The position numbers and the translations under genes were made by a program. From positions 1,676,968-1,740,967 of the forward strand of contig NZ_DF968182.1 in NCBI RefSeq assembly GCF_001192835.1: a stretch of 64,000 nucleotides of DNA, read 5' to 3'. This document shows, piece by piece, positions 1-64,000 of the stretch. A model generated the notes under the pieces. The model was not told the origin of the DNA. It was given only the letters and a program-made list of their open reading frames with translations, and made no database searches. How positions within the stretch are numbered: the first letter of the stretch is position 1; each line of letters begins with the position of its first letter. The stretch comes from Lentimicrobium saccharophilum. GTDB lineage: Bacteria; Bacteroidota; Bacteroidia; Bacteroidales; Lentimicrobiaceae.

Positions 1-662
1 GGCAGGCTTTGCCGGATGATCATCAGAAAAAACGGGAAATTCCAGTTAAGTCGCCTGAAAGAAGCTTTTTTGATTACAATCAGCAAAGCGATCAGTGCAG
101 TGAGCGCATAGGATACTGTCTGCGCATATACAAACCACTCTATCCTGAATGTCTGGTCTGTGATCCTGCCCCACAGCAATACACTGCATATCGCGATCAT
201 CAGCATACGGTCGAGCACCGAAAGAAGGCTGTCGGTTTTGAAAAGCAGCAGCGCTGAAACATTTGACCTGAGATAAAGGATGAAGGATATCAGAAATTGA
301 TTGATCCCGAGCAGGCCAAGCATCCATAATTCATTCCCCCTGTAGCCCCATATTATTCCTACTGAAAAAGTGACAATAAAATAAACCACCGCCAGCAGAA
401 ATTTCAGGATGATAATGCTGGAAAAATGTTTGTTCAGCAACTGACTGTTCTGGGCAATATTCCGGTTGTTAAAATTGGTAATACCAAAATCAAACAGAAT
501 ATTAAAAAGAAAGGAAAAGTTAAAAATGGCAAAATAAAAACCAAAGTCCTCAGCCCCCACCACATTCTGCACAGTCCTGTCGATGCCGAAAATCCAGAAA
601 GGTTTTATCAGCAGGTTAAGGAGTAACAGAAAACCCAGATTGGTAAGAAATTTACGTTGCAT
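1..662 (-). CDS. Polysaccharide flippase (Wzx/MATE-like), C-terminus cut by window edge
   Basis: An open frame runs on the minus strand from an ATG at 660-662 to the window edge with no stop, giving about 220 residues. It starts MQRKFLTNLGFLLLLNLL and has at least five or six hydrophobic membrane segments separated by short basic loops. The opening resembles lipopolysaccharide or O-antigen flippases: an N-terminal helix, a VVGAEDFGFYFAIFNFSF stretch and an early FDFGITNFNNRNIAQN loop. Such proteins move lipid-linked glycans across the inner membrane. The glycosyltransferase at 827 is divergent and fits the role. The family call rests on topology and the N-terminal pattern only, because the C-terminal half is missing. 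Confidence 0.7.
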   Translation of the reverse strand, partial: MQRKFLTNLGFLLLLNLLIKPFWIFGIDRTVQNVVGAEDFGFYFAIFNFSFLFNILFDFGITNFNNRNIAQNSQLLNKHFSSIIILKFLLAVVYFIVTFSVGIIWGYRGNELWMLGLLGINQFLISFILYLRSNVSALLLFKTDSLLSVLDRMLMIAICSVLLWGRITDQTFRIEWFVYAQTVSYALTALIALLIVIKKASFRRLNWNFPFFLMIIRQSL

Positions 663-745
663 ACCGGAAACCGAAAATCTTGCGGGCAAATTCCTCACCG
701 GTGGGGAATGCAACTGAAAACCTCATCCGGTAAGCGATTATGTGT

Positions 746-753
746 TAAATTTG
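746..753 (+). promoter_or_regulatory. Bacteroidetes -7 box for the 827 glycosyltransferase
   Basis: TAaaTTTG followed by GC, about 70 bases before the TTG start. No clear -33 TTTG lies at the usual spacing. Confidence 0.35.
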
Positions 754-826
754 CGCAAAAATATCATTATTCTTGTAATATTCACTGCAGGTGGCCGAAT
801 AAAAGCCTCATCAAAACAAAATTGAT

Positions 827-1978
827 TTGAAGATCGCTGTCAATACCAGATTGCTGTTGCATGGAAGACTCGAAGGCATCGGGTGGTTCAGCTATGAGAA
901 CCTCAAAAGAATCACAACAGACCATCCTGAACACCAGTTTTATTTTCTTTTCGACCGTCCATACCACAGGGATTTTATTTTCAGCGACAACGTCATCCCC
1001 CTTGTAGCCGGCCCTCCTGCCCGACATCCCGTATTATATTTTATCTGGTTCGAATTTACCGTTCGCCGCCTGCTCAAAAAGACCGGAGCCGACCTTTTCC
1101 TTTCCCCTGACGGTTATCTTTCGCTGGGATCAAAGGTACCTTCCATTGCCGTTTTCCACGATCTTAATTTCGAGCACTACCCCGGCGACCTTCCCCTGGC
1201 GGAGCGCTGGTATTACAGGACCTTTTTCAGAAAATATGCTTCTAAAGCGGCCAGAATAGCAACGGTTTCCGGATTTTCGAAGGCAGACATCACAAGGCAA
1301 TATGGTACGGATCCCGGAAAAATTGATGTGGTATATAACGGGGCAAACGAGGAATATCTTCCTGTTGATGAATCCGTGAAATCAGAAACCAGAAAAAAGT
1401 ACACCGGGGGACGCCCGTATTTCTTTTTCGTAGGATCGTTGCATCCCCGAAAAAATCTGGTCAACCTTTTCAGGGCCTTTGACCTTTTTAAAAGGACAGA
1501 CCGGCAAAACACCTTGTTGCTCCTTGCCGGCGCCCGAAAATGGTGGACAGGTGAGATCGCTTCCGTTTATGAAAACATGGAATTCAAAGACGATGTGATC
1601 TTTTCGGGAAGGCTGGAAACCAGTGAAATGTGCAATGTCATGGGATCGGCTGTTGCGCTCACCTACGTTTCATATTTCGAGGGGTTTGGCATACCAATCG
1701 TGGAGGCTTTCCGTTGCGGGACCCCGGTTATCACATCCAACATCACTTCCATGCCTGAAGTTGGCGGAGAAGCAGCCCTTTATGCCGATCCTTTTAAACC
1801 GGAAGAAATTGCTGATGCCATGACTAAAATCGCAAACGACAACAATCTCCGCGAGCAACTGATTACTGCAGGGGCCGGGAGGGCCGGGATATTTACCTGG
1901 GACCAATCGGCCCGGAGGTTATGGCAAACTATTGAGAAAGTACTAACAGCTCAGGCAGATTTATCAGCGCGCTTGTAG
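827..1978 (+). CDS. Glycosyltransferase, GT4 family
   Basis: 383-residue GT-B fold glycosyltransferase, predicted to be cytoplasmic and to transfer a sugar from a nucleotide donor during surface glycan synthesis. The N-terminus MKIAVNTRLLLHGRLEGIGW is typical of this Bacteroidetes family. The donor-site half contains VGSLHPRKNLVNLFRAF (about residue 203) and SYFEGFGIPIVEAFRCGTPV (about residue 284), the usual EX7E-type region. The start must be TTG at 827, because the in-frame stop at 800-802 leaves only ATT as an alternative upstream. Its 3' end overlaps the convergent symporter gene by 28 bases. Acceptor and donor cannot be predicted. Confidence 0.88.
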   Translation: MKIAVNTRLLLHGRLEGIGWFSYENLKRITTDHPEHQFYFLFDRPYHRDFIFSDNVIPLVAGPPARHPVLYFIWFEFTVRRLLKKTGADLFLSPDGYLSLGSKVPSIAVFHDLNFEHYPGDLPLAERWYYRTFFRKYASKAARIATVSGFSKADITRQYGTDPGKIDVVYNGANEEYLPVDESVKSETRKKYTGGRPYFFFVGSLHPRKNLVNLFRAFDLFKRTDRQNTLLLLAGARKWWTGEIASVYENMEFKDDVIFSGRLETSEMCNVMGSAVALTYVSYFEGFGIPIVEAFRCGTPVITSNITSMPEVGGEAALYADPFKPEEIADAMTKIANDNNLREQLITAGAGRAGIFTWDQSARRLWQTIEKVLTAQADLSARL

Positions 1979-3387
1979 GTGCACAGGCTGACAAGCCACA
2001 CAACTGCGAAAGCAAGAACAAAGGAAGCGAACCTCACGCTGATTGCCTGATCAAGATAAGTAATTTCAGACCAGATAATTGTTGAAAAAGAACCTGTTAA
2101 CATTCCTGCAAGAACCCCCTGCCAGGTTGTTTTCTTCCATTTAAGCATCAGCAACAGCGCCGGGCCAAACGATGCCCCCAGGCCCGACCAGGCATAAGAA
2201 ACCATGGCAAAAATCAGCTTTTGCGACGTTACCGCGATGGCAAATGCCGCTAGCCCGACCAACAGGGTTACAATCCGGCTGAGATTGACCATAGCTTTTG
2301 AGCTAATGTTGATATTCAGTATGTTATGAAACAAATCTTCCGACACCACAGAAGATATCACCAGCAACTGCCCGTCGGCGGTTGACATCATGGCAGCGAT
2401 GGCTGCAGAAATCAGAATACCGGCAACCCAGGCCGGCAGCAGACTGTTGGCAAGGTGAGGCATCACCTTTTCAACATCATTAAAAGTCCCTTGTCCATAT
2501 AATGCCAAACCCACAAGACCTATCACAAAAGCTCCCGCAAATGCAGGAACTGCCCAGAAAAATGCGATGCGACGGCTTTTTTTCATTCTGGCGGGATCCT
2601 TGATGGACATAAACTTGGTAAGCAGGTGGGGCTGTCCCATATATCCGAAAGCCCAGCTCAGGCCGCCGATGATTGTTGCTACTGCCGCCCAGCCTGTTTT
2701 GCCGCCCGAAAGACTCAGGTAAGTTCCCCCTGCAGCGTTGAGCGCCGATCCCAGAGAATGCCCGCCGGCTGATACTTCGAGCAATCCTGCCAGCGGGAGC
2801 AACACCAGAGCACCGAACATCAGCAGGGCCTGAATAAAGTCAGTCCACACCACCGCATGAAACCCGCCCAGCATCGTGTAAAGAATGATTACCGCGGCAC
2901 CGATCACCATGCCGGTAAAGGGGGCGATACCAAATGTCACATTGAGCACCTTGCCGGCTCCGTTAAACTGTGCCGCCAGGTAAAATGTAAAGAAGAATAT
3001 AATGATCAGCATGGCGGTGAACCTGATCCACAACCCTCCCCTGCTGAATTGCTTTGAAAAAACATCAGGCAGGGTGATGGCGTTAAAACGTTCCGACTGC
3101 CGCCGGATGTCCTCTGCCACCGCATACCAATAAAAGAAAATGCCGATCAGGCACCCCAGGGCAGTCCAGACCTCAACAATTCCTAATGCCAGCGCTGCAC
3201 CCGGAAGCCCAAGCAGCAGCCAGGCCGACTCTCCGGAAGAACGCTCCGACAATGCTACCACCCAGGAGTTCATCTTCCTGCCTCCAAGAAAATAATCGGC
3301 ATTCGACTCATTGCGGCGATACATGTATATCCCGATGCCCAACATGGCAATCAGATAAATGATGAAACCAATCAGGGTTGTGCTCAT
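1951..3387 (-). CDS. putP: Sodium:solute symporter, PutP-like (sodium/proline)
   Basis: 478 residues, the usual length for the sodium:solute symporter family, with about 12-13 hydrophobic segments. The segment SERSSGESAWLLLGLPGAAL (about residues 47-66) corresponds to the PutP ASDMSGWLLMGLPGA region that forms the sodium and substrate path. A further conserved stretch is WTDFIQALLMFGALVLLPLA (about residue 180). It would import proline or a related solute with Na+ across the inner membrane. It stands alone, convergent with the glycosyltransferase at 827. Substrate specificity is inferred from PutP-like motifs; another amino acid is possible. Confidence 0.85.
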   Translation of the reverse strand: MSTTLIGFIIYLIAMLGIGIYMYRRNESNADYFLGGRKMNSWVVALSERSSGESAWLLLGLPGAALALGIVEVWTALGCLIGIFFYWYAVAEDIRRQSERFNAITLPDVFSKQFSRGGLWIRFTAMLIIIFFFTFYLAAQFNGAGKVLNVTFGIAPFTGMVIGAAVIILYTMLGGFHAVVWTDFIQALLMFGALVLLPLAGLLEVSAGGHSLGSALNAAGGTYLSLSGGKTGWAAVATIIGGLSWAFGYMGQPHLLTKFMSIKDPARMKKSRRIAFFWAVPAFAGAFVIGLVGLALYGQGTFNDVEKVMPHLANSLLPAWVAGILISAAIAAMMSTADGQLLVISSVVSEDLFHNILNINISSKAMVNLSRIVTLLVGLAAFAIAVTSQKLIFAMVSYAWSGLGASFGPALLLMLKWKKTTWQGVLAGMLTGSFSTIIWSEITYLDQAISVRFASFVLAFAVVWLVSLCTYKRADKSA

Positions 3388-3824
3388 AAATGCCCGAAAT
3401 TTGGTAAATAGCTGTTAAAGACTTGCTAATATACGGCAATATGATAAAACCGCTCAGCCATCCGGCGCATTTATCATAACCTTACTGCATCATTGTTGCG
3501 AAAATGCATCGTTATCTCAAACAGTATATACTCTGTCAGAAATTACACCTGCAGATAGTGACAGGATCCCCGCTAAAGCGCATTGTTAATCCTGAAATAA
3601 ACAAGCCTCACAGGCTGGTATCCTACCCACCGGCATAAGCCGGGCAGGAAGAAATCGTTTGGGATATTATAATTTGCCGTTTGCGGGCGGTGACCGATCA
3701 AGCCGTTGAGCGTTTTTGCGGACAACAACCCATAAAAAACCAACTGTCCCAAAATTTTTTATAGCGGGTTTCAGGTTTTATATTCTTTATCAATGTTGTC
3801 CTGAAAAACCTGATAATGGACTTA

Positions 3825-3971
3825 GAGATTCTTCGCTCCACGATGTTACGCTCAGAAAGACAATGTTTTAGGATTCAAAGGAGGGTGCCTGGTGGCGGCA
3901 AAGCCGCCACCAGGCACCCTCCTTAAAAAACACACGCAAATTGCAGTCTTTCTGAGCGTTAGCTAAGAACC
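3825..3971. repeat. Nested inverted-repeat (MITE/REP-like) element
   Basis: The core is a perfect 22-bp inverted repeat (3878-3899 with 3903-3924) around an AAA loop, with GC-rich arms. It is flanked by a second perfect inverted pair of 14 bases (3848-3861 ACGCTCAGAAAGAC with 3946-3959) and an outer, less perfect pair, GATTCTT at 3828-3834 with AAGAACC at 3965-3971. The outer arms resemble the dispersed bacterial repeat GATTCTTCGCTnnGCTCAGAATGACA. It has no coding capacity. A transcript could fold into one long hairpin. Confidence 0.75.
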
Positions 3972-4079
3972 GATCCCGATACTATCAGGAGAGTTCACCG
4001 AAGGTAATCTCATGCTTTTCCCCGGGCAATAGTGATTCTTTATTAACCAAAGTCAATGAATTACTCCTAAGGGGCAATG

Positions 4080-4087
4080 TAGCTTTG
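4080..4087 (+). promoter_or_regulatory. -7 box for the DUF4386 gene
   Basis: TAgcTTTG followed by CA, 25 bases before the chosen ATG at 4113. No good -33 match was seen. Confidence 0.4.
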
Positions 4088-4112
4088 CATCAACAAATTT
4101 AAAACTTTGACT

Positions 4113-4829
4113 ATGAAAACAAATGAATTGAATTTATCGACAAAAACTTTGGCAAGAACTACCGGATTCTTCTACCTGTTAATTATTACCGGCGGATTGA
4201 TAAGTGGAATGTTTGTCAGAGGAACATTGATCGACCTTACTAATGCTGAGATTACCCTGAATAATATTATTCAAAACGAAACTTTATTCAGGTTAGGATT
4301 TTTAGGAGATCTTATCATGGTTCTATCCGACGTAATGGTATCCGTACTTTTCTACTTCCTTCTTGTAAATGTTCACAAAGGTCTTGCAATCCTTGCGGCC
4401 GTTTTCAGATTATTACAATCATCAGTGCTTGGCGCAAACCTGATCAACCTGTTTAAGCCTGTAATAATGATTCAAGGTGCAGAAAAAATGTCAACTGAAC
4501 AATTGACTGAACTAAGCAGTGATGTAATAACACAGATGCAAGTCTTCGACTATGGTTACTTAATCTCTGGTGTATTCTTTGCGATCAATTGTTTATTAAT
4601 GGGAGTCCTTTTGTATAAATCTGCTGATTTTCCAAAATTCATCGGAATAATAATTTTCATAGCCGGCTTAGGATATATGTTTAATTCTATGGCAAGTTTT
4701 CTGGTCCCTTCACTGATCGAAATCAGTGCAATGGTTATGCTATTTACAGCAGTTATCGCAGAATTAACTTTTTGTGCATATCTATTGACAGCAGGGGTAA
4801 GAAACAAAAGTAAAGAATCCCAGCTATAG
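4113..4829 (+). CDS. DUF4386 family membrane protein
   Basis: 238 residues with about six membrane helices, matching the DUF4386 family of unknown function. The N-terminal pattern LARTTGFFYLLIITGGLISG is characteristic, followed by a conserved FRLGFLGDLIMVLSDVMVSV segment. The ATG at 4113 is preferred over the in-frame TTG at 4107 because it is preceded by an A-rich leader. The gene is convergent with a Crp-family regulator only 1 bp away, and these families often occur side by side. No function can be given. Confidence 0.85.
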   Translation: MKTNELNLSTKTLARTTGFFYLLIITGGLISGMFVRGTLIDLTNAEITLNNIIQNETLFRLGFLGDLIMVLSDVMVSVLFYFLLVNVHKGLAILAAVFRLLQSSVLGANLINLFKPVIMIQGAEKMSTEQLTELSSDVITQMQVFDYGYLISGVFFAINCLLMGVLLYKSADFPKFIGIIIFIAGLGYMFNSMASFLVPSLIEISAMVMLFTAVIAELTFCAYLLTAGVRNKSKESQL

Positions 4830-4830
4830 T

Positions 4831-5415
4831 TTAAGACTTATTCTTTTGGGCAATACGTTTACGAATCCTGCTCAAAGATTCAGGCTGCACACCCAGGAAT
4901 GTCGCCAGGTGATATTGAGGAACCCGCTGGAGCAATTCTGGCCGGGTTTCTTGTAACATTAAATATCTTTCTTCCGGATTCCTGGTAAGGTAGTTTTGAA
5001 GGACTTCTTGTTGTTTGCCGAATTCTTGCTCAATGCTGTTTCTGCAGAGGGCTTCAAATTTAGGATGCTGTTTATAGAGTTTTTGTTCATTATCAAAACT
5101 TAATACAGCCAATGTGTAATCTTCAATACATTCGAAATAATGATTTGCCGGAGTTTTATTAAGATAGCTTAAAAGTGATGCAATTGAATCTCCTTCAATA
5201 AAGAACTGAGTTGTTTTTTCTTCGCCATTCAGAATTTGATACGAACGAACACAACCTTTGATGTTGAAGTAACATTCTTTTGCAATGCTTCCTTCTTCCA
5301 GAAGAAGCCGGCCTTTCTTAAATTCTTTGATGGGAATTAAGGTATCCACTGCTTCTATTTCTTCAGGAGTCAGAAACATTTCCTTTGCTATCAAATCAGA
5401 TATTTTTAATTCCAT
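4831..5415 (-). CDS. Crp/Fnr-family transcriptional regulator
   Basis: 194 residues with an N-terminal cyclic-nucleotide-binding-like beta-roll (about residues 20-115) and a C-terminal winged helix. The recognition region YHLATFLGVQPESLSRIRKR (about residues 168-187) is typical of the short Bacteroidetes Crp group. The cAMP-binding arginine and Fnr-type cysteine set are not evident, so the ligand is unknown. Its stop lies 1 bp from that of the DUF4386 gene, which it may control. It starts 25 bases downstream of the murB stop on the same strand and could be co-transcribed with murB. Confidence 0.88.
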   Translation of the reverse strand: MELKISDLIAKEMFLTPEEIEAVDTLIPIKEFKKGRLLLEEGSIAKECYFNIKGCVRSYQILNGEEKTTQFFIEGDSIASLLSYLNKTPANHYFECIEDYTLAVLSFDNEQKLYKQHPKFEALCRNSIEQEFGKQQEVLQNYLTRNPEERYLMLQETRPELLQRVPQYHLATFLGVQPESLSRIRKRIAQKNKS

Positions 5416-5440
5416 TGGGCGATTAATAAATAAAACCTGA

Positions 5441-6469
5441 CTAAAGGATATTTACTTCCGGTTCCAATATTACACTAAATCCGGAGTAAACCGAATCAAT
5501 AATTCTCTTAGAAAGATCCAGGATCTGTATCCCGGTAGCCTTGCCATAATTGACAAGCACCAATGCCTGCCGTTCATGCACCCCTGCATCGCCATCCCGG
5601 TAACCTTTCCATCCGCATTGTTCAATCAGCCAGCCGGCAGCCAGTTTAACGCCATGTTCACCCGGATATGCGGGTATTGAGGGATTTTTACTTTTCAGTT
5701 TTTCAAAATGCGCATGACTCACAACAGGATTCTTGAAAAAACTTCCGGCATTTCCAATCACCTCCGGATCCGGCAGTTTGCTGCGCCTGATATTACATAC
5801 GGCCTGCGCTATTGCTTTCACCGAAGGCATTTCTCTCATTGCTTCAAGTTCTGCCCCGATAGCACCGTATGCGGTATTCAGTAACGGCCGCTTTCTCAGG
5901 CGAAATGTTACCGATAAAATCAGGTACTGTCCTTTTAACTCATTTTTGAAAACGCTGTTCCGGTATCCGAAAGCACAATCATCAGAATAAAACTCACGAA
6001 ATTCTCCCGTGCGCAGCGAAACGGCATCCAGCATATAAAAGGTATCTTTCAGCTCAACCCCGTATGCACCGATGTTCTGTATCGGGCTGCTGCCGACATT
6101 GCCGGGAATCAGGCTCAGGTTCTCAAGCCCGCCGAAATTATGCCTTACACAGTATTGTACAAAATCATCCCAGTTCTCACCGGCCATCCCGCGCACATAA
6201 ACGAATTCTTCATCCTGGTCAATAACCTCAATGCCTTTGGTTGCGACTCCGACAACCATTCCGTCAAAATCCTTGGTAAACAACACATTGCTGCCTCCAC
6301 CCAGAAACAGCAAGGGTGTACCGGTCTGATGAATCATGCGGAGCAGTGCCGGAAGCTCACTCTCTGCCGTCAGCCTCGTAAATACGGCGGCTTTCACATC
6401 CATCCCGAATGTGTTGCAGGACTTCAGGCTGTAATTGAATTTCTGTTCGGGAACAGGGTGTATTGTCAT
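5441..6469 (-). CDS. murB: UDP-N-acetylenolpyruvoylglucosamine reductase MurB
   Basis: 342 residues. MurB is the FAD enzyme that reduces UDP-GlcNAc-enolpyruvate to UDP-MurNAc with NADPH in cytoplasmic peptidoglycan synthesis. Visible motifs are NTFGMDV at the N-terminus, the FAD loop FLGGGSNVLF, SLIPGNVGSSPIQNIGAYG, the catalytic-serine region NAGSFFKNPV and the C-terminal LEPEVNIL, matching type I MurB. The frame opens at 6511, but the ATG at 6467-6469 (MTIHPVPEQ) aligns with family starts. A TAacTTTG box at 6475-6482 sits only 5 bases before that ATG, which also excludes the longer start. Confidence 0.95.
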   Translation of the reverse strand: MTIHPVPEQKFNYSLKSCNTFGMDVKAAVFTRLTAESELPALLRMIHQTGTPLLFLGGGSNVLFTKDFDGMVVGVATKGIEVIDQDEEFVYVRGMAGENWDDFVQYCVRHNFGGLENLSLIPGNVGSSPIQNIGAYGVELKDTFYMLDAVSLRTGEFREFYSDDCAFGYRNSVFKNELKGQYLILSVTFRLRKRPLLNTAYGAIGAELEAMREMPSVKAIAQAVCNIRRSKLPDPEVIGNAGSFFKNPVVSHAHFEKLKSKNPSIPAYPGEHGVKLAAGWLIEQCGWKGYRDGDAGVHERQALVLVNYGKATGIQILDLSKRIIDSVYSGFSVILEPEVNIL

Positions 6470-6474
6470 GGGCA

Positions 6475-6482
6475 CAAAGTTA
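6475..6482 (-). promoter_or_regulatory. -7 box immediately before murB
   Basis: TAacTTTG on the minus strand ends 5 bases before the murB ATG at 6469. If used, transcription would begin at or very near the start codon, giving a leaderless mRNA. Confidence 0.4.
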
Positions 6483-6714
6483 AGGAGATCGTTCCGACAT
6501 TCCGGAGGCATGCACCGAATAATTTACCGGCCGGATTCTTAAGACCGGTTGCAGATTACCATAAAAATCACAAGCAATTAAATATCAAATACGCCCGGAT
6601 CAGGCACCTGGCAATGCTTAAGCATTTAAACTTCTTTAATCAGCACATTTTCACTTCCGCCAGTTTACTGTAAAACAGATGGCCTGCCAATAGCAGTGTT
6701 TCCAAAAATTCAGG

Positions 6715-6722
6715 TATTTTTG
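6715..6722 (+). promoter_or_regulatory. -7 box for the 6751 glycosyltransferase operon
   Basis: TAttTTTG followed by CA, 28 bases before the TTG start of the glycosyltransferase pair. Confidence 0.4.
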
Positions 6723-6750
6723 CAGCCACCAAAACACCTGACTACCTGCC

Positions 6751-7866
6751 TTGAAGAAAGTCATTGTTACCGTAACCAATGATTTAAGCACCGACCAGCG
6801 CGTTGATAAGTCATGTCGCACCCTCAGGAATATGGGCTTTAGCGTATTACTTGTCGGACGCAGGTTACCGGGCAGCCTTGAGTTGACCGGTCGTCCATAC
6901 ACTACAAAGCGGATGAAGTTATTCTTCCGCAGGGGGCCGCTCTTTTATGCTGAATACAACATCCGGCTGCTTTGGTTGCTTATCACCCATCGTTGTCATT
7001 TAATTGTTGCCAACGACCTCGATACGCTCCCTGCCGGCTTTCTGGCGCACAGGCTGAAACGGGTACCCCTGGTTTACGACAGCCACGAATTCTACACCGG
7101 GACACCCGAGTTGGTTGACCGGCCTTTTGTTCAGGGAATATGGGAAAGCATTGAAGCGTTTATTTTCCCCAGACTCACAGATATTATTACCGTTAATGGC
7201 AGTATCGCCAGGTTATATGAAGAAAAATATCATAAAAAGCTGCATGTGGTAAGGAACATTCCCCGACGCCTGAAGGAGGGGAAAAGCTATAGCCGGGCAG
7301 AGCTCGGCTTACCTGAGGACAGGAAAATAATTCTGTTGCAGGGAGCGGGCATCAATATTCAGCGGGGTGCGGAAGAGGCAATTGAGGCGGTGGGGCAATG
7401 CGGGGACACCCTCCTGCTCATTATCGGCAGCGGTGATGTGATTGGAAAACTCAAAGAAAAAGCAGAACAGCCTGAATTCAGAGACAGGGTAATGTTCCTG
7501 CCAAAGATGCCGTATGAGGAAATGATGCGTTATACAAGACTGGCAGATATTGGGCTGACCCTGGACAAAGACACCAATATCAATTATCGTTTCAGTTTGC
7601 CTAACAAGCTTTTTGACTATATTCACGCCCGCATTCCCGTGCTGGCTTCGCGTTTGCCTGAGATTGCCGCCATTGTTGAGGGTTATGACATCGGGATGAT
7701 TACTGATAGTCATGATCCGGAACAGATTGCAAAAAAATTCAGAGAGATGCTCGACCATCCTGAACGTACAATCAGGTGGAAAAATAATCTGGACAAAGCA
7801 GCCGAAGCGCTTTGCTGGGAAAAAGAAGAACTTATTCTGAAAGAAGTCTATCAAAAATATGTCTGA
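6751..7866 (+). CDS. Glycosyltransferase (GT4-like)
   Basis: 371 residues of a GT-B glycosyltransferase. The N-terminus MKKVIVTVTNDLSTDQRVDK is the common Bacteroidetes opening, with VANDLDTLPAGFLAHRLK and VYDSHEFYTGTPELVD in the acceptor half. YRFSLPNKLFDYIHARIPVL (about residue 283) is the donor-binding region with the conserved E/D-like loop. The start must be TTG at 6751, since an in-frame TGA lies three codons upstream. Its last 8 bases overlap the next glycosyltransferase, so the two are translationally coupled. The sugar substrate is unknown. Confidence 0.88.
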   Translation: MKKVIVTVTNDLSTDQRVDKSCRTLRNMGFSVLLVGRRLPGSLELTGRPYTTKRMKLFFRRGPLFYAEYNIRLLWLLITHRCHLIVANDLDTLPAGFLAHRLKRVPLVYDSHEFYTGTPELVDRPFVQGIWESIEAFIFPRLTDIITVNGSIARLYEEKYHKKLHVVRNIPRRLKEGKSYSRAELGLPEDRKIILLQGAGINIQRGAEEAIEAVGQCGDTLLLIIGSGDVIGKLKEKAEQPEFRDRVMFLPKMPYEEMMRYTRLADIGLTLDKDTNINYRFSLPNKLFDYIHARIPVLASRLPEIAAIVEGYDIGMITDSHDPEQIAKKFREMLDHPERTIRWKNNLDKAAEALCWEKEELILKEVYQKYV

Positions 7867-8992
7867 CCAACACCTGCATATTGTTTCATTCGATGTACCT
7901 TTTCCGCCCAACTACGGTGGAGTAATCGACGTCTTTTATAAAATCATGGCGCTGCACAATTACGGCATCCGTCTGCACCTGCATATCTTTGAATACCCCG
8001 GGCGCGACCGGGCAACTGAACTGGAAGCATTCTGTGAAGAAGTACACTATTATTCAAGGAAAACCGGAATAGGGTCCGCATTCAGTCCTATACCCTATAT
8101 CGTGAAGAGCCGCCGCTCTGAATCATTGGTGCGCAATCTTCTGAAAGACAATTACCCGGTGCTCTTCGAGGGTATGCATTCATGCTATTATCTTGACGAC
8201 CCGCGGCTCAGGAACCGCAAGTTGATATATCGCGAGAGCAACATCGAACATGAATATTACATAAACCTCTTTTCCGCGGAGCACAACCTGGCAAAAAAAG
8301 CCTATTTCCTTGCAGAAAGTTTGAAACTGAGGTTTTTTCAACGCAAACTGAAGCATGCCGGCCTGATGCTTGTGGTATCAGAATGTGATACCGATTACCT
8401 TAAAAAAGTGTTTCCCGGGAAAGATATCCGGTTTCTGCCAAGTTTTCATGCCAATGATGCCTTTAATATTGAAGCAGGTAGCGGAGATTACGCACTCTAT
8501 CACGGAAATATTGAAGTACCTGAAAATGAGGCAGCCGTAGAATTCCTTATCAGAAAGGTTTTTGCCGGCAGCAATCACCGCCTCATCATAGCCGGAATGA
8601 ATCCGCAGAAAAGGATTTTTGATCTTGCGCAACCTTACAGCAACATCAGTATTATTGCAAATCCAGACGATGAAAGGCTTTTCTCCCTGATTCGCAATGC
8701 CCATGTAAATGTGCTGGTCACCTTTCAGGCTACAGGCTTAAAACTTAAATTACTGAACACCCTGTACAATGGCAGGCATTGCCTTGTGAATCCTTTAATG
8801 CTCAACGGAACCGGGCTTGAGCCATTGTGCACAATTGCTGAAACAGCGGAAGATTTCAGAAAAAAACTGGACGACCTGAAGGATGTCCCCTTCTCACTAT
8901 CTGCAGCGGAAAAAAGGCACGAATTACTCAACCGCAAATTTTCAAATTCAGGCAATGCTGCCCGGCTGGCCGAAGCCGTTTTCGGAAGTTAA
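7859..8992 (+). CDS. Glycosyltransferase, second of a coupled pair
   Basis: 377 residues. The opening HIVSFDVPFPPNYGGVIDVF is the glycine-rich acceptor-side loop of GT4-like enzymes (PPNYGG). The C-terminal half includes YHGNIEVPENEAAVEFLIRK (about residue 213) and a donor-site region near residues 285-315. The ATG overlaps the stop of the upstream glycosyltransferase (ATGTCTGA). The 3' end overlaps ftsE on the other strand by 45 bases. It is probably cytoplasmic and works with the 6751 product on one glycan. The classic EX7E motif is weak, so the activity is inferred from fold and context. Confidence 0.8.
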   Translation: MSDQHLHIVSFDVPFPPNYGGVIDVFYKIMALHNYGIRLHLHIFEYPGRDRATELEAFCEEVHYYSRKTGIGSAFSPIPYIVKSRRSESLVRNLLKDNYPVLFEGMHSCYYLDDPRLRNRKLIYRESNIEHEYYINLFSAEHNLAKKAYFLAESLKLRFFQRKLKHAGLMLVVSECDTDYLKKVFPGKDIRFLPSFHANDAFNIEAGSGDYALYHGNIEVPENEAAVEFLIRKVFAGSNHRLIIAGMNPQKRIFDLAQPYSNISIIANPDDERLFSLIRNAHVNVLVTFQATGLKLKLLNTLYNGRHCLVNPLMLNGTGLEPLCTIAETAEDFRKKLDDLKDVPFSLSAAEKRHELLNRKFSNSGNAARLAEAVFGS

Positions 8993-9652
8993 AACTTTAC
9001 CTGCTTCACATTTCAGGGTACGTGTGGGAAATTTCTCCATCAGTGCATAATTGTGGGTCGCCATCAGCACTGCACGCCCCGAATGGCTGATTTCAAAAAG
9101 CAGAGTCATAATTCCTTCCGAAGTTTCAGGATCCAGGTTGCCGGTAGGCTCATCTGCCAGGATCAACTCGGGGTCGTTAAGCAATGCACGGGCAATCGCA
9201 ACACGCTGCTGTTCCCCTCCCGATAACTGATGGGGCATCTTGAATCCTTTGGTTTTCAGCCCTACCTTCTCGAGTACATCTTTGATCCTTTCATCCGCAG
9301 CCTCTTTATCTTTCCAACCTGTTGCCTTCAGTACAAACACCAGATTGTCATTTACACTGCGATCGGAAAGCAACTGAAAATCCTGGAAAACAATCCCTAT
9401 TTTCCGGCGCAGGTATGGCACTTCCTTCTGCTTGATATTCCTGAGATTATACCCGACTACTTCAGCTTCTCCTTCATTCACGGGCAAATCAGCATACAGT
9501 GTTTTTAAAAGACTGCTCTTTCCGGTTCCTGTTTTGCCGATCAGATACACAAACTCCCCTTTGCCGATGGAAAGGGTAACCTCAGACAACACAAGGATAT
9601 TGCGCTGGTAAACGCTCAGGTTGTTCAGTTCAATAATGGTATCAAGTGCCAT
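8948..9652 (-). CDS. ftsE: Cell-division ABC ATPase FtsE
   Basis: 234 residues, typical for FtsE. Motifs: Walker [13 protein letters not shown] (about residue 37), Q-loop [11 protein letters not shown] signature [16 protein letters not shown] and Walker [15 protein letters not shown], followed by the H-loop region MATHNYAL. FtsE pairs with the membrane protein FtsX to regulate peptidoglycan hydrolases during division. No ftsX is adjacent, which is common in Bacteroidetes. A -7 box (TAtcTTTG, 9671-9678) lies 18 bases before the ATG. LolD-like transporters share these motifs, but the [19 protein letters not shown] form favours FtsE. Confidence 0.9.
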
Positions 9653-9670
9653 GCATCAGTGCTTTGTGTG

Positions 9671-9678
9671 CAAAGATA
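9671..9678 (-). promoter_or_regulatory. -7 box for ftsE
   Basis: TAtcTTTG followed by CA on the minus strand, ending 18 bases before the ftsE ATG. Confidence 0.4.
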
Positions 9679-9895
9679 GGGCTACTTTTTAAACGAAAGG
9701 AGGATTTTTACAAATAATACAGGACGAAGTTGCCTGAACAAATGATAAGGATTCCTGCTAACAAATACTGCTACCCGGATGCTTGTTTTCAACCGGGTGG
9801 ATTATTAAAAGCAACATAAATACACCTGCATATGTTCGACATGAAATTCCCAATGCAGTCATTTTATTCCGGCAGGAATACAACCGCAGCTGAAT

Positions 9896-12800
9896 TCACA
9901 AGCCTTTCTTATCTGGCATATACCTGTCGATCATGGCAAGAAATGTATCGCGCTTCAAAGGCTTACTCACATAATCAACACACCCGCAGTCAAGCGCTTT
10001 TTGCCGGTCCTCCTCAAAGGCATAGGCAGTGAGGGCGACTACCGGCAATTCGTTTCTGATTTCCAGAATCTGCCGGGTTGCATCATACCCATCCAGCAGG
10101 GGCATCTTGATATCCATCAGCACCAGGGAAATATTCGGGTTTTCTCTGCATTGCATTACTGCCTCCTCCCCGTTGAGTGCCCTGATAAGCTTTACCTGTC
10201 TGCCTGCCAGCAACTTATTCAGGTAGTAATAACTGATATCATCATCCTCAGCAACAAGAATCAGATTACCGGCAGGCGGCTCCGCGACTGAATCATGCAT
10301 TTTTTCATGCGCGGTATGACCTTCGTCAGCCGGCAGGTAAGGCAATGTAAAAATAAAAACAGAACCTTTTCCCACTTCCGATTCCACGGTGATATCCCCG
10401 CCCATCATTCCGGCATAAGCTTTACAAATTGACAAACCGAGGCCGGAACCTTCATAATCGCGTGAATAAGAAACATCTGCCTGAACAAAACGCTCAAATA
10501 TACTCTGCAGCCTGTCGGCAGGAATGCCCTTTCCGGTATCGGAAATACGGAATTCAAGCATGGAATCATCCACCAGCCAGTAACTCAGTTTTACTGAACC
10601 CCGGCGGGTGAACTTGAGGGCATTTTTGATAAGATTTGTAAGGATTGACTCAAGCTTGACATGATCTGAATTCACCCAGGTCTGCTCATCATTCAGTTTC
10701 TGCTCAACAGAGAAAACTAACCCTTTCTCATCAGCCTCAAACCTGAAAAATTTATACAACCTGTCAATCAACTGGTTGACATTTGTACGTGTATGATTTA
10801 CAACAGCCTGCCCTGATTCAATTTTAGAAATGTCTATAATATCATTGATGGTACTCAACAAGCGTTCTCCACTCGATTTTACAATACCAATGTACTCGGC
10901 CCGCAGTTCGCTTTCGAGATCAGGCTCCTGCAAAAGATCCATGAAACCGATTATTCCGTTCATCGGCGTCCTGATTTCATGACTCATATTTGCCAGAAAA
11001 GCAGATTTCAGCCTGTCGCTTTCCTCTGCTTTGTCCTTGGCGGATTTCAGTTCAGTGATCATCCTTTTTTGGGCAGTTATATCTTCAAGAATAATCACGT
11101 AATGACTGATCTGCTGCTCCTTGTCAAAAACCGGGGATATCACTGCATTCTCCCAGAAAGTCCCGCCATTTTTGCGACGCTCCGGGTACTCTCCGCACCA
11201 TTCCTTACCAGCACCAATGGCAGACCAGACTTCTTCTACCTGATGAAGATCCCCGGACTTACGATTCAACATTGACGGAACAAATCCGATGAGTTCTTCG
11301 GAATCCAACCCCGACATCTGCAGATACTTTGGATTTACATATTCAATAACGCCATGAGGGTTTGTGATTATTATACCCACAGGACTTTGTTCTATTGAAC
11401 GGATCAACAGGTTTATGCGCTGCTCGGCGTATTTTTTGGCTGACACATCATGTACAACAGAATGCAAAAATTCCTTGCCCGAAATCAGAATGCTGCTGCT
11501 GAAGACCTCAACATCGCTGACAGACCCATCTTTATGACGATGCCGGAACTCAAAATGGGTACGTTTTTTGATCCTGGCATTTTCCATCTCCACTTTGAGC
11601 TTCTCCTCTGACAAGGTATTTATCTGATTGATGTTCATGCTGGTAAGCTCCTCATGGGTCCATCCGTAAAAAGCTGATGCCGATGCGTTTGCATCGGTGA
11701 TCTGTCCTGATTCCGCATCTATCAGCAATTTTACCGCGGAATGATTTTCAAAAAGATTCCGGAACTTTTCTTCACTTCTCTGAAGTGCCTGCTCAGCCAG
11801 TTTTCGTTCGGTGATATCATCGACCATCACATGCCTAGCCCTTATACCATTATAAGTGACGAGATGCGACACAATTACAACCCATATAACTTCGCCATTC
11901 TTCTTTAAATGCTTCCACTCCCCGGCATGATTCAACTCAAAACTGGTCTCGGAAATACTCTTAATAAGGCGTTCATGTTCATCATCAGGCCTGATATCCA
12001 TTATGGTCATTGAAAGAAACTCATCATGGCTGTAACCGTATTTTTCAATGGCTGCATCATTAACCTCAAGAAACCTGAGACTTTCCAGGGCATAAATCCA
12101 CATTGGCTGTGGATTTTCGACAAACATGCGGCGGTATCTCGCTTCACTCGATTCAAGGGCGGCTTGATAATTACGCTGTTGGGACTGATCGTGAAAAACA
12201 AGCACGGCACCCGTCACGCTGCCTGATTCATCCCTGATAGGCGCCCCGCTGTCGGCTATAGGAATCCTTTTCCCATCCTTTGAAATCAGGTTGGTATGGT
12301 TTGCCAGGCCAACTACAATACCCGAAGACAGCACTTTAATAACCGGGTTCGGAACTTCCTCATCCGTATCTTCACTTGCAATACGGAATACCTCTGTTAT
12401 GCTGCGGTTAATTGCATCTGATTCCTTCCAGCCCGTCAGCGATTCAGCAACAGGGTTCATATTCTGTATCATACCCGCCTTATCGGTTATGATGACACCA
12501 TCCCCGATGCTGTAGATGGTAGTCCTGAATTCTTCGCGGGCCTGAAGTAATGAAGCAAGCACCCTGCGCTGCCGCTCCGCATTATACAACCAGAAAACCG
12601 CACCCAGAAACAAGCCCACCAGAACCAGCAGAATTAAAACCAGGACGATTTCCTCGCGGAGGCCTGAATAAAGCTCATCCTTATCAATCTTTGTGATCAG
12701 GTACCATGACGTTCCTTCAACAGGGCACAAATAAGCATAAATTTCGATTCCGCGATAGTCCGTAATTTCAATAATCCCTTTAAAACCATCAGTAGCCAAC

Positions 12801-13555
12801 GCTTCATTTCCTTTCAAATCAGGCAAGGGTATTCTTTTTCTTAGAGCGGCCCCATCCTCGAAGCGCAGGTTACTTAACACCAACACCTGATCCCCTTCCT
12901 TCATTAGAAGCACCGATTCGGAAGATCTACCCGGTGAAGGATAGAAAGACAGCAACGGATATAAATAATCATAAGGGTCAATGCTCAACACGATCGCACT
13001 CTGCAACTCCCCTTCAGGCAAAGCCAGCGGTGCAATAAAATCTATCCTGGGGGCATTGTTTACAGGACTCAGATAAAGACCGGTACATATAACCATCTTT
13101 TCACGTACAGCCTCTTTGATAAAACCAACCAAAGCAGTGCCCGGCCCGGAAGAATCCGCGCTTGTGGATAAACGCAGATTACCTTCAACATCAGTAAGGA
13201 AAATTTCACTGTATCCGTGTTCGGTCTTCAGGTCATTCAGAAAGGTAATCAGATCAGCGCCGGAAGCCTCATCTCCGGAACTGATGCTTTTCAAATATAC
13301 CGCATGGAGAAAAGTATTGGCCGATATTGCGGCAGCATCATTAATTTCATCCAGGTACCATTCTGTAATGCCGTTTCGCTTCAATTCAGCAATAGAAACC
13401 AGCTCATTTCCAATTTTTTTCTTAACCGATGCGATTCCATTACGGATATAGAAAATTGCCGCAACTATCAGCATCATGAAAATCAGCCCGATTGCCAGAA
13501 TAAAAACAGATTTACCGCGATCCGGAAATAATTTTCTTTGCCTGAGATTTTTCAT
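9896..13555 (-). CDS. Multi-PAS hybrid sensor histidine kinase
   Basis: 1219 residues. Order: transmembrane helix (about 15-37), periplasmic Cache-like sensor region (about 38-300), second helix (about 304-326), four PAS domains (about 342-460, 470-590, 595-715, 720-840), a HisKA dimerisation domain with the phospho-acceptor in NMSHEIRTPMNGIIGF (about residue 868), a HATPase_c domain with DTGKGI and GSGLGLSI boxes, and a C-terminal receiver (about 1090-1215) with VLMDIKMPLLDG as phospho-acceptor loop. It would sense a periplasmic small molecule and relay phosphate through its own receiver. No HPt or output regulator is adjacent, so its target is not visible here. It appears to be monocistronic. 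Confidence 0.93.
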   Translation of the reverse strand: MKNLRQRKLFPDRGKSVFILAIGLIFMMLIVAAIFYIRNGIASVKKKIGNELVSIAELKRNGITEWYLDEINDAAAISANTFLHAVYLKSISSGDEASGADLITFLNDLKTEHGYSEIFLTDVEGNLRLSTSADSSGPGTALVGFIKEAVREKMVICTGLYLSPVNNAPRIDFIAPLALPEGELQSAIVLSIDPYDYLYPLLSFYPSPGRSSESVLLMKEGDQVLVLSNLRFEDGAALRKRIPLPDLKGNEALATDGFKGIIEITDYRGIEIYAYLCPVEGTSWYLITKIDKDELYSGLREEIVLVLILLVLVGLFLGAVFWLYNAERQRRVLASLLQAREEFRTTIYSIGDGVIITDKAGMIQNMNPVAESLTGWKESDAINRSITEVFRIASEDTDEEVPNPVIKVLSSGIVVGLANHTNLISKDGKRIPIADSGAPIRDESGSVTGAVLVFHDQSQQRNYQAALESSEARYRRMFVENPQPMWIYALESLRFLEVNDAAIEKYGYSHDEFLSMTIMDIRPDDEHERLIKSISETSFELNHAGEWKHLKKNGEVIWVVIVSHLVTYNGIRARHVMVDDITERKLAEQALQRSEEKFRNLFENHSAVKLLIDAESGQITDANASASAFYGWTHEELTSMNINQINTLSEEKLKVEMENARIKKRTHFEFRHRHKDGSVSDVEVFSSSILISGKEFLHSVVHDVSAKKYAEQRINLLIRSIEQSPVGIIITNPHGVIEYVNPKYLQMSGLDSEELIGFVPSMLNRKSGDLHQVEEVWSAIGAGKEWCGEYPERRKNGGTFWENAVISPVFDKEQQISHYVIILEDITAQKRMITELKSAKDKAEESDRLKSAFLANMSHEIRTPMNGIIGFMDLLQEPDLESELRAEYIGIVKSSGERLLSTINDIIDISKIESGQAVVNHTRTNVNQLIDRLYKFFRFEADEKGLVFSVEQKLNDEQTWVNSDHVKLESILTNLIKNALKFTRRGSVKLSYWLVDDSMLEFRISDTGKGIPADRLQSIFERFVQADVSYSRDYEGSGLGLSICKAYAGMMGGDITVESEVGKGSVFIFTLPYLPADEGHTAHEKMHDSVAEPPAGNLILVAEDDDISYYYLNKLLAGRQVKLIRALNGEEAVMQCRENPNISLVLMDIKMPLLDGYDATRQILEIRNELPVVALTAYAFEEDRQKALDCGCVDYVSKPLKRDTFLAMIDRYMPDKKGL

Positions 13556-13847
13556 AGACAGAACCAGACTGAAGGAATGGAAAAATTTTATAAACTGATA
13601 AAAAACAACCCTTTAAGCCAAAACGCTAAATCTATAATTTCCTGCCGCTGTTCCGCAAATTACCGGAAAAACTCCTGCCACTTTCCTCACAGGCTAAAGT
13701 AAAATAAAAAATGATTCCACACAAGCGGCATAATATATATGGCTGCCAAAACAGTGGTTGCAAACAAATCTGCACCATGAAGGCTGCTTATACAAGCCAG
13801 CATTTAACCGGACAATTTGCGCTGAAAGAATGTGAATGGCTCCTCTA

Positions 13848-14396
13848 TCAGTTTTCCGGAGCTTCCAGAATCTGTTTTAGTCTGGTCAGGCCGTTTTCAA
13901 AGTCAGGAGCCAGCATACCTTCCATATTCATAAAGAGCAACATCAGGTTCATGGGATAATTCATCCTGCCGCTGAAGCCCCATTTAACAAGCGTTGTATG
14001 CTCTCCTGTACTTTCACAGATCATGTATGTGTAGGCAGTGCTTTCAAACGGCTCTTTAAATCTCAACTCATAATCTATCCGGTCACCTTCAGTTATTCCT
14101 GTGATTTCCTGCTCACCTTTACCAACCCGTTTATCATCACTTTCCCACGCTGATACAAAGCCAACGGTTCCGTCTGCACCGCTGAATTCTTTCTTCATAT
14201 CAGGGTCAATTTGCGACCATACGCTGTAATTGTCCTGATTTTTCAGGTATCTGACATAATCAAAAACTTCCGGTTTTGGTTTATTTACAGTAATTTCACG
14301 TTCAAGCGAATACTCTTTTTTAACAAAAGCCGCCACAATCAGCATCAGGGCAACCAATGCAAGAATCAACAGAAGAATACGTTTCAGGGTTTTCAT
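13848..14396 (-). CDS. SRPBCC-family protein (polyketide cyclase-like)
   Basis: 182 residues with an N-terminal membrane anchor (about residues 7-25) followed by a START/SRPBCC-type helix-grip domain (EREITVNKPKPEVFDYVRYL, WESDDKRVGKGEQEITGI, YMICESTGEHTTLVKWGFSG). This fold forms a hydrophobic ligand pocket. No ligand can be named. The domain would face the periplasm if the helix is retained. The stop is 292 bp from the hybrid kinase start, and the gene is divergent from gatE. Confidence 0.8.
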   Translation of the reverse strand: MKTLKRILLLILALVALMLIVAAFVKKEYSLEREITVNKPKPEVFDYVRYLKNQDNYSVWSQIDPDMKKEFSGADGTVGFVSAWESDDKRVGKGEQEITGITEGDRIDYELRFKEPFESTAYTYMICESTGEHTTLVKWGFSGRMNYPMNLMLLFMNMEGMLAPDFENGLTRLKQILEAPEN

Positions 14397-14542
14397 AAGG
14401 GTTGGCTTTGGTGAATGAATAATAAGTGATTGGCGTTTCCGCTAACCGGCTAACAAATTTAATTGATCTGACCATTTGTTTTACGATGCATAACCGTAAT
14501 CGTTTTATGAACATGCGATGTTTACAAAAACTGTTTTAAACT

Positions 14543-14574
14543 TTTGCTGAATCCCGAAAATTCCTGTACGTTTG
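14543..14574 (+). promoter_or_regulatory. Full Bacteroidetes promoter for gatE-gatD
   Basis: The -33 TTTG (14543-14546) and -7 TAcgTTTG (14567-14574) are separated by 20 bases, matching the Bacteroides sigma-ABfr consensus on both boxes. Transcription should start near 14580, so gatE cannot begin at the in-frame TTG at 14544; the ATG at 14601 is the start. Confidence 0.75.
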
Positions 14575-14600
14575 GGGTCTTCAAAACTCAGCCTCCCACG

Positions 14601-16574
14601 ATGAATCAGCAATTCGACCCCAGGGAAAACTACAGAAAGACCATGGAAGCGGCCGGTTATGTACTCCGCAGCGAAGCAACCCAGGAAACCTATGATACCA
14701 TTGGCTTTATGTCAGGGCTGGAGGTGCACCAGCAGTTAAAGACCAGAGAAAAACTATTCTGCCACTGCCCTGCCGGCATCTACCAGAAACCCGATGTATT
14801 TGACGCGGAAGTAATCCGGCACATGCGCCCCACCCTTAGCGAGTTGGGCGAATATGACGGGACGGCGCTGATGGAGTTTAAAACCCGCAAGAACATCATC
14901 TACAGGTTAAAGAACGAAACTACCTGCACCTACGAAGTAGATGACACCCCGCCCTTTCCGGTAAACCGTGAAGCGTTGGATATAGCTATTGAAATCTCGT
15001 TATTGTCGAAACTCAATATTGTCGGTGAAGTACACATTACCCGCAAACAGTATCTCGACGGAAGTATTCCTACAGGTTTCCAGCGGACTGCCATCATTGG
15101 TGTGGAGGGGGAGATTCCTTTAAAAAAGAAAAAAGTCAGGCTGATTCAGCTTAGTCTTGAGGAAGACTCCTGCCGGGAGGTATCCGACATCGGCCATACC
15201 CGGATTTACCGTACCGACCGTTTGGGCATGCCCCTGATCGAAACGGTTACTTATCCTGATATGTTGAATCCTGACGAGGTAAAAGAGGCCTGCGATTATA
15301 TCCGTTTTCTGAACCGCAGTACCGGAAAGGTAAGAACCGGCATAGGCGCCGGGCGTCAGGATGTGAATGTCAGTTGCCGCGGCGGGCACAGGGTCGAAAT
15401 CAAAGGTGTTGCCCATACCCGCTGGATACCCGAACTCACGCACAACGAGTGCTTCAGGCAGTGGTCACTGCTTCTGCTCCGCGACCGCTTGCTTGAAGAT
15501 ATCCCGGATCATAAAAACTGGAAAACGAGGCATGCAGAAATTGATTTTCACGATTTTAAGTTCAGTTATGCGCCGCTCGATGAAACAAAAATCCGTAAAC
15601 ATAAAATCATTGCCATAAACCTTCCTGGTTTCAGGGGCGCTTTATCGCACTTTACCCAGCCGGATAAAATGTTCGCCGACGAACTCACCGACCGCCTGAA
15701 GGTAATTGCCTGTCTGGAGAAACCAAATATGACCCACTCCGAAGCCTTTGAGCAGGTTGTTGCTGAAAAAGACTGGGAATCCATCCGCAGGATGCTGAAA
15801 GTCAATGGTCAGGACGCCCAGTTAATCATATGGGGACCGGAAGAAGATATGGCCACAGCCATCGAAACCGTGGAAGAACGCTGCAAAATGGCATTCGAAG
15901 GCATCCCCGGCGAAACCAGGAAATCGTTTGAGGACGGTACCACCATTTTCGAAAGGGTGTTGCCGGGCGCCGACAGGATGTATCCCGATACCGACAGCGC
16001 ACCCATCCCGCTCGAAGATGCCCATATTGAAAAACTCGGCAAAAATCTCCCCCAGGAAGTTATCGACCGCTATCACATCATGAAAGACTGGGGTATTCCG
16101 GAAGATACTTACACTTATATATTCAAGAAAGACATCTTCCCCCTGATTGAAAAGATTATCAATGAACTTGGTTATAAACCTTCGTTCGTAGGAACACTTT
16201 TCGGACATAAACTTAAATATGTGGAAGGCCACGCCAAACCTACAGCTGAATTCTCATACAAGGTCATTTACGGTTTGCTTAAGTTTATTAAAGATAAAGG
16301 GATGTCGCCCGAAATCGCCTGGCTGATGTTGCCCCATGTGTATGAATATCCGAAACTCGATTTTGAATCGGTGCTCACCAGTATCAAATACAAGAGAGTC
16401 AGCAAAGAAGAACTGCTGGGCAGCCTGCCATTCCTTAAATCGAAATTTTCAGAAATCCGGCATACGCAGCGCGAAGGCATAGAAAAAGACTGGATCATGG
16501 GTCAGTTAAGAAAACTGGCGATCGGGAATATCCCGCTGGCCGAACTGGCAGAGAAACTCAGGAAAAGCAAATAA
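14601..16574 (+). CDS. gatE: Glu-tRNA(Gln) amidotransferase subunit E (archaeal-type)
   Basis: 657 residues. GatE binds misacylated Glu-tRNA(Gln), activates the glutamyl group with ATP and accepts ammonia from GatD to give Gln-tRNA(Gln). The GatB/GatE amidotransferase core is seen in GFMSGLEVHQQLKTREKLFC (about residue 33), KNETTCTYEVDDTPPFP and TGVQ-equivalent LGMPLIETVTYPD. The GatE-specific insertion similar to the AspRS GAD domain follows (about 280-420), then a YqeY-like tail ending near ELAEKLRKSK. Length is close to archaeal GatE and longer than bacterial GatB. The 14601 ATG is fixed by the promoter. gatD follows in the same operon. GatDE was described as archaeal, so its presence here is unusual. 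Confidence 0.93.
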   Translation: MNQQFDPRENYRKTMEAAGYVLRSEATQETYDTIGFMSGLEVHQQLKTREKLFCHCPAGIYQKPDVFDAEVIRHMRPTLSELGEYDGTALMEFKTRKNIIYRLKNETTCTYEVDDTPPFPVNREALDIAIEISLLSKLNIVGEVHITRKQYLDGSIPTGFQRTAIIGVEGEIPLKKKKVRLIQLSLEEDSCREVSDIGHTRIYRTDRLGMPLIETVTYPDMLNPDEVKEACDYIRFLNRSTGKVRTGIGAGRQDVNVSCRGGHRVEIKGVAHTRWIPELTHNECFRQWSLLLLRDRLLEDIPDHKNWKTRHAEIDFHDFKFSYAPLDETKIRKHKIIAINLPGFRGALSHFTQPDKMFADELTDRLKVIACLEKPNMTHSEAFEQVVAEKDWESIRRMLKVNGQDAQLIIWGPEEDMATAIETVEERCKMAFEGIPGETRKSFEDGTTIFERVLPGADRMYPDTDSAPIPLEDAHIEKLGKNLPQEVIDRYHIMKDWGIPEDTYTYIFKKDIFPLIEKIINELGYKPSFVGTLFGHKLKYVEGHAKPTAEFSYKVIYGLLKFIKDKGMSPEIAWLMLPHVYEYPKLDFESVLTSIKYKRVSKEELLGSLPFLKSKFSEIRHTQREGIEKDWIMGQLRKLAIGNIPLAELAEKLRKSK

Positions 16575-16622
16575 ATGGGAGTTCCCGGAAACTCATTAAA
16601 ACTCTTAAAGAAACAAAAAACA

Positions 16623-18008
16623 ATGGCCGACGATATTTTCCAGGGATATAAGGGAGCTGCCCTTGAGATGCTCAAAAAATTCAATGTCAGGGTTTGGGGG
16701 CAGGCAGAAGTCACAACCACACGCGGGTTGTTTAAAGGAACGGTACTTCCGCGTGCCGAAAACGACGACGACAAGCATATTGTCATGAAGATTGCAACCG
16801 GCTATAACGTGGGGATCGATATTTCGACAATCACCGGTATGAAGGAAACCGGGTATAAAAAAGCAAACTATAAAATTCCGGAAAAGGAGTTTCCTTATAC
16901 ACAGGGGCTGCCGAAAGTTAAACTGATAGGCACCGGCGGCACCATTGCTTCGCGGCTCGACTACCGCACGGGGGCTGTTATCCCGGCGTTTTCGCCCGGA
17001 GAGCTGTATGGTGCGGTGCCGGAACTGGCTCAGATCTGCAACCTCACAACCGAAAAAGTCTTCGCGGTTTTCAGCGAAAATATGGCCCCTGACAACTACC
17101 GGAAACTGGCCGTTGCCATTGGTAAAGAAATTGAAAACGGAGTGGAAGGTATCGTAATCGGTCATGGAACTGACACCCTGCATCACACTGCCGCTGCATT
17201 GACCTATATGGTTCAGGATTCGCCGGTCCCCATTGTGCTGGTAGGATCTCAGCGGTCGTCGGACAGGCCCAGTTCAGATGCCGCCCTCAACCTTATGCAC
17301 GCCTGTACCGCGGCCGGGCATGGCGATATTGCCGAAGTAATGGTTTGCATGTTCGGCCCGACCAGCGACGAGTACGGATTTCTCCACCGCGGCACCAGGG
17401 TAAGAAAAATGCACTCATCCTACCGCTCCACCTTCCGCACCCTGGGCGATACCCCGCTGGCTACCGTTACCCGCAAGGGTGTCTTCCCCATCAAAAAAGA
17501 TTACAACCCCCGCCGGAAAGATAAAAAGGTTACCATCCTCCCTTATTTTGAAGAAAAGGTGGCCATTGTTTACTACTATCCCAACATGCAGCCCGATATC
17601 ATTGACTCACTGGTCGAAAACGGATATAAGGGCATCGTGATCGCCGGTACCGGGTTGGGACATGTGAACAAACCATTGTACCCTGCCATCGAAAGGGCAC
17701 ATGCCGCCGGCGTACATATGTATATGACCGTGCAGACACTCTGGGGCTATGCCCATATGTTTGTATATGATACAGGCCGCGACCTGATGGCCAAAGGTAT
17801 TGTGCCGGCAGGTAATATGCTTCCCGAAGCCGCTTACATTAAACTGGGCTGGGTACTTGGCCAGACCAGCGACCCGGAAGAGGTCAGGCGGATGATGCTT
17901 ACCCCCGTTAAGGATGAAATCACCCCAAGGGAACCTTACAACGGATACCTTGTTTATCAGGGTGGCGTGCCTGAAGTGGAGGAATTTATCCGTAGAGTTC
18001 ACAAGTAA
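16623..18008 (+). CDS. gatD: Glu-tRNA(Gln) amidotransferase subunit D (archaeal-type)
   Basis: 461 residues, asparaginase-type glutaminase that supplies ammonia to GatE. An N-terminal barrel (about 1-90, with VMKIATGYNVGIDI) precedes the L-asparaginase fold. Catalytic residues are all present: first Thr in GTGGTIASRLDY (about 103), Thr-Asp in GHGTDTLHH (about 180) and Lys in RGTRVRKMHSSYRSTF (about 262). Spacing matches archaeal GatD rather than AnsA. An ATG at 16575, directly after the gatE stop, is in frame. I prefer 16623 because it has the A-rich leader typical of this phylum and leaves an N-terminus like that of known GatD; the longer form cannot be excluded. Confidence 0.93.
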   Translation: MADDIFQGYKGAALEMLKKFNVRVWGQAEVTTTRGLFKGTVLPRAENDDDKHIVMKIATGYNVGIDISTITGMKETGYKKANYKIPEKEFPYTQGLPKVKLIGTGGTIASRLDYRTGAVIPAFSPGELYGAVPELAQICNLTTEKVFAVFSENMAPDNYRKLAVAIGKEIENGVEGIVIGHGTDTLHHTAAALTYMVQDSPVPIVLVGSQRSSDRPSSDAALNLMHACTAAGHGDIAEVMVCMFGPTSDEYGFLHRGTRVRKMHSSYRSTFRTLGDTPLATVTRKGVFPIKKDYNPRRKDKKVTILPYFEEKVAIVYYYPNMQPDIIDSLVENGYKGIVIAGTGLGHVNKPLYPAIERAHAAGVHMYMTVQTLWGYAHMFVYDTGRDLMAKGIVPAGNMLPEAAYIKLGWVLGQTSDPEEVRRMMLTPVKDEITPREPYNGYLVYQGGVPEVEEFIRRVHK

Positions 18009-18110
18009 GTATCCGGCTCCGGATCATCATGCGTTGCTTCTGCCATTCAGCAGGCAAAAGGCTTTTAAACCGCTGACATATAATGCCTTCAGGGGTATTG
18101 ATTATTGTCG

Positions 18111-18118
18111 TACCTTTG
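18111..18118 (+). promoter_or_regulatory. -7 box for the secreted EEP-family gene
   Basis: TAccTTTG followed by CA lies 40 bases before the ATG at 18159. No good -33 box was seen. Confidence 0.4.
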
Positions 18119-18158
18119 CATGCCTTGAAAATCCATGAATTATTTTGTCATTTCCCTG

Positions 18159-19445
18159 ATGAAAAAAAGCCTTCTCATCCTGCTCCTAACTCTGATTGCG
18201 CTTGTTTCAGGCGCTCAGGACACCATTACCATAATGCATTACAACCTGCTGAATTACGGTAATTATACTTCATATTGCACCTCATCCAACAACAACCACG
18301 AACAAAAGGATACCTACCTCAGAACCATCACGGGTCATGTGAATCCGGACATTTTCACCGTAAATGAAATCAGCCAATATGAATTTTATCACAACCGGAT
18401 ACTCACAGAGGTACTGAACGTATCAGGAAAGGACTATTACCGGAAAGCTGCGATCACTAATATTGCTGACTCGTATATTATTAACGGCCTTTTCTACGAT
18501 TCGCGAAAGCTGGTATTGTATTCACAGGCAGTGATGCAGTCTTACGTCAGGGACATCAACCTTTACAGGCTGTATTTCCGGAGCCCTTCACTGGCGAAGG
18601 GCGATACGGTTTTTATCAACTGTATTGTCGCGCATCTGAAGGCCAGTTCCGGCAGTTCGAATGAGGAGGCAAGGGCGGTTATGACCAATTCGGTGATGAA
18701 CTGGCTGAAAACCAATATGATGCCGGGCAATTTTTTGATAATGGGCGATTTCAATGTTTATACTTCTTCGGAGCAGGCTTATCAGAACCTGGTCAACCCG
18801 CCCGCATCAAACCAGGGCTTCAGATTCTACGATCCGGTTGATAAACCCGGAGACTGGAACAATAATTTTTCCTTTGCCGCCTGGCATACCCAGTCGGTAT
18901 CATCTTCGGGCAATGGTTGCCAGGCCAGTGGCGGCATGGACGACCGTTTCGACTTTATCCTTGCTTCGGCTGGTATCATGCAGGGGAACAAAGGGGCCAG
19001 GTATATTCCGGAATCCTACAAGGCGCTCGGACAGGACGGAAAACACTTTAACCGTTCAATAAATGATTCCCCGCAGAATACCAGCGTACCATCCGGTGTA
19101 TTGTCGGCACTTGCAGTAATGTCGGACCACCTTCCGGTAATCATGAAATTAAAAATCGACAGCGGCCCGACGGGCGGGATAACTGGCCCGGATGTATTTA
19201 AAAACGCCTTTGTTTACAGGGGCGACGACAGGATGAATTACCTCTGTATCTATTCGGACAGAAGCATAACAGTTGAAACCGGCATTTATGACCTCGCCGG
19301 AAACCTGAAATCCACCGGCATTTATCCGCTCTGCGGCGGAAGGAATGATATACTGATTGAAACTGACCGGCTCATGCCTGGCTTTTACCTGCTGAACATC
19401 CGTGATAAATCAGGGAATGACGCTACGATAAAACTGGCTCTTTAA
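18159..19445 (+). CDS. Secreted endonuclease/exonuclease/phosphatase-family protein
   Basis: 428 residues with a signal peptide (LLILLLTLIALVSGAQ), an EEP-fold domain (about 25-330) and a C-terminal beta-rich T9SS-like tail ending in LMPGFYLLNIRDKSG. EEP signatures are MHYNLLNYGNY near the N-terminus, VNEISQYEFYHNRILTEVL for the metal-binding Glu, LIMGDFNVYTSSE (Asp-x-Asn) and VMSDHLPVIMKL for the catalytic Asp-His. Members cleave phosphodiesters in nucleic acids or lipids; the substrate here is unknown. The ATG at 18135 is in frame, but starting at 18159 gives a proper signal peptide. The last 23 bases overlap the convergent glycosyltransferase. Confidence 0.85.
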   Translation: MKKSLLILLLTLIALVSGAQDTITIMHYNLLNYGNYTSYCTSSNNNHEQKDTYLRTITGHVNPDIFTVNEISQYEFYHNRILTEVLNVSGKDYYRKAAITNIADSYIINGLFYDSRKLVLYSQAVMQSYVRDINLYRLYFRSPSLAKGDTVFINCIVAHLKASSGSSNEEARAVMTNSVMNWLKTNMMPGNFLIMGDFNVYTSSEQAYQNLVNPPASNQGFRFYDPVDKPGDWNNNFSFAAWHTQSVSSSGNGCQASGGMDDRFDFILASAGIMQGNKGARYIPESYKALGQDGKHFNRSINDSPQNTSVPSGVLSALAVMSDHLPVIMKLKIDSGPTGGITGPDVFKNAFVYRGDDRMNYLCIYSDRSITVETGIYDLAGNLKSTGIYPLCGGRNDILIETDRLMPGFYLLNIRDKSGNDATIKLAL

Positions 19446-20622
19446 TTTCCGAATGCAATCCTTTTGACAACGGGCTCCTGGCTGCTTCAGCTGCCAGTTG
19501 AAGATAACGGGCTGCCCTTTCGCGGGCGGTCCCGAATTCAGGCAATTTGCGCTTTCCGTAGGCGACCATCCTTGCCTGAAGCACAGGATCATGATACAAC
19601 AATAAAATTTTCTCTGCAATATCTCTGGCATCCAACGGATTGAAATACACTGCCGCTTCACCGCACACATTACGGGCAAAGGAAAGATCGGAGGTAAGTA
19701 TAGGTAAGCCCATTTTCATTGCTTCGGGATAAGAAGCAGAAAAACAGTCGAGCAGCGAAGGCAGAAACATAAAATCGCATTGCCTGTACAGATGGGGACA
19801 ATCCTCCACATTGATGCGATCGGTAAAATGAACGGATTTCCTGTTTGATGGCTGCAGGCCATCGAATTGCTCTTTCCTGATGGTAAGAATAAATTTTACC
19901 CGCAGATCCGGCTCCAGAGCCTTCAATTCATCAATCACCCTGTTGATGATTTCCAGGTTTTTATAACGGTGGTTGGCTGAAATGGTAACCAGCCTCAGTT
20001 CCCCCTTCAGCCGTTCAGGCAGCTTAATTCTGTCGGACCACTGGGCCGGATGATTATAAATATTACTATATGTGTTGTGAACCTGAAAGATGCGCTTCTC
20101 ATCAATTTTAAAAATGCTGATAAGGCGTTGCCGCACTTCTTCTGTTTCCACGACAAGATAATCCACATAGCGGGTAAAAAGCCATTCTTTCACAAGATTG
20201 ACGAAATTACGCTTTAATAATTCAACCTTACTGATCACATTGAAGTAGGGCGAATCCCGGTAAACAAAGAAAGGGATGGCAAAACCCGCGATATGGGGGG
20301 CAGAAGGTTTCCAGAAAGTTGGCCCGAAAACAGTAAAAACCACATCCGGCTTGATCACACGTTCCAGCAGCTTCAGTCTGCTCAGCCGGCGATAGCTTAA
20401 CCAGCGCTTCTTCACCCCCCCCGGCTCTCCTGAAAAAGCCAGAAAAGAATAAAAACTGAAGTTATCTGGGAAACCCTTGCCGGAAATCTGGCTTTCAACC
20501 TCGGCTGATAAAAAAATATGGTACTCGTTGCCGGGGAAATATACCAACTCATTGATAAATGAGATGGCCACCTGCAACATCCCCCCCACATGAACATTCG
20601 ATGCATTAATGATGAGTTTCAT
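19423..20622 (-). CDS. Glycosyltransferase, GT4 family
   Basis: 399 residues. The opening MKLIINASNVHVGGMLQVAI carries the glycine-rich acceptor loop (NVHVGG) and the second half has ISANHRYKNLEIINRVIDEL (about residue 205) plus CFSASYPEAMKMGLPILTSD (about 290), the donor-binding EX7E-type region. Likely cytoplasmic and active in polysaccharide synthesis. It is monocistronic and separated from other glycan genes, convergent with the EEP gene. Donor and acceptor are unknown. Confidence 0.87.
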   Translation of the reverse strand: MKLIINASNVHVGGMLQVAISFINELVYFPGNEYHIFLSAEVESQISGKGFPDNFSFYSFLAFSGEPGGVKKRWLSYRRLSRLKLLERVIKPDVVFTVFGPTFWKPSAPHIAGFAIPFFVYRDSPYFNVISKVELLKRNFVNLVKEWLFTRYVDYLVVETEEVRQRLISIFKIDEKRIFQVHNTYSNIYNHPAQWSDRIKLPERLKGELRLVTISANHRYKNLEIINRVIDELKALEPDLRVKFILTIRKEQFDGLQPSNRKSVHFTDRINVEDCPHLYRQCDFMFLPSLLDCFSASYPEAMKMGLPILTSDLSFARNVCGEAAVYFNPLDARDIAEKILLLYHDPVLQARMVAYGKRKLPEFGTARERAARYLQLAAEAARSPLSKGLHSEIKEPVLS

Positions 20623-21100
20623 GTTGATCTGATAACTTAATTTTAACTAATCAGCGGGGTTTGAATATTTTACTTTTAGCTATAACCTTAATGATTGAGC
20701 AATCATATTCAAGCATTAAAACTAAAAATACCGGGTTTAATATGCCGAACCCGGATTCCCAAAATTTTGGCCTCTATAAAGATATGAAATATATAAGTAT
20801 TTGGTGCAGGCAATCCCAACGAAATGATAAAATAAATCATTTTGCCCGGGGAAATTATTATAATTTGACCGGAATGCTTTATGGGTGCTGGTTACAGAAG
20901 ATTGTAACAGCATACAACTTGCTTTTAAATATTTAGCCACTATTCAGTGTACTGAACCTGCCGAAGCGGCACAAAGGTACCATGTTCACCAAAACCTGTT
21001 TTTCTCATTTAGTTATTCTTAGTGGCTTTGTGGCAAATTCTTTCTTCATTTTATCCGGACAATGGTGAAAATAAATAACTCAGGTCAAAATAAAAAGGTT
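20623..21100. other. 478-bp AT-rich intergenic region
   Basis: Short frames here (for example 20661-20936 +) have no family resemblance, no promoter and unusual composition, and I do not regard them as genes. A degenerate inverted pair, AGCCACTA near 20935 and TAGTGGCT near 21021, with GCACAAAG and CTTTGTG inside it, may be an old palindromic repeat. Nothing else was seen. Confidence 0.45.
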
Positions 21101-21859
21101 TCACCTGAATAGGACTCCGGCCTTCAGGGTAATCCTGTTATAATGGGTAACTGTTTTTCTGCTGTAATTACCGCTCCGGTCATAGCCGGGGGATGTCCGC
21201 GACAATTCCTGATAGCGGTATCCAATGCCTATCAGAAAGGCACTTCTTTCCCCGACAGAAATCTTTAATCCTGCCTCCGGATTAAGAAGCACTCCCCCGT
21301 AATTCCTTCCCTGACTCCCATTCTGGTATGAGTCCGGATTCTTTGAAAGGGGAAACGCATAACCACTCCTCAACGACAGGTAAGGGGTCAAAACATCCGG
21401 CTTCATGAAAAATAATAATTCTGCAAAAACAGGCAAAACACTCCATCCGAAGTATTCATATCCCAGTCCGGCCCCTGTAAAAAAATTTTGATTCCAATGA
21501 TACCCATTGACCATGGTCATGGAGAGATATGGGACAAAGCCGTCAGCTCCCTCGCCAAAAAGCAGGGAGCCACTGCTCAGATTATAATAGCCGTTGCGTT
21601 TATCGGATGACCGCTGGCAGAAGCCCAGAATATTGACACTATCCACCTCCCCTATGGAAAATAGCCAGGATCCGCAATCATTATCTATTCTGACCCCCCG
21701 GAGGCTATCGCAATAAATCAGGTTTCCGGTAAGCACTGATCCCGATTTCAGGAAAATAACATCCTGCCTCCTGTTCTGGGCCGAAGCGCCACCCGGCAAT
21801 AACAAACCAGCATACAAGCATATAAATGTAACCCTGCAGATACGATTGAGATCAGACAT
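21101..21859 (-). CDS. Outer-membrane beta-barrel-like protein of an ECF-sigma operon
   Basis: 252 residues with a signal peptide ending near GGASAQ, a short N-terminal domain (QDVIFLKSGSVLTGNLIYCD, as in small periplasmic beta domains) and a C-terminal region rich in alternating hydrophobic and aromatic strands ending LKAGVLFR, as in small outer-membrane barrels. An upstream in-frame ATG at 21880 overlaps the previous gene; the ATG at 21859 gives a cleaner signal peptide. It is the last gene of the 25055-21101 unit. I do not recognise a specific family. Confidence 0.65.
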   Translation of the reverse strand: MSDLNRICRVTFICLYAGLLLPGGASAQNRRQDVIFLKSGSVLTGNLIYCDSLRGVRIDNDCGSWLFSIGEVDSVNILGFCQRSSDKRNGYYNLSSGSLLFGEGADGFVPYLSMTMVNGYHWNQNFFTGAGLGYEYFGWSVLPVFAELLFFMKPDVLTPYLSLRSGYAFPLSKNPDSYQNGSQGRNYGGVLLNPEAGLKISVGERSAFLIGIGYRYQELSRTSPGYDRSGNYSRKTVTHYNRITLKAGVLFR

Positions 21860-21869
21860 CAGGCATTTT

Positions 21870-23162
21870 TTAAGGAACATACACCGGAATATGACTGATA
21901 AGAACGAGGTTGTTCAGGTCGGAATAGTTATACTGATATAATCCACCGGAGCCGATAAGCATCAGCAGTCCATTGTAAGGTATAACATCATAGGTTCTAA
22001 TATCCGGGAAATGGGCCAGCTGGTTCAGGTGAATATTCATGGGGTCTGTGGCATCGTATACCTTCAGCCCTGCATCCCCGTCACAGATAAACAGAATGTG
22101 ATTATCTATTCCAAGCCCGTGAGGATTGAACATGGGATAAGATTTTACAAGAAAGGGATGCGCGAGCGAAGAAATATCCACCACATCAAGCTGGTTGGTA
22201 AATCCGTTGCACTGCGTGCCGGAACGGAGGGTAACATAAGCATAGTTCCCTTCTATAACGACCGGATCACACGAATTAATATGCTCAAAAACGGAAACAA
22301 AAGCCGGCGCGGCAGGATTGGAAAGGCTATACACCATCATCCCTGTGGTTGTCCCGAGAAACAGATGATTGTTATATGGAAAAATGGTCTCTACCTGCCT
22401 GTCGAGTAAAATTTCAGGATTCATGGTAATGCCAGGTGTGGGATTGATGCTGAACACTTTCAGGGAACTGTTGTGAACCGCGTAAAGGAAATTGTTATTC
22501 AGCGTAAACCTGGCCATGGAACCTGCCAGCCCTGTGCCGGAAGAAGCTATGGCAACCTCATTGGACCCCAGGGTAGGAACGCCCATGTTATCAAAATACA
22601 GCGTCTCATTGCGATAGGTGTTCCCTTTTTCCACCAATTCGGTAACCTCTTTGGTCTCCCAACCAACTACAATCCCTTTTTCCCAGTCAAGGCCATACAC
22701 AGGGTAGGTGTAATCAAAAACAGGCAGTACATTCGGAAAGGCATCTTCAACCCGGTCGATCTCCACCGGATTCATCGGATCCGAAATATCAATTGCTACC
22801 AGATCAATGAAACTGTCTGCATAAAGGATGTTTCCCTTTATAGCGATATCATAGTTTCCCGGAATTTCAAGGAATGTGGAAATCACAGGATTAGCCGGAT
22901 CGCTGTTGTCCACTACATGCACCCCTTTGCTTATCTCGTTAATAAACAAATAATTATCCTTAAAATAGATTTTACCCGGTTGTTCCATCTGCCGGGGATC
23001 CGATCGCTTTACCGACGCGCGGAACTCATCAAAGCCCATATATACGGGTACATTGGCGGTGTAAGTAACTTCCTCAAAAGTTTTATCCTGACAAGCATTA
23101 AATAACACTGACGCAGGCAGAATTAAAAGTACAGCAGACAGAATGAATTTCAGCGTTTTCAT
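21870..23162 (-). CDS. LVIVD-repeat lipoprotein
   Basis: 430 residues. A signal peptide with the lipobox LFNAC marks a lipoprotein, cysteine at about residue 24. The body is built of repeats of the LVIVD type, each with a Gly-hydrophobic core ending in VVDNSDPANPV, AIDISDPMNPVEI, VYDATDPMNIH and so on, predicting a beta-propeller on the outer membrane. The frame opens at 23228, but the ATG at 23160-23162 begins the signal peptide. Third gene of the sigma-factor unit. Its ligand is unknown. Confidence 0.87.
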   Translation of the reverse strand: MKTLKFILSAVLLILPASVLFNACQDKTFEEVTYTANVPVYMGFDEFRASVKRSDPRQMEQPGKIYFKDNYLFINEISKGVHVVDNSDPANPVISTFLEIPGNYDIAIKGNILYADSFIDLVAIDISDPMNPVEIDRVEDAFPNVLPVFDYTYPVYGLDWEKGIVVGWETKEVTELVEKGNTYRNETLYFDNMGVPTLGSNEVAIASSGTGLAGSMARFTLNNNFLYAVHNSSLKVFSINPTPGITMNPEILLDRQVETIFPYNNHLFLGTTTGMMVYSLSNPAAPAFVSVFEHINSCDPVVIEGNYAYVTLRSGTQCNGFTNQLDVVDISSLAHPFLVKSYPMFNPHGLGIDNHILFICDGDAGLKVYDATDPMNIHLNQLAHFPDIRTYDVIPYNGLLMLIGSGGLYQYNYSDLNNLVLISHIPVYVP

Positions 23163-23239
23163 GATTCCGGAATTTTGAATTTCTGTTAATAGATGCCCCT
23201 TCGGCGCCATGGTTGCATCCGCAGGCAAGATAAAACCGG

Positions 23240-24517
23240 TTAACGGATTTTAATGCGGATTCCTGCTTGAAATGAAGGCCAGGCAATCCTTGCACTCCTG
23301 ATATTATATGGCTGTGATTTGTTCATAAAAAAGCATTGCATACCAGCCATTCCGTAGATCGACATTGTCCCTGAGAATTTCAGTTCCCCTCCCAGACCGG
23401 TAAGCGATGAAATCTGGAAACCGCTGATGCTTTCATGCCTGTTTGCTGATTCATTCAGAAGTCCTGAATGGTAAGTCGAGGATGTAACGCGGCTTGAAAT
23501 GCCTTTTTCAAAAATAAAGGATTGCGATGCAAAAAATCCGGCACGTCGTCCGTCAATTACATTAAACCGCAAGCCAAGCGGCACGCCGAGATAGGTGAGT
23601 TCATTCCGGTATTCGCGGTAAGCCGAGTTTAGCTCGGTAGTTCTGATCAGGTAGCCCAGCCGTGAATATACCAGTCCGCTTTCTGCAGCCCATCTCCGCG
23701 CGAACGGTTTACTTATAATCAGCCCAAGGATAAACGGTGCCTGATGCTCAGTACTTTCTACTTCATCAAAATAGGATGTTTCTGCAGCCAGTCCGGAGGA
23801 AACGGCATCAAGGCTGTAATTGCCCCTGTTCGATTCCAGTGAATAATCCTGCTGCGTGAGCTCTATCGCGGGATTTGTACCGTATTGCAGGGCCAGTAAC
23901 CAGCCATTGTCCGGAACATTTTCGTTTGACGGCGCCTGAGGTAAGTTATTTTCCTTTATCACAGGAGTATTCCCGGCGATAACCGGCACTACTTCGGCGA
24001 TTTCTGTTTCCGCTGCATAAACTGCTTCATCACCCTGAATTTCGGAAAGCGTTTCCGGCCTGTCATGCACCAGAGCGGCATCGGCCTCCCGGATTACTTC
24101 GGCAGCCAATGTTTCAGCTGTCAATGCAGCTTGCTGAGGCAGAGGTGCGGAAATCCGCTTTTTCCCTGAATACTGCATGGCAATCCGGACCTGAGTAATA
24201 GCGGGCTCTGCATCTGACAAGCTACCATCCGTCGCTTTACCCGAAGAACCCGAAAGAGAATCTTCCGGATTGGAAACCAGATTCTGTTCTGAAAGCATGA
24301 CATTTCCGGAATGCGGCACCGGAACGATCAGTTTGTAACCGATGCCGATCAACAGCAACAGGGTGGCAGCAACCAGGGTATGTCTCAAAAGAATAAACCG
24401 CCTGCGGCGATGCATGCCCGCACGGATGCGATCCCACATGAGTTCAGGCGGTGCGGCTTCAAACTGCGACAGCTGTCTGCCCGCCTGCTCTCTCAGATTA
24501 TCCTTTATTCTTTTCAT
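23240..24517 (-). CDS. Anti-sigma-like/outer-membrane barrel fusion protein
   Basis: 425 residues. The N-terminus (about 1-42) is a cytoplasmic helical segment, QAGRQLSQFEAAPPELMWDR, like the short anti-sigma region of Bacteroidetes ECF operons. A single membrane helix (about 47-65) is followed by a long low-complexity periplasmic linker (about 70-230) and then a C-terminal region resembling an outer-membrane barrel (FILGLIISKPFARRWAAESG, LTYLGVPLGLRFNVIDGRRA, ending AGIRIKIR). It lies 13 bases after the ECF sigma gene. The same polypeptide may link both membranes. Function is inferred from position. Confidence 0.7.
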   Translation of the reverse strand: MKRIKDNLREQAGRQLSQFEAAPPELMWDRIRAGMHRRRRFILLRHTLVAATLLLLIGIGYKLIVPVPHSGNVMLSEQNLVSNPEDSLSGSSGKATDGSLSDAEPAITQVRIAMQYSGKKRISAPLPQQAALTAETLAAEVIREADAALVHDRPETLSEIQGDEAVYAAETEIAEVVPVIAGNTPVIKENNLPQAPSNENVPDNGWLLALQYGTNPAIELTQQDYSLESNRGNYSLDAVSSGLAAETSYFDEVESTEHQAPFILGLIISKPFARRWAAESGLVYSRLGYLIRTTELNSAYREYRNELTYLGVPLGLRFNVIDGRRAGFFASQSFIFEKGISSRVTSSTYHSGLLNESANRHESISGFQISSLTGLGGELKFSGTMSIYGMAGMQCFFMNKSQPYNIRSARIAWPSFQAGIRIKIR

Positions 24518-24530
24518 TTTGGCAATATAT

Positions 24531-25055
24531 TTAACTTTTTAAGCGCTGCTGCAGCCAGGCCCTTGCCCTAGCATACTGCGATTTGGATGTTCCTTCGCTG
24601 ATTCCGAGCAATTGCCCGATTTCTTTATGTGAATGGTTTTCAACGGCATAAAGATTAAACACAGCCCTGAATCCTGCCGGCATTTCCTGTATCAGCCTGA
24701 CCAGCACATCAGTATCAGGAATATCTTCCACATCTTCCACCTGATCGCTTACCTGAAGGTCGTCGTCCAATGGCGAAGCATAACGGAAAACGTCCTTCTT
24801 CCTGAGTATTTCGAGCGAGGTATTTACCATAATCCTTCGCATCCAGCCCTCGAAAGAACCTTCCATCCTGAAGCTTTTCAGGCGGGTAAAAACCCTGATA
24901 AACCCTTCCTGCAAGAAATCCTCAGCCATCCCCTGATCGGCGGCATAACGAAGACATACCCCGAACATCTTCCGGGCATACGTATTATACAAGCGCTTCT
25001 GGGCATGCACATCGCCTTTGAGGCAATCCTTCAGGAGTTGCTGTTCATCCATCAA
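24531..25055 (-). CDS. ECF RNA polymerase sigma factor
   Basis: 174 residues, typical of ECF sigma-70 family proteins. Region 2 contains YNTYARKMFGVCLRYAADQG and FLQEGFIRVFTRLKSFRMEG; region 4 has NLYAVENHSHKEIGQLLGIS as the helix-turn-helix, ending SKSQYARARAWLQQRL. It heads an operon of an anti-sigma/barrel protein, an LVIVD lipoprotein and a small barrel protein, so it probably controls its own operon in response to envelope state. Confidence 0.93.
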   Translation of the reverse strand: MMDEQQLLKDCLKGDVHAQKRLYNTYARKMFGVCLRYAADQGMAEDFLQEGFIRVFTRLKSFRMEGSFEGWMRRIMVNTSLEILRKKDVFRYASPLDDDLQVSDQVEDVEDIPDTDVLVRLIQEMPAGFRAVFNLYAVENHSHKEIGQLLGISEGTSKSQYARARAWLQQRLKS

Positions 25056-25275
25056 TTGTTCAGAAGCGCTGTTAAGTCCGGATCAAATCTGAGATGCATC
25101 ATACACGCAATGGTTGCATGCTAAATTAGTTAAATGTTTGCAATCTGCCCGGCCGCAGAAGTCATCAACCTTCGCATGGCAGTATGATTGACTGACAAAA
25201 TAATCAGATTCAAACCCGATCGTCCAAAACATCAATAAAGTTTGAACCTTTCAATCAGCCGACATAATAATCACC

Positions 25276-25283
25276 TAAATTTG
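25276..25283 (+). promoter_or_regulatory. -7 box for cinA
   Basis: TAaaTTTG followed by C, about 70 bases before the cinA ATG at 25355. Confidence 0.3.
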
Positions 25284-25354
25284 CCGCTGTCATTACAGAA
25301 CCGGAGTTTTATTCCGGTTTTACGGTGAACCGGCAATCATTATATACCCAATCC

Positions 25355-26590
25355 ATGAATGCAGAAATCATTACCATAGGCGACGAACTGCTTATCGGGC
25401 AGGTTGTTGACACCAATTCCGCATGGATGGCGGAACAGCTGAACCTTATCGGAATCAGGGTAGTGCAGATCACGAGCATATCTGACCAGCGGAAGCACAT
25501 TCTTACCACGCTGAAAGAAGCTTCATCGCGTGCTGACATCATTCTTATTTCGGGAGGCCTGGGCCCAACGCGCGATGATATCACGAAAACCACCCTTTGC
25601 GAATACTTTAACACAAAACCGGTGTTCAACCAGGATGCTTATGAGAATATCGTCCGGCTTTTCGGTTCACGCGGATTCGTGATCACTCCGCTTAACTGCG
25701 CCCAGGCGGAAGTACCGGAAAGCTGCACCCCGCTGCTGAATGTTAACGGCACAGCTCCCGGCATGTGGTTTGAAAAAGATGGAATCATCTATGTTTCAAT
25801 GCCCGGCGTGCCATTTGAGATGAAAGGCCTGATGACTACCCATGTGCTGCCGCGGCTTTCGAAACTCAGCTCAACAGGCATCGTGCACCGGACAATCCTG
25901 ACGCAGGGAGTTGGAGAATCATTCCTTGCTGCTAAGATTGAAGACTGGGAAACCGCGCTGCCTGATTATATCAAGCTGGCTTACCTTCCGCAACCAGGTA
26001 TCGTAAGGCTCAGGCTGACAGCTTCAGGCCCTGACAGGACACTGCTTGAAAAAGAAATAAATGAAAGGGTAACAAAACTATACGGCCTGATCCCGGAATA
26101 TATTTTTGGCGAAGGCGACGAAACGCTTGAAATGGTCGTAAGCAAGCTTTTGAAAGCCCATGGCTTCACCCTCGCCACTGCCGAAAGCTGTACGGGAGGT
26201 TACATTGCCCACCTGATTACCAGCATCCCCGGAAGTTCCGCGTTTTTCAAGGGCTCGGTAGTTGCTTATGCCAATGAGATCAAGGAACATCTGCTTGGTG
26301 TAACACCCGACACCCTTGCCAGGTATGGAGCCGTCAGCCAGGAAACGGTTTTTGAAATGGCCGCCGGTATCATCCGGCATCTTAAAGTTGACTGTGCCGT
26401 CGCTGTTTCAGGAATCGCCGGCCCTGACGGAGGGACACCCGACAAACAGGTAGGAACTACATGGATTTCAGTACTTTCGCCAAAAGGCGCTGAAACAAAA
26501 ATGTTTACATTCGGTGAGCACCGGGGCCGCAATATCAGAAGGGCAGCCCTGGCAGCATTGGATATGCTGAGAAAACAACTCAGTATCTGA
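25355..26590 (+). CDS. cinA: CinA-like competence/damage-inducible protein
   Basis: 411 residues. The N-terminal molybdopterin-binding-like (MoCF/COG1058) domain has AEIITIGDELLIGQVVDTNS and SGGLGPTRDDITK; the C-terminal nicotinamide-nucleotide amidase (CinA-C) domain has LATAESCTGGYIAHLITSIP and AVSGIAGPDGGTPDKQVGTT. Full-length family members hydrolyse NMN to nicotinate mononucleotide and/or ADP-ribose in the cytoplasm. The frame opens at 25325, but MNAEIITIGDE at 25355 matches the family start. It appears to be monocistronic. Confidence 0.93.
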   Translation: MNAEIITIGDELLIGQVVDTNSAWMAEQLNLIGIRVVQITSISDQRKHILTTLKEASSRADIILISGGLGPTRDDITKTTLCEYFNTKPVFNQDAYENIVRLFGSRGFVITPLNCAQAEVPESCTPLLNVNGTAPGMWFEKDGIIYVSMPGVPFEMKGLMTTHVLPRLSKLSSTGIVHRTILTQGVGESFLAAKIEDWETALPDYIKLAYLPQPGIVRLRLTASGPDRTLLEKEINERVTKLYGLIPEYIFGEGDETLEMVVSKLLKAHGFTLATAESCTGGYIAHLITSIPGSSAFFKGSVVAYANEIKEHLLGVTPDTLARYGAVSQETVFEMAAGIIRHLKVDCAVAVSGIAGPDGGTPDKQVGTTWISVLSPKGAETKMFTFGEHRGRNIRRAALAALDMLRKQLSI

Positions 26591-26781
26591 TTACCCAAAA
26601 CCGGCCGCGCAAATTATGAAAAATCCTGTTTAAGATTGCATATCTTATTTCTTTTCAACCTGTTGTCATCGATAAGGACACAGAACAATCAACCATCTGG
26701 TTTATAAAATAATTTAATAACTATACAGGTAGATTGAAATAATTTTATTATTTCCGGGCATCCATTTCAATTTGTAAAGAA

Positions 26782-26789
26782 TAGTTTTG
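26782..26789 (+). promoter_or_regulatory. -7 box for the Omp28-like gene
   Basis: TAgtTTTG followed by CA, 39 bases before the ATG at 26829. Confidence 0.35.
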
Positions 26790-26828
26790 CACATTTGTTG
26801 CCACGATAAACATCCTAAACCCTAATCC

Positions 26829-28931
26829 ATGAGAAAAATTTTTGCCCTTGCCTTATTGGCCTTATTTGGCATATTCAACCTCTCCGCACAGATGTTGGTC
26901 AGCACGGACCCTATGCCCAGAAATGCCATTCTTGAAGAATTTACAGGCATTCATTGCACTTATTGTCCTGATGGACATGCCATTGCACAGTCTATACTCG
27001 ATAATAATCCCGGAAGGGCCTTTGTCATAGCCCTCCATCAGGGTTCATTCGCAGCACCCTCGGCGGGGGAACCGGATTACCGCACACCATTCGGAGATGC
27101 GATTGCCGGACAAACCGGCCTGACCGGATATCCTTCCGGAACTGTTAACCGGCATGTTTTCAGCGGGAGCAATACCGCACTCAACCGCGGCGCCTGGGCC
27201 GGCGCCTGTGATCAGATCATGCAGGAAATGTCACCGGTAAATATCGGAATTTCATCGGAGTACGAACCATCCACAAGGCTGCTGACAGTAAACATTGAAT
27301 TATACTACACCTCCAATTCTGCAGCTCCCGGTAACTTTATCAACATAGCACTCATTCAGGACAGCATCTACGGACCACAAACCGGAGGAGGAGCAGGCAG
27401 CAACTACCGTCATATGCATATGTTGCGCCACCTCATCACCGGGCAATGGGGGGATGAAGTCACCACCACCAGCGCAGGCACCCTGGTAAACCGGACCTAC
27501 ACTTACAATGTACCTGACGCTTATAACAATGTTCCGGCGATTGTCGAAAATATGAAGGTTGTCGCTTTTGTGGCCGAAGGCCATCAGGAGATTATTACCG
27601 GTGATGAAGTGGATGCCATCGGAGGAACAAACCTGTATATCGGAGAAATTATATCGGCCGGACCATACATCCAACGGGGTTATATGGATTTCGAAAGCAA
27701 TTTCAGCATTGAAGCAAACAGCAATATTGAAGGAAGTAATGCTTTCGAATTCTGGCTCGAAACCGAGAATTCCCCGGAAGACTGGCAGGTTTCCTACCTG
27801 ATTGACGGGGAAGAATATACCACATCAACCGTCGTCAATCTTACCAAAGGCACACCAAAGCCGGTAACCATAAAGGTTATCCCCGGAGAGACACCCGGAT
27901 TCCCGGGATACGTATTGAAAATGAAATCTGTTGACAACCCGGCTGCCCCGGAAAAACAATACAGGGTAATGCTCATTGCCGGTGTTACTGATTTATTGGT
28001 AAATGGAACCGGCGGCCCTGAAACCAGCCTGCATCAGGATGTTTACCTCGACGGATTTACCGCTGCAGGCATCACAGGATATGCTGTTACAAACGCAAAT
28101 GCGATGCGTGATATGATCAATGCAAATGCCTACCAGGATGTTTTCACCTGCTGGCTTAATATCGCCTGGACCTTCCCTGCCCTGACTGACAGCCAGGCTG
28201 AAGCCGTAATGGATTTCATGGATGCCGGACACAATGTTTTTATAGCAGGACAGGACATCGGCTGGGACATCATGAGCGGGCAAGACGGTTCGAACGGCAC
28301 TCCGGTGACTCAGGATTTCTACACCAACTATTTGAACGCCATCTATGTAGCTGATGGATCAGGCACGAATAACAAGCTGAACGCCAATACCGATGACCCC
28401 ATTTTCGGAGGCGTAGCCCAAAGTAACATTGTCGATGTATATGCCGGCAACATGTACCCGGAAGAGATCAATGCCGGACCCGGCGCTGATATTATTTTCA
28501 ATTACACGACCGCGGCCAAGCATGCGGCCATTAAATATGAGGCATTAAATTACCGCTCGGTCTATTTTGGCATCGGCCTTGAAATGGTAAGTAATGTAGA
28601 TGTAAGAAATGAGATCATCAGTCTCAGCAGGCAATGGTTATCAGATGAGATGGTTGGAGTGGAGTACACGCAGGCCATGCAAACCCTGATGAGTGAGCAG
28701 AACTATCCAAATCCCGCTTACGACTATACCTGGATAAAGACCAATGAAGCCGCAAAGGGTGGAATCATTGATATATTTAACATGAATGGCAGCAGGGTAA
28801 TCAGTCAGGCAACCAGCAGCTCCCTGCTGAACCGCATCGACCTGAGCGGACTGCCAGCCGGACTTTACACCTACAGGATCATTTCCGGAAACAAGACATC
28901 CGAAACAAGGAAACTTGCTGTAATCAGGTAA
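26829..28931 (+). CDS. Omp28-like T9SS-exported protein with thioredoxin-like N-terminus
   Basis: 700 residues. A signal peptide (about 1-20) is followed by a thioredoxin-fold-like Omp28 domain with ILEEFTGIHCTYCPDGHAIA (CxxC, about residues 43-46) and QTGLTGYPSGTVNRH. A middle region (about 380-600) is beta-rich with NVFIAGQDIGWD. The C-terminus (about 620-700) is a T9SS type A sorting domain, ending YTYRIISGNKTSETRKLAVI, so the protein is probably exported to the surface. The active CxxC and following cis-Pro-like YPSGT suggest a redox or binding role; the substrate is unknown. A terminator hairpin follows at 28980-29031. Confidence 0.88.
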   Translation: MRKIFALALLALFGIFNLSAQMLVSTDPMPRNAILEEFTGIHCTYCPDGHAIAQSILDNNPGRAFVIALHQGSFAAPSAGEPDYRTPFGDAIAGQTGLTGYPSGTVNRHVFSGSNTALNRGAWAGACDQIMQEMSPVNIGISSEYEPSTRLLTVNIELYYTSNSAAPGNFINIALIQDSIYGPQTGGGAGSNYRHMHMLRHLITGQWGDEVTTTSAGTLVNRTYTYNVPDAYNNVPAIVENMKVVAFVAEGHQEIITGDEVDAIGGTNLYIGEIISAGPYIQRGYMDFESNFSIEANSNIEGSNAFEFWLETENSPEDWQVSYLIDGEEYTTSTVVNLTKGTPKPVTIKVIPGETPGFPGYVLKMKSVDNPAAPEKQYRVMLIAGVTDLLVNGTGGPETSLHQDVYLDGFTAAGITGYAVTNANAMRDMINANAYQDVFTCWLNIAWTFPALTDSQAEAVMDFMDAGHNVFIAGQDIGWDIMSGQDGSNGTPVTQDFYTNYLNAIYVADGSGTNNKLNANTDDPIFGGVAQSNIVDVYAGNMYPEEINAGPGADIIFNYTTAAKHAAIKYEALNYRSVYFGIGLEMVSNVDVRNEIISLSRQWLSDEMVGVEYTQAMQTLMSEQNYPNPAYDYTWIKTNEAAKGGIIDIFNMNGSRVISQATSSSLLNRIDLSGLPAGLYTYRIISGNKTSETRKLAVIR

Positions 28932-28979
28932 AGTGCTGCCTTTCAATAACCGGCCCTGACTTTTGTCTGAATCCGATAA

Positions 28980-29031
28980 TTCAACCCGTTATCCCGAGAA
29001 ATTTCAGTCTCTGGATAACGGGTTGAAAATT
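28980..29031 (+). terminator. Rho-independent terminator after the Omp28-like gene
   Basis: 15-bp perfect stem (28980-28994 with 29013-29027), arms TTCAACCCGTTATCC and its complement, an 18-base loop, then AAATTTTC. It sits between two convergent genes. Confidence 0.7.
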
Positions 29032-29090
29032 TTCTGACATTTCATTGCTGATATGCCATATGAATTAGATTATGTTGCGTTTGTTTCAGA

Positions 29091-29789
29091 TCAGAACAAC
29101 CCCACTTTCAATGAAAGTCCGCCGTTAAAACCGTCAAGCTCGCCGGACACGAAGTCCCCTGAATCAAAGGATGAAACAATACGGTAGCTTACACCCATAC
29201 CCATCCTCAGCCAGCGGGCCACATTCACTTCAATTTCAACGCCGGGTTCGGCAATCAGAAAAGCTTCGGCATCGTCAATAAAAAAATCATCATAATCATA
29301 CGGATGATAAATACCTGAAACCCTGTTGCAGGCAACACCCCCGGCTCCCAGTAATACAGGGAATGACAAATGCACAGGACGTTTCGGGAAAAGAATCGGC
29401 TCTATCAGCAAACCTCCGTACCCGCCGGCATAATTAAACTTTTCGGCAGTGCCTGCTTCGCCGCGAAAAGGCTCTGAAACAAAACCCTTCCCGGAAAATC
29501 CTACTGCTAGGCTATGATTGGCTATCAGCGCAACTGAAGCACCTGCATTTACAGCATCATAACCATCGATCCGGGAATAACCGGTTGTAAAACCAAAATA
29601 AAACCCGATGTGGCTTTCAGGTCCCGTCAGTGTCTGTATTTCATTGCTGTTCCTGCCTTGCTGATCAGGCATTTTCGCTTCTGATGATCCATCATTCCGT
29701 TTACCAAACAAATGCAAAGTATCCTGTGCATTGGTGAACCGGGCGAAAAAAATAACAGCGATCAGCATCATTAAGAATTGCTTATTCAT
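29091..29789 (-). CDS. Outer-membrane beta-barrel protein, unknown family
   Basis: 232 residues with a signal peptide (MMLIAVIFFARFTNAQ) and a small N-terminal linker, then 8-10 alternating-pattern strands (IGFYFGFTTGYSRIDGYDAV, FNYAGGYGGLLIEPILFPKR, LRMGMGVSYRIVSSFDSGDF) and a final GGLSLKVGLF, consistent with a small outer-membrane barrel with terminal Phe. No specific family is recognised. It is monocistronic and convergent with the Omp28-like gene. Confidence 0.7.
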   Translation of the reverse strand: MNKQFLMMLIAVIFFARFTNAQDTLHLFGKRNDGSSEAKMPDQQGRNSNEIQTLTGPESHIGFYFGFTTGYSRIDGYDAVNAGASVALIANHSLAVGFSGKGFVSEPFRGEAGTAEKFNYAGGYGGLLIEPILFPKRPVHLSFPVLLGAGGVACNRVSGIYHPYDYDDFFIDDAEAFLIAEPGVEIEVNVARWLRMGMGVSYRIVSSFDSGDFVSGELDGFNGGLSLKVGLF

Positions 29790-29978
29790 TGTCAGCTTGT
29801 TTTAAAGATTTATAATTTAATGTTAAAATTCATTACTTATTCATTTTCAGCAATGCCTGTGAATAGTTTTTGAAAATAACTTCCTCTTCTAAGCAGCACA
29901 TCCTTTGTTTAACCAGCCAGGCTGATGTCCGGAATTATATGGTTTCCTCACGACCCCGGGCCGGCGAATTGCCGGCAA

Positions 29979-30722
29979 TCAATACCTGATTACCTTACCT
30001 GAACCGCTGATGTGAGAGATTACTCCCGGATTGCCCATGTAGTAAACGCAACCACTGCCTGATATCCATGCTTCAAGTTCATCTGCCACCGTAACCAGGA
30101 TATTACCGCTTCCGGAGATATTTGCATCGCAGTTTAACAGATCGCATTCCTGCGCCCTGATTTCACCCGAGCCGGAAACACGCAGATAACCATTCCCGGC
30201 CTGCCCGTTGATGGACAAAATGCCCGAGCCGGATACCACTGCTTCAATATTCTCAGCAATAAAACCGCATGCAATCCTACCCGAACCTGAAAGATTGATA
30301 TCAGCATTGTCACATGCAAATGCACCGCTTTCAACAAGTCCGGAACCTGCTAGATGAATGCTGTTCAGCTCCGGCGTAGTGATATAAACTTCAACAGTAT
30401 AGTGCTCGCGTATATTGTAACCGTTTCTGAATTCCAACACGAGCCGGTTTCCCGAAACAAATGTTTCCACATAAGGCAGCACATTGGATTCGCCTTTTAG
30501 TTCAACAGAAGGCACATCACCGGGGATAATATAAACCCTGAAATTGCCTTTGGAAACAACACCGGTAAAGGAGCTGGTTTCACGGGTTTCAGAAATAAGA
30601 TCGTAATTCCCTTCAATTCTTTCGCGCATACAGGCAGCAGATGCAAGAAGAATTAATACTAATAACGCGGGCAAACCGGTTTTCGACCGGGAAGATTCTA
30701 TAAACGCCTTTACTTTTTTCAT
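29979..30722 (-). CDS. Head GIN domain (DUF2807) lipoprotein
   Basis: 247 residues. The signal peptide ends in the lipobox LASAAC (Cys at about 31), so this is a lipoprotein. The rest is the DUF2807 auto-transporter-adhesin-like head-GIN domain, built of short beta-helix repeats with the signature SGSG (SINGQAGNGYLRVSGSGEIR, LAGSGLVESGAFACD, ISGSGKVIRY). The frame opens at 30755, but the ATG at 30722 begins the signal peptide. It follows the DUF4097-like gene by 156 bp in the sigma operon at 29979-33165. Likely surface or periplasmic; function is unknown. Confidence 0.85.
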   Translation of the reverse strand: MKKVKAFIESSRSKTGLPALLVLILLASAACMRERIEGNYDLISETRETSSFTGVVSKGNFRVYIIPGDVPSVELKGESNVLPYVETFVSGNRLVLEFRNGYNIREHYTVEVYITTPELNSIHLAGSGLVESGAFACDNADINLSGSGRIACGFIAENIEAVVSGSGILSINGQAGNGYLRVSGSGEIRAQECDLLNCDANISGSGNILVTVADELEAWISGSGCVYYMGNPGVISHISGSGKVIRY

Positions 30723-30878
30723 GATCTGTTGATTTTGATAAATGAATGACAACAAAATTTCTTAAGGGTTGGAACCAGCGGAAAACTAATTTCTAAGCGG
30801 GCCGGATGAGGCTGAAACCATAGCCTCCGGCTGATAAGTGCCGGTTATAAAACATTGGAAACTACTATGTAAAAGATG

Positions 30879-31982
30879 CTATTTATTCAGCAGGGTCAGC
30901 GAACCCGCTTTCATCAGGAGGGTGACCTGCGAACTGCCGGCATGTCCGATTTCAGCACGGGCTTTCACGGCTCCGGTGGTCGCATTGACGACTTCCCTTT
31001 TAAACAGATTGTCAATAGATTCGGGCATGTTCAGGGTTGTTTTGGGATCATAACTCAGGTCAATGGAATAAGCAGCCTGATTGCTGAATGAACATACCAG
31101 ATCAGTATACTCAGATCTGACATAAATATGTCTGAAGTTTTTCGAAATGCCATTCAGCTTCAGATCGCCGTAACGGGTATTCATGGTACATCCGGATTCC
31201 AGCGTGTTGATACGGATGCGTGAGAAAGATGCATCTCCGTCGAGAGAAGAACAGTTCCTGATGTTGATTTTATCCCTGACAGAATTAATTTCGAGGTTTG
31301 TAACTTTATCTATAGCAAGATTTGACGATCTGCTGTTGAGTGAAAGGTTCGTCACCTGCTGAACCGAAACGTCAGAATAATTGATTTCAAACTGTCCGTG
31401 AACGGCTTCCTGTATGGTTGCTGATCCAAATTCAAGCTTAAGTTTGAAGGTTCCTGCAAAATCCCTGGCCTGCAGGTCTCCGTTCGACAGATTGATATCT
31501 GCGTTTTGATTATGGCTGCCCAGGTAAATATTCCCGAATTTATTTTCAATTTTTACAGGACTTGCAACCGGTAGATAAACTGTGTAGTTGATCTGAAGGT
31601 TATTTCCGGCATTGATAACCTTGCCGGCATAGCTGACAACATCCTTCCAGAAAGTGGCGCTGTTATCGTTAAAAACTGTGCGGGCACTGATAAAACCGGC
31701 CGCTGACACCATTTCGCAGTCGATGGATGACAATATTTTATTTACCCTGGCCTGTTGCTTCGACTGGGCGGTGATGCTGACTTCAAATCTGACTGAATCT
31801 TTTTCCCATACCAGGACATTTACATTGCCATACTTATTGAAAACCTGCACCTGCGTGCCTGGTTTCAGCCGGAAACTCTTATTCTCCTTTTTCGTTTCGG
31901 AGAACATTTGCGCCTGTGCAACCTGCGAAAAACAAAGCATTCCGCCTAATATCAATGCTCCGAAAAACAGTTTCTTTATCAT
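30879..31982 (-). CDS. DUF4097-like beta-helical secreted protein
   Basis: 367 residues with a signal peptide (LILGGMLCFSQVAQAQ) and a body of repetitive beta-strand segments such as IENKFGNIYLGSHNQNADIN, DLQARDFAGTFKLKLEFGSA and INSVRDKINIRNCSSLDGDA, which suggest a right-handed beta-helix similar to DUF4097 proteins. It follows the anti-sigma gene by 42 bases and may be an envelope or adhesin-like component of that operon. Exact family unknown. Confidence 0.72.
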   Translation of the reverse strand: MIKKLFFGALILGGMLCFSQVAQAQMFSETKKENKSFRLKPGTQVQVFNKYGNVNVLVWEKDSVRFEVSITAQSKQQARVNKILSSIDCEMVSAAGFISARTVFNDNSATFWKDVVSYAGKVINAGNNLQINYTVYLPVASPVKIENKFGNIYLGSHNQNADINLSNGDLQARDFAGTFKLKLEFGSATIQEAVHGQFEINYSDVSVQQVTNLSLNSRSSNLAIDKVTNLEINSVRDKINIRNCSSLDGDASFSRIRINTLESGCTMNTRYGDLKLNGISKNFRHIYVRSEYTDLVCSFSNQAAYSIDLSYDPKTTLNMPESIDNLFKREVVNATTGAVKARAEIGHAGSSQVTLLMKAGSLTLLNK

Positions 31983-32024
31983 GATTCAGTTTTCTTTTAA
32001 CGAATACGAACAGTTCATTTTGAT

Positions 32025-32600
32025 TTACAACTCCTTACCGGACTCAGTATCATTGTTTGATTCATTATCCGTCTGCCTGAGTTCCAACAGCATCTCATCC
32101 AGAATTTCGAGCTTTACCCGGTAAGACAGGATGATGGCCTCTATCACCTTTGCATCGGCATTGCTTTCAGCCAGGTCAGTCCGCAATTCAGCCTTTCGCT
32201 GGTCCATCACCCTGAACTCCTCTCTCAGGTCTTCGATGATCTCAGGATGATCCTTTGCATAGATTGCAAGCTCCTGTTCACGGCTTTGGATTTTGGATGT
32301 GTAATAGGCCTCGGCATCCGAGAGTTCATCAATGACATAATTCATCCCGGTAATCGCCTGCCTGTCTGCATCCTTGATCTGCATCCGGTTATCACGCGCA
32401 TCATTCAGCATCCATGCTGTAGCAAAAATCAACACAGCGGCCGCTGACCTCAAGGCAATGGCACGAAACTTTTTCAATCTGCCTGAGCGGATTGGTAAAA
32501 CCCTCTCTTCAATTACATCCCATGAAGCAGGGGGTGCCTCAAGGGAGTCAAACTCCCCTGCATGCTCCTGAACAAATCTTTCCAGGTTATCCTTTTTCAT
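32025..32600 (-). CDS. Anti-sigma-factor-like membrane protein
   Basis: 191 residues. The N-terminal segment LERFVQEHAGEFDSLEAPPA (about 6-25) resembles the sigma-binding region of Bacteroidetes ECF operons, followed by one membrane helix (about 50-65) and a long charged coiled-coil-like periplasmic tail (DLREEFRVMDQRKAELRTDL). It sits 13 bases after the sigma gene. It is expected to hold the sigma factor at the membrane until an envelope signal; this role is inferred from position. Confidence 0.75.
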   Translation of the reverse strand: MKKDNLERFVQEHAGEFDSLEAPPASWDVIEERVLPIRSGRLKKFRAIALRSAAAVLIFATAWMLNDARDNRMQIKDADRQAITGMNYVIDELSDAEAYYTSKIQSREQELAIYAKDHPEIIEDLREEFRVMDQRKAELRTDLAESNADAKVIEAIILSYRVKLEILDEMLLELRQTDNESNNDTESGKEL

Positions 32601-32613
32601 AACATTATTTTTT

Positions 32614-33165
32614 TTAGGAAGCGGGCATTCCGTGTAAAATATCCTTTACCATCTGTCTGGCCCGCATAAACTGCGTTTTGGAAGTGGATTCAGATATCTT
32701 CAGAATTTCTGCAATCTCCGTATGATCATATCCTTCGATCAGGTAAAGTGAAAAAATCATTCTGGCTCCCTGCGGCAACTGATTCATAGCCTGTTTCACC
32801 CTCTCAACGCTGAGCCGGAGTTCTTCTTCATCAGGCGTTTCATCCTGAGGCAAGGGATCGGGAACCTCCTCATCCACAAAAACAATTCTGCGCTTTTCAA
32901 GGGCATTGATACACTTGTTCACGACTATTCTTTTAAGCCAGGCGCCGAAAGCCGATTCGAACCGGAATGAGTCAAGACGGTTGAATGCTTCAATAAAACC
33001 TTCCTGCAACATATCCCTGGCATCTTCAGCATTATTCATCATACGCAGACAAAGGTTATACATAGCCCTGGAATAAGCGCTGTAAAGGTCATTGTACGCT
33101 TTCCGGTTGCCGGCCATACATGCCTCAACAAGATGTCTGTGTATATCGTAGTTTTGTTGGTTCAA
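32614..33165 (-). CDS. ECF RNA polymerase sigma factor
   Basis: 183 residues. Region 2: DLYSAYSRAMYNLCLRMMNN, with MLQEGFIEAFNRLDSFRFES; region 4: FSLYLIEGYDHTEIAEILKI, ending SKTQFMRARQMVKDI. It heads the second ECF operon in the window (sigma, anti-sigma, DUF4097-like, head GIN). It is paralogous to the sigma at 24531 but clearly divergent, so the two likely serve different signals. Confidence 0.93.
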   Translation of the reverse strand: MNQQNYDIHRHLVEACMAGNRKAYNDLYSAYSRAMYNLCLRMMNNAEDARDMLQEGFIEAFNRLDSFRFESAFGAWLKRIVVNKCINALEKRRIVFVDEEVPDPLPQDETPDEEELRLSVERVKQAMNQLPQGARMIFSLYLIEGYDHTEIAEILKISESTSKTQFMRARQMVKDILHGMPAS

Positions 33166-33360
33166 ACTATCCGGATCCTGTTTTTATCAGACTAATGACA
33201 GAGAAATAATTTAAAGGTTGGAATGAACAGATAAATTTACGAATATTATTGGTGCTCTCCATCGCTGACCGGATAAATGGCTCAGCCCGGACGATCTCCG
33301 AACCGGCTGAACTTAATGTGCAACGATTTGTTTCATATTACCTTAAGGTAAATCCCTTTT

Positions 33361-34116
33361 ATGCAAAGCAATCAAAATTCACAAAAGCGCACTCAACTGT
33401 ATTTGTTCCTCTCTGCCATTTTTCTTACCAACGCACTGGTTGCCGAATTTGCGGGAGTAAAGATTTTTTCGCTTGAAAAACTGCTCGGTCTGATGCCGGC
33501 ACAGCTTCCTTTTTTCGGCGGGCAGAAGCTCGATTTTAACCTGAGTGTGGGGGTGGTTATCTGGCCCATTGTTTTCCTGGTTTCGGACCTGGTCAATGAA
33601 TACTTCGGCCGCAACGGGGTGCGTAAGATCAGTTTTATAACCGCGGGGATGATTGCATGGTCATTTTTAATCGTTCTTGCCGGCACAGAAGTTCCTCCGG
33701 CGGATTTCTGGCTTAACCTGAACCAAACAGATCCAACCGGCAACCCTTTCGACATCAACTATGCCTATACCAGTATATTCAGAGCCGGGCTGGGAATCAT
33801 TATCGGTTCACTGGCAGCCTTTCTCGTCAGCCAGTTGATCGATGCCTATGCATTCCATTACCTGAAAGCCCTTACCGGCAGTAAAAAACTCTGGTTGCGG
33901 GCAACCGGCTCCACCGTGATTTCGCAGCTGATCGACAGTTTTGTAATCCTTTTCATTGCTTTTTACCTGCTCGGAAACTGGAGTATGCAGCAGGTATTGC
34001 AGGTAGGGCTGGTTCAATACACCTATAAGGTTTCACTGGCAATCCTGCTTACGCCCCTGATCTATCTGGCACACTGGCTGATCGACGGATATCTCGAAGC
34101 CCGGGGAGAAATGTAA
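33361..34116 (+). CDS. Queuosine precursor transporter (VUT/YhhQ family)
   Basis: 251 residues with about six membrane helices. The YhhQ/VUT pattern is clear: IWPIVFLVSDLVNEYFGRNG (about residues 64-83), RAGLGIIIGSLAAFLVSQLI and WLRATGSTVISQLIDSFVIL. The protein would import a queuosine precursor (preQ0, preQ1 or queuine) across the inner membrane for tRNA modification. No preQ1 riboswitch motif was found upstream. It stands alone, divergent from the sigma operon. Confidence 0.9.
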   Translation: MQSNQNSQKRTQLYLFLSAIFLTNALVAEFAGVKIFSLEKLLGLMPAQLPFFGGQKLDFNLSVGVVIWPIVFLVSDLVNEYFGRNGVRKISFITAGMIAWSFLIVLAGTEVPPADFWLNLNQTDPTGNPFDINYAYTSIFRAGLGIIIGSLAAFLVSQLIDAYAFHYLKALTGSKKLWLRATGSTVISQLIDSFVILFIAFYLLGNWSMQQVLQVGLVQYTYKVSLAILLTPLIYLAHWLIDGYLEARGEM

Positions 34117-34479
34117 ATGCGATGTGAGCCATTATAATAGAATTATCTGAATCTGAAGCAATAGTCACAGAAAACAAGGTAAGATAATTATAGTATATTC
34201 GGGTAATATTGTAAAAAATATAACATACTGAATATCAGGTCAAATCTACTTGAGCACCCGACAGGAAGGCTCAGCCAGATAGATTATCAGTACTTCAGCC
34301 TTTCACCTGCGCAACAGGCTAAAGTATAATTATTGTCCAATCACCTGTTTCTGCATAAAAAACTTATCTGGTTATTTTTACTGTATATTTCTGTAACTTT
34401 GAGTAAACTTTCAGACTTTATAAAACATATGATACTCTGAAACGCGGCAGAATATACGCCTACATGTATAAACATAACC
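34117..34479. other. 363-bp AT-rich intergenic region
   Basis: No coding frame. It contains a -7-like box at 34394-34401 in front of the T9SS gene and nothing else recognisable. Confidence 0.5.
34394..34401 (+). promoter_or_regulatory. -7 box for the 34480 T9SS gene
   Basis: TAacTTTG followed by AG; 78 bases before the ATG. Confidence 0.35.
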
Positions 34480-35442
34480 ATGAAAAAAATCCTTTTTACC
34501 ATTTCAATCTTAATATTGAGTGTCGAAACCGGCTTTACACAAACAAATGTTTACCATCCGTTTCCAGATTCTGCTATCTGGAGAGTGGACTATTATTATA
34601 ACTATGCTTTTCAGCATCCATGCTATGTCAGGTATTATTTCCAGTACTTTGTTCAAGGCGACACCCTGATAAATTCATGCATTTATAAAAAAATATACAG
34701 ATCTTCCGTTCAGGTTGACACCGTGTCATGCAATTCTCCAATGAATCCTCCGGCGGCCCCGGCTTCAGGTTATGCAGGGGCATTGAAAGATGATTCCCTT
34801 GCTAATAAAACATTTTTTGTTTTCCCTGATACAACGGTTGATTCTTTGCTGTATGATTACAATCTCGGGGTTGGCGATACGTTGAATGGCATTATATCCC
34901 ATTACTTTGTCTATAATTTTGACCTGGTTGTTATATCAACCGACTCGGTTTTAATAAACGGACAATACAGAAAAAAATGGAATTTTGACATGATCGGGCA
35001 TAATATCTACCCCTATATCATTGAGGGCATCGGATCCAATTTTGGATTGATAGAGCCTGTTTATTCCTATGCTATTGATTTTACAGACAGATATCTGGTC
35101 TGTGCCAGGAATAGCTCCGTTATATACTTTTTATCAGATTATCCGTCGTCTGTTGGCTGTGAACTGGTACTTAACAGCGGGCCTGAGATCAGGTTAACCG
35201 GAAAACCTGCTGTTTTCCCGAATCCGTTTTCATACAAAACGACCCTCAGATCAGATTATAACTTCTCTGACGCAACGCTGACGATCATCAACTCATCCGG
35301 GCAACAGGTGAAAATAATAAAGAATTTCAATGACAGGGAAATTGATCTTTATCGCGATAATTTACCTTCCGGGATTTATCTGCTGATACTGGAAAGTGAA
35401 CACAATATCATTGCAACAGAGAAACTGGCAATTGTTGATTAA
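34480..35442 (+). CDS. T9SS-sorted secreted protein of unknown function
   Basis: 320 residues. Signal peptide (ILFTISILILSVETGFTQ) and a C-terminal T9SS type A sorting domain (about 245-320: KPAVFPNPFSYKTTLRSDYN, GIYLLILESEHNIIATEKLA). The central region (about 22-240) is rich in Tyr and Ser with no recognised domain. It appears to be exported and either surface-attached or released. Low GC content compared with neighbouring genes suggests a lineage-specific, possibly acquired gene. Confidence 0.8.
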   Translation: MKKILFTISILILSVETGFTQTNVYHPFPDSAIWRVDYYYNYAFQHPCYVRYYFQYFVQGDTLINSCIYKKIYRSSVQVDTVSCNSPMNPPAAPASGYAGALKDDSLANKTFFVFPDTTVDSLLYDYNLGVGDTLNGIISHYFVYNFDLVVISTDSVLINGQYRKKWNFDMIGHNIYPYIIEGIGSNFGLIEPVYSYAIDFTDRYLVCARNSSVIYFLSDYPSSVGCELVLNSGPEIRLTGKPAVFPNPFSYKTTLRSDYNFSDATLTIINSSGQQVKIIKNFNDREIDLYRDNLPSGIYLLILESEHNIIATEKLAIVD

Positions 35443-35831
35443 TACAATTATTCCCATAAAAACAAAAGATAGATTTAAAACAATAATATTAAAAAAAGCG
35501 CATACTTTACCTATAAATATTCGAATGTAAAAAGCATTTCTGCCCCCTGCCCATCAGCGATTAGAACCATCCTTCCGTGCTGTTCTGCGGGATCCACGCT
35601 CGGGATAATTATAAATAACGGGCAGGTATCGCTGACAGAAGGAGAATCCGGCCTTATTAACCACTATGCGTATGGCTGCCTTTACGGGCAAAAGAGGGGG
35701 TTATTCTTTAAATGATGTGCTGGCTTTTCCCATCGGGATTGCTATCAGGTCATTAAATACCAAATATTTATCAGAAAAAAAATAACCATTACGGGATAGG
35801 TTTACCCCTTAAAATGTAGCTCACTGAATCC

Positions 35832-35960
35832 TTGTAAAATAAACAATTACACAGAGCTCACCGAGGTATCGCGGAGTAACACAGAGAAGAATACAACCCT
35901 CTTTGAATCTCTGTGCCTTCTCTGTGTATCTCTGTGCATCTCTGTGAAACTATTTTACAA
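35832..35960. repeat. Inverted-repeat element with 10-bp terminal repeats
   Basis: A 129-bp element bounded by perfect 10-bp inverted termini TTGTAAAATA (35832-35841) and TATTTTACAA (35951-35960). Inner perfect pairs: CACAGAG 35850-35856 with CTCTGTG 35940-35946, and CACAGAGAAG 35880-35889 with CTTCTCTGTG 35917-35926. It would fold into a long hairpin. It is non-coding. Similar CACAGAG-rich palindromic repeats are widespread in Bacteroidetes-type genomes. Confidence 0.7.
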
Positions 35961-36216
35961 ATACACTGCAAATCACTAAGTACATCTTTAACTCCGGTAC
36001 ATCAAATAACGAAACACCCCAAAAGAGATCTAAGTTTGTGAATGATTCAACGCGGCTCACACATCACCTGCCAGGAAATGATTGAAGACCGGAGCAATAC
36101 ACCTGCAAGGTTTCATTGTTTATTTTACTTACCCCGACTAATTTACCTTGCTCATCGGGCGGTTGACAGGTGTCGGACTTCCGGTAATGCAGGCTTAGCC
36201 CCTGCAGCTTTATTCC

Positions 36217-36224
36217 TATCTTTG
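36217..36224 (+). promoter_or_regulatory. -7 box for the sigma-54 activator gene
   Basis: TAtcTTTG followed by CA, 16 bases before the ATG at 36241. Confidence 0.45.
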
Positions 36225-36240
36225 CAGAAAAAATCAGGAT

Positions 36241-38151
36241 ATGGCCCGGAAAAACCGGAAACAGGAAGAAATTATTCACGATTCGCATGAGCGGAGCAAG
36301 AAGTACGGGGTCACACGCGATCAGCAATACCCTTCACTGCTGCTCTCCGAGCAGGAAAAAGCGGTGTTGCTTGACGGAAACCGTGACCTGATCCGCGTTG
36401 CCGGACCTTTCCTCGACATGCTCTATAATTTTCTGGAAGGATCGGGATTTATCATTTTACTTACCGATAAAAACGGCTGCATTCTCAGCATTACCGGTGA
36501 TCCTGAGCCCGTTGGGGCAGCTTCCGGATTGAACATGGTGGTAGGCGCGTTTATGAATGAAAAGAGTATAGGCACCAATGCCATGGGTACCGCGCTGAGT
36601 GAAAATTCCCCTGTTCAGGTATCTGCCTCCGAGCACTTTATAACCGCGTATCACCGCTGGACCTGTTCCGCAGCCCCTGTACATGATGATGCCGGGAACA
36701 TCATCGGCACCGTTAACCTGACCGGAGGCCGCGAACTTGTTCATCCGCACACCCTCGGCCTGGTGGTTGCAGCCGTAACTGCCATCGAAAATCAGCTGAA
36801 AAACCTGAAAAATGAGTACCGCCTGAAGGAATCAGCCAGGTACATCAGCCAGGTGATGGATTCACTATCACTGGCTGTGATGTCGGTAAGTGAAGACGGG
36901 CTGATCACATCCGCCAACAAGATGGCTCACAAATTACTGAAATATCCGCATGGCATGCTTTCGGGAAAAGCGATTGATGGTTGCATTCCCGATTATAAAA
37001 AGCTGCTTCAGGCCATTCATGAGCCGGGTATTATGCTTGATGAGGACACCCAGATCATCACCTCCTCTGGTCCTGAGTCATTCAGCCTGAACGCCTACCC
37101 AATTACCCGGCCTGACGGCAAAATTGAAGGCATGGTCATCAGTTTCAGGGAAATGAAAAGGGTTTATAAGACCGTGAATAAATACACAGGCATGCATGCC
37201 CGCTATACTTTTGAAGACCTGATCGGCGAAAGTGATGAGCTCAGGCGGGTGACGGAATATGCAAAAACGGTAGCCGACAGCCCGTCAACCGTACTGATTA
37301 CAGGGGAAAGCGGCACCGGCAAAGAGGTAATTGCCCAATCCATGCATAACCACAGCGCCAGGGCATCGAATGGTTTTGTAGCCCTTAACTGCGGCGCCAT
37401 CCCCGCCACCCTGATCGAAAGTGAGTTGTTTGGTTACGATGAAGGGGCGTTCACCGGAGCCTTCAAGGGCGGAAGGCCGGGAAAATTCGAGCTGGCTAAC
37501 GGAGGCACACTGTTTCTGGACGAAATCGGCGAAATGCCGCCCGATATGCAGGTTAAACTGCTCAGAACATTGCAGGAGGGTGTAATCACCCGTGTTGGAG
37601 GCAGCAGACAAATTCCGGTTGATGTCCGGATTATCGCAGCAACAAATAAAAATCTCAAAGAAGAAATTGAAAAAGGAACATTCCGGAGCGACCTCTTTTA
37701 CCGGCTGAGTGTCATCCCGATCCATCTGCCCGCCCTGCGGGAGCGCAGAGAGGATATACCACTGCTGATCAGCTATTTCCTGAACCTGAAGTCTGTAAAA
37801 CTGAAAAAGAGCACACCGGAAATCAGCAAGGATTTGTTTATCAGGCTTACCGGTTACCACTGGCCCGGCAATATCAGGGAACTGGAGAATTTTATCGAGA
37901 AATATGTGAATCTGGGTGGAGACCTTTCCTTCGATCCTGAATCATTTTCTGCAGAAAAAAAGAGCGCATCAAAGGAATCATCCGGCAATGACAAGCCCGG
38001 AAGGACAATCCTCAACCTCGCTGAAGCTGAAAAACAAACCATTTTGTCAGCGCTCAGGGCAACAGAAAGTAACATCAGCCAGACTGCCAGATTACTGGGT
38101 ATAAGCCGGAACGCACTTTACGAAAAAATGAAGCGCCACGGCATCGGTTGA
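36241..38151 (+). CDS. Sigma-54-dependent activator, AcoR-like (GAF-PAS-AAA-Fis)
   Basis: 636 residues. N-terminal GAF-type sensor region (about 60-190, with NEKSIGTNAMGTALSENSPV), a PAS domain (about 200-310), the sigma-54 interaction AAA+ domain (about 320-555: Walker A GESGTGKEVIAQSM, GAFTGA loop GAFTGAFKGG, Walker B GGTLFLDEIGEMPPDM) and a C-terminal Fis helix-turn-helix (NISQTARLLGISRNALYEKM). The GAF-PAS order resembles AcoR-type activators that respond to small metabolites. The presence of sigma-54-type elements before the alcohol dehydrogenase at 58025 makes that gene a candidate target. It precedes the transhydrogenase operon by 282 bp. Confidence 0.92.
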   Translation: MARKNRKQEEIIHDSHERSKKYGVTRDQQYPSLLLSEQEKAVLLDGNRDLIRVAGPFLDMLYNFLEGSGFIILLTDKNGCILSITGDPEPVGAASGLNMVVGAFMNEKSIGTNAMGTALSENSPVQVSASEHFITAYHRWTCSAAPVHDDAGNIIGTVNLTGGRELVHPHTLGLVVAAVTAIENQLKNLKNEYRLKESARYISQVMDSLSLAVMSVSEDGLITSANKMAHKLLKYPHGMLSGKAIDGCIPDYKKLLQAIHEPGIMLDEDTQIITSSGPESFSLNAYPITRPDGKIEGMVISFREMKRVYKTVNKYTGMHARYTFEDLIGESDELRRVTEYAKTVADSPSTVLITGESGTGKEVIAQSMHNHSARASNGFVALNCGAIPATLIESELFGYDEGAFTGAFKGGRPGKFELANGGTLFLDEIGEMPPDMQVKLLRTLQEGVITRVGGSRQIPVDVRIIAATNKNLKEEIEKGTFRSDLFYRLSVIPIHLPALRERREDIPLLISYFLNLKSVKLKKSTPEISKDLFIRLTGYHWPGNIRELENFIEKYVNLGGDLSFDPESFSAEKKSASKESSGNDKPGRTILNLAEAEKQTILSALRATESNISQTARLLGISRNALYEKMKRHGIG

Positions 38152-38369
38152 AGTCCGGATTCAATGTGCACCGATACCCGGATTTGCCAGGTACTTCTGC
38201 TTAGAATTTGTCAAACAGTGTCTGCTGCAATTATCCTGAGCAGACCCCATCTGTCAATTACCAGCATCTTTTTCTCAGGGATTTACTGAATCTCGGATTC
38301 AGATTCCGGGCCAGAAAGACATATTTCGTTGTTTATCTGAACTTTACACAGTATTTAGAAGAAATATAA

Positions 38370-38394
38370 ATTATAGGAAATTTCAACCTATAAT
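38370..38394. promoter_or_regulatory. Dyad upstream of the NuoE-NuoF-large-subunit operon
   Basis: Perfect 8-bp inverted repeat ATTATAGG (38370-38377) and CCTATAAT (38387-38394), separated by 9 bases and ending 39 bases before the ATG. It is a possible operator. The factor is unknown, and I saw no sigma-54 promoter here. Confidence 0.4.
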
Positions 38395-38433
38395 ATCCGG
38401 AATTTCTACTTTTAACGCAAAAACAATTTATCC

Positions 38434-38964
38434 ATGCGCGTTGCACGAATTCAAAAAGCAGAAAAGCCTCTCAATGGTGAAGTTCCTGACCTCAACCTGC
38501 TGAACCCGCTTATAGAGAAATACAAAGAGCGCAAAGGGAATATGATCCCCCTGCTTCAGGGAGCCCAGAACATTTATGGTTATATCCCCCGCCAGGCTTT
38601 TGAAAAAATTTCAGCGGATACAGGTTTAAGTCTCAGCGAAATGTATGGCGTGGCAACATTCTACGCACAGTTCAGGCTGAAACCCGTTGGAAAACACATT
38701 ATAAAAGTTTGTCACGGAACAGCCTGTCATGTTCAGAATGCCAATTCCATTACCGATGCCATTCAGGATTCTTTAAAAATAAAGGATACAGAAACCACTG
38801 AAGACGGGATGTTTACGCTCGAATCCGTAGCCTGTCTCGGATGTTGCTCCCTGGCCCCGGTGATGATGATAGGTGAAGACACCTACGGAAAACTCACCGG
38901 GAAAGACGCGGTGAAGATTATCAAGGAAATCAGGTTAAAGGAAAACCGGCAGGAAGAAAAATAA
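38434..38964 (+). CDS. NuoE-type [2Fe-2S] subunit, Stn/HydABC-type complex
   Basis: 176 residues with a helical N-terminus (about 15-85) and a thioredoxin-like [2Fe-2S] domain. The ligands are in CHGTAC and CLGCCSLAP. Such subunits (HydC, HndA, StnA) transfer electrons between the NuoF-type flavoprotein and the rest of a soluble complex. It is the first gene of a three-gene operon with 33-base gaps. The partner set (NuoF plus a fused NuoG/GltD subunit, without membrane subunits) argues for a soluble electron-bifurcating complex, not Complex I. Confidence 0.9.
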   Translation: MRVARIQKAEKPLNGEVPDLNLLNPLIEKYKERKGNMIPLLQGAQNIYGYIPRQAFEKISADTGLSLSEMYGVATFYAQFRLKPVGKHIIKVCHGTACHVQNANSITDAIQDSLKIKDTETTEDGMFTLESVACLGCCSLAPVMMIGEDTYGKLTGKDAVKIIKEIRLKENRQEEK

Positions 38965-38997
38965 ACCACTGATTCATATTGCTTTACATCAGGATAT

Positions 38998-40776
38998 ATG
39001 AGTAAAACACAGGTAATTGTAGGATTGGGCAGTTGCGGCATTGCAGCCGGGGCCGGCAAGACCTACAACAAAATCAAGGCATTGAAAGAAGCCGAAAATC
39101 TGGACTTTGAATTGAAGAAAACCAGTTGCGTAGGCATGTGCTACCGGGAACCACTGGTTGAAATCGTGGACAGCACAGGAACTTACCTTTACGGCGAAAT
39201 TGATGAGGACAGGGTATTTGAGATTATCGACAAACATATCGTCCAGGGAAGTCCGGTAAAAGAATATGTTGTACAGTCGGATCTTTTTAAAACGCCTGAA
39301 AATGAATTTCTTGACGAACAGGTAAAAATCGTGCTGCGTAACTGCGGACATATGGACCCTGAGAGTATTGAGGAATATCAGGCGCGTCAGGGATATGCCG
39401 CCATCCGCAAAATTGCCGGAGAGCAGATTTCCGGGGCGGATGTTATCCAGAAGGTACTTGATTCCGGAATCAGGGGCCGGGGCGGCGGTGGATTTCCCAC
39501 CGGTATGAAATGGCGGTTCGCCGCCGGCAATCCTTCTGATGAAAAATTCATCATCTGCAATGCCGACGAAGGCGATCCGGGGGCTTTTATGGACCGTTCA
39601 GTATTGGAGGGGGATCCGCATTCCGTGCTCGAAGGCATGATTATCGGCGCCTATGCCATCGGCGCCACCGAAGGAGTCATCTACTGCAGGGCTGAGTATC
39701 CCCTGGCCATCAAACGGCTTAACATTGCCCTTGACCAGGCCAGGGCAAATGGATTCCTGGGTCAAAACATCCTTGGAATCAAAGGATTTAACTTCGACAT
39801 ACATATCAAGGAGGGTGCCGGTGCTTTTGTCTGCGGTGAAGAAACGGCCCTGATTGCATCGGTGGAAGGTGAGCGCGGGATGCCCCGGAAACGCCCTCCA
39901 TTCCCGGCTGCTTCAGGATTGTGGCGCAAGCCTACCAACATCAACAATGTTGAGACTTACGCCAATATACCCTGGATTATTCTCAACGGCCCGGAAGCCT
40001 ATGCAAAATATGGCACCGAAAAAAGCAAGGGCACCAAGGTGTTTGCCCTCGCAGGAAAAATCAGGCGGTCAGGCCTCGTTGAAGTCCCTATGGGCATCAC
40101 CATCAGGGATGTAATCTTTAAATTGGGCGGAGGAATCAAGGATAACAAAAAATTCAAGGCCGTTCAAATGGGAGGCCCTTCCGGCGGGTGTATTCCCGAA
40201 TACCTGGCCGACACCATCGTGGATTACGATTCGGTAAATGCCACAGGCGCCATCATGGGATCAGGCGGTATGGTCGTGATGGATGAAACCACCTGCATGA
40301 TTGATGTGGCCAAATTCTTTCTTGACTTTACTCAAAAGGAAAGTTGCGGAAAATGCACCTTCTGCCGTATAGGGACGAAACGGATGCTTGAAATCCTGAA
40401 CCGCATCACCGATGGGGAAGGCAGGGATGGCGACATCGAACTGCTCGAAGAACTTGCCTACCAGATCAAGGATACGTCGCTTTGCGGACTGGGACAGACA
40501 GCGCCGAATCCCGTGCTCACCACGATCCGCTATTTCCGCGATGAATATGAAGCACATATTTATCACAAAAAATGCCCGGCCAAAGTCTGCAAGAAATTGC
40601 TGACTTATGAGGTAGATCCGGAAAAATGCACCGGGTGCACGGTTTGCGCCAAAAACTGCCCTACCCATGCCATCGATGGCGACAGAAAGCAGATTCATTT
40701 CATCCGTCAGGATGCCTGTATCCGCTGTGGCGAGTGCTATTCGAGATGTAAATTCGACGCCATCAAGATCTTCTGA
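38998..40776 (+). CDS. NuoF-type NADH-binding flavoprotein, Stn/HydB-like
   Basis: 592 residues: N-terminal thioredoxin-like Fe-S region (about 5-90, with only three obvious Cys: GSCG and CVGMC), the NuoF core with GIRGRGGGGFPTGMKW (about 157) for NADH/FMN and NADEGDPGAFMDRSVLEG, the N3-type [4Fe-4S] site SCGKCTFC (about 449) plus SLCGLG, and two C-terminal ferredoxin [4Fe-4S] motifs CTGCTVCAKNCP (about 543) and CIRCGECYSRC (about 574). The extra C-terminal ferredoxin domain is a hallmark of HydB/StnB-type bifurcating modules, which couple NADH to ferredoxin and a third partner. It is cytoplasmic. Confidence 0.93.
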   Translation: MSKTQVIVGLGSCGIAAGAGKTYNKIKALKEAENLDFELKKTSCVGMCYREPLVEIVDSTGTYLYGEIDEDRVFEIIDKHIVQGSPVKEYVVQSDLFKTPENEFLDEQVKIVLRNCGHMDPESIEEYQARQGYAAIRKIAGEQISGADVIQKVLDSGIRGRGGGGFPTGMKWRFAAGNPSDEKFIICNADEGDPGAFMDRSVLEGDPHSVLEGMIIGAYAIGATEGVIYCRAEYPLAIKRLNIALDQARANGFLGQNILGIKGFNFDIHIKEGAGAFVCGEETALIASVEGERGMPRKRPPFPAASGLWRKPTNINNVETYANIPWIILNGPEAYAKYGTEKSKGTKVFALAGKIRRSGLVEVPMGITIRDVIFKLGGGIKDNKKFKAVQMGGPSGGCIPEYLADTIVDYDSVNATGAIMGSGGMVVMDETTCMIDVAKFFLDFTQKESCGKCTFCRIGTKRMLEILNRITDGEGRDGDIELLEELAYQIKDTSLCGLGQTAPNPVLTTIRYFRDEYEAHIYHKKCPAKVCKKLLTYEVDPEKCTGCTVCAKNCPTHAIDGDRKQIHFIRQDACIRCGECYSRCKFDAIKIF

Positions 40777-40809
40777 ACCGGCTATTTTTAATAAAAGCAA
40801 GAGAATCCA

Positions 40810-43800
40810 ATGAAGAATAAAGTCAACATTATTATAAACGATCAGTTAGCAAAGGGTTACGAAGGTGAAACCATACTTACCGCAGCCCGCAGGCTGGGCA
40901 TTGAAATTCCGACCCTTTGCGACGATCCCCGTCTTGAACCTTTTACATCCTGCTATGTCTGTGTGGTAGAGGTTGAAGGTATGCGCGGCATGCAGCCGTC
41001 CTGCTCCACACGCATCGCCGAAGGAATGAAGATAAAAACCCACAGCGAGAAAGTGCTGAAAGCAAGGAAAACGGCACTTGAACTCATGCTCAGCAACCAT
41101 TATGCCGATTGTGTGGGACCTTGCAAGCAGACCTGTCCGGCAGGCGTAGATGTTCAGGGGTATATTTCACTGATAGAGAAGGGATTATATAATGATGCCG
41201 TGGCAGTTATCAAGGAAACAAATCCGCTGCCGGCCATCTGCGGACGTGTATGCGTGCGTCCCTGCGAAGTAGCCTGCCGCCGTAACCTGCTCGACGAGGG
41301 TGCACCCGTTGGCATCGACTACCTGAAACGGTTTGCTTCCGATATCGACCTCGATTCACCCGATAAATTCAAACCGCACATTCATCCCGAAACCGGAAAA
41401 CGTGTTGCCGTTATCGGCGCAGGACCGGGCGGACTTTCAGCAGCATTTTTCCTTAGAAAAGAAGGGCATGCAGTGGATATTTATGAAGCCAGCCCGGCCG
41501 CCGGCGGATGGCTGAGGTATGGTATCCCCGAATACCGGCTGCCCAACGACCTGTTGCAGCGCGAAGTGGATAACATTACCGAAATGGGGGTAAATATCCA
41601 CTATAATAAACGGCTTGGCGACAACATCAGTTACAAGGATCTGAGGTTAAAATATAACGCAACCATACTTGCCATCGGCTCTCAGAAAGGTACCGGGATT
41701 GGCTGCGAAGGTGACGATGCTGACGGCGTGTTTGCAGGTACTGATTTTCTGAAGGCTCTGGAGTTAAATAAATCCGACAAACCTGATTTCACCGGAAAAA
41801 CGGTAGTTGTTGTCGGGGGTGGCAATACCGCCATGGACTGCTGCCGTACTTCGCGCAGGCTCGGCGCTTCAAAGGTTTACGTAATATACCGCCGTACCGA
41901 AAAGGAGATGCCGGCCAATCCGATCGAGATCCATGAATCAAAACTGGAAGGCGTAGAATATATGTTTCTGACGCTTCCGCTGAAAGTTAAAAAAGATGAA
42001 AAGGGCCGAATTAAAGGGATGATCTGCATCCGCATGGAGCTGGGCGAACCTGATGCTTCAGGAAGGCGCAGACCTGTGCCGGTTCCCGACAGCGAATTTG
42101 AGATTGACGTGGATATCGCCCTGGCAGCAATTGGCCAGAAAACAGATATACATTTCCTGAATGATATCAATTCAAATGAAACCACAGGCCAGCTTGCCGC
42201 AAACAAGTGGGGAGATCTGGATGCCGATAAAAATACCCTGCAGACGGGCATCCCTTCAATGTTTGCCGCAGGCGACGGGGTTACCGGCCCGGCTACCCTG
42301 ATACAGGCCATTGCCCAGGCCCGGATCGCAGCGCTGAGTTGTCATCAGTACCTTACCGGTCAGCCGGTGAAGCCGCGCAAAAAAGAGTTTATCAGCAAAC
42401 GGGAAAATTTCAGAGAGCAAACTCAGGCTGATTTTGCCGGAAAGTTCGCTCGTCAGCTCAGGCATGAAATGCCGGTGCTGGATCCTGATCAGCGCAATAA
42501 CTTTAAGGAAGTTGAACTGGGTTATGAAAACGAAGCGGTTGCCAGGCAGGAAGCTGCCCGTTGCCTCGAGTGCGGATGCACCGCCTATTTTGACTGCGAT
42601 CTGAAAAAATACTCCACCGAATACGAAGCGGAGCAAAAGCACTTCGAAGGTGATCATCGCGAGTATGAAGTAGATTTCAGACATCCCTACATCGAAATTG
42701 ACAACAACAAGTGCATACTCTGCGCCCGATGCGTGAGAATCTGCCACGAGGTGGTCGGTGCCAACGCCCTGGGGCTGGTAAACCGGGGATTTGATACCTA
42801 TGTAGCTCCAAGTATGGGCAACTCGCTGAGCGACACCCAGTGTGAATCGTGCGGGCTCTGCCTTTCCACCTGCCCTACCGGCGCCCTTTCCGAAAACAAG
42901 CTGTTCAAGCCGGGACCGGTAAAGACTGAAAGTTTCAACACCATCTGTAACTACTGTTCCGTGGGATGCACCCTGGAGATTCATCACCGTAACGGTTTTG
43001 TGATGGAGGTTAAGGGGGCAGAAGGCTTAGTAAACCAGGACGGAAACATCTGCCGGTACGGAAAATTCGGTTATCAGTACCTGAATGACCGCAGCCGCCT
43101 TACCGTTCCGATGCTGAAAAAGAACGGAAAGCATGAGCCCATTGAATGGGACGAGGCATTTGATATTCTGGAAAAAAAGATCAGAACTTCCATACCATCA
43201 GAGTCTGCTTTTCTGGCCGGGGCGCGCCTTACCAATGAAGAACAGTACCTGGTTCAAAAGCTGGCACGTGCGGGTGCGAAAACCAATAATATCGGCAGTT
43301 TCCATTATCTTGGACGTGGCTCCGGGTATACAAAGCTTACCAAGGCCAACCTGCCTTTCCCCGAGCTTACCGAATCGAGCCGTGTCTACCTGCTGGGGGC
43401 AGAAGTGAGCAGGGACAATGCCGTTGCCGGTTTTATGATCTGGAATAACCGGAAGATAAATGGCATTCCGGTGGAGGTAATCACTGCGCCTGACAAAAGT
43501 ACTTCGGACCATAAAGCAGATAAAATTATCAGGATAAAATCCTATTACCATTTCGTGAAAGCGGCGAACCATTATCTGCTTACACATAAACTGGAGAATC
43601 AACTCTTTATAAGAGACCTGATCGATAATTTCGACGAATACAAGTCACATACACTGCGTGAATCTTTTTCAGATCTGGTAAAGGCATCGGGTGTTGACCG
43701 TGAAGAAACCATCATCCGGTTTGCGGTAGATTACAACAATGAAAAAGCGGCGGTCATTGTTTTTTCCGAAAAGGAATTGTCGGGACTCACCTGTTCCGAA

Positions 43801-44514
43801 ATCTTCAACCTTGCCTGCATCACCGGCAAACACGGGAAAACCGGCAGCGGGCTGATGTTGCTGAAAGAAAAAAACAACAGCCATGGCCTGCACGACATGG
43901 GCGTAATGTCAAACCTGGGCCCGGGGGCCTGCGACTGGGAAGACCCCATCCTCAGACAATCGTTCGAGCACAGCTGGAACTGCGGAGAACTGCCGTCAGG
44001 AAACGGTTGCACCCTGCACGACATGCAAAGCGGCACATACAGGAACCTTTTTATTTTCGGTGAAGACCCTGTGGGATGCGCCGTAAACCAGGACGAAGTC
44101 AGGAATTGGTTTTCCAAAGCCGGATTCGTAATGGTGCAGGATTATTTCATGACCGAGACGGCAAAAATGGCTGACCTTGTATTACCTGCTTCACTACCCT
44201 GGGAGACCGGAGGCACCTTTACCAACAGTCAGAAAGTGATTCAGAAAATCGACAAGGCATTGGAACCTGCGATTCAATACGAAGGATGGAAACAAACCGA
44301 TAAGCTGCTTTCGCGGCTGGGCCTCGGTACATTCGAAACGGTCGACGACATCATTTTCGAAGTTGCCTCTTTGCTGCCAAAGTATTGTACCAGCAGTAAA
44401 CTCCGGTTCAGGATAACGGAAGAGGACAACTACAACCCTCTTTTCAGACATGGTTGTGATGCAGTGAACAGAAGATTCGACCTGGAATTTGAGAAGGCAT
44501 TTTCAGAATCATGA
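40810..44514 (+). CDS. Fused NuoG-like/GltD-like large subunit (StnC-type transhydrogenase subunit)
   Basis: 1234 residues. Order: N-terminal [2Fe-2S] ferredoxin (about 37-65), a GltD-type Fer4 region (CVGPCKQTCPAG, about 100-170), FAD fold (VAVIGAGPGGLSAAFFLRKE, about 198), NADPH fold with VVVVGGGNTAMDCC and the 2'-phosphate region VYVIYRR (about 330-358), two [4Fe-4S] motifs (CILCARCVRIC, about 635; CESCGLCLSTC, about 677), then a molybdopterin-oxidoreductase-like domain starting CNYCSVGC (about 713). At the formate-dehydrogenase Sec/Cys position (about 831) it has only SFHYLGRGSG, and the C-terminal cofactor-binding domain is missing, so it is NuoG-like and not a formate dehydrogenase. It is predicted to carry electrons between the NuoF core and NADP. 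Confidence 0.9.
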   Translation: MKNKVNIIINDQLAKGYEGETILTAARRLGIEIPTLCDDPRLEPFTSCYVCVVEVEGMRGMQPSCSTRIAEGMKIKTHSEKVLKARKTALELMLSNHYADCVGPCKQTCPAGVDVQGYISLIEKGLYNDAVAVIKETNPLPAICGRVCVRPCEVACRRNLLDEGAPVGIDYLKRFASDIDLDSPDKFKPHIHPETGKRVAVIGAGPGGLSAAFFLRKEGHAVDIYEASPAAGGWLRYGIPEYRLPNDLLQREVDNITEMGVNIHYNKRLGDNISYKDLRLKYNATILAIGSQKGTGIGCEGDDADGVFAGTDFLKALELNKSDKPDFTGKTVVVVGGGNTAMDCCRTSRRLGASKVYVIYRRTEKEMPANPIEIHESKLEGVEYMFLTLPLKVKKDEKGRIKGMICIRMELGEPDASGRRRPVPVPDSEFEIDVDIALAAIGQKTDIHFLNDINSNETTGQLAANKWGDLDADKNTLQTGIPSMFAAGDGVTGPATLIQAIAQARIAALSCHQYLTGQPVKPRKKEFISKRENFREQTQADFAGKFARQLRHEMPVLDPDQRNNFKEVELGYENEAVARQEAARCLECGCTAYFDCDLKKYSTEYEAEQKHFEGDHREYEVDFRHPYIEIDNNKCILCARCVRICHEVVGANALGLVNRGFDTYVAPSMGNSLSDTQCESCGLCLSTCPTGALSENKLFKPGPVKTESFNTICNYCSVGCTLEIHHRNGFVMEVKGAEGLVNQDGNICRYGKFGYQYLNDRSRLTVPMLKKNGKHEPIEWDEAFDILEKKIRTSIPSESAFLAGARLTNEEQYLVQKLARAGAKTNNIGSFHYLGRGSGYTKLTKANLPFPELTESSRVYLLGAEVSRDNAVAGFMIWNNRKINGIPVEVITAPDKSTSDHKADKIIRIKSYYHFVKAANHYLLTHKLENQLFIRDLIDNFDEYKSHTLRESFSDLVKASGVDREETIIRFAVDYNNEKAAVIVFSEKELSGLTCSEIFNLACITGKHGKTGSGLMLLKEKNNSHGLHDMGVMSNLGPGACDWEDPILRQSFEHSWNCGELPSGNGCTLHDMQSGTYRNLFIFGEDPVGCAVNQDEVRNWFSKAGFVMVQDYFMTETAKMADLVLPASLPWETGGTFTNSQKVIQKIDKALEPAIQYEGWKQTDKLLSRLGLGTFETVDDIIFEVASLLPKYCTSSKLRFRITEEDNYNPLFRHGCDAVNRRFDLEFEKAFSES

Positions 44515-44559
44515 TGCCTGATTGTATTGACGGAATATTTCAGTCAGCTCGCGGCAACC

Positions 44560-45168
44560 TTAAGGTATTATGAATTTTCCGGATAATCCGGCGCCGTTCT
44601 CATAACGGAGCACGAAAAGGTATATTCCTTTGATAACCGGCTTACGGGTAAGCATGATACGTCTTTGATCAAATATATAGTTATCAATGCTTTTGCCGGA
44701 AATATCCAGGATTGACACTTCGCCTTTGCGCGCCGGCGGGTTTTTAACGGATAATTCTGCACCCTGATCTGAATAAAGGATGGTATAACCCCGATCACCT
44801 GAAGGTATGAATTCAACCTCCAGAGCGGTAGTAAAACCCGTATTACCAAGTTCAAGGCGATAGTAGTTCAGGGTGTTCGGAACAGGCAGGCTGTCGGTAA
44901 AAGTGAAGGTGACAGAAGTTTCAGGGTTACCGCAGATACCGGGAATCTCTCCGATCTCATCATAAAACAGCCCATCCGCAGATCTTTCGATACGGGTTCC
45001 TTCGCACAGGCTACCACTCCGGAAAGTCCAGCGAAGGAAGACCTTATTGCCCTGCTGGTAACCCGAGAAATCCTGAAGTAACGGATGTACCTGTGCCCTG
45101 CCCGCGGAAGGAAGGACCTGCAAAGTAATTATCACCAGAAAAATCAGGTATTTAAACGGAACTGTCAT
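44560..45168 (-). CDS. Secreted T9SS-like protein of unknown function
   Basis: 202 residues with a signal peptide (FLVIITLQVLPSAGRAQ), a beta-sandwich-like middle (FRSGSLCEGTRIERSADGLF, as in fibronectin-like domains of secreted Bacteroidetes proteins) and a C-terminal T9SS-type region (about 125-202, with VSILDISGKSIDNYIFD and GIYLFVLRYENGAGLSGKFI). It is convergent with the transhydrogenase operon, 45 bp away. No function can be assigned. Confidence 0.75.
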   Translation of the reverse strand: MTVPFKYLIFLVIITLQVLPSAGRAQVHPLLQDFSGYQQGNKVFLRWTFRSGSLCEGTRIERSADGLFYDEIGEIPGICGNPETSVTFTFTDSLPVPNTLNYYRLELGNTGFTTALEVEFIPSGDRGYTILYSDQGAELSVKNPPARKGEVSILDISGKSIDNYIFDQRRIMLTRKPVIKGIYLFVLRYENGAGLSGKFIIP

Positions 45169-45268
45169 TTTTCAGCATGTTTTCCATACTGAAATAACAA
45201 TAAGACATTCCCATTGTTTAAAGCATCCCGGCAATCTACCGGAATTAAAAGGTTAGACGGTGAACCGG

Positions 45269-46291
45269 TTAAAATTTCAGTTGCCTGATGATATCTATGG
45301 TTTGGTCAAGCATATTTTCAGTAAAATCAAGGTGCGTGACCAGCCTTACCGATTGCCTGTCGAAATCGATGGCCAGAACGCCCTCTTCTGCCAGTTTGCC
45401 TGTAACCATTGAAGCGGTGAGCGGCTCTTTAACTTTGAAAATCACAATATTAGTATCCACAGGCAGCACCTCACTCACCCATTGAAGTTGCTGAAGGGCT
45501 TCTCCCAGCTGGCGGGCCCGCCGGTGATCCTCTTTCAGCCGCTCAACGTGATGATCAATTGCATATATTCCGGCAGCGGCAAGATATCCCGCCTGTCGCA
45601 TGCCACCCCCGAACACCTTTCTTACCCTCCTGGCCCTGCGGATAAATTCATGATCACCCAGCAAAACCGAACCTACAGGAGCACCCAGACCCTTGGAAAG
45701 GCAAATGGAGATGCTGTCAAACAAAGCGCCGCATTCCCGCGTTGATTGCCCGGTAACAGCCAGGGCATTAAAAACCCGGGCACCATCAAGGTGATATTTG
45801 AGTCCGTTGTTACGGCAAACCTCCCCTATCGCGGCAAGTTCCTGATTGCTGTAAACAGCGCCTCCTCCCTTATTCATGGTATTTTCAACCTCTGTCATTG
45901 CGGTACGCGGACGGTGCAGGTCGTCGGGATTGATGTGATCGGCCACATCCTTTGCTGTGATCCTCCCACGGTCACCCTCCAGCAGACATACCGAAAGCCC
46001 CGAGTTCGACATCAACCCGCCAGCTTCATAGTAATACACGTGCGAAAGCTTGTGCAGAATCACCTCTTCGCCCGGCCGGGCATGCACCCTGGCTGCAATC
46101 TGGTTGGTCATGGTGCCCGAGGGGCAAAAAAGCCCGGCTTCCTTCCCGAAAAGAGCGGCCGTTTTTGCTTCAAGGGCAGCTACCGTAGGATCTTCCCCGA
46201 AAACATCATCCCCGACCGGGGCTGAAAACATGGCTTCAAGCATACCCGGTGTGGGACGGGTAACGGTATCGCTCCGCAAATCAATTTTCAT
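45269..46291 (-). CDS. ltaE: Low-specificity L-threonine aldolase
   Basis: 340 residues of a fold-type I PLP enzyme that cleaves L-threonine (and allo-threonine) to glycine and acetaldehyde. Motifs: IDLRSDTVTRPTPGM at the N-terminus, GDDVFGEDPTV, the substrate-binding NTMNKGGGAVYS and the PLP lysine in SICLSKGLGAPVGSVLLG (about residue 199), with LDGARVFN upstream carrying the PLP-nitrogen Asp. A -7 box, TAccTTTG, lies at 46311-46318. It sits alone between two terminators or convergent ends. Confidence 0.93.
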   Translation of the reverse strand: MKIDLRSDTVTRPTPGMLEAMFSAPVGDDVFGEDPTVAALEAKTAALFGKEAGLFCPSGTMTNQIAARVHARPGEEVILHKLSHVYYYEAGGLMSNSGLSVCLLEGDRGRITAKDVADHINPDDLHRPRTAMTEVENTMNKGGGAVYSNQELAAIGEVCRNNGLKYHLDGARVFNALAVTGQSTRECGALFDSISICLSKGLGAPVGSVLLGDHEFIRRARRVRKVFGGGMRQAGYLAAAGIYAIDHHVERLKEDHRRARQLGEALQQLQWVSEVLPVDTNIVIFKVKEPLTASMVTGKLAEEGVLAIDFDRQSVRLVTHLDFTENMLDQTIDIIRQLKF

Positions 46292-46310
46292 CGGCGTAAA
46301 AATTTTCCGG

Positions 46311-46318
46311 CAAAGGTA
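46311..46318 (-). promoter_or_regulatory. -7 box for ltaE
   Basis: TAccTTTG followed by CC on the minus strand, 19 bases before the ltaE ATG at 46291. Confidence 0.4.
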
Positions 46319-46387
46319 AGACTTGTGATGATTTTATGCTTCCGGAAATAACCCGGATTACCGCTAAGATTTAAACCAATGAGAGAT

Positions 46388-46425
46388 AAAAAGTAAAAGG
46401 CCTGACAGGCAATTTGCCCGCCAGG
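46388..46425 (-). terminator. Terminator ending the 56767-46489 unit
   Basis: On the minus strand a 12-bp stem with two G-U pairs (46401-46412 with 46414-46425) is followed by a T-rich run TTTTACTTTTT (complement of 46388-46399). It follows the stop at 46489 and precedes the promoter of ltaE. Confidence 0.65.
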
Positions 46426-46488
46426 TCCTTCTCCCGTAAATAATACTCAAACCAGGATGATAAATTTCAAACTGCCTCTAATTATCTG

Positions 46489-48396
46489 TCAGGCTAAGGG
46501 TTCCACCACAAAGAGCACATCGTTCTTGGCTACGGCATCACCGGGATTGAATTTTATTCCTGAAACAATTCCATCGGCTGTAGCCTTGATGTTATTCATC
46601 ATTTTCATGGCCTCAATCACCGCAACGGTTTCTCCTGATTTAACCTGTTCGCCGTTTTTCTTTTTAAACTCCACCAGCATGCCGGGAATAGGGGCTACCA
46701 GTGCGCCGGTGCTGACCGTGGTCTGCTTTTCCTTTTCCCTTTTGGGTTTGCGCACCTGACGCGTAGTGGTTTTAAACTCAGGTATGGCAACGGTAAACCG
46801 CTCACCGTCAACGTACACCTCGAGTTCATTCAGGCTTCCGGCATCCTTTTTCTGTGAATGTTCCCCGCGCAGGGCGGCAGAAACCAGTTCCTGCTCCCGC
46901 TTCACGTCTTCCATCGTTTTTGGCTTTACATCGTCCGGAGGGGTTTCCAGACCATATTTCCATTTCAGGAACCGCTTTCCGGTTACGGGGTAAAGGGCCA
47001 CGATCAGTTCATCATCAACATCCCTGGCAAGGCCTTCCGCTTCTTTGGCTACGCCCGGCATTTCAGGCTTAAGCACGCTGCCGGGCCTGCAATCGATGTG
47101 CTGCTCTCCGCGGGGATAATCTTTGAGCGCCCGGGCACGCAACTCATTGCTGATCGGACGGGTAGTGGCGCCGTAAAGCCCGTAGCACAGATCCTTCACC
47201 TGTTCGGTAATCCTTGCATATTCACCTTCATAGGAATCAAAGAGCACATTATTAACCGTCTGCACGCCCACAATCTGACTGGTTGGAGTAACCAGGGGAA
47301 TCTGCCCCAGGTCTTTGCGTACTTTAGGCAGCAGCCTGAAAACATCCTCCAGTTTATCCAGCGCATTCATCTGCTTAAGTTGGTTCACCAGATTTGACAG
47401 CATACCGCCGGGCGTCTGGTGCATAATCACATCAGTGTCAATAACAGAATATTTAGGGTTGTTGTCAAGATGCCTGTATTTGGGAATAAACTCCTCCATT
47501 TTCGCGCTGATTTCCGACAGCTTTCTGATATCCAGTCCGGTATCACGACTGGTGCCCAGCAGCGAAATTACCAGCGGCTCAATGGCTGCATGAGATGTCC
47601 GGTAGGCGTAAGGCGACATACAGGTATCCACAATATCCACCCCGGCCTCTATGGCTTTGAAAATCGCCAGGTCGCCCATGCCGGAGGTAAAGTGCGTATG
47701 AAGGTTAATGGGAAGATCCGTAATCTTCTTGAGTTCCGTTACAAGGTTGTAGATATCGTAAGGCGCTACCAGTCCCGCCATATCCTTGATGCAGATGGAA
47801 TCTACGCCGAATTCCATCAGTTCCCTGGCCTTATTGATGTAGTAATCTATATTGTAGATTTCACCACCGAGTCTCGGCTCCGTTAAAGTGTAGCAGATTG
47901 TTCCCTGAAAGTGCCTGTTGTTGCGCTTCACCACCTTTGCGGCGGTTTCGAAGTTTCTGTAATCATTCAGGGCGTCAAAGCAGCGGAAGATATCCATACC
48001 GTTGTCGCAGGCACGCTGTACAAACGTTTCCACCACATCATCGGCATAATTCCGGTAGCCCACCACATTCTGACCGCGGAGCAACATAAAGAAAGGTGTT
48101 TTGGGCATGTATTTTTTCAGCACCCGGAGTCGTTCCCAGGGATCTTCATTGAGGTAGCGGTGCATGGTATCGAATGTGGCTCCTCCCCAGGTTTCAATGG
48201 CATGAAAGCCGACTTCATCCATCATTTCGGCAACGGGAATCATATCTTCGGTGCGGCCGCGGGTCGCAAACAATGACTGGTGCCCGTCCCTGAGGCTGAC
48301 ATCCTGTATCTTCACAGGATTTGAAGCGGCCGGGCGGTTCGCGTCATAATTCATGGGGGTCATCTCTAAAACCCCGTGTTTATCAAAAGTTCTCAT
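46489..48396 (-). CDS. Carboxyltransferase-biotin subunit (OadA/PycB/5S-type)
   Basis: 635 residues. The N-terminal carboxyltransferase TIM barrel has VKIQDVSLRDGHQSLFATRG (about residue 28), FRCFDALNDYRNF, the carboxylated-Lys region CIKDMAGLVAPYD and HTHFTSGMGDLAIFKAIEAG. A linker (about 500-560) leads to a biotinyl domain with the biotin lysine in AVIEAMKMMNNIKATADG. OadA, pyruvate carboxylase subunit B and the 5S transcarboxylase subunit share this layout. With MmdA next to it, methylmalonyl-CoA:pyruvate carboxyl transfer is the likeliest role. It follows the 59-residue gene by 20 bases. Confidence 0.9.
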   Translation of the reverse strand: MRTFDKHGVLEMTPMNYDANRPAASNPVKIQDVSLRDGHQSLFATRGRTEDMIPVAEMMDEVGFHAIETWGGATFDTMHRYLNEDPWERLRVLKKYMPKTPFFMLLRGQNVVGYRNYADDVVETFVQRACDNGMDIFRCFDALNDYRNFETAAKVVKRNNRHFQGTICYTLTEPRLGGEIYNIDYYINKARELMEFGVDSICIKDMAGLVAPYDIYNLVTELKKITDLPINLHTHFTSGMGDLAIFKAIEAGVDIVDTCMSPYAYRTSHAAIEPLVISLLGTSRDTGLDIRKLSEISAKMEEFIPKYRHLDNNPKYSVIDTDVIMHQTPGGMLSNLVNQLKQMNALDKLEDVFRLLPKVRKDLGQIPLVTPTSQIVGVQTVNNVLFDSYEGEYARITEQVKDLCYGLYGATTRPISNELRARALKDYPRGEQHIDCRPGSVLKPEMPGVAKEAEGLARDVDDELIVALYPVTGKRFLKWKYGLETPPDDVKPKTMEDVKREQELVSAALRGEHSQKKDAGSLNELEVYVDGERFTVAIPEFKTTTRQVRKPKREKEKQTTVSTGALVAPIPGMLVEFKKKNGEQVKSGETVAVIEAMKMMNNIKATADGIVSGIKFNPGDAVAKNDVLFVVEPLA

Positions 48397-48416
48397 GATT
48401 TTCTCATTTTAAGTTC

Positions 48417-48596
48417 TTATTTCATTCTCGAAATTCTGCCTTTCAGCTGCAGGAGTTCCCTGCCGTTCATGGCCATTTTAAGGCCCATGCGCGCCCATTC
48501 GTTCACGCTTACCTGCACACTCTCCTTTTCCTGCTGTTTCAGGTAAAAGCCAACTGCCACTGCAGCCGCTTTCATTTTCAGTTCTTTCTTTGTCAT
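48417..48596 (-). CDS. 59-residue carboxylase-associated small protein
   Basis: A 180-base frame lies exactly between MmdA (8 bp after its stop) and the biotin subunit (20 bp before it). It starts MTKKELKMKAAAVAVGFYLK and has a strongly helical, basic sequence with alternating hydrophobic residues; it is not a membrane segment and not an OadG. Position and conservation of such short genes next to mmdA suggest an epsilon-type accessory or assembly subunit. The coding call rests on tight spacing on both sides and composition; no motif confirms function. Confidence 0.75.
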   Translation of the reverse strand: MTKKELKMKAAAVAVGFYLKQQEKESVQVSVNEWARMGLKMAMNGRELLQLKGRISRMK

Positions 48597-48604
48597 TTTC
48601 AGGA

Positions 48605-50161
48605 TTATTGAGGAATATTACCATGTTTTTTCGGCGGAAGGGCCTCTGTCTTCGTTGCCATAATTTCCAGACCGTCAATCAGCCGCTGGCGGGTTTCCGA
48701 AGGCAGGATTACTTCATCGATATACCCGCGTTGGGCCGCGATGTAAGGAACATTGAAACGCTCTTCGTATTCCGCAATCTTTTCGCGGGTCTTTACTTCC
48801 TTATCTTCGGCTTCCCTGATCTCTTTGCGGTATCCCGACAAGACTTCCACCGCGCCTTTGGCACCCATCACGGCAATTTCGGCCGTAGGCCATGCAAAAA
48901 CCATATCCGCGCCAAGCTGGCGGGCACTCATCGCCAGATAAGCGCCGCCATAATCCTTACGGATTACCACTGTAAACTTGGGAACGGTTGCTTCGGAATA
49001 ACTCCACAGCAACTTGGCCCCATGCCTGATGATGCCTCCCCACTCCTGATGCACCCCGGGAAGGTAACCCGGAACATCCACAAACGTGACGATGGGAATA
49101 TTGAAAGCATCGCAGGTCCGGATAAAACGGCTGATTTTATCAGAAGCATCAATATCGAGACACCCTGCCGACACCATGGGTTGATTGGCAATAATGCCCA
49201 CCGAACGGTTGTTGAGGCGTGCGAAACCAACGATACAATTTTCGGCGAAGTGCTCATGCACTTCATAAAATTCCCCCGCATCCACCACCTCATGAATAAT
49301 GGCCTTCATATCGTAAGGCACCCTGGGATCATCGGGAATTAGGACATCCAGTTCAGGGCAAAGCCGGGCAGGATCATCCTGCATTTCGATGCGGGGCGCC
49401 TGGCTCATATTGTTATCCGGCAAATAATCAAGTAGTCCGCGGATGCGTTCTATGGTATCTTCATCGTTTTCGCAGGCAAAATGAGCGTTTCCGCTTTTCG
49501 AATTGTGCACCATGGCACCGCCCAGTTCCTCGAAAGTAGTCTCTTCACCGGTAACGGTTTTAATCACATAAGGACTGGTAATAAACATATGGCTGGTCTT
49601 TTTGACCATGAAAACGAAGTCGGTCATGGCCGGAGAATACACAGCGCCACCGGCACAAGGGCCCATAATGGCTGAAATCTGCGGGATAACGCCGGATGCC
49701 CGTGAGTTTCTGAAAAAAATCTCTCCGTATCCCTTCAGGGCATCCACCCCTTCTTCAACCCGGGCGCCGCCCGAATCGTTCAGCCCGACCACCGGTACCC
49801 CCGATTTGAGTGCAAGATCCATCACCTTGCAGATCTTGGCAGCATGCATCTCGCCCAACGAACCCCCACTGGAGGTAAAGTCCTGTGAAAATGCAAATAC
49901 GGGCCGGCCATTGATCAATCCGTGACCGGTAATCACCCCGTCGGAAACGATTTCTACCTTTTCCATCCCGAAATTTACAGAACGGTGCGAGACGAATGTA
50001 TCGAGTTCCCTGAATGTCCCTTCGTCGAACAGCAGCTCTATGCGTTCCCGCGCGGTAAGTTTTCCTTTTTCATGCTGCTTTCCGACCCTTTCCCGGCCTC
50101 CCATTGCAGCGGCTTTCTCCCTTTTGGCCTTTAACAGGGCCAGCTTTTCTGAAACCTTCAT
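48605..50161 (-). CDS. mmdA: Methylmalonyl-CoA decarboxylase/carboxyltransferase alpha (MmdA, 12S-type)
   Basis: 518 residues of the acyl-CoA carboxylase beta family (crotonase-like carboxyltransferase). Motifs: FDEGTFRELDTFVSHRSVNF, FSQDFTSSGGSLGEMHAAKI, IMGPCAGGAVYSPAMTDFVF (N-terminal oxyanion loop) and FVDVPGYLPGVHQEWGGIIR plus YGGAYLAMSARQLGADMVFA (C-terminal half). Homologues act on methylmalonyl- or propionyl-CoA. Together with the biotin subunit it could form a Propionibacterium-like transcarboxylase or a decarboxylase; no sodium-pump beta subunit is nearby, favouring the soluble transcarboxylase. It starts 26 bases after the hydrogenase gene with no intervening promoter, so it belongs to the same transcript. 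Confidence 0.9.
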   Translation of the reverse strand: MKVSEKLALLKAKREKAAAMGGRERVGKQHEKGKLTARERIELLFDEGTFRELDTFVSHRSVNFGMEKVEIVSDGVITGHGLINGRPVFAFSQDFTSSGGSLGEMHAAKICKVMDLALKSGVPVVGLNDSGGARVEEGVDALKGYGEIFFRNSRASGVIPQISAIMGPCAGGAVYSPAMTDFVFMVKKTSHMFITSPYVIKTVTGEETTFEELGGAMVHNSKSGNAHFACENDEDTIERIRGLLDYLPDNNMSQAPRIEMQDDPARLCPELDVLIPDDPRVPYDMKAIIHEVVDAGEFYEVHEHFAENCIVGFARLNNRSVGIIANQPMVSAGCLDIDASDKISRFIRTCDAFNIPIVTFVDVPGYLPGVHQEWGGIIRHGAKLLWSYSEATVPKFTVVIRKDYGGAYLAMSARQLGADMVFAWPTAEIAVMGAKGAVEVLSGYRKEIREAEDKEVKTREKIAEYEERFNVPYIAAQRGYIDEVILPSETRQRLIDGLEIMATKTEALPPKKHGNIPQ

Positions 50162-50187
50162 GTATATGTTGATTTTGTTAATGAAAC

Positions 50188-51636
50188 CTATTTACTTTCA
50201 GCCATTGCATCCACCTGCACACCGGCCCGCGCATTGAAGAGCTTACGGGCTACTTCTGGTGAACTGATGCCTGCAGGCCCTGAGAGGCAACCGCCTTCGC
50301 AGGCCATCACCTCAATCATATTGTAATCATGCTTTCCGGCTACCAACTTCCGTAGTCCGGCAATATTCCTTTTATTCAGGCCATTGACAACCAGGGGCTT
50401 CAATGGCACACCGTGATAATGAGCCGCTACGGAACGCATCACGCCCGAGCTGGCAGTAAATATCCTTTCAGGGATTACCCCTCCCTGTTCTTCCTGCTCA
50501 AAATCCTGAAAATCCACATTCATGGCAATCATCAGCGAACCCAGTTCTTCGAAGGTCATTACAAAATCTACCCCTTCATATTTTCGGGCTTCAGCCTGCT
50601 TGGCCACGCAGGGTCCTATAAAAACCACAGTGGCATGGGGGTACTTCTCTCTTACCAGCGTTGCCGTATAGCGCATCGGCGACCATGTCGCCGAAACCGA
50701 AGGTTTTAGTTGCGGAAGGTGCTTCTCCGTCATTTCCACCCAGGCGGGGCAGCAGGAAGTGGTCATGAAGGGCCTCCCCGACTCCAGGGTTTCGGCAAGC
50801 TCTTCCGCTTCGTGCCGCGCAGTTATCGCCGCGCCTGCAGCAACTTCAAACACATCGGTGAAGCCAAGCTTCAGCACGGCCTGCTCCACAGCCTGGTAGT
50901 TGACCCTGAACTGTCCGCAAACAGCAGGCGCGAGCATGGCAACCACCGGTTTATCGGCCCTGGCAATGCGATGCAGCACATGAATCAGCTGCGACCGGTA
51001 CATAATGGCACCAAAAGGACAGGCAACCATGCATTTACCACAATGAATACACTTTTCATAATCAATTTCTTCAATTCCTTTTTCATTGCGGTAGATAGCC
51101 TTTACGGGACAGGATTCTTCACAGGGTATGGGTACATAGATTATGGCATGATACGGACAGGCATCCTGGCAAAGACCGCAACCCACACATTTCGAAGGGT
51201 CGATTTTTGCCTGCCCGTTCTCCATTGAAATGGCCTGTTTGGGGCAGGTAACCATGCAATGAGAGGCCAGGCAGCCACGGCAAAGATTTGAAACAGTATA
51301 ATTGCTTTTTACACACGAAGTGCAGGCTTCATCCACTACCGTCAGCACCCCGCTTCCATGGTCGGTGCCTGCCAGTGATCGCAGGGCATAACTGTAGAGG
51401 GATTCCAGCTCATCGGTTTCATCGGCGACATTGAAACCCAGCAACGCCATAATCCTGTAGCGGATAATGGCCCTTGCCTTGTGAATGCAGCATCGGGAGT
51501 TGTGGGCGGCGGTATTGCGCGGCGCCATATCGAGGGGTATCCGGTCAATTTCGTCAAGCCTCCCCTGGGTGTAAAGCCTGCAAAGCCGGGTGATGATCTC
51601 CCTGCGGATCAGGGTGGCATTATTGGTTTGCGCCAT
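50188..51636 (-). CDS. [FeFe] hydrogenase, group B
   Basis: 482 residues. The N-terminal domain has Cys-rich [4Fe-4S] motifs (CTSCVKS, LCRGCLASHCMVTCP, then CVGCGLCQDACPYHA and CIHCGKCMVACPFGA), followed by the H-cluster domain: L1 TTSCCPAWVE (about residue 290), L2 GPCVAKQAEA (about 340) and L3 EVMACEGGCLSGP (about 442). L1 keeps both the proton-shuttle and the ligand Cys, so this is a catalytic enzyme. The L2 GPC and the extended N-terminus fit the group B (ferredoxin-linked) hydrogenases. The ATG at 51636 is preferred over 51663; it overlaps the upstream 2Fe-2S gene by 17 bases. Confidence 0.93.
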   Translation of the reverse strand: MAQTNNATLIRREIITRLCRLYTQGRLDEIDRIPLDMAPRNTAAHNSRCCIHKARAIIRYRIMALLGFNVADETDELESLYSYALRSLAGTDHGSGVLTVVDEACTSCVKSNYTVSNLCRGCLASHCMVTCPKQAISMENGQAKIDPSKCVGCGLCQDACPYHAIIYVPIPCEESCPVKAIYRNEKGIEEIDYEKCIHCGKCMVACPFGAIMYRSQLIHVLHRIARADKPVVAMLAPAVCGQFRVNYQAVEQAVLKLGFTDVFEVAAGAAITARHEAEELAETLESGRPFMTTSCCPAWVEMTEKHLPQLKPSVSATWSPMRYTATLVREKYPHATVVFIGPCVAKQAEARKYEGVDFVMTFEELGSLMIAMNVDFQDFEQEEQGGVIPERIFTASSGVMRSVAAHYHGVPLKPLVVNGLNKRNIAGLRKLVAGKHDYNMIEVMACEGGCLSGPAGISSPEVARKLFNARAGVQVDAMAESK

Positions 51637-51889
51637 GCGACAGTTCCTCCCTGACTTTAGCAATTACTTTCTGAATATTTGCCTCCTCAATCAGCGCCTG
51701 ATTGACCATAACAAACGGAGGTTTGCCAAACCCTGCCTTTTGACAGTATCCCGGACAGTTCATCCCCTGCACCCTGACCTTGTTTCTGAACTCTACGGGA
51801 AGATGCTCTCCCAGCATTTCGAAAGCCGATCCCCCCATGATAAAACAAAGGGTTCCAAAGCAAATTTTTATTTCAACCATCCCGTCCAT
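51620..51889 (-). CDS. Small [2Fe-2S] thioredoxin-like protein
   Basis: 89 residues with the thioredoxin-like ferredoxin pattern CFGTLC (about residue 10-15) and CPGYC (about 45-49), as in NuoE-type C-terminal domains but standing alone. It probably shuttles electrons to or from the group-B hydrogenase, with which it overlaps by 17 bases, or to its phosphatase partner 7 bases upstream. Cytoplasmic. Confidence 0.82.
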   Translation of the reverse strand: MDGMVEIKICFGTLCFIMGGSAFEMLGEHLPVEFRNKVRVQGMNCPGYCQKAGFGKPPFVMVNQALIEEANIQKVIAKVREELSHGANQ

Positions 51890-51896
51890 ATTTGTT

Positions 51897-53084
51897 TCAG
51901 ATAAAGTCCAGATGTACCTCTTTCAGATACCTATCTTCAAGCAACCGCTTTATTTTTTTCACCACATTCCTTCTGATTTCCAGCTCAACAGGCAGGCTGG
52001 GATCCTGGTGAGCTTCGTTGATGCGGGTGCCGGCCAGCAGGTAAATCTGATCGTTGTTAAGCAGCAGCCTCAGCAGCGCAGAAGCGGCATCCCTGCCTTT
52101 CACCGGCAGGGAAACACCCTCCTCCAACCGGGCTGAAACGCGGCCAAGGGTAAGCACGCCCTCCGTCACCAGATCTACGCCTTTCATGCGTGATACGGGA
52201 GGAATACCGTCAGACATGGTTTCAAGACTTACTTCTATCCCACGACCGGTTTCACGGGCGACAATCTCTGCCGTAGTACCTCCGCATAGCACCTTTTGTC
52301 CTGAAAACGACTCCACAATCTTGGCAAGCCTGTGGTCGTCGGCATTGTGATAGGGAGGCCCCGAGCAAAGCAGCAGTCGGCGCGGTCTCCTGAAATAGAT
52401 GACCACGCAGGAAGTATCATCATTGGCAGAGTAAATGTCGTTGGCATGTGCCCGCTCCACCATTCTTCCCGAAAGATCAGCTGCCGAAATTCCCGGCTCC
52501 TGCTGCAGTAAATGGCATACCCAATCCCCTGTTGCTGCCATATCCCAGCCGAAAGGATACATACTGGTTCCTATCCCCGATTGGCTGATGCCATCGCTCA
52601 TCAGAATTATCCGGTCTTCGCGCCTGGCCAGAAAAGTGCTGCACGCAAGTTCGCGCTTCCGGGCTACCCTGCGGTTTATCACGAGCTTCGTTTGATTGGT
52701 TTTCAAAACTTTGCAATCTCTGATTACCAGCGGAGCCGGGTTATCGAAATTGACAATGCGGGTTTCACCATCTGCATCGCTGTCAACAATGGTAAACGTC
52801 GCATAACTGATTTTTCTTTCCCTGTCGACCGGAAGGGTATCCAGTATGGTTCGGGCGGTGCGCTCATGCGGATATCTTTCCATGGTAAAATTGAGCCCCA
52901 TGGTGGCTGTAAGCGTTGCCAGTACATTTGCCCGCACGCCGCTGCCCAGCCCATCACTCAGTACGGTAATGATGCGGTTCTCTTCCTGAATCTTACGCGA
53001 CAGAAACACATCCCCGCAAATGGTTTCACCCTTTTTACAGAGTTGCCTCGAAGCAATTTCTATGTAAAATTCGCTGCCGTTCAT
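51897..53084 (-). CDS. SpoIIE-family (PP2C-type) protein phosphatase
   Basis: 395 residues. The first half carries the SpoIIE/PP2C phosphatase pattern: VLSDGLGSGVRANVLATLTA (metal-binding Asp-Gly) and RIILMSDGISQSGIGTS (about 155-172), with NDDTSCVVIYFRR near residue 225. The C-terminal part (about 230-395) is a separate domain of unknown role. In related clusters such a phosphatase accompanies a sensory hydrogenase, so it may relay the H2/redox signal by dephosphorylating a target. It starts 3 bases after the sensory hydrogenase. The substrate is not known. Confidence 0.85.
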   Translation of the reverse strand: MNGSEFYIEIASRQLCKKGETICGDVFLSRKIQEENRIITVLSDGLGSGVRANVLATLTATMGLNFTMERYPHERTARTILDTLPVDRERKISYATFTIVDSDADGETRIVNFDNPAPLVIRDCKVLKTNQTKLVINRRVARKRELACSTFLARREDRIILMSDGISQSGIGTSMYPFGWDMAATGDWVCHLLQQEPGISAADLSGRMVERAHANDIYSANDDTSCVVIYFRRPRRLLLCSGPPYHNADDHRLAKIVESFSGQKVLCGGTTAEIVARETGRGIEVSLETMSDGIPPVSRMKGVDLVTEGVLTLGRVSARLEEGVSLPVKGRDAASALLRLLLNNDQIYLLAGTRINEAHQDPSLPVELEIRRNVVKKIKRLLEDRYLKEVHLDFI

Positions 53085-53087
53085 CGT

Positions 53088-54812
53088 TCAGACCTTTTCC
53101 TGTTCAGTAACAAGGGCATTCAACATGGCTTCGGTGCGGGCTGCATTTTCGCCAAGCAGAAAAGCTACTTTCTGCACAGTGCCCATATTTTCGCGCACCA
53201 CCTGCCTTATACGACGGACTACCTGCTCCTGCATCACTTCGGGCTGGTGCAGGTCCTGTATAATACCGCAAACAATCCGGTGCCGCTGAATGGTGAAAAC
53301 GGAAAGGTTCATCAGCCTCCCTTTCTCATCTATATTTTTATCAATCAAATCATTGCCTGATGAAAGCACATTCAGGAATATCTTGTGACTGCTGATCATT
53401 TTCCTGAGGTCGGCACCCTTCAGCCCCGGCCTGACTTCCCAGAGGGCTGGCAGGTCGTTACCGGCCAGCTCAGCGAAAACTTTGTTGCTTTCGATCACGT
53501 GCAGACTGTCGTCAACCAGCACCACCCCGTAAGGCATGCGTTGCAGCAGCACACTGGCCTTATCGGCCGCTACCTTCCGCATATAGGAAACACACATCTG
53601 CCGCTCTGCCATACCACTGAGCATGGCGATGGCAAAATCACGGCAACTATTGTATCCGCAACCTCCGCAATTAAGTTCGTCGGCTTTGGAGGTTTTACCA
53701 ACTGTGCGCAACGCTTCCTGAATGTCTGATTCACTGCAATCGCGGTTTCGCACCGGCTGACTTACGGTACAGAAAGCCGAGCGGATGCCCGGAAAATCAG
53801 CAGATATAACGGCTCCGGAACTTCCGGTTTTATGCATTTTTCGGTAATGTTCTATCTGCAGATTCTTGACAATGGTTCCTTTCTGCGAGGAGAATCCGGG
53901 TCCATTGACGCAACCACCGTCACATACCAGCAGTTCAAGAAAAAGTTTGATATTACACTGAAGTGCAGAAACCCCGTCAAGAGCTGCTTTAATATTCTCC
54001 ATTCCGGAGATATGCATATAACTGACATCCGGCAAACTGACCACATTCCTGAGGGTCGTTGTCATCCCTCCGTCAAGCGGATATAATGCACCGTCGGCTG
54101 CACTGAAGGGTACAAACTCTGCCGGCACATTCATCCTGACGAGGCCCGGCAGGATCCCCTCCTCTTCAAACCATGCCCTCAGATCTTTAAATGTCAGCGC
54201 GGCATCGATCAGGGAGTTGAAATCGTCGGATTCATTCTTTTTTGCCACACAGGGTCCGATAAAAACTACCCGGATATCATCTCCAAACCATTGACGGAGC
54301 ATCGCTGCATGAGCCATAAGCGGAGAATGCAGCCCCACAATGCATGAGGTAAGTTCCGGCCTGTACTTGCGAATGTAATCCACAGCCGAGGGACAAGCGG
54401 AACTGATAAATATTCCGGATGCTGACTGTTGCAGCAAACAGGATGTTTCAGCGGTGACCCGCTCGGCACCCAGGGCAGTTTCCGAAACGCCTGTAAAACC
54501 AAGCATCCCCAACCCGGCTATTAATTCATTTACAGGGTAGGCGGCAAACTCAGCCACAAAAGAAGGCGCCAGGGAAACATATACCGGTTTATCGCGCCTG
54601 AGCATACGTTTGACCCGCGACACATCATCGCGCACCTTTTTGGCGCCGGAAGGACAAATCAGGGTGCAACGGCCGCAAAAAATACAGAGATCGCGCACAA
54701 TTGAAGCCCTGTCGGACTCTATTCTGATTGCCTTTACGGGACATTCCCTGATGCACTTGTAGCAATCCTGACAATTGTTGGTTTCGGTATACACCGGCTG
54801 CATCCTGTCCAT
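53088..54812 (-). CDS. Sensory [FeFe] hydrogenase (HydS/group C) with PAS domain
   Basis: 574 residues. Two N-terminal [4Fe-4S] motifs (CQDCYKCIRECP and CIFCGRCTLICP) precede the H-cluster domain: L1 SSACPSAVDY (about residue 136), L2 GPCVAKKNE (about 185) and L3 LLVCDGGCVNGP (about 292). L1 has Ala where catalytic enzymes have the proton-shuttle Cys, as in Thermotoga HydS. An extra Fe-S motif CGGCGYNSC (about 380) and a C-terminal PAS-like domain (about 415-510) follow. Together these mark a low-turnover H2 sensor. The frame is open to 54947, but the longer start would overlap the next gene; the ATG at 54812 lies 14 bases after its stop. Confidence 0.9.
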   Translation of the reverse strand: MDRMQPVYTETNNCQDCYKCIRECPVKAIRIESDRASIVRDLCIFCGRCTLICPSGAKKVRDDVSRVKRMLRRDKPVYVSLAPSFVAEFAAYPVNELIAGLGMLGFTGVSETALGAERVTAETSCLLQQSASGIFISSACPSAVDYIRKYRPELTSCIVGLHSPLMAHAAMLRQWFGDDIRVVFIGPCVAKKNESDDFNSLIDAALTFKDLRAWFEEEGILPGLVRMNVPAEFVPFSAADGALYPLDGGMTTTLRNVVSLPDVSYMHISGMENIKAALDGVSALQCNIKLFLELLVCDGGCVNGPGFSSQKGTIVKNLQIEHYRKMHKTGSSGAVISADFPGIRSAFCTVSQPVRNRDCSESDIQEALRTVGKTSKADELNCGGCGYNSCRDFAIAMLSGMAERQMCVSYMRKVAADKASVLLQRMPYGVVLVDDSLHVIESNKVFAELAGNDLPALWEVRPGLKGADLRKMISSHKIFLNVLSSGNDLIDKNIDEKGRLMNLSVFTIQRHRIVCGIIQDLHQPEVMQEQVVRRIRQVVRENMGTVQKVAFLLGENAARTEAMLNALVTEQEKV

Positions 54813-54826
54813 TTCAGTATCATTTT

Positions 54827-55084
54827 TCAGGCATGAACCCCGCTGATGGCGCTTTTCAGAATATTGATCACATTGGCCGGATGTACATCCTGATAGACAT
54901 GGTCGTTGATAATCAGGACGGGACCTTTGCTGCACAAACCGGAACATAGCTGTCCCTTGAAGTTGACTTCAGCTTCGAGTTTCCGCTCATTCAGCCACGC
55001 TTTGATCAGTTCAAGACTCACCCTGTTTCCTCTTGAATAGCAGGAGCTTCCCATGCAGATGGTGATTTGTATTTTCGGATTCAT
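54827..55084 (-). CDS. Small (2Fe-2S) ferredoxin-domain protein
   Basis: 85 residues. C-x4-C (CMGSSC, about 11-16) and CSGLC (about 47-51) form the thioredoxin-like [2Fe-2S] site, followed by GPVLIINDHVYQDVHP. Similar to but distinct from the 51620 protein. It sits directly before the sensory hydrogenase and may donate electrons to it. Cytoplasmic. Confidence 0.85.
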   Translation of the reverse strand: MNPKIQITICMGSSCYSRGNRVSLELIKAWLNERKLEAEVNFKGQLCSGLCSKGPVLIINDHVYQDVHPANVINILKSAISGVHA

Positions 55085-55108
55085 ATCAGGATGATTTAGG
55101 GTAATGAC

Positions 55109-55867
55109 TCAGTGAACCGCCTGGCTTCTCAGCCGATGAATAATGCGCTCATAGGCGGCAGCGATGTCTTGTCCGGGGCGGGTTTGTTCAACAATAATCC
55201 CGGGCCCCGGATCAATGTTATCAGCAGTAAAGTTCCAGATGGCTTTCATGCCGGCACCGGCCAGTAGATCGGCTACATGGGAAGCCTCGCCGGCCGGAGT
55301 GGCTATGATTCCCAGACTGACATGCATACGTGCCGCCAGCGGGATAATCTTTTCGGGCGACATCACCCTGATGGAACCGATCAGGCTGCCGATTTTCCGG
55401 TAGTCCGTATCAAAAGCCGCCACAATCTTCAGGCTGGTTTGCCCCAGATTTTCCTTCAGCAATAATGATGTCCCCAGTTTTCCGGCACCTACAAGAAATG
55501 ACTCCGTTTCATTGTAATAACCAAGAATCTTCTCCAGCGCTAACATAAGCGAAGATATATGAACAGCCTTCTGGCCTGCCAGCATAAATCCATGGCCAAT
55601 CAGATCCTCTTCTACCTGATTTTGGTGTATTCCGGTTTCCGATGCTATTGATTCAACAGACAGGTCAGTTCTGCCCCTCAGGCGCATAAGCCTGAGATAC
55701 GACAAGTAAAGCCCATACCTCCTGAGCCCGGAAATTTCGACGTCTCCAGTAACAGGATAAAAAACGCCGGCTGTTTCACCTGTTCCACTACCTGAAAATG
55801 ATGCCGTGGACACAAATTCCCTCTTATGCAGGGAAAAATTTCCCGAATCTGAGCTATTGTATTCCAT
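55109..55867 (-). CDS. rex: Divergent Rex-family redox sensor/repressor
   Basis: 252 residues. An atypical N-terminal tail (about 1-45) precedes a winged helix (about 50-95) and an NAD(H)-binding Rossmann domain (FLVGAGKLGTSLLLKENLGQ, about 122; IVAAFDTDYRKIGSLIGSIR), ending with MKAIWNFTADNIDP as in Rex. Canonical Rex reads its operator through a DLS-x-FG-x-x-G-x-R-G loop; here that segment is EEDLIGHGFM, with several key residues changed. It senses the NADH/NAD ratio. A Rex-like operator is seen at 58138-58155 before the alcohol dehydrogenase. Confidence 0.8.
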   Translation of the reverse strand: MEYNSSDSGNFSLHKREFVSTASFSGSGTGETAGVFYPVTGDVEISGLRRYGLYLSYLRLMRLRGRTDLSVESIASETGIHQNQVEEDLIGHGFMLAGQKAVHISSLMLALEKILGYYNETESFLVGAGKLGTSLLLKENLGQTSLKIVAAFDTDYRKIGSLIGSIRVMSPEKIIPLAARMHVSLGIIATPAGEASHVADLLAGAGMKAIWNFTADNIDPGPGIIVEQTRPGQDIAAAYERIIHRLRSQAVH

Positions 55868-55879
55868 AACCTCTGATCT

Positions 55880-56767
55880 TTATGCCTGCTTTGAAACAGG
55901 CTCACCCAGACTTTTGCCCGAAATATCCCTGACTTTGACGGTATCCCCGGAATCCTTCCCGGAAGCTACACTAATGCTTGAACGGCTGATCGCATGTTGA
56001 AAGTCAACCTGACGGGCATCAAATTCCGGCCCATAAAGGGCTACATCCAGCGACTCGCCGCCCACATCCAGCCTGAACCCGCTGAGGCCGGTAGCGGACA
56101 ATAATTCAACAAAACCGGCAGTCGCCGGAATTCCATGATTCAGGGCAAAGTCTGCCACCTGCTTCATCATCTTCAAGGGACCAAATGTGGTTATCAGGTC
56201 GTAACCTTTCACCTGGTCATAGGGAAGTAATCCGAGTAACTGAGTTACTGAACCATGGAATCCGACACTACCGTCGTCGGTGGCCAGAAAAACATTCCGG
56301 CATATCTTTTCAAACTGATCCCTGAATAGCAGGGAAGATTTGGAAGGAGCTGTAAGCAAAACATCTGCGCTCCCTCCGATTTTATTCAACCATTCTATCT
56401 GCATTAAAGCAGACGCCACACCCAGACCACCGGCAATAAACAGGAATTTAGCTTTTACCAGCTCACTGTCATTGCACTCATTCAGTAAGGAGGGTCTGCC
56501 ATGAGGTCCGGTCATATTTTCGAGAATAAACACTTCAGGATGGTTTACCAGCAATGTTGTTGCATCATCAACAAGCTGAACCAGCAGGACAATGGTCCCT
56601 GTATGATGATTTATCTTCATCACGGGCAGGGAAACATAACGGCTTCCGGCTGTTGGTTTTACGTTTACAAACTGGCCCGGCAGCAGGGCCGAAGCAATGC
56701 GCGGTGCAAAAACTTCAATGAGGGAAATATCTTTAGCGGGGCTTATTCTGCTGACGACAGTGAACAT
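55880..56767 (-). CDS. NfnA/PyrK-like ferredoxin-NADP reductase subunit lacking its [2Fe-2S] site
   Basis: 295 residues. Beta-barrel FAD domain (LLPGQFVNVKPTAGSRYVSL, with the R-x-x-S/T motif) and NAD-binding domain (FLFIAGGLGVASALMQIEWL, about 110). In NfnA, SudB and PyrK the C-terminal tail holds four Cys in GTGMCGxC and ACVDGPEFDG; here the same region reads LSATGLSGFRLDVGG and DVALYGPEFDARQ, with none left, so the cluster is absent. The role is probably flavin/NAD(P)H electron transfer or sensing. The ATG at 56767 matches NfnA starts; upstream is a terminator hairpin. Confidence 0.8.
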   Translation of the reverse strand: MFTVVSRISPAKDISLIEVFAPRIASALLPGQFVNVKPTAGSRYVSLPVMKINHHTGTIVLLVQLVDDATTLLVNHPEVFILENMTGPHGRPSLLNECNDSELVKAKFLFIAGGLGVASALMQIEWLNKIGGSADVLLTAPSKSSLLFRDQFEKICRNVFLATDDGSVGFHGSVTQLLGLLPYDQVKGYDLITTFGPLKMMKQVADFALNHGIPATAGFVELLSATGLSGFRLDVGGESLDVALYGPEFDARQVDFQHAISRSSISVASGKDSGDTVKVRDISGKSLGEPVSKQA

Positions 56768-56786
56768 AATATTTTGATTTTCAGAC

Positions 56787-56820
56787 AAAAAGCCGGCAGG
56801 AGGCAGGGCCTCCTGCCGGC
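56787..56820 (-). terminator. Terminator/attenuator between ADH and the nfnA-like operon
   Basis: 12-bp perfect stem GCCGGCAGGAGG (56792-56803) with 56809-56820, 5-base loop, followed on the minus strand by TTTTT (56791-56787). It lies 20 bases before the nfnA-like ATG, leaving little room for a new promoter between them. Confidence 0.75.
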
Positions 56821-56858
56821 AGTAAACACACAAATGAGAAATTAAAGCTGTATTTTTA

Positions 56859-58025
56859 TCAGAAGCTTACTTTCGTGCCGTAGAAAGCAGCCGTGTAAAG
56901 GGTTTTGAATTCTTTAACTCCGGTTTCGCGGGGATTGCATCCGGTGCAGGCATCCAATACCGCATTGGCCGAAATCCGGTCAACATTGCCTAAAAACATT
57001 TCTTCTGCAATCCCATACTCACTCAGACTTTGGGGGATGTTCAGCTGATCATTCAGACCGGTGCAGAAATCGCGGAAGGCATCTGTCAGTTCATCATTGG
57101 TGGCACCCGGAAGATCAATCGAACGGGCAATTTCGGCGTAACGGTCGGCACAAACCTTTCGGTTGTAGTCAATTACTACCGGCAGGTATATCGCGTTCAG
57201 ACATCCGTGCGGGATATGAAAAACTGCGCCGGATTTGTGGGCCATGCTGTGCACAATCCCGAGCAGTGCATTCGAAAATGCCATCCCGGCAAGGCACTGT
57301 GCAATATGCATCTTATTCCGGGCCTCTTTGTCACCATGATAGGATTTAACAAGATTATCCTTAATCATCCGGATGGCTTTCAGGGCAAGCGGATCGGAGA
57401 AATCAGACCGGTTTACGGCAACATAAGCCTCCGTGGCATGGGCCAGTGCATCCATCCCGGTGTGGGCGGTCAGTTCCTTTGGCATGGTATAAGCCAGGGC
57501 CGGATCAACAATCGCAACATCCGGAGTAATCTCAAAATCGGCCAGGGGATACTTGATCTGGGTCTTATAATCCGTAATCACTGAAAAAGCCGTTACTTCC
57601 GTTGCCGTGCCACTGGTTGAGGGGATAGCAACAAAGCGGGCCTTGTTGCGCAAAACCGGAATATTGAATGGCTTCGCAATTTCTTCAAAAGTAGCCTCCG
57701 GATGCTCATAAAAAACCCACATTGCCTTGGCCGCATCAATGGGCGATCCGCCACCGATCGATACAATCCAGTCGGGATTGAACCTCCTCATGGCTTCAGC
57801 TCCCCGCATCACCGTTTCCACGGATGGATCCGGTTCCACTCCTTCAAAAACAAGCGTTTCCATTCCGGCTTCCTGAAGATAGGTTTCCACCTTGTTCAGG
57901 AATCCGAATTTCTTCATCGATCCGCCGCCAACAACAATAATGGCGCGGGTACCTTTGAGATTTCTGAGTTCTGTGAGTGCGTTTTCTCCGAAGTAGAGAT
58001 CGCGGGGGAGCGTGAATCGTGCCAT
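56859..58025 (-). CDS. Iron-containing alcohol dehydrogenase
   Basis: 388 residues of the group III metal-dependent ADH family. Motifs: GGGSPIDAAKAMWVF (NAD(P)-binding, about residue 93), FVAIPSTSGTATEVTAFSVI and the metal-site histidines in GMDALAHATEAYV and GIVHSMAHKSGAVFHIPHGC. Converts aldehydes to alcohols (or the reverse) in the cytoplasm, consuming NAD(P)H. Upstream elements suggest sigma-54 control with Rex. The ATG at 58025 is preferred over 58085 because the extension overlaps the promoter and does not match family starts. Confidence 0.92.
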   Translation of the reverse strand: MARFTLPRDLYFGENALTELRNLKGTRAIIVVGGGSMKKFGFLNKVETYLQEAGMETLVFEGVEPDPSVETVMRGAEAMRRFNPDWIVSIGGGSPIDAAKAMWVFYEHPEATFEEIAKPFNIPVLRNKARFVAIPSTSGTATEVTAFSVITDYKTQIKYPLADFEITPDVAIVDPALAYTMPKELTAHTGMDALAHATEAYVAVNRSDFSDPLALKAIRMIKDNLVKSYHGDKEARNKMHIAQCLAGMAFSNALLGIVHSMAHKSGAVFHIPHGCLNAIYLPVVIDYNRKVCADRYAEIARSIDLPGATNDELTDAFRDFCTGLNDQLNIPQSLSEYGIAEEMFLGNVDRISANAVLDACTGCNPRETGVKEFKTLYTAAFYGTKVSF

Positions 58026-58066
58026 GACTTTTTTTATCTTAATTAAACTTAGGTCATTCCACCTAT

Positions 58067-58082
58067 ACCAATGGTCGTGCCA
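58067..58082 (-). promoter_or_regulatory. Candidate sigma-54 promoter for ADH
   Basis: TGGCACG-N4-TTGGT on the minus strand (58082 to 58067), against the consensus TGGCACGNNNNTTGCW. Only the -12 GC is changed to GG. It lies about 40 bases before the ADH ATG. Confidence 0.45.
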
Positions 58083-58137
58083 CAAATTATATCACACTAT
58101 ATTTCAACATCTTACAACTGTTAATTGTTTCACACAA

Positions 58138-58155
58138 CTGTTATTTCATTAACAA
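58138..58155. promoter_or_regulatory. Candidate Rex operator
   Basis: CTGTTAT-N4-TTAACAA, against the Clostridium-type Rex consensus TTGTTAAN4TTAACAA: 12 of 14 positions match, with one half-site perfect. Confidence 0.45.
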
Positions 58156-58167
58156 GTGTCATCTTTC

Positions 58168-58215
58168 TGAGCATGCTCATTGTCCTGTTTCATGACAGTG
58201 TCCTGATTCATGACA
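58168..58215. promoter_or_regulatory. Tandem dyads, possible sigma-54 activator sites
   Basis: TGTCCTGTTTCATGACA (58181-58197) and TGTCCTGATTCATGACA (58199-58215), identical but for one base, 18 bases apart, each an imperfect palindrome. A perfect 12-bp palindrome TGAGCATGCTCA (58168-58179) precedes them. They lie roughly 100-150 bases upstream of the -12 of the sigma-54-like promoter. Confidence 0.45.
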
Positions 58216-58257
58216 TATTCTTTTACAAATTGATCTCTTACGGGAAGGAATTATAAT

Positions 58258-58265
58258 TATTTTTG
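58258..58265 (+). promoter_or_regulatory. -7 box for the C10 peptidase gene
   Basis: TAttTTTG, 25 bases before the ATG at 58291. Confidence 0.35.
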
Positions 58266-58290
58266 AATCAGGCAAGAACCCGGCTATACC

Positions 58291-60393
58291 ATGAAAAAGA
58301 ACCTGCAACTCCTGATTATTTTACTCATTTCATTCAAACTGACCGGAGCACAAAGCGCGGACATATACCGTCAGACAGCCCTGAATTTCTTTAATGAAAG
58401 GCTGGCTTTGCACCAGCATAAAGGCAGAAGTGCTGCTGAGATTAAGAATTATATTCAGGTTTCGCCTGAAGGCCGCACAATTGCCTATGCTTATAATTTT
58501 TCAGGCGGTGGTTTTGTACTGGTTTCTGCTTCAGAGAATACTTTTCCGGTTCTGGGCTACAGTCTGGAGGGTACATTTACCGGAACACACCTTCCGGATG
58601 CCCTGCAGGCATGGATCAGATATTACGGCAGACAAATCTGGGCAGTTGCAGATCAGCCCTATCCGGCTGAAGAAGTTCAGCTTATCAGGAGTCGTTACAA
58701 TCAGGGTGTGGCAAAAATGGCGGGCGTTAAAGGCCGGGTTGTCGAACCTTTGCTGCGCACCGTGTGGGACCAGGGGAATTATTACAACGGGATGTGTCCG
58801 CCGGATCCTGACGGGCCCGGGGGTCGCTGTTATGCCGGCTGTGTTGCCACGGCAGTCGGGCAACTGATGTTTTATCACCGCTGGCCGGAGCAGGGAACCG
58901 GAGAATACAGCTATACACATCCCGATTATGGTGTACAATACGCCAATTTCGGCACATCCACATACAACTGGAATGGGATGGAAACATCGCTTAACTCGCC
59001 AAATCCGCATATCGCCCTGTTGCTCTACCATCTGGGTATCTCCTTTGATATGGATTATGGACCGGACGGCTCCGGCATGTGGAACCACAGCGCAGCCAAT
59101 TCGATGAGGACATATTTTAAATACGGGCCACAGACTCAATATATTTTCCGGGATACCACCACCATGAACTGGGACAGCATCCTGGTTGCAAACCTCGACG
59201 CGCGTAAGCCCCTCTACTACGCCGGATGGGAGGGCGTCGGGTCACAAAACGGACACGCTTTCGTCTGCGATGGTTACGCACCCGATAATTTCTACCATTT
59301 CAACTGGGGATGGAGCGGTTCCTATGATGGCTATTTCCTGCTTTCGGCGCTGACACCGGGAGGCAGCAACTTCAATTTCGCACAGGAAGTCATCAAAGAC
59401 ATTTACCCTGACACTACTCAATACATCTATCCGCCGTTTTGCGCGGGAGCCGACACCCTGAATTATATCTCAGGGACATTTACCGACGGTAGCAATATGA
59501 TCGCTTATCCGGGCGGATCTGCCTGCCAATGGCTGATAAAACCCGACGAACCTGACTATGATTCCATCAGTGGAATTCATCTCAGTTTCCCCGGCTTCGA
59601 ACTGGCACAGAATGACCGTTTACTGATTTTCAGCGGAAACGACACCACTACCCCGCCCATCGCCGAACTTACCGGAGATGAAACGCCCGGAACCATCGAA
59701 ATAAATGCATCGTCAGCAACCGTTGTTTTCGATGCACCCGAAGGCAATGCCGGCGGATTCCTTGCTTCCTACAAAAGTGTATTGCCGGTATATTGTTCGG
59801 GAACAACCAATTTCAATCAGTCCTCGGGAATGTTTGATGACGGAAGCGGGGATAAAAACTATGTAAATAACAGCCTGTGCAAATGGCGGATCGTCCCGCA
59901 GAATCCCGTGCCGCTCACCCTTACATTCGATGCATTTGATACGGAAGAGGGCAAGGACATCCTGAAAATTTATGATCTTGGCAATCAAAGCCTTATAGCT
60001 TCATTATCGGGCGACACCCTCCCGGAACCAATCACATTGAACAGCGGAAAATTCTATCTTGTTTTTAACACCGACGGATCAGGGACAGCTTCCGGCTGGA
60101 CAATCAGGTGGAATCCGGAAGGGAGTGTGGGGATTTTCAGCGAAATCAGGAAGGAATTTACGATCCATCCAAACCCTACCGGTGATTACCTGATCCTTAG
60201 GTGCAATAACAGTCCGCTTAACTTATCCGCCAGTGTTTTCAACACTTCGGGCAGGTTGCTGATGCACCGGCCGCTGACTCCGGACGGTTCAGGGGAGGCT
60301 ACAATGGATATTTCGCAACTTGTTCCCGGGTTCTATCTGTTGAAAGTGGATACAGGCAAAGAAAGCCGGTGGCTGAAGTTCATCAGGAAATAA
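58291..60393 (+). CDS. Secreted C10-family (streptopain-like) cysteine protease with T9SS tail
   Basis: 700 residues. Signal peptide (ILLISFKLTGAQ), a propeptide-like region (about 25-145) and a mature C10 protease domain (about 150-370) with the active Cys in CYAGCVATAVGQLMFYHRWP and the His in GHAFVCDGY, followed by FYHFNWGWSGSYDGYFLLS. Two CUB-like domains follow (about 385-500 and 505-610), then a C-terminal T9SS domain (about 625-700). Likely exported as an inactive precursor and anchored or released at the surface, where it degrades proteins. The CUB pair may bind substrate. Confidence 0.9.
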   Translation: MKKNLQLLIILLISFKLTGAQSADIYRQTALNFFNERLALHQHKGRSAAEIKNYIQVSPEGRTIAYAYNFSGGGFVLVSASENTFPVLGYSLEGTFTGTHLPDALQAWIRYYGRQIWAVADQPYPAEEVQLIRSRYNQGVAKMAGVKGRVVEPLLRTVWDQGNYYNGMCPPDPDGPGGRCYAGCVATAVGQLMFYHRWPEQGTGEYSYTHPDYGVQYANFGTSTYNWNGMETSLNSPNPHIALLLYHLGISFDMDYGPDGSGMWNHSAANSMRTYFKYGPQTQYIFRDTTTMNWDSILVANLDARKPLYYAGWEGVGSQNGHAFVCDGYAPDNFYHFNWGWSGSYDGYFLLSALTPGGSNFNFAQEVIKDIYPDTTQYIYPPFCAGADTLNYISGTFTDGSNMIAYPGGSACQWLIKPDEPDYDSISGIHLSFPGFELAQNDRLLIFSGNDTTTPPIAELTGDETPGTIEINASSATVVFDAPEGNAGGFLASYKSVLPVYCSGTTNFNQSSGMFDDGSGDKNYVNNSLCKWRIVPQNPVPLTLTFDAFDTEEGKDILKIYDLGNQSLIASLSGDTLPEPITLNSGKFYLVFNTDGSGTASGWTIRWNPEGSVGIFSEIRKEFTIHPNPTGDYLILRCNNSPLNLSASVFNTSGRLLMHRPLTPDGSGEATMDISQLVPGFYLLKVDTGKESRWLKFIRK

Positions 60394-60472
60394 ACCATTG
60401 GTAAAAACCGGGAAAATTCAGATATTGAAACAAAACGCTGATACCAGGAAGACTGATATTAAGAGACAGCAA

Positions 60473-60502
60473 GACCGGTTCCGGATCAACTCCGAATCCG
60501 GT
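60473..60502 (+). terminator. Weak hairpin after the C10 protease gene
   Basis: Imperfect 12-bp stem around 60473-60484 and 60491-60502 (10 of 12 pairs), followed by a short TTTT. Possible terminator between convergent genes. Confidence 0.35.
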
Positions 60503-60930
60503 TAACCTTTTCCTGAAAATTCAAACAAATGAAGCCCCGAGCCCTCTGCCAAACACTCCATGATCCGCTTTTTGAATTTCCAGCAGGTCATCTGCCGGGT
60601 TTCGAGCCTGCGCGATAACTCATAACTCGAAATACCGGGAGAACCGCACACCATCCAGGCAATTTCAAAGGCATCTGTAATGGGGATGCGGCAACGGTGA
60701 AAGATGGTGTGGGCCGTGGCCGATTCATCATGCTTACATCTGGTACACCGCCTCGAAAAGGGCGATTTCCCTTCGCAATAATTGGTGTGGCCGCAACTCC
60801 TGCACACATAACCATCACGCCACTTCTCGTCAGCGATCACCTTCAGACACTGCTCAGCCGTTGAAAACCGCTGATTAAATTCCGCAAGGTCAAGACTTTT
60901 GAATAAATGTGACAAATTTGTCGCAGCCAA
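60502..60930 (-). CDS. Orphan IS1595-type transposase zinc-ribbon protein
   Basis: 142 residues. The N-terminal zinc ribbon has CRSCGHTNYCEG (about 44-55) and CTRCKHDESATAHTIFHRCR (about 62), as in IS1595 transposases, plus a helix-turn-helix-like segment (SSYELSRRLETRQMTCWKFK). The catalytic DDE domain of a transposase is missing, and there are no flanking inverted repeats, so this is either a domesticated DNA-binding protein or a decayed remnant. It starts at TTG (60930). Confidence 0.75.
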   Translation of the reverse strand: MAATNLSHLFKSLDLAEFNQRFSTAEQCLKVIADEKWRDGYVCRSCGHTNYCEGKSPFSRRCTRCKHDESATAHTIFHRCRIPITDAFEIAWMVCGSPGISSYELSRRLETRQMTCWKFKKRIMECLAEGSGLHLFEFSGKG

Positions 60931-61046
60931 AATGTAAATTATTGATAATTAAACAGAACCAAATCACAACTTGACTTGTTTATGATTTCAGCGCTGCAAA
61001 AATAAAAAATTTTAGTGATACTTATGCGATTTAAAATAAAAAGATT

Positions 61047-61054
61047 TATCTTTG
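61047..61054 (+). promoter_or_regulatory. -7 box for the thioredoxin pair
   Basis: TAtcTTTG followed by CA, 37 bases before the ATG at 61092. Confidence 0.45.
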
Positions 61055-61091
61055 CAGCGGAAATTAATCCACTCCTAATCCGACAACAAAA

Positions 61092-61613
61092 ATGAACAAA
61101 CGAATTTTAACAATAGCAGTGGTTGCAAGTCTGGCCATGTTCGGATGCAACCAGTCAACAGGCAACGGACAGACTACTTCCGGGGAACCGGTTAAATCAG
61201 CAACTGCTTCAGCCAATTCAGAGGAAGGAAAAGTTGTTCAGATGAATAAGGCTATGTTTCTTGAAAGGGTGTTTAACTACGAGAAAAACCCTGACACCTG
61301 GGTTTACGAAGGCAACAAACCCGCCATCATAGATTTTTATGCCGACTGGTGCGGGCCCTGCAAGAAAATAGCCCCTATCATGGCTCAGCTTGCCGAAGAG
61401 TATAAAGACCAGATCGTAATCTACAAGGTTGACACCGACAAAGAGCGCGAACTGGCCCAGGTATTTCAGATTCGCAGCATTCCCAGCATTCTGTTCATCC
61501 CGGCCGAAGGACAGCCACAAATGACCATGGGGGCACTGCCCAAGGCTGAATTTGAAAAAATGATCAAGGAAGTCCTTTTGGCTCCCAAGGCACAGCCTGC
61601 ATCACAAAAATAA
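61092..61613 (+). CDS. Thioredoxin-domain lipoprotein
   Basis: 173 residues. A signal peptide with lipobox MFGC (Cys at 19) marks a lipoprotein, then a Ser/Thr-rich linker (about 20-50) and a thioredoxin fold with the active site WCGPCKK (about residue 90) and cis-Pro region RSIPSILF. It would work in the periplasm at the inner face of the outer membrane or outer face of the inner membrane as a disulfide reductase or isomerase. The next gene encodes a near-copy without signal peptide. Confidence 0.9.
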   Translation: MNKRILTIAVVASLAMFGCNQSTGNGQTTSGEPVKSATASANSEEGKVVQMNKAMFLERVFNYEKNPDTWVYEGNKPAIIDFYADWCGPCKKIAPIMAQLAEEYKDQIVIYKVDTDKERELAQVFQIRSIPSILFIPAEGQPQMTMGALPKAEFEKMIKEVLLAPKAQPASQK

Positions 61614-61646
61614 TTATCATAATCACGAATCAATTTCATCTCAATA

Positions 61647-62009
61647 ATGGAACATTTAACTTTTGAAACCTTTAAAGAAAAGGTTTTTAACTTCGATCAA
61701 AACCAGGATTGGAAATTCGAAGGAAAATTACCCTGTATCATTGACTTTTACGCCGACTGGTGCGGCCCCTGTAAAATGGTAGCCCCCATCCTTGATGAAC
61801 TGTCAAAAGAATACGAAGGCAAAATCAACATATACAAGGTAGATACCGAGGCCGAGCAGGAGCTTTCCCAGATATTCGGAATCAGGAGTATACCAAGTAT
61901 GTTATTCTGTCCTGCCGACGGCCAGCCCCAGATGGCGCAGGGAGCGTTGCCCAAGCATGCGCTGAAACAAGCCATCGAAGATGTGCTGCTGAAAAGCACG
62001 GTGAGCTAA
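61647..62009 (+). CDS. trxA: Thioredoxin
   Basis: 120 residues, cytoplasmic thioredoxin with active site WCGPCKM (about residue 36) and RSIPSMLF. It shares the N-terminal extension and many residues with the preceding lipoprotein (FYADWCGPCK, YKVDTE/DKE, RSIPS, GQPQM), a tandem duplication. Co-transcribed with it (33-base gap). A strong terminator follows. Confidence 0.93.
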   Translation: MEHLTFETFKEKVFNFDQNQDWKFEGKLPCIIDFYADWCGPCKMVAPILDELSKEYEGKINIYKVDTEAEQELSQIFGIRSIPSMLFCPADGQPQMAQGALPKHALKQAIEDVLLKSTVS

Positions 62010-62039
62010 GAAACTGTTGTTGATTAGCGTTATCCTGAA

Positions 62040-62067
62040 CAGGCCCGGTTTTCCGGGCCTGTTTTTT
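62040..62067 (+). terminator. Rho-independent terminator after trxA
   Basis: CAGGCCCGG (62040-62048) and CCGGGCCTG (62053-62061), TTTT loop, followed by TTTTTT. Confidence 0.85.
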
Positions 62068-62216
62068 ATTCCGGATTAAGGATATTACAGTGCTCTAACG
62101 ATTAAGTTTTTGTAATCAGCTATGATCGGCCCGGTTAAAAAACTTAACCGGGACTTCCCTATAAAATCAATAGTTCAGAACTGCCGGGCTTCTTATTGAA
62201 TAATTCGGGTTTATTT

Positions 62217-62224
62217 TAACTTTG
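62217..62224 (+). promoter_or_regulatory. -7 box for the WbqC-like gene
   Basis: TAacTTTG followed by CC, 19 bases before the ATG at 62244. Confidence 0.4.
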
Positions 62225-62243
62225 CCGCAACGATCCGATTGCT

Positions 62244-62909
62244 ATGATAGTAATTCCTCCCGTGCTTCTGCCGGTTGCCTGCCTGCCCGATGCAGAATAT
62301 TTCTGCTGGCTGACCCATGCCCCCGCTGTAACAATCGAGATACATGAGACTTTTCCAAAACAGACCTGCCGCAACCGGTACAGAATTGCTACCTCAAACG
62401 GCCCCCAGATCTTATCGGTTCCCGTAAACAAACCCCTGGGAAATCACTCTCCCACAGCAGCGGTTGAAATCGACAGAAAAAGCAACTGGAACATTATTCA
62501 TTGGAGGGCACTGGAATCGGCTTACAACAAATCCCCCTTTTTTCTTTATTACCGCGATCAGTTTGAAGCGCTTTTCATGCAACCTCCGGTTCTGCTCACC
62601 GATTTTAATTTTCGCCTTCTGGAAACCTGCATCCGCCTGATCAGTACCCCCCGCACATTTAACCTGACGGAAAGATATATCCATGAACCGGAAAACCTGT
62701 ATGACATGCGCGGGAGAATTATGTCCAAGCGCCCCGGGCCTCACCAGTGGAGTATTACAGAATTTGAGCCGTATATTCAGGTTTTCTCGGAGAAATATGC
62801 CTTTATTCCGAACCTCAGCATACTTGACCTGATTTTTAACCTGGGGCCCGAAACTGCAGATTACCTTAAGAAGCACCGGCCCGGAATAGGACATCTGCCC
62901 GGATCTTAA
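62244..62909 (+). CDS. WbqC-family protein
   Basis: 221 residues with the WbqC-like pattern: CLPDAEYFCWLTHAPAVTIE at the N-terminus, QTCRNRYRIATSNGPQILSV (about 40-60) and a conserved NWNIIHWRALESAYNKSPFF segment. Family members are linked to surface polysaccharide or lipid A-related synthesis, but the biochemical activity is unclear. Single gene between a terminator and the HD gene. Confidence 0.85.
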   Translation: MIVIPPVLLPVACLPDAEYFCWLTHAPAVTIEIHETFPKQTCRNRYRIATSNGPQILSVPVNKPLGNHSPTAAVEIDRKSNWNIIHWRALESAYNKSPFFLYYRDQFEALFMQPPVLLTDFNFRLLETCIRLISTPRTFNLTERYIHEPENLYDMRGRIMSKRPGPHQWSITEFEPYIQVFSEKYAFIPNLSILDLIFNLGPETADYLKKHRPGIGHLPGS

Positions 62910-63003
62910 TTAATCAATTTCTGACCCGGCATAGCTTAAGACAAGCATTTTCAAATATCCGAAAATTCCGGCCTGTCCGAAACCAGGCTGGACTCATAAC
63001 AAT

Positions 63004-64000
63004 CTACGAAGCAGGATATTCAATTCTTATATGGTAGATGCTCATTAATTTTTTCCTGAGTATTTTTTTGATCCGGGTTATGTCCTTAAGGGTGAGTTCT
63101 GAATTTACAAACTGTTTCATTTCAATCTGTTTGTCGATGATTGAGTCGACCAGTCTGGCAATGGATTCAGCATCGGGCTTTACCATACTTCTGGAAGCAG
63201 CCTCAACCGAATCGGCCATCATCAGGATGGAGGTTTCTTTAGAGAATGGCACCGGTCCCGGATAGCGGAAATCGGCTTCCCTGGTTTCTTTCTCAGGGAA
63301 GTCAATCCGCTGGCGGTTATAGAAATATTCAGCCATCCGGGTGCCATGGTGTGTACGGATAAAATCGACCAGAATTTCAGGAAGTTTATACTTTTTGGCT
63401 TTATCAATCCCTTTGGTTACATGGCTGACAATAATCCTGGCACTTTCCTCATAACTGAGTTCATCATGAGGATTAATTCCTGAAGTTTGGTTTTCAATGA
63501 AATAGGCAGGCATATCCATTTTGCCGATATCATGATAGAGCGCTCCGGCCCTTACCAGCAGGGTATTACCTCCTATCTCATACGCGGCGGCTTCCGCAAT
63601 GTTGGCCACCTGCATCGAATGCTGAAAAGTGCCCGGAGCATGCAGTGAAAGCTGACGAAGCAAAGGGCTGTTGGTATCGGAGAGTTCCATAAGCGTAACA
63701 TCGGTAACATGTCCGAACAGCTTTTCGAAAATAAAAATCATCGGATAGGCAAACAGGGTAAGCATGGCACTACCACCATAGAGCAGGAAATTGGTTGCCT
63801 GAAGGTTTCTCAGGCTGCCATCCTGAATCAGCAGCATACCGGTATATACCACAGCGTAAGTGATAAAAACAGCCAGGGCGGTTATAAAAAACTGCGACCT
63901 GCGTCTGAGCTCAGCCACGCTAATGATGGCAATCAGTCCGGCAATCAGTTGCTGAAATATAAACTCAAAACCGTTGGGGACCATAAAACCGGCAAGGATC
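63004..64000 (-). CDS. 7TM-HD cyclic-di-AMP phosphodiesterase-like (PgpH), N-terminus cut by window edge
   Basis: The frame runs to the window edge. The visible part has three to four C-terminal membrane helices (about the first 110 residues) and an HD-type domain with LSLHAPGTFQHSMQVANIAE, the metal-binding HD in LVRAGALYHDIGKMDMPAYF, and HHGTRMAEYFY. This is the layout of PgpH/7TMR-HD proteins that hydrolyse c-di-AMP. The N-terminal extracellular part is beyond the window, so the gene is incomplete. Confidence 0.85.
   Translation of the reverse strand, partial: ILAGFMVPNGFEFIFQQLIAGLIAIISVAELRRRSQFFITALAVFITYAVVYTGMLLIQDGSLRNLQATNFLLYGGSAMLTLFAYPMIFIFEKLFGHVTDVTLMELSDTNSPLLRQLSLHAPGTFQHSMQVANIAEAAAYEIGGNTLLVRAGALYHDIGKMDMPAYFIENQTSGINPHDELSYEESARIIVSHVTKGIDKAKKYKLPEILVDFIRTHHGTRMAEYFYNRQRIDFPEKETREADFRYPGPVPFSKETSILMMADSVEAASRSMVKPDAESIARLVDSIIDKQIEMKQFVNSELTLKDITRIKKILRKKLMSIYHIRIEYPAS

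Follow-up and report, generated by a model that had tools for sequence, protein, structure and literature searches.

The window, a stretch of 64,000 nucleotides of the genome of Lentimicrobium saccharophilum, a Bacteroidetes species from wastewater, carries three genes on the same strand that are separated by two gaps of 33 bases each (open reading frames between 38434 and 44514), as the initial annotation had described. The genes and the two main parts of the largest product are as follows.

38434..38964, + strand: stnA, NuoE/HydC/BfuC-like, 176 aa, with one [2Fe-2S] cluster (Pfam PF01257, 175 bits)
38998..40776, + strand: stnB, NuoF/HydB/BfuB-like, 592 aa, with an FMN and NAD(H) site, clusters B1-B4 and a C-terminal ferredoxin domain
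40810..44514, + strand: stnC, 1234 aa, composed of Fer2, an inserted GltD (FAD, NADPH), a NuoG-like ferredoxin domain and an inactive FdhF-like end
41113..42369, + strand: GltD/NfnB-like insertion of StnC, approximately aa 102-520 (Fer4_20 and Pyr_redox_2 in Pfam; PDB alignments)
42922..44511, + strand: FdhF-like C-terminal domain of StnC, aa 705-1234, which persists as a free-standing gene in eight congeneric genomes

The domain assignments made earlier from the letters alone are borne out by Pfam, which detects 2Fe-2S_thioredx in the NuoE-type StnA, Complex1_51K, NADH_4Fe-4S and a C-terminal Fer4 pair in StnB, and Fer2_4, Fer4_20, Pyr_redox_2, Fer4_Nqo3, Molybdop_Fe4S4 and Molybdopterin in StnC, in agreement with a GltD protein fused to a NuoG-like one. 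The NADPH-type arginine pair is found as Y360-R361-R362 and is invariant in 8/8 aligned StnC of Bacteroidota, that of the window included. No match to the cofactor-binding domain Molydop_binding was found in StnC by Pfam, and the glycine of its SFHYLGRG motif aligns with the catalytic cysteine (ARLCHA) of the FdhF chain 7qv7, so that both absences proposed for this subunit hold. The operon is not a chance arrangement, since ten other congeneric genomes that carry it keep StnC 78-98% and StnB 85-99% identical, including one whose contig ends inside stnC (G003) and one in which stretches of N break up the copy (G004).

Upstream of stnA lies a further gene whose product resembles a regulator.

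36241..38151, + strand: sigma-54 activator-like regulator (GAF, PAS, AAA+ and Fis HTH; Pfam)

Control of the operon by this neighbour was considered and rejected: no -24/-12 site with at most two mismatches was found between the regulator and stnA, and the window as a whole holds 33 such sites against a shuffle mean of 37.5. Among the five congeneric loci with DNA upstream of stnA, the regulator adjoins the operon in two (L055, L058) and is not adjacent in L056, L059 and L060.

Judged by sequence, the three genes very likely encode a soluble electron-bifurcating transhydrogenase of the Stn type (Nfn-Bfu, NfnABC). As had been proposed, the subunit plan is that of Sporomusa ovata StnABC, and among solved structures both StnC and StnB match Stn/Nfn-ABC enzymes best. 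A search of the 1234-residue StnC against PDB chains places 9bov_A first with 793 bits, followed by 8oh5_C of S. ovata StnABC with 767, and the best chains for StnB are 9n5u_B, 9bov_B and 8oh5_B. For the whole protein, scores do not exceed 332 bits with NfnB-type chains, 286 with formate dehydrogenases and 153 with NuoG, which goes against the closer kinship with Complex I NuoG that had been named as a possible outcome; Complex I NuoEFG is moreover rejected because StnC contains the GltD insertion and StnB the C-terminal ferredoxin domain. A closer match to active formate dehydrogenases applies to the C-terminal domain alone, which scores up to 201 bits with them but 145 with S. ovata StnC and 121 with 9bov_A. 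Identity with NfnAB was also rejected, with a lysine in StnC in place of the glutamate ligand of NfnB and with StnA and StnB as the products of the adjoining genes. An NfnA-like gene is located 11 kb from the stn operon, without NfnB.

The residues that set Stn and Bfu enzymes apart are kept.

41326..41328, + strand: StnC Lys173, equivalent to S. ovata K170 (PDB alignment; K in 93/93 StnC of Bacteroidota)
41536..41538, + strand: StnC Arg243, equivalent to S. ovata R239 and NfnB R201 (PDB alignment; R in 93/93 StnC of Bacteroidota)
40555..40557, + strand: StnB His520, a ligand other than Cys in the B2 [2Fe-2S] cluster (alignment to 7t2r_B, residues 435-594 of which align with query residues 1-160 of aa 430-592)

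The four cysteines C93, C98, C134 and C138 of StnA are presumably the ligands of its [2Fe-2S] cluster. In S. ovata, K170 is a strictly conserved ligand of the FAD-proximal cluster C7, where NfnB has a glutamate (PMC10482914). Together with K173 and R243, H97 of StnC is invariant in the 93 StnC of Bacteroidota. StnC has 26 putative cluster cysteines, and of these 17 occur in 93/93 of the proteins, residues 645, 678, 681, 684 and 688 in 92/93, the exception being a split gene (L124), and residues 713, 716, 720 and 748 in 87-88/93. The ligand count fits one [2Fe-2S] and six [4Fe-4S] clusters (26 Cys, H97 and K173, that is 4 + 24), with a putative assignment of the ligands to single clusters. The position of S. 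ovata C114 is occupied by V115, and across the 93 proteins by Val in 82, Ala in 7 and Ile in 4; loss of C114 halves the activity in S. ovata, where the residue is described as not strictly conserved, with Val or Ile in two homologues (PMC10482914). In StnB, the B2 ligands C433, T471, H520, C526 and C531 are kept, as are the cysteines of B1, B3 and B4; according to PMC9304861, replacement of one B2 cysteine by Thr is common, and the His ligand is absent from non-bifurcating HydB homologues. The N-terminal thioredoxin-like part of StnB retains three cysteines (C13, C44, C48), and in S. ovata two of the four are changed to Gly, as stated in PMC7483475.

By analogy with the S. ovata enzyme (PMC10482914), NADPH would deliver a hydride to the FAD in the GltD part of StnC, from which electrons would travel singly to the FMN of StnB by way of the Lys-ligated cluster and the remaining StnC clusters. 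There, with StnA, one electron pair would reduce NAD+ and the other would pass over further StnB clusters to ferredoxin, while the FdhF-like end, which has neither a catalytic residue nor a cofactor-binding domain, would lie off the electron path. In the cell the reaction probably runs in reverse, so that ferredoxin reduced by pyruvate:ferredoxin oxidoreductase, together with NADH, would yield NADPH for biosynthesis. PFOR and RnfC are both present in the genome of L. saccharophilum, PntB was not found in it, and a search of it with StnC (E <= 1e-50) gave no GltD-type match except StnC itself and one 1091-aa frame (37%). The link to energy conservation made initially is indirect, in that the enzyme balances redox pools. 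Its description as little known in a Bacteroidete was overstated: Bacteroidetes members of the enzyme group are mentioned in one sentence of PMC9304861, and 80 near-full-length homologues were retrieved from genome contigs. The operon is ordinary for its kind, and an enzyme known from acetogens and well understood is now placed in a cultivated environmental Bacteroidete.

The stn operon is present in 11 of 19 congeneric genomes, and the other eight lack both StnB and the N-terminal two thirds of StnC. The proton-driven transhydrogenase PntB is found in 7/8 genomes without the operon versus 2/11 with it (Fisher p 0.0055), and in the order of genome G198 in 19/33 genomes without Stn versus 0/11 with Stn (Fisher p 0.0009), both tests ignoring kinship, so that shared ancestry limits the statistics. 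On an rpoB tree of 17/19 congeneric genomes (G007 and G016 gave no rpoB match), Stn and Pnt each require three state changes, and an independent-pairs test has only two to three pairs and no power; the pattern thus rests on few events. Both systems occur in G004 and G008 and neither in G017 (72% complete). A decaying stn operon in G004 was rejected, the breaks being runs of N in the assembly, and this genome is therefore counted with both. Absences are weak in the incomplete genomes G005 (78%), G016 (79%) and G017. In the counts, G444 stands as without PntB, with a match under the cut-off (E 1.9e-4), and G433, also without PntB, as without Stn; no StnC was found in G433, but its contig breaks off within an nfnAB-stnA-stnB cluster. 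The complementarity fits a role in NADPH supply, and its occurrence in two genome sets suggests that bacteria of this kind replace a soluble enzyme driven by ferredoxin with a proton-driven one. Of the 11 genomes of family f42 that carry Stn, 9 contain NfnB as well, so that NADPH does not have to come from Stn in this family.

In the eight congeneric genomes without the operon, the inactive FdhF-like end of StnC persists as an intact gene in the former place of the operon, where stnA and StnB are absent from 9-19 kb of sequence free of N. These orphan genes keep the [4Fe-4S] motif and lack the catalytic site. They are not the ancestral gene from before the fusion, as they nest inside the StnC of the genus in a quick tree of the C-terminal domain (support 96 for the eight orphans, 94 for orphans with G008, 100 for the genus clade). 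This tree has 50 rows (22/74 loci outside the genus, 5/9 StnC of other families, 10/11 genus StnC, 8/8 orphans and five FDH-like outgroup proteins), G004 StnC being left out because of its N. The orphans form one branch, yet the rpoB tree needs three state changes; the single branch could result from long-branch attraction or transfer. Tentatively, the orphan may be a selected gene whose product gives a different partner a scaffold, either structural or redox, and transhydrogenation seems to pass to PntAB. The survival of a supposedly dead piece of StnC on its own in sister species, together with the PntB pattern, is new, and the orphans offer a testable lead on the purpose of the inert end.

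Outside the genus, stnA, stnB and stnC are colinear in 65/65 loci in which StnA was found, out of 74, domain identities being available for 73 of the latter (L124 left out). Clusters of the order ZnR-nfnA-nfnB-stnABC-rbr occur, with stnABC and nfnAB in one cluster in one family. The rubrerythrin neighbour and the nfnAB-stnABC clusters are new, and they are a lead on why Stn and Nfn, reported to be almost mutually exclusive in acetogens, cluster together in some Bacteroidales. Proteins of about 660 aa with Fer2 and GltD in family f19 (L035-L054) were rejected as Stn, with no StnA or StnB match within flanks of at most 1.5 kb.

A non-bifurcating oxidoreductase of the Nso or Sfr kind, in which NADPH electrons would pass to NAD+ or another acceptor only, is improbable. 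In S. ovata, recombinant StnC oxidises NADPH on its own, as reported in PMC7483475, and Nso of Thermococcus has the identical subunit plan; however, StnB here has the B2 ligands, His520 among them, as well as its C-terminal ferredoxin domain, and clusters B2-B5 are missing in non-bifurcating homologues as described in PMC9304861. Automatic annotation of StnC points to a formate dehydrogenase or to a Bfu enzyme that uses formate, a reading that is hardly credible: although FdhF (7qv7, 201 bits) is the top match of the C-terminal domain alone and the modelled fold of one derived orphan is FDH-like, the catalytic position is Gly, Molydop_binding is missing, TIGR01591 reaches 289.7 bits against a cut-off of 666, and all four ligands of the cluster of the FdhF-like domain are lost in 4/93 StnC.

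For Bacteroidales outside Lentimicrobium, it is conceivable, if rather unlikely, that the complex serves above all to supply a rubrerythrin that reduces peroxide, or that it acts as one unit with NfnAB, transhydrogenation not being its main role, a reading that is not exclusive with a bifurcating transhydrogenase. The clusters with nfnAB and a rubrerythrin-like gene directly 3' of stnABC in 45/67 loci speak for it, but this is adjacency only, the gene being absent in 22/67 loci and a neighbour of the operon in 0/6 congeneric loci, and the complementarity with PntB agrees with NADPH supply.

As a predicted bifurcating transhydrogenase, the enzyme resembles S. ovata StnABC (PDB 8oh5, 8oh9; PMC10482914 and PMC7483475) in subunit plan and sizes, the GltD insertion in a NuoG-like protein, the Lys ligand, the Arg at FAD, the inactive FdhF-like end and the HydB-like StnB with a ferredoxin domain. 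It differs in the Val at the C114 position, in an FdhF-like end that scores nearer active FDHs than that of S. ovata, and in the occurrence of this end as a free gene in some sister species. Nfn-ABC of Caldicellulosiruptor saccharolyticus (PDB 9bov, 9bp5; named by PDB title) is the top StnC match, is of a similar length class (1178 aa) and keeps K and R; it has Cys at the C114 position, and the differences in the FdhF-like end and the free gene also apply to it. NfnABC of PDB 9n5u, presumably the Nfn-Bfu that PMC9304861 describes from Thermococcus, is the top StnB match (872 bits) and shares K, R and the Val, whereas its large subunit is shorter (963 aa). Such enzymes have a partial C-terminal domain without the C2 cysteines (PMC10482914). 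With NfnAB (PDB 4ylf, 5jca), the GltD/NfnB fold, the R201 equivalent and the same three substrates, predicted here, are held in common, but in NfnB the ligand is Glu and not the Lys of StnC, bifurcation takes place at the FAD of NfnB itself, and the partner subunit is NfnA (PMC10482914). Finally, the Bacteroidales clusters are like Rub-Bfu, clade 57, predicted in PMC9304861, in having a rubrerythrin gene directly beside the Bfu operon; Rub-Bfu is described there without a BfuA/StnC subunit, whereas the Bacteroidales clusters carry a complete StnC, in some cases together with nfnAB.

The operon comprises three open reading frames on the forward strand of the window, which is C1:1676968-1740967 of a genome of 4,514,407 bases in 2 contigs; PMC4599096 describes a draft genome of 15 contigs in 2 scaffolds for strain TBC1 (Bacteroidales), which comes from a methanogenic wastewater system.

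38434-38964, + strand: open reading frame, stnA
38998-40776, + strand: open reading frame, stnB
40810-44514, + strand: open reading frame, stnC, 1234 aa

In a PDB search, whole StnC ranked 9bov_A (793 bits; by title, Caldicellulosiruptor saccharolyticus Nfn-ABC), 8oh5_C (767; S. ovata StnABC) and 9n5u_A (626) ahead of NfnB-like chains (≤332), formate dehydrogenases (≤286) and NuoG (≤153). StnB ranked 9n5u_B (872), 9bov_B (860) and 8oh5_B (855) first, followed by a NiFe-hydrogenase (773) and FeFe-hydrogenases (up to 723), and no formate dehydrogenase or Complex I chain scored above 425. Both rankings bear out the initial annotation, which had called the operon Stn-type, and the operon can be placed in the Stn/Nfn-Bfu group with all the certainty that a sequence can give.

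The electron path and the cluster roles in Stn are treated in passages of PMC10482914. By alignment, with numbering counted on the printed chain, S. ovata K170, R239 and C114 correspond to K173, R243 and V115 of StnC. K173, R243 and H97 are invariant among 93 Bacteroidota StnC (the window, 9 congeneric, 9 from other families and 74 named loci outside the genus from the best 80 of at least 542 stretches), and of 26 putative ligand cysteines, 17 are common to every one of the 93 proteins, five are present in 92 and four in 87-88. By our own sum, four cysteines would suit [2Fe-2S], and the other 22 with K173 and H97 would give 24 ligands, for six [4Fe-4S]. The five B2 ligands of StnB (C433, T471, H520, C526 and C531) were placed by the match of query residues 1-160 to A. 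mobile HydB (7t2r_B, residues 435-594); passages of PMC9304861 report the B2 histidine missing in only 8 of 1558 BfuB, and non-bifurcating HydB homologues without it.

A scan of genome contigs found at least 542 stretches encoding some StnC relative (E ≤ 1e-3); the best 80, each matching at least 1189 residues, carry titles of Bacteroidota (76), uncultured bacterium (3) and Alphaproteobacteria (1, L111). Within the phylum the operon recurs but is not general: only 10 of 395 evenly drawn genomes, the window's included, have full-length StnC. Table 1 of PMC7483475 includes Firmicutes, Proteobacteria, Synergistetes and Euryarchaeota, and a single sentence in PMC9304861 adds Bacteroidetes members, so a claim of novelty for the phylum does not stand. 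Among the titles and abstracts listed from the open PMC literature, which leaves out most subscription journals, none dealt with Stn in Lentimicrobium. The interest lies in an orphan domain, an apparent exchange with PntAB (proton-driven transhydrogenase) and mixed clusters.

Two other Bacteroidota families, f18 and f47, have a second full-length StnC type, 37-40% identical (L027-L034); in L028 the gene next to it encodes a PAS/HisKA-like protein. Loci L035-L054 encode Fer2-GltD proteins of ~660 aa, 38-42% identical to StnC aa 3-650; StnA and StnB were not found in these fetched loci. At L124:3825-7550, StnC is split at about residue 645, before the FdhF-like domain, into adjoining frames of 648 and 593 aa.

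The FdhF-like domain (StnC aa 705-1234) has a Gly aligned with the catalytic Cys of FdhF, and StnC has no Molydop_binding domain, in agreement with the absences of catalytic Cys/Sec and C-terminal cofactor domain noted initially. The FdhF-like end of StnC has been called a non-functional remnant (passages of PMC10482914). It diverges faster than the other parts of StnC, with a median identity to the window of 50% against 71% for aa 3-690 (73 named loci, from the best 80 of at least 542), and four StnC have lost all four cysteines of its cluster. As sole query it scored active formate dehydrogenases (up to 201 bits) above S. ovata StnC (145) and 9bov_A (121), a preference by which the Lentimicrobium end may be either less worn or the product of an exchange.

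StnC matched along its whole length in 11 of 19 congeneric genomes; the other eight (G002, G005, G010, G011, G014, G016, G017 and G018) match only ~aa 693-1230, at 47-57% identity, in open frames of 528-657 aa, that of G017 reaching the contig end. StnB orthologues (85-99%) are confined to the same 11; the best StnB matches in the eight are 52-61% paralogues of a type also present in the 11, and neither StnA nor StnB was found in the 9-19 kb fetched around these orphans. The orphans occupy the former stn locus: by-eye matching identified the flanks in G011 as counterparts of window genes 33361-34116 and 44560-45168 plus 45269-46291. In a quick tree, they form a single branch (96) nested in genus StnC (100), with G008 (94). 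The four cluster cysteines are intact in all eight, as is the FHY of the SFHYLGRG stretch. Although the orphans diverge more quickly than the corresponding domain within StnC, they look to be under purifying selection, because dN/dS is 0.12 for G011/G017, the only one of six computed pairs unsaturated at silent sites, and pN (0.21-0.32) lies below pS (0.75-0.81) in the five saturated pairs. An AlphaFold2 model of an orphan (mean pLDDT 79, pTM 0.79) has a predicted fold matched best in Foldseek by formate dehydrogenases and nitrate reductases, with S. ovata StnC, NuoG and 9bov_A at ranks 19, 20 and 21.

PntB occurs in 9 of the 19 congeneric genomes, 7/8 without stnABC versus 2/11 with it (Fisher p 0.0055, this and the following p values ignoring kinship), and in the 13 genomes ≥90% complete and ≤5% contaminated, in 3/3 versus 2/10 (p 0.035). 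In the order of the compared genome G198, where 11 of 44 genomes have StnC, PntB exceeded the cut-off in 0/11 with StnC versus 19/33 without (p 0.0009), and within family f42 alone in 0/11 versus 7/18 (p 0.026); genus and order pooled give p 4e-5. On the rpoB tree of the genus, each trait calls for only three changes, and the pair test has no power. A search of the window's own genome found no PntB and, with StnC as query (E ≤ 1e-50), no GltD-type genes other than StnC and one 1091-aa frame (37%); the genome encodes PFOR and RnfC.

Beyond StnB and RnfC, it carries three more NuoF/HydB-type genes (G000:C1:1127246, C1:1135160 and C2:913582), each followed by a frame matching StnC aa 5-102 at 46-50%. 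Two further features lie in the window:

50188-58085, - strand: redox-sensing cluster
55880-56833, - strand: NfnA/SudB-like FAD/NAD protein, adjoining Rex

The cluster includes [FeFe] hydrogenase B1 (506 bits, over cut-off), a 2Fe-2S thioredoxin-like protein, a SpoIIE-type phosphatase, the Rex repressor, an iron alcohol dehydrogenase and a hydrogenase-like 4Fe-4S protein with FeS domain. The NfnA/SudB-like protein matches PRK06222 at 158 bits, below the cut-off of 220, and has no Pfam match, hence none to the DHODB [2Fe-2S] domain, whose site cysteines are replaced (by eye).

Among the 74 named loci outside the genus (best 80 of at least 542), 67 have at least 600 bases beyond stnC. A rubrerythrin-like gene, assigned Rubrerythrin by Pfam, follows in 45 of these 67, always on the same strand, within 3.6 kb in 44 (within 350 bases in 39) and farther in L078; it is absent from all six named congeneric loci (L055-L060). 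Of the 46 loci from the same best 80 that extend 1.9 kb or more upstream, 4 carry an nfnAB pair ahead of stnA, and in L078 such a pair lies downstream; the NfnB of these pairs has an N-terminal addition resembling zinc ribbons. In the order of G198, NfnB exceeded the cut-off in 9 of 11 StnC genomes, in seven of them on the stnC contig within ~5 kb, and three fetched loci have the order ZnR-nfnA-nfnB-stnA-stnB-stnC-rbr. Relatives of a long PPDK_N/receiver protein, many cut by the locus end, flank the stn cluster on both sides in L084, L087, L094, L095, L101, L111, L112, L119 and L127, and on one side in 14 further loci.

None of the titles and abstracts listed from the same open PMC literature dealt with an stnABC-rubrerythrin or nfnAB-stnABC cluster. 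In acetogens, Stn and Nfn are described as almost mutually exclusive (passages of PMC7483475). Another rubrerythrin-Bfu pairing has been predicted (passages of PMC9304861), and, as described there, it differs from the stnABC-rubrerythrin neighbourhood found here.
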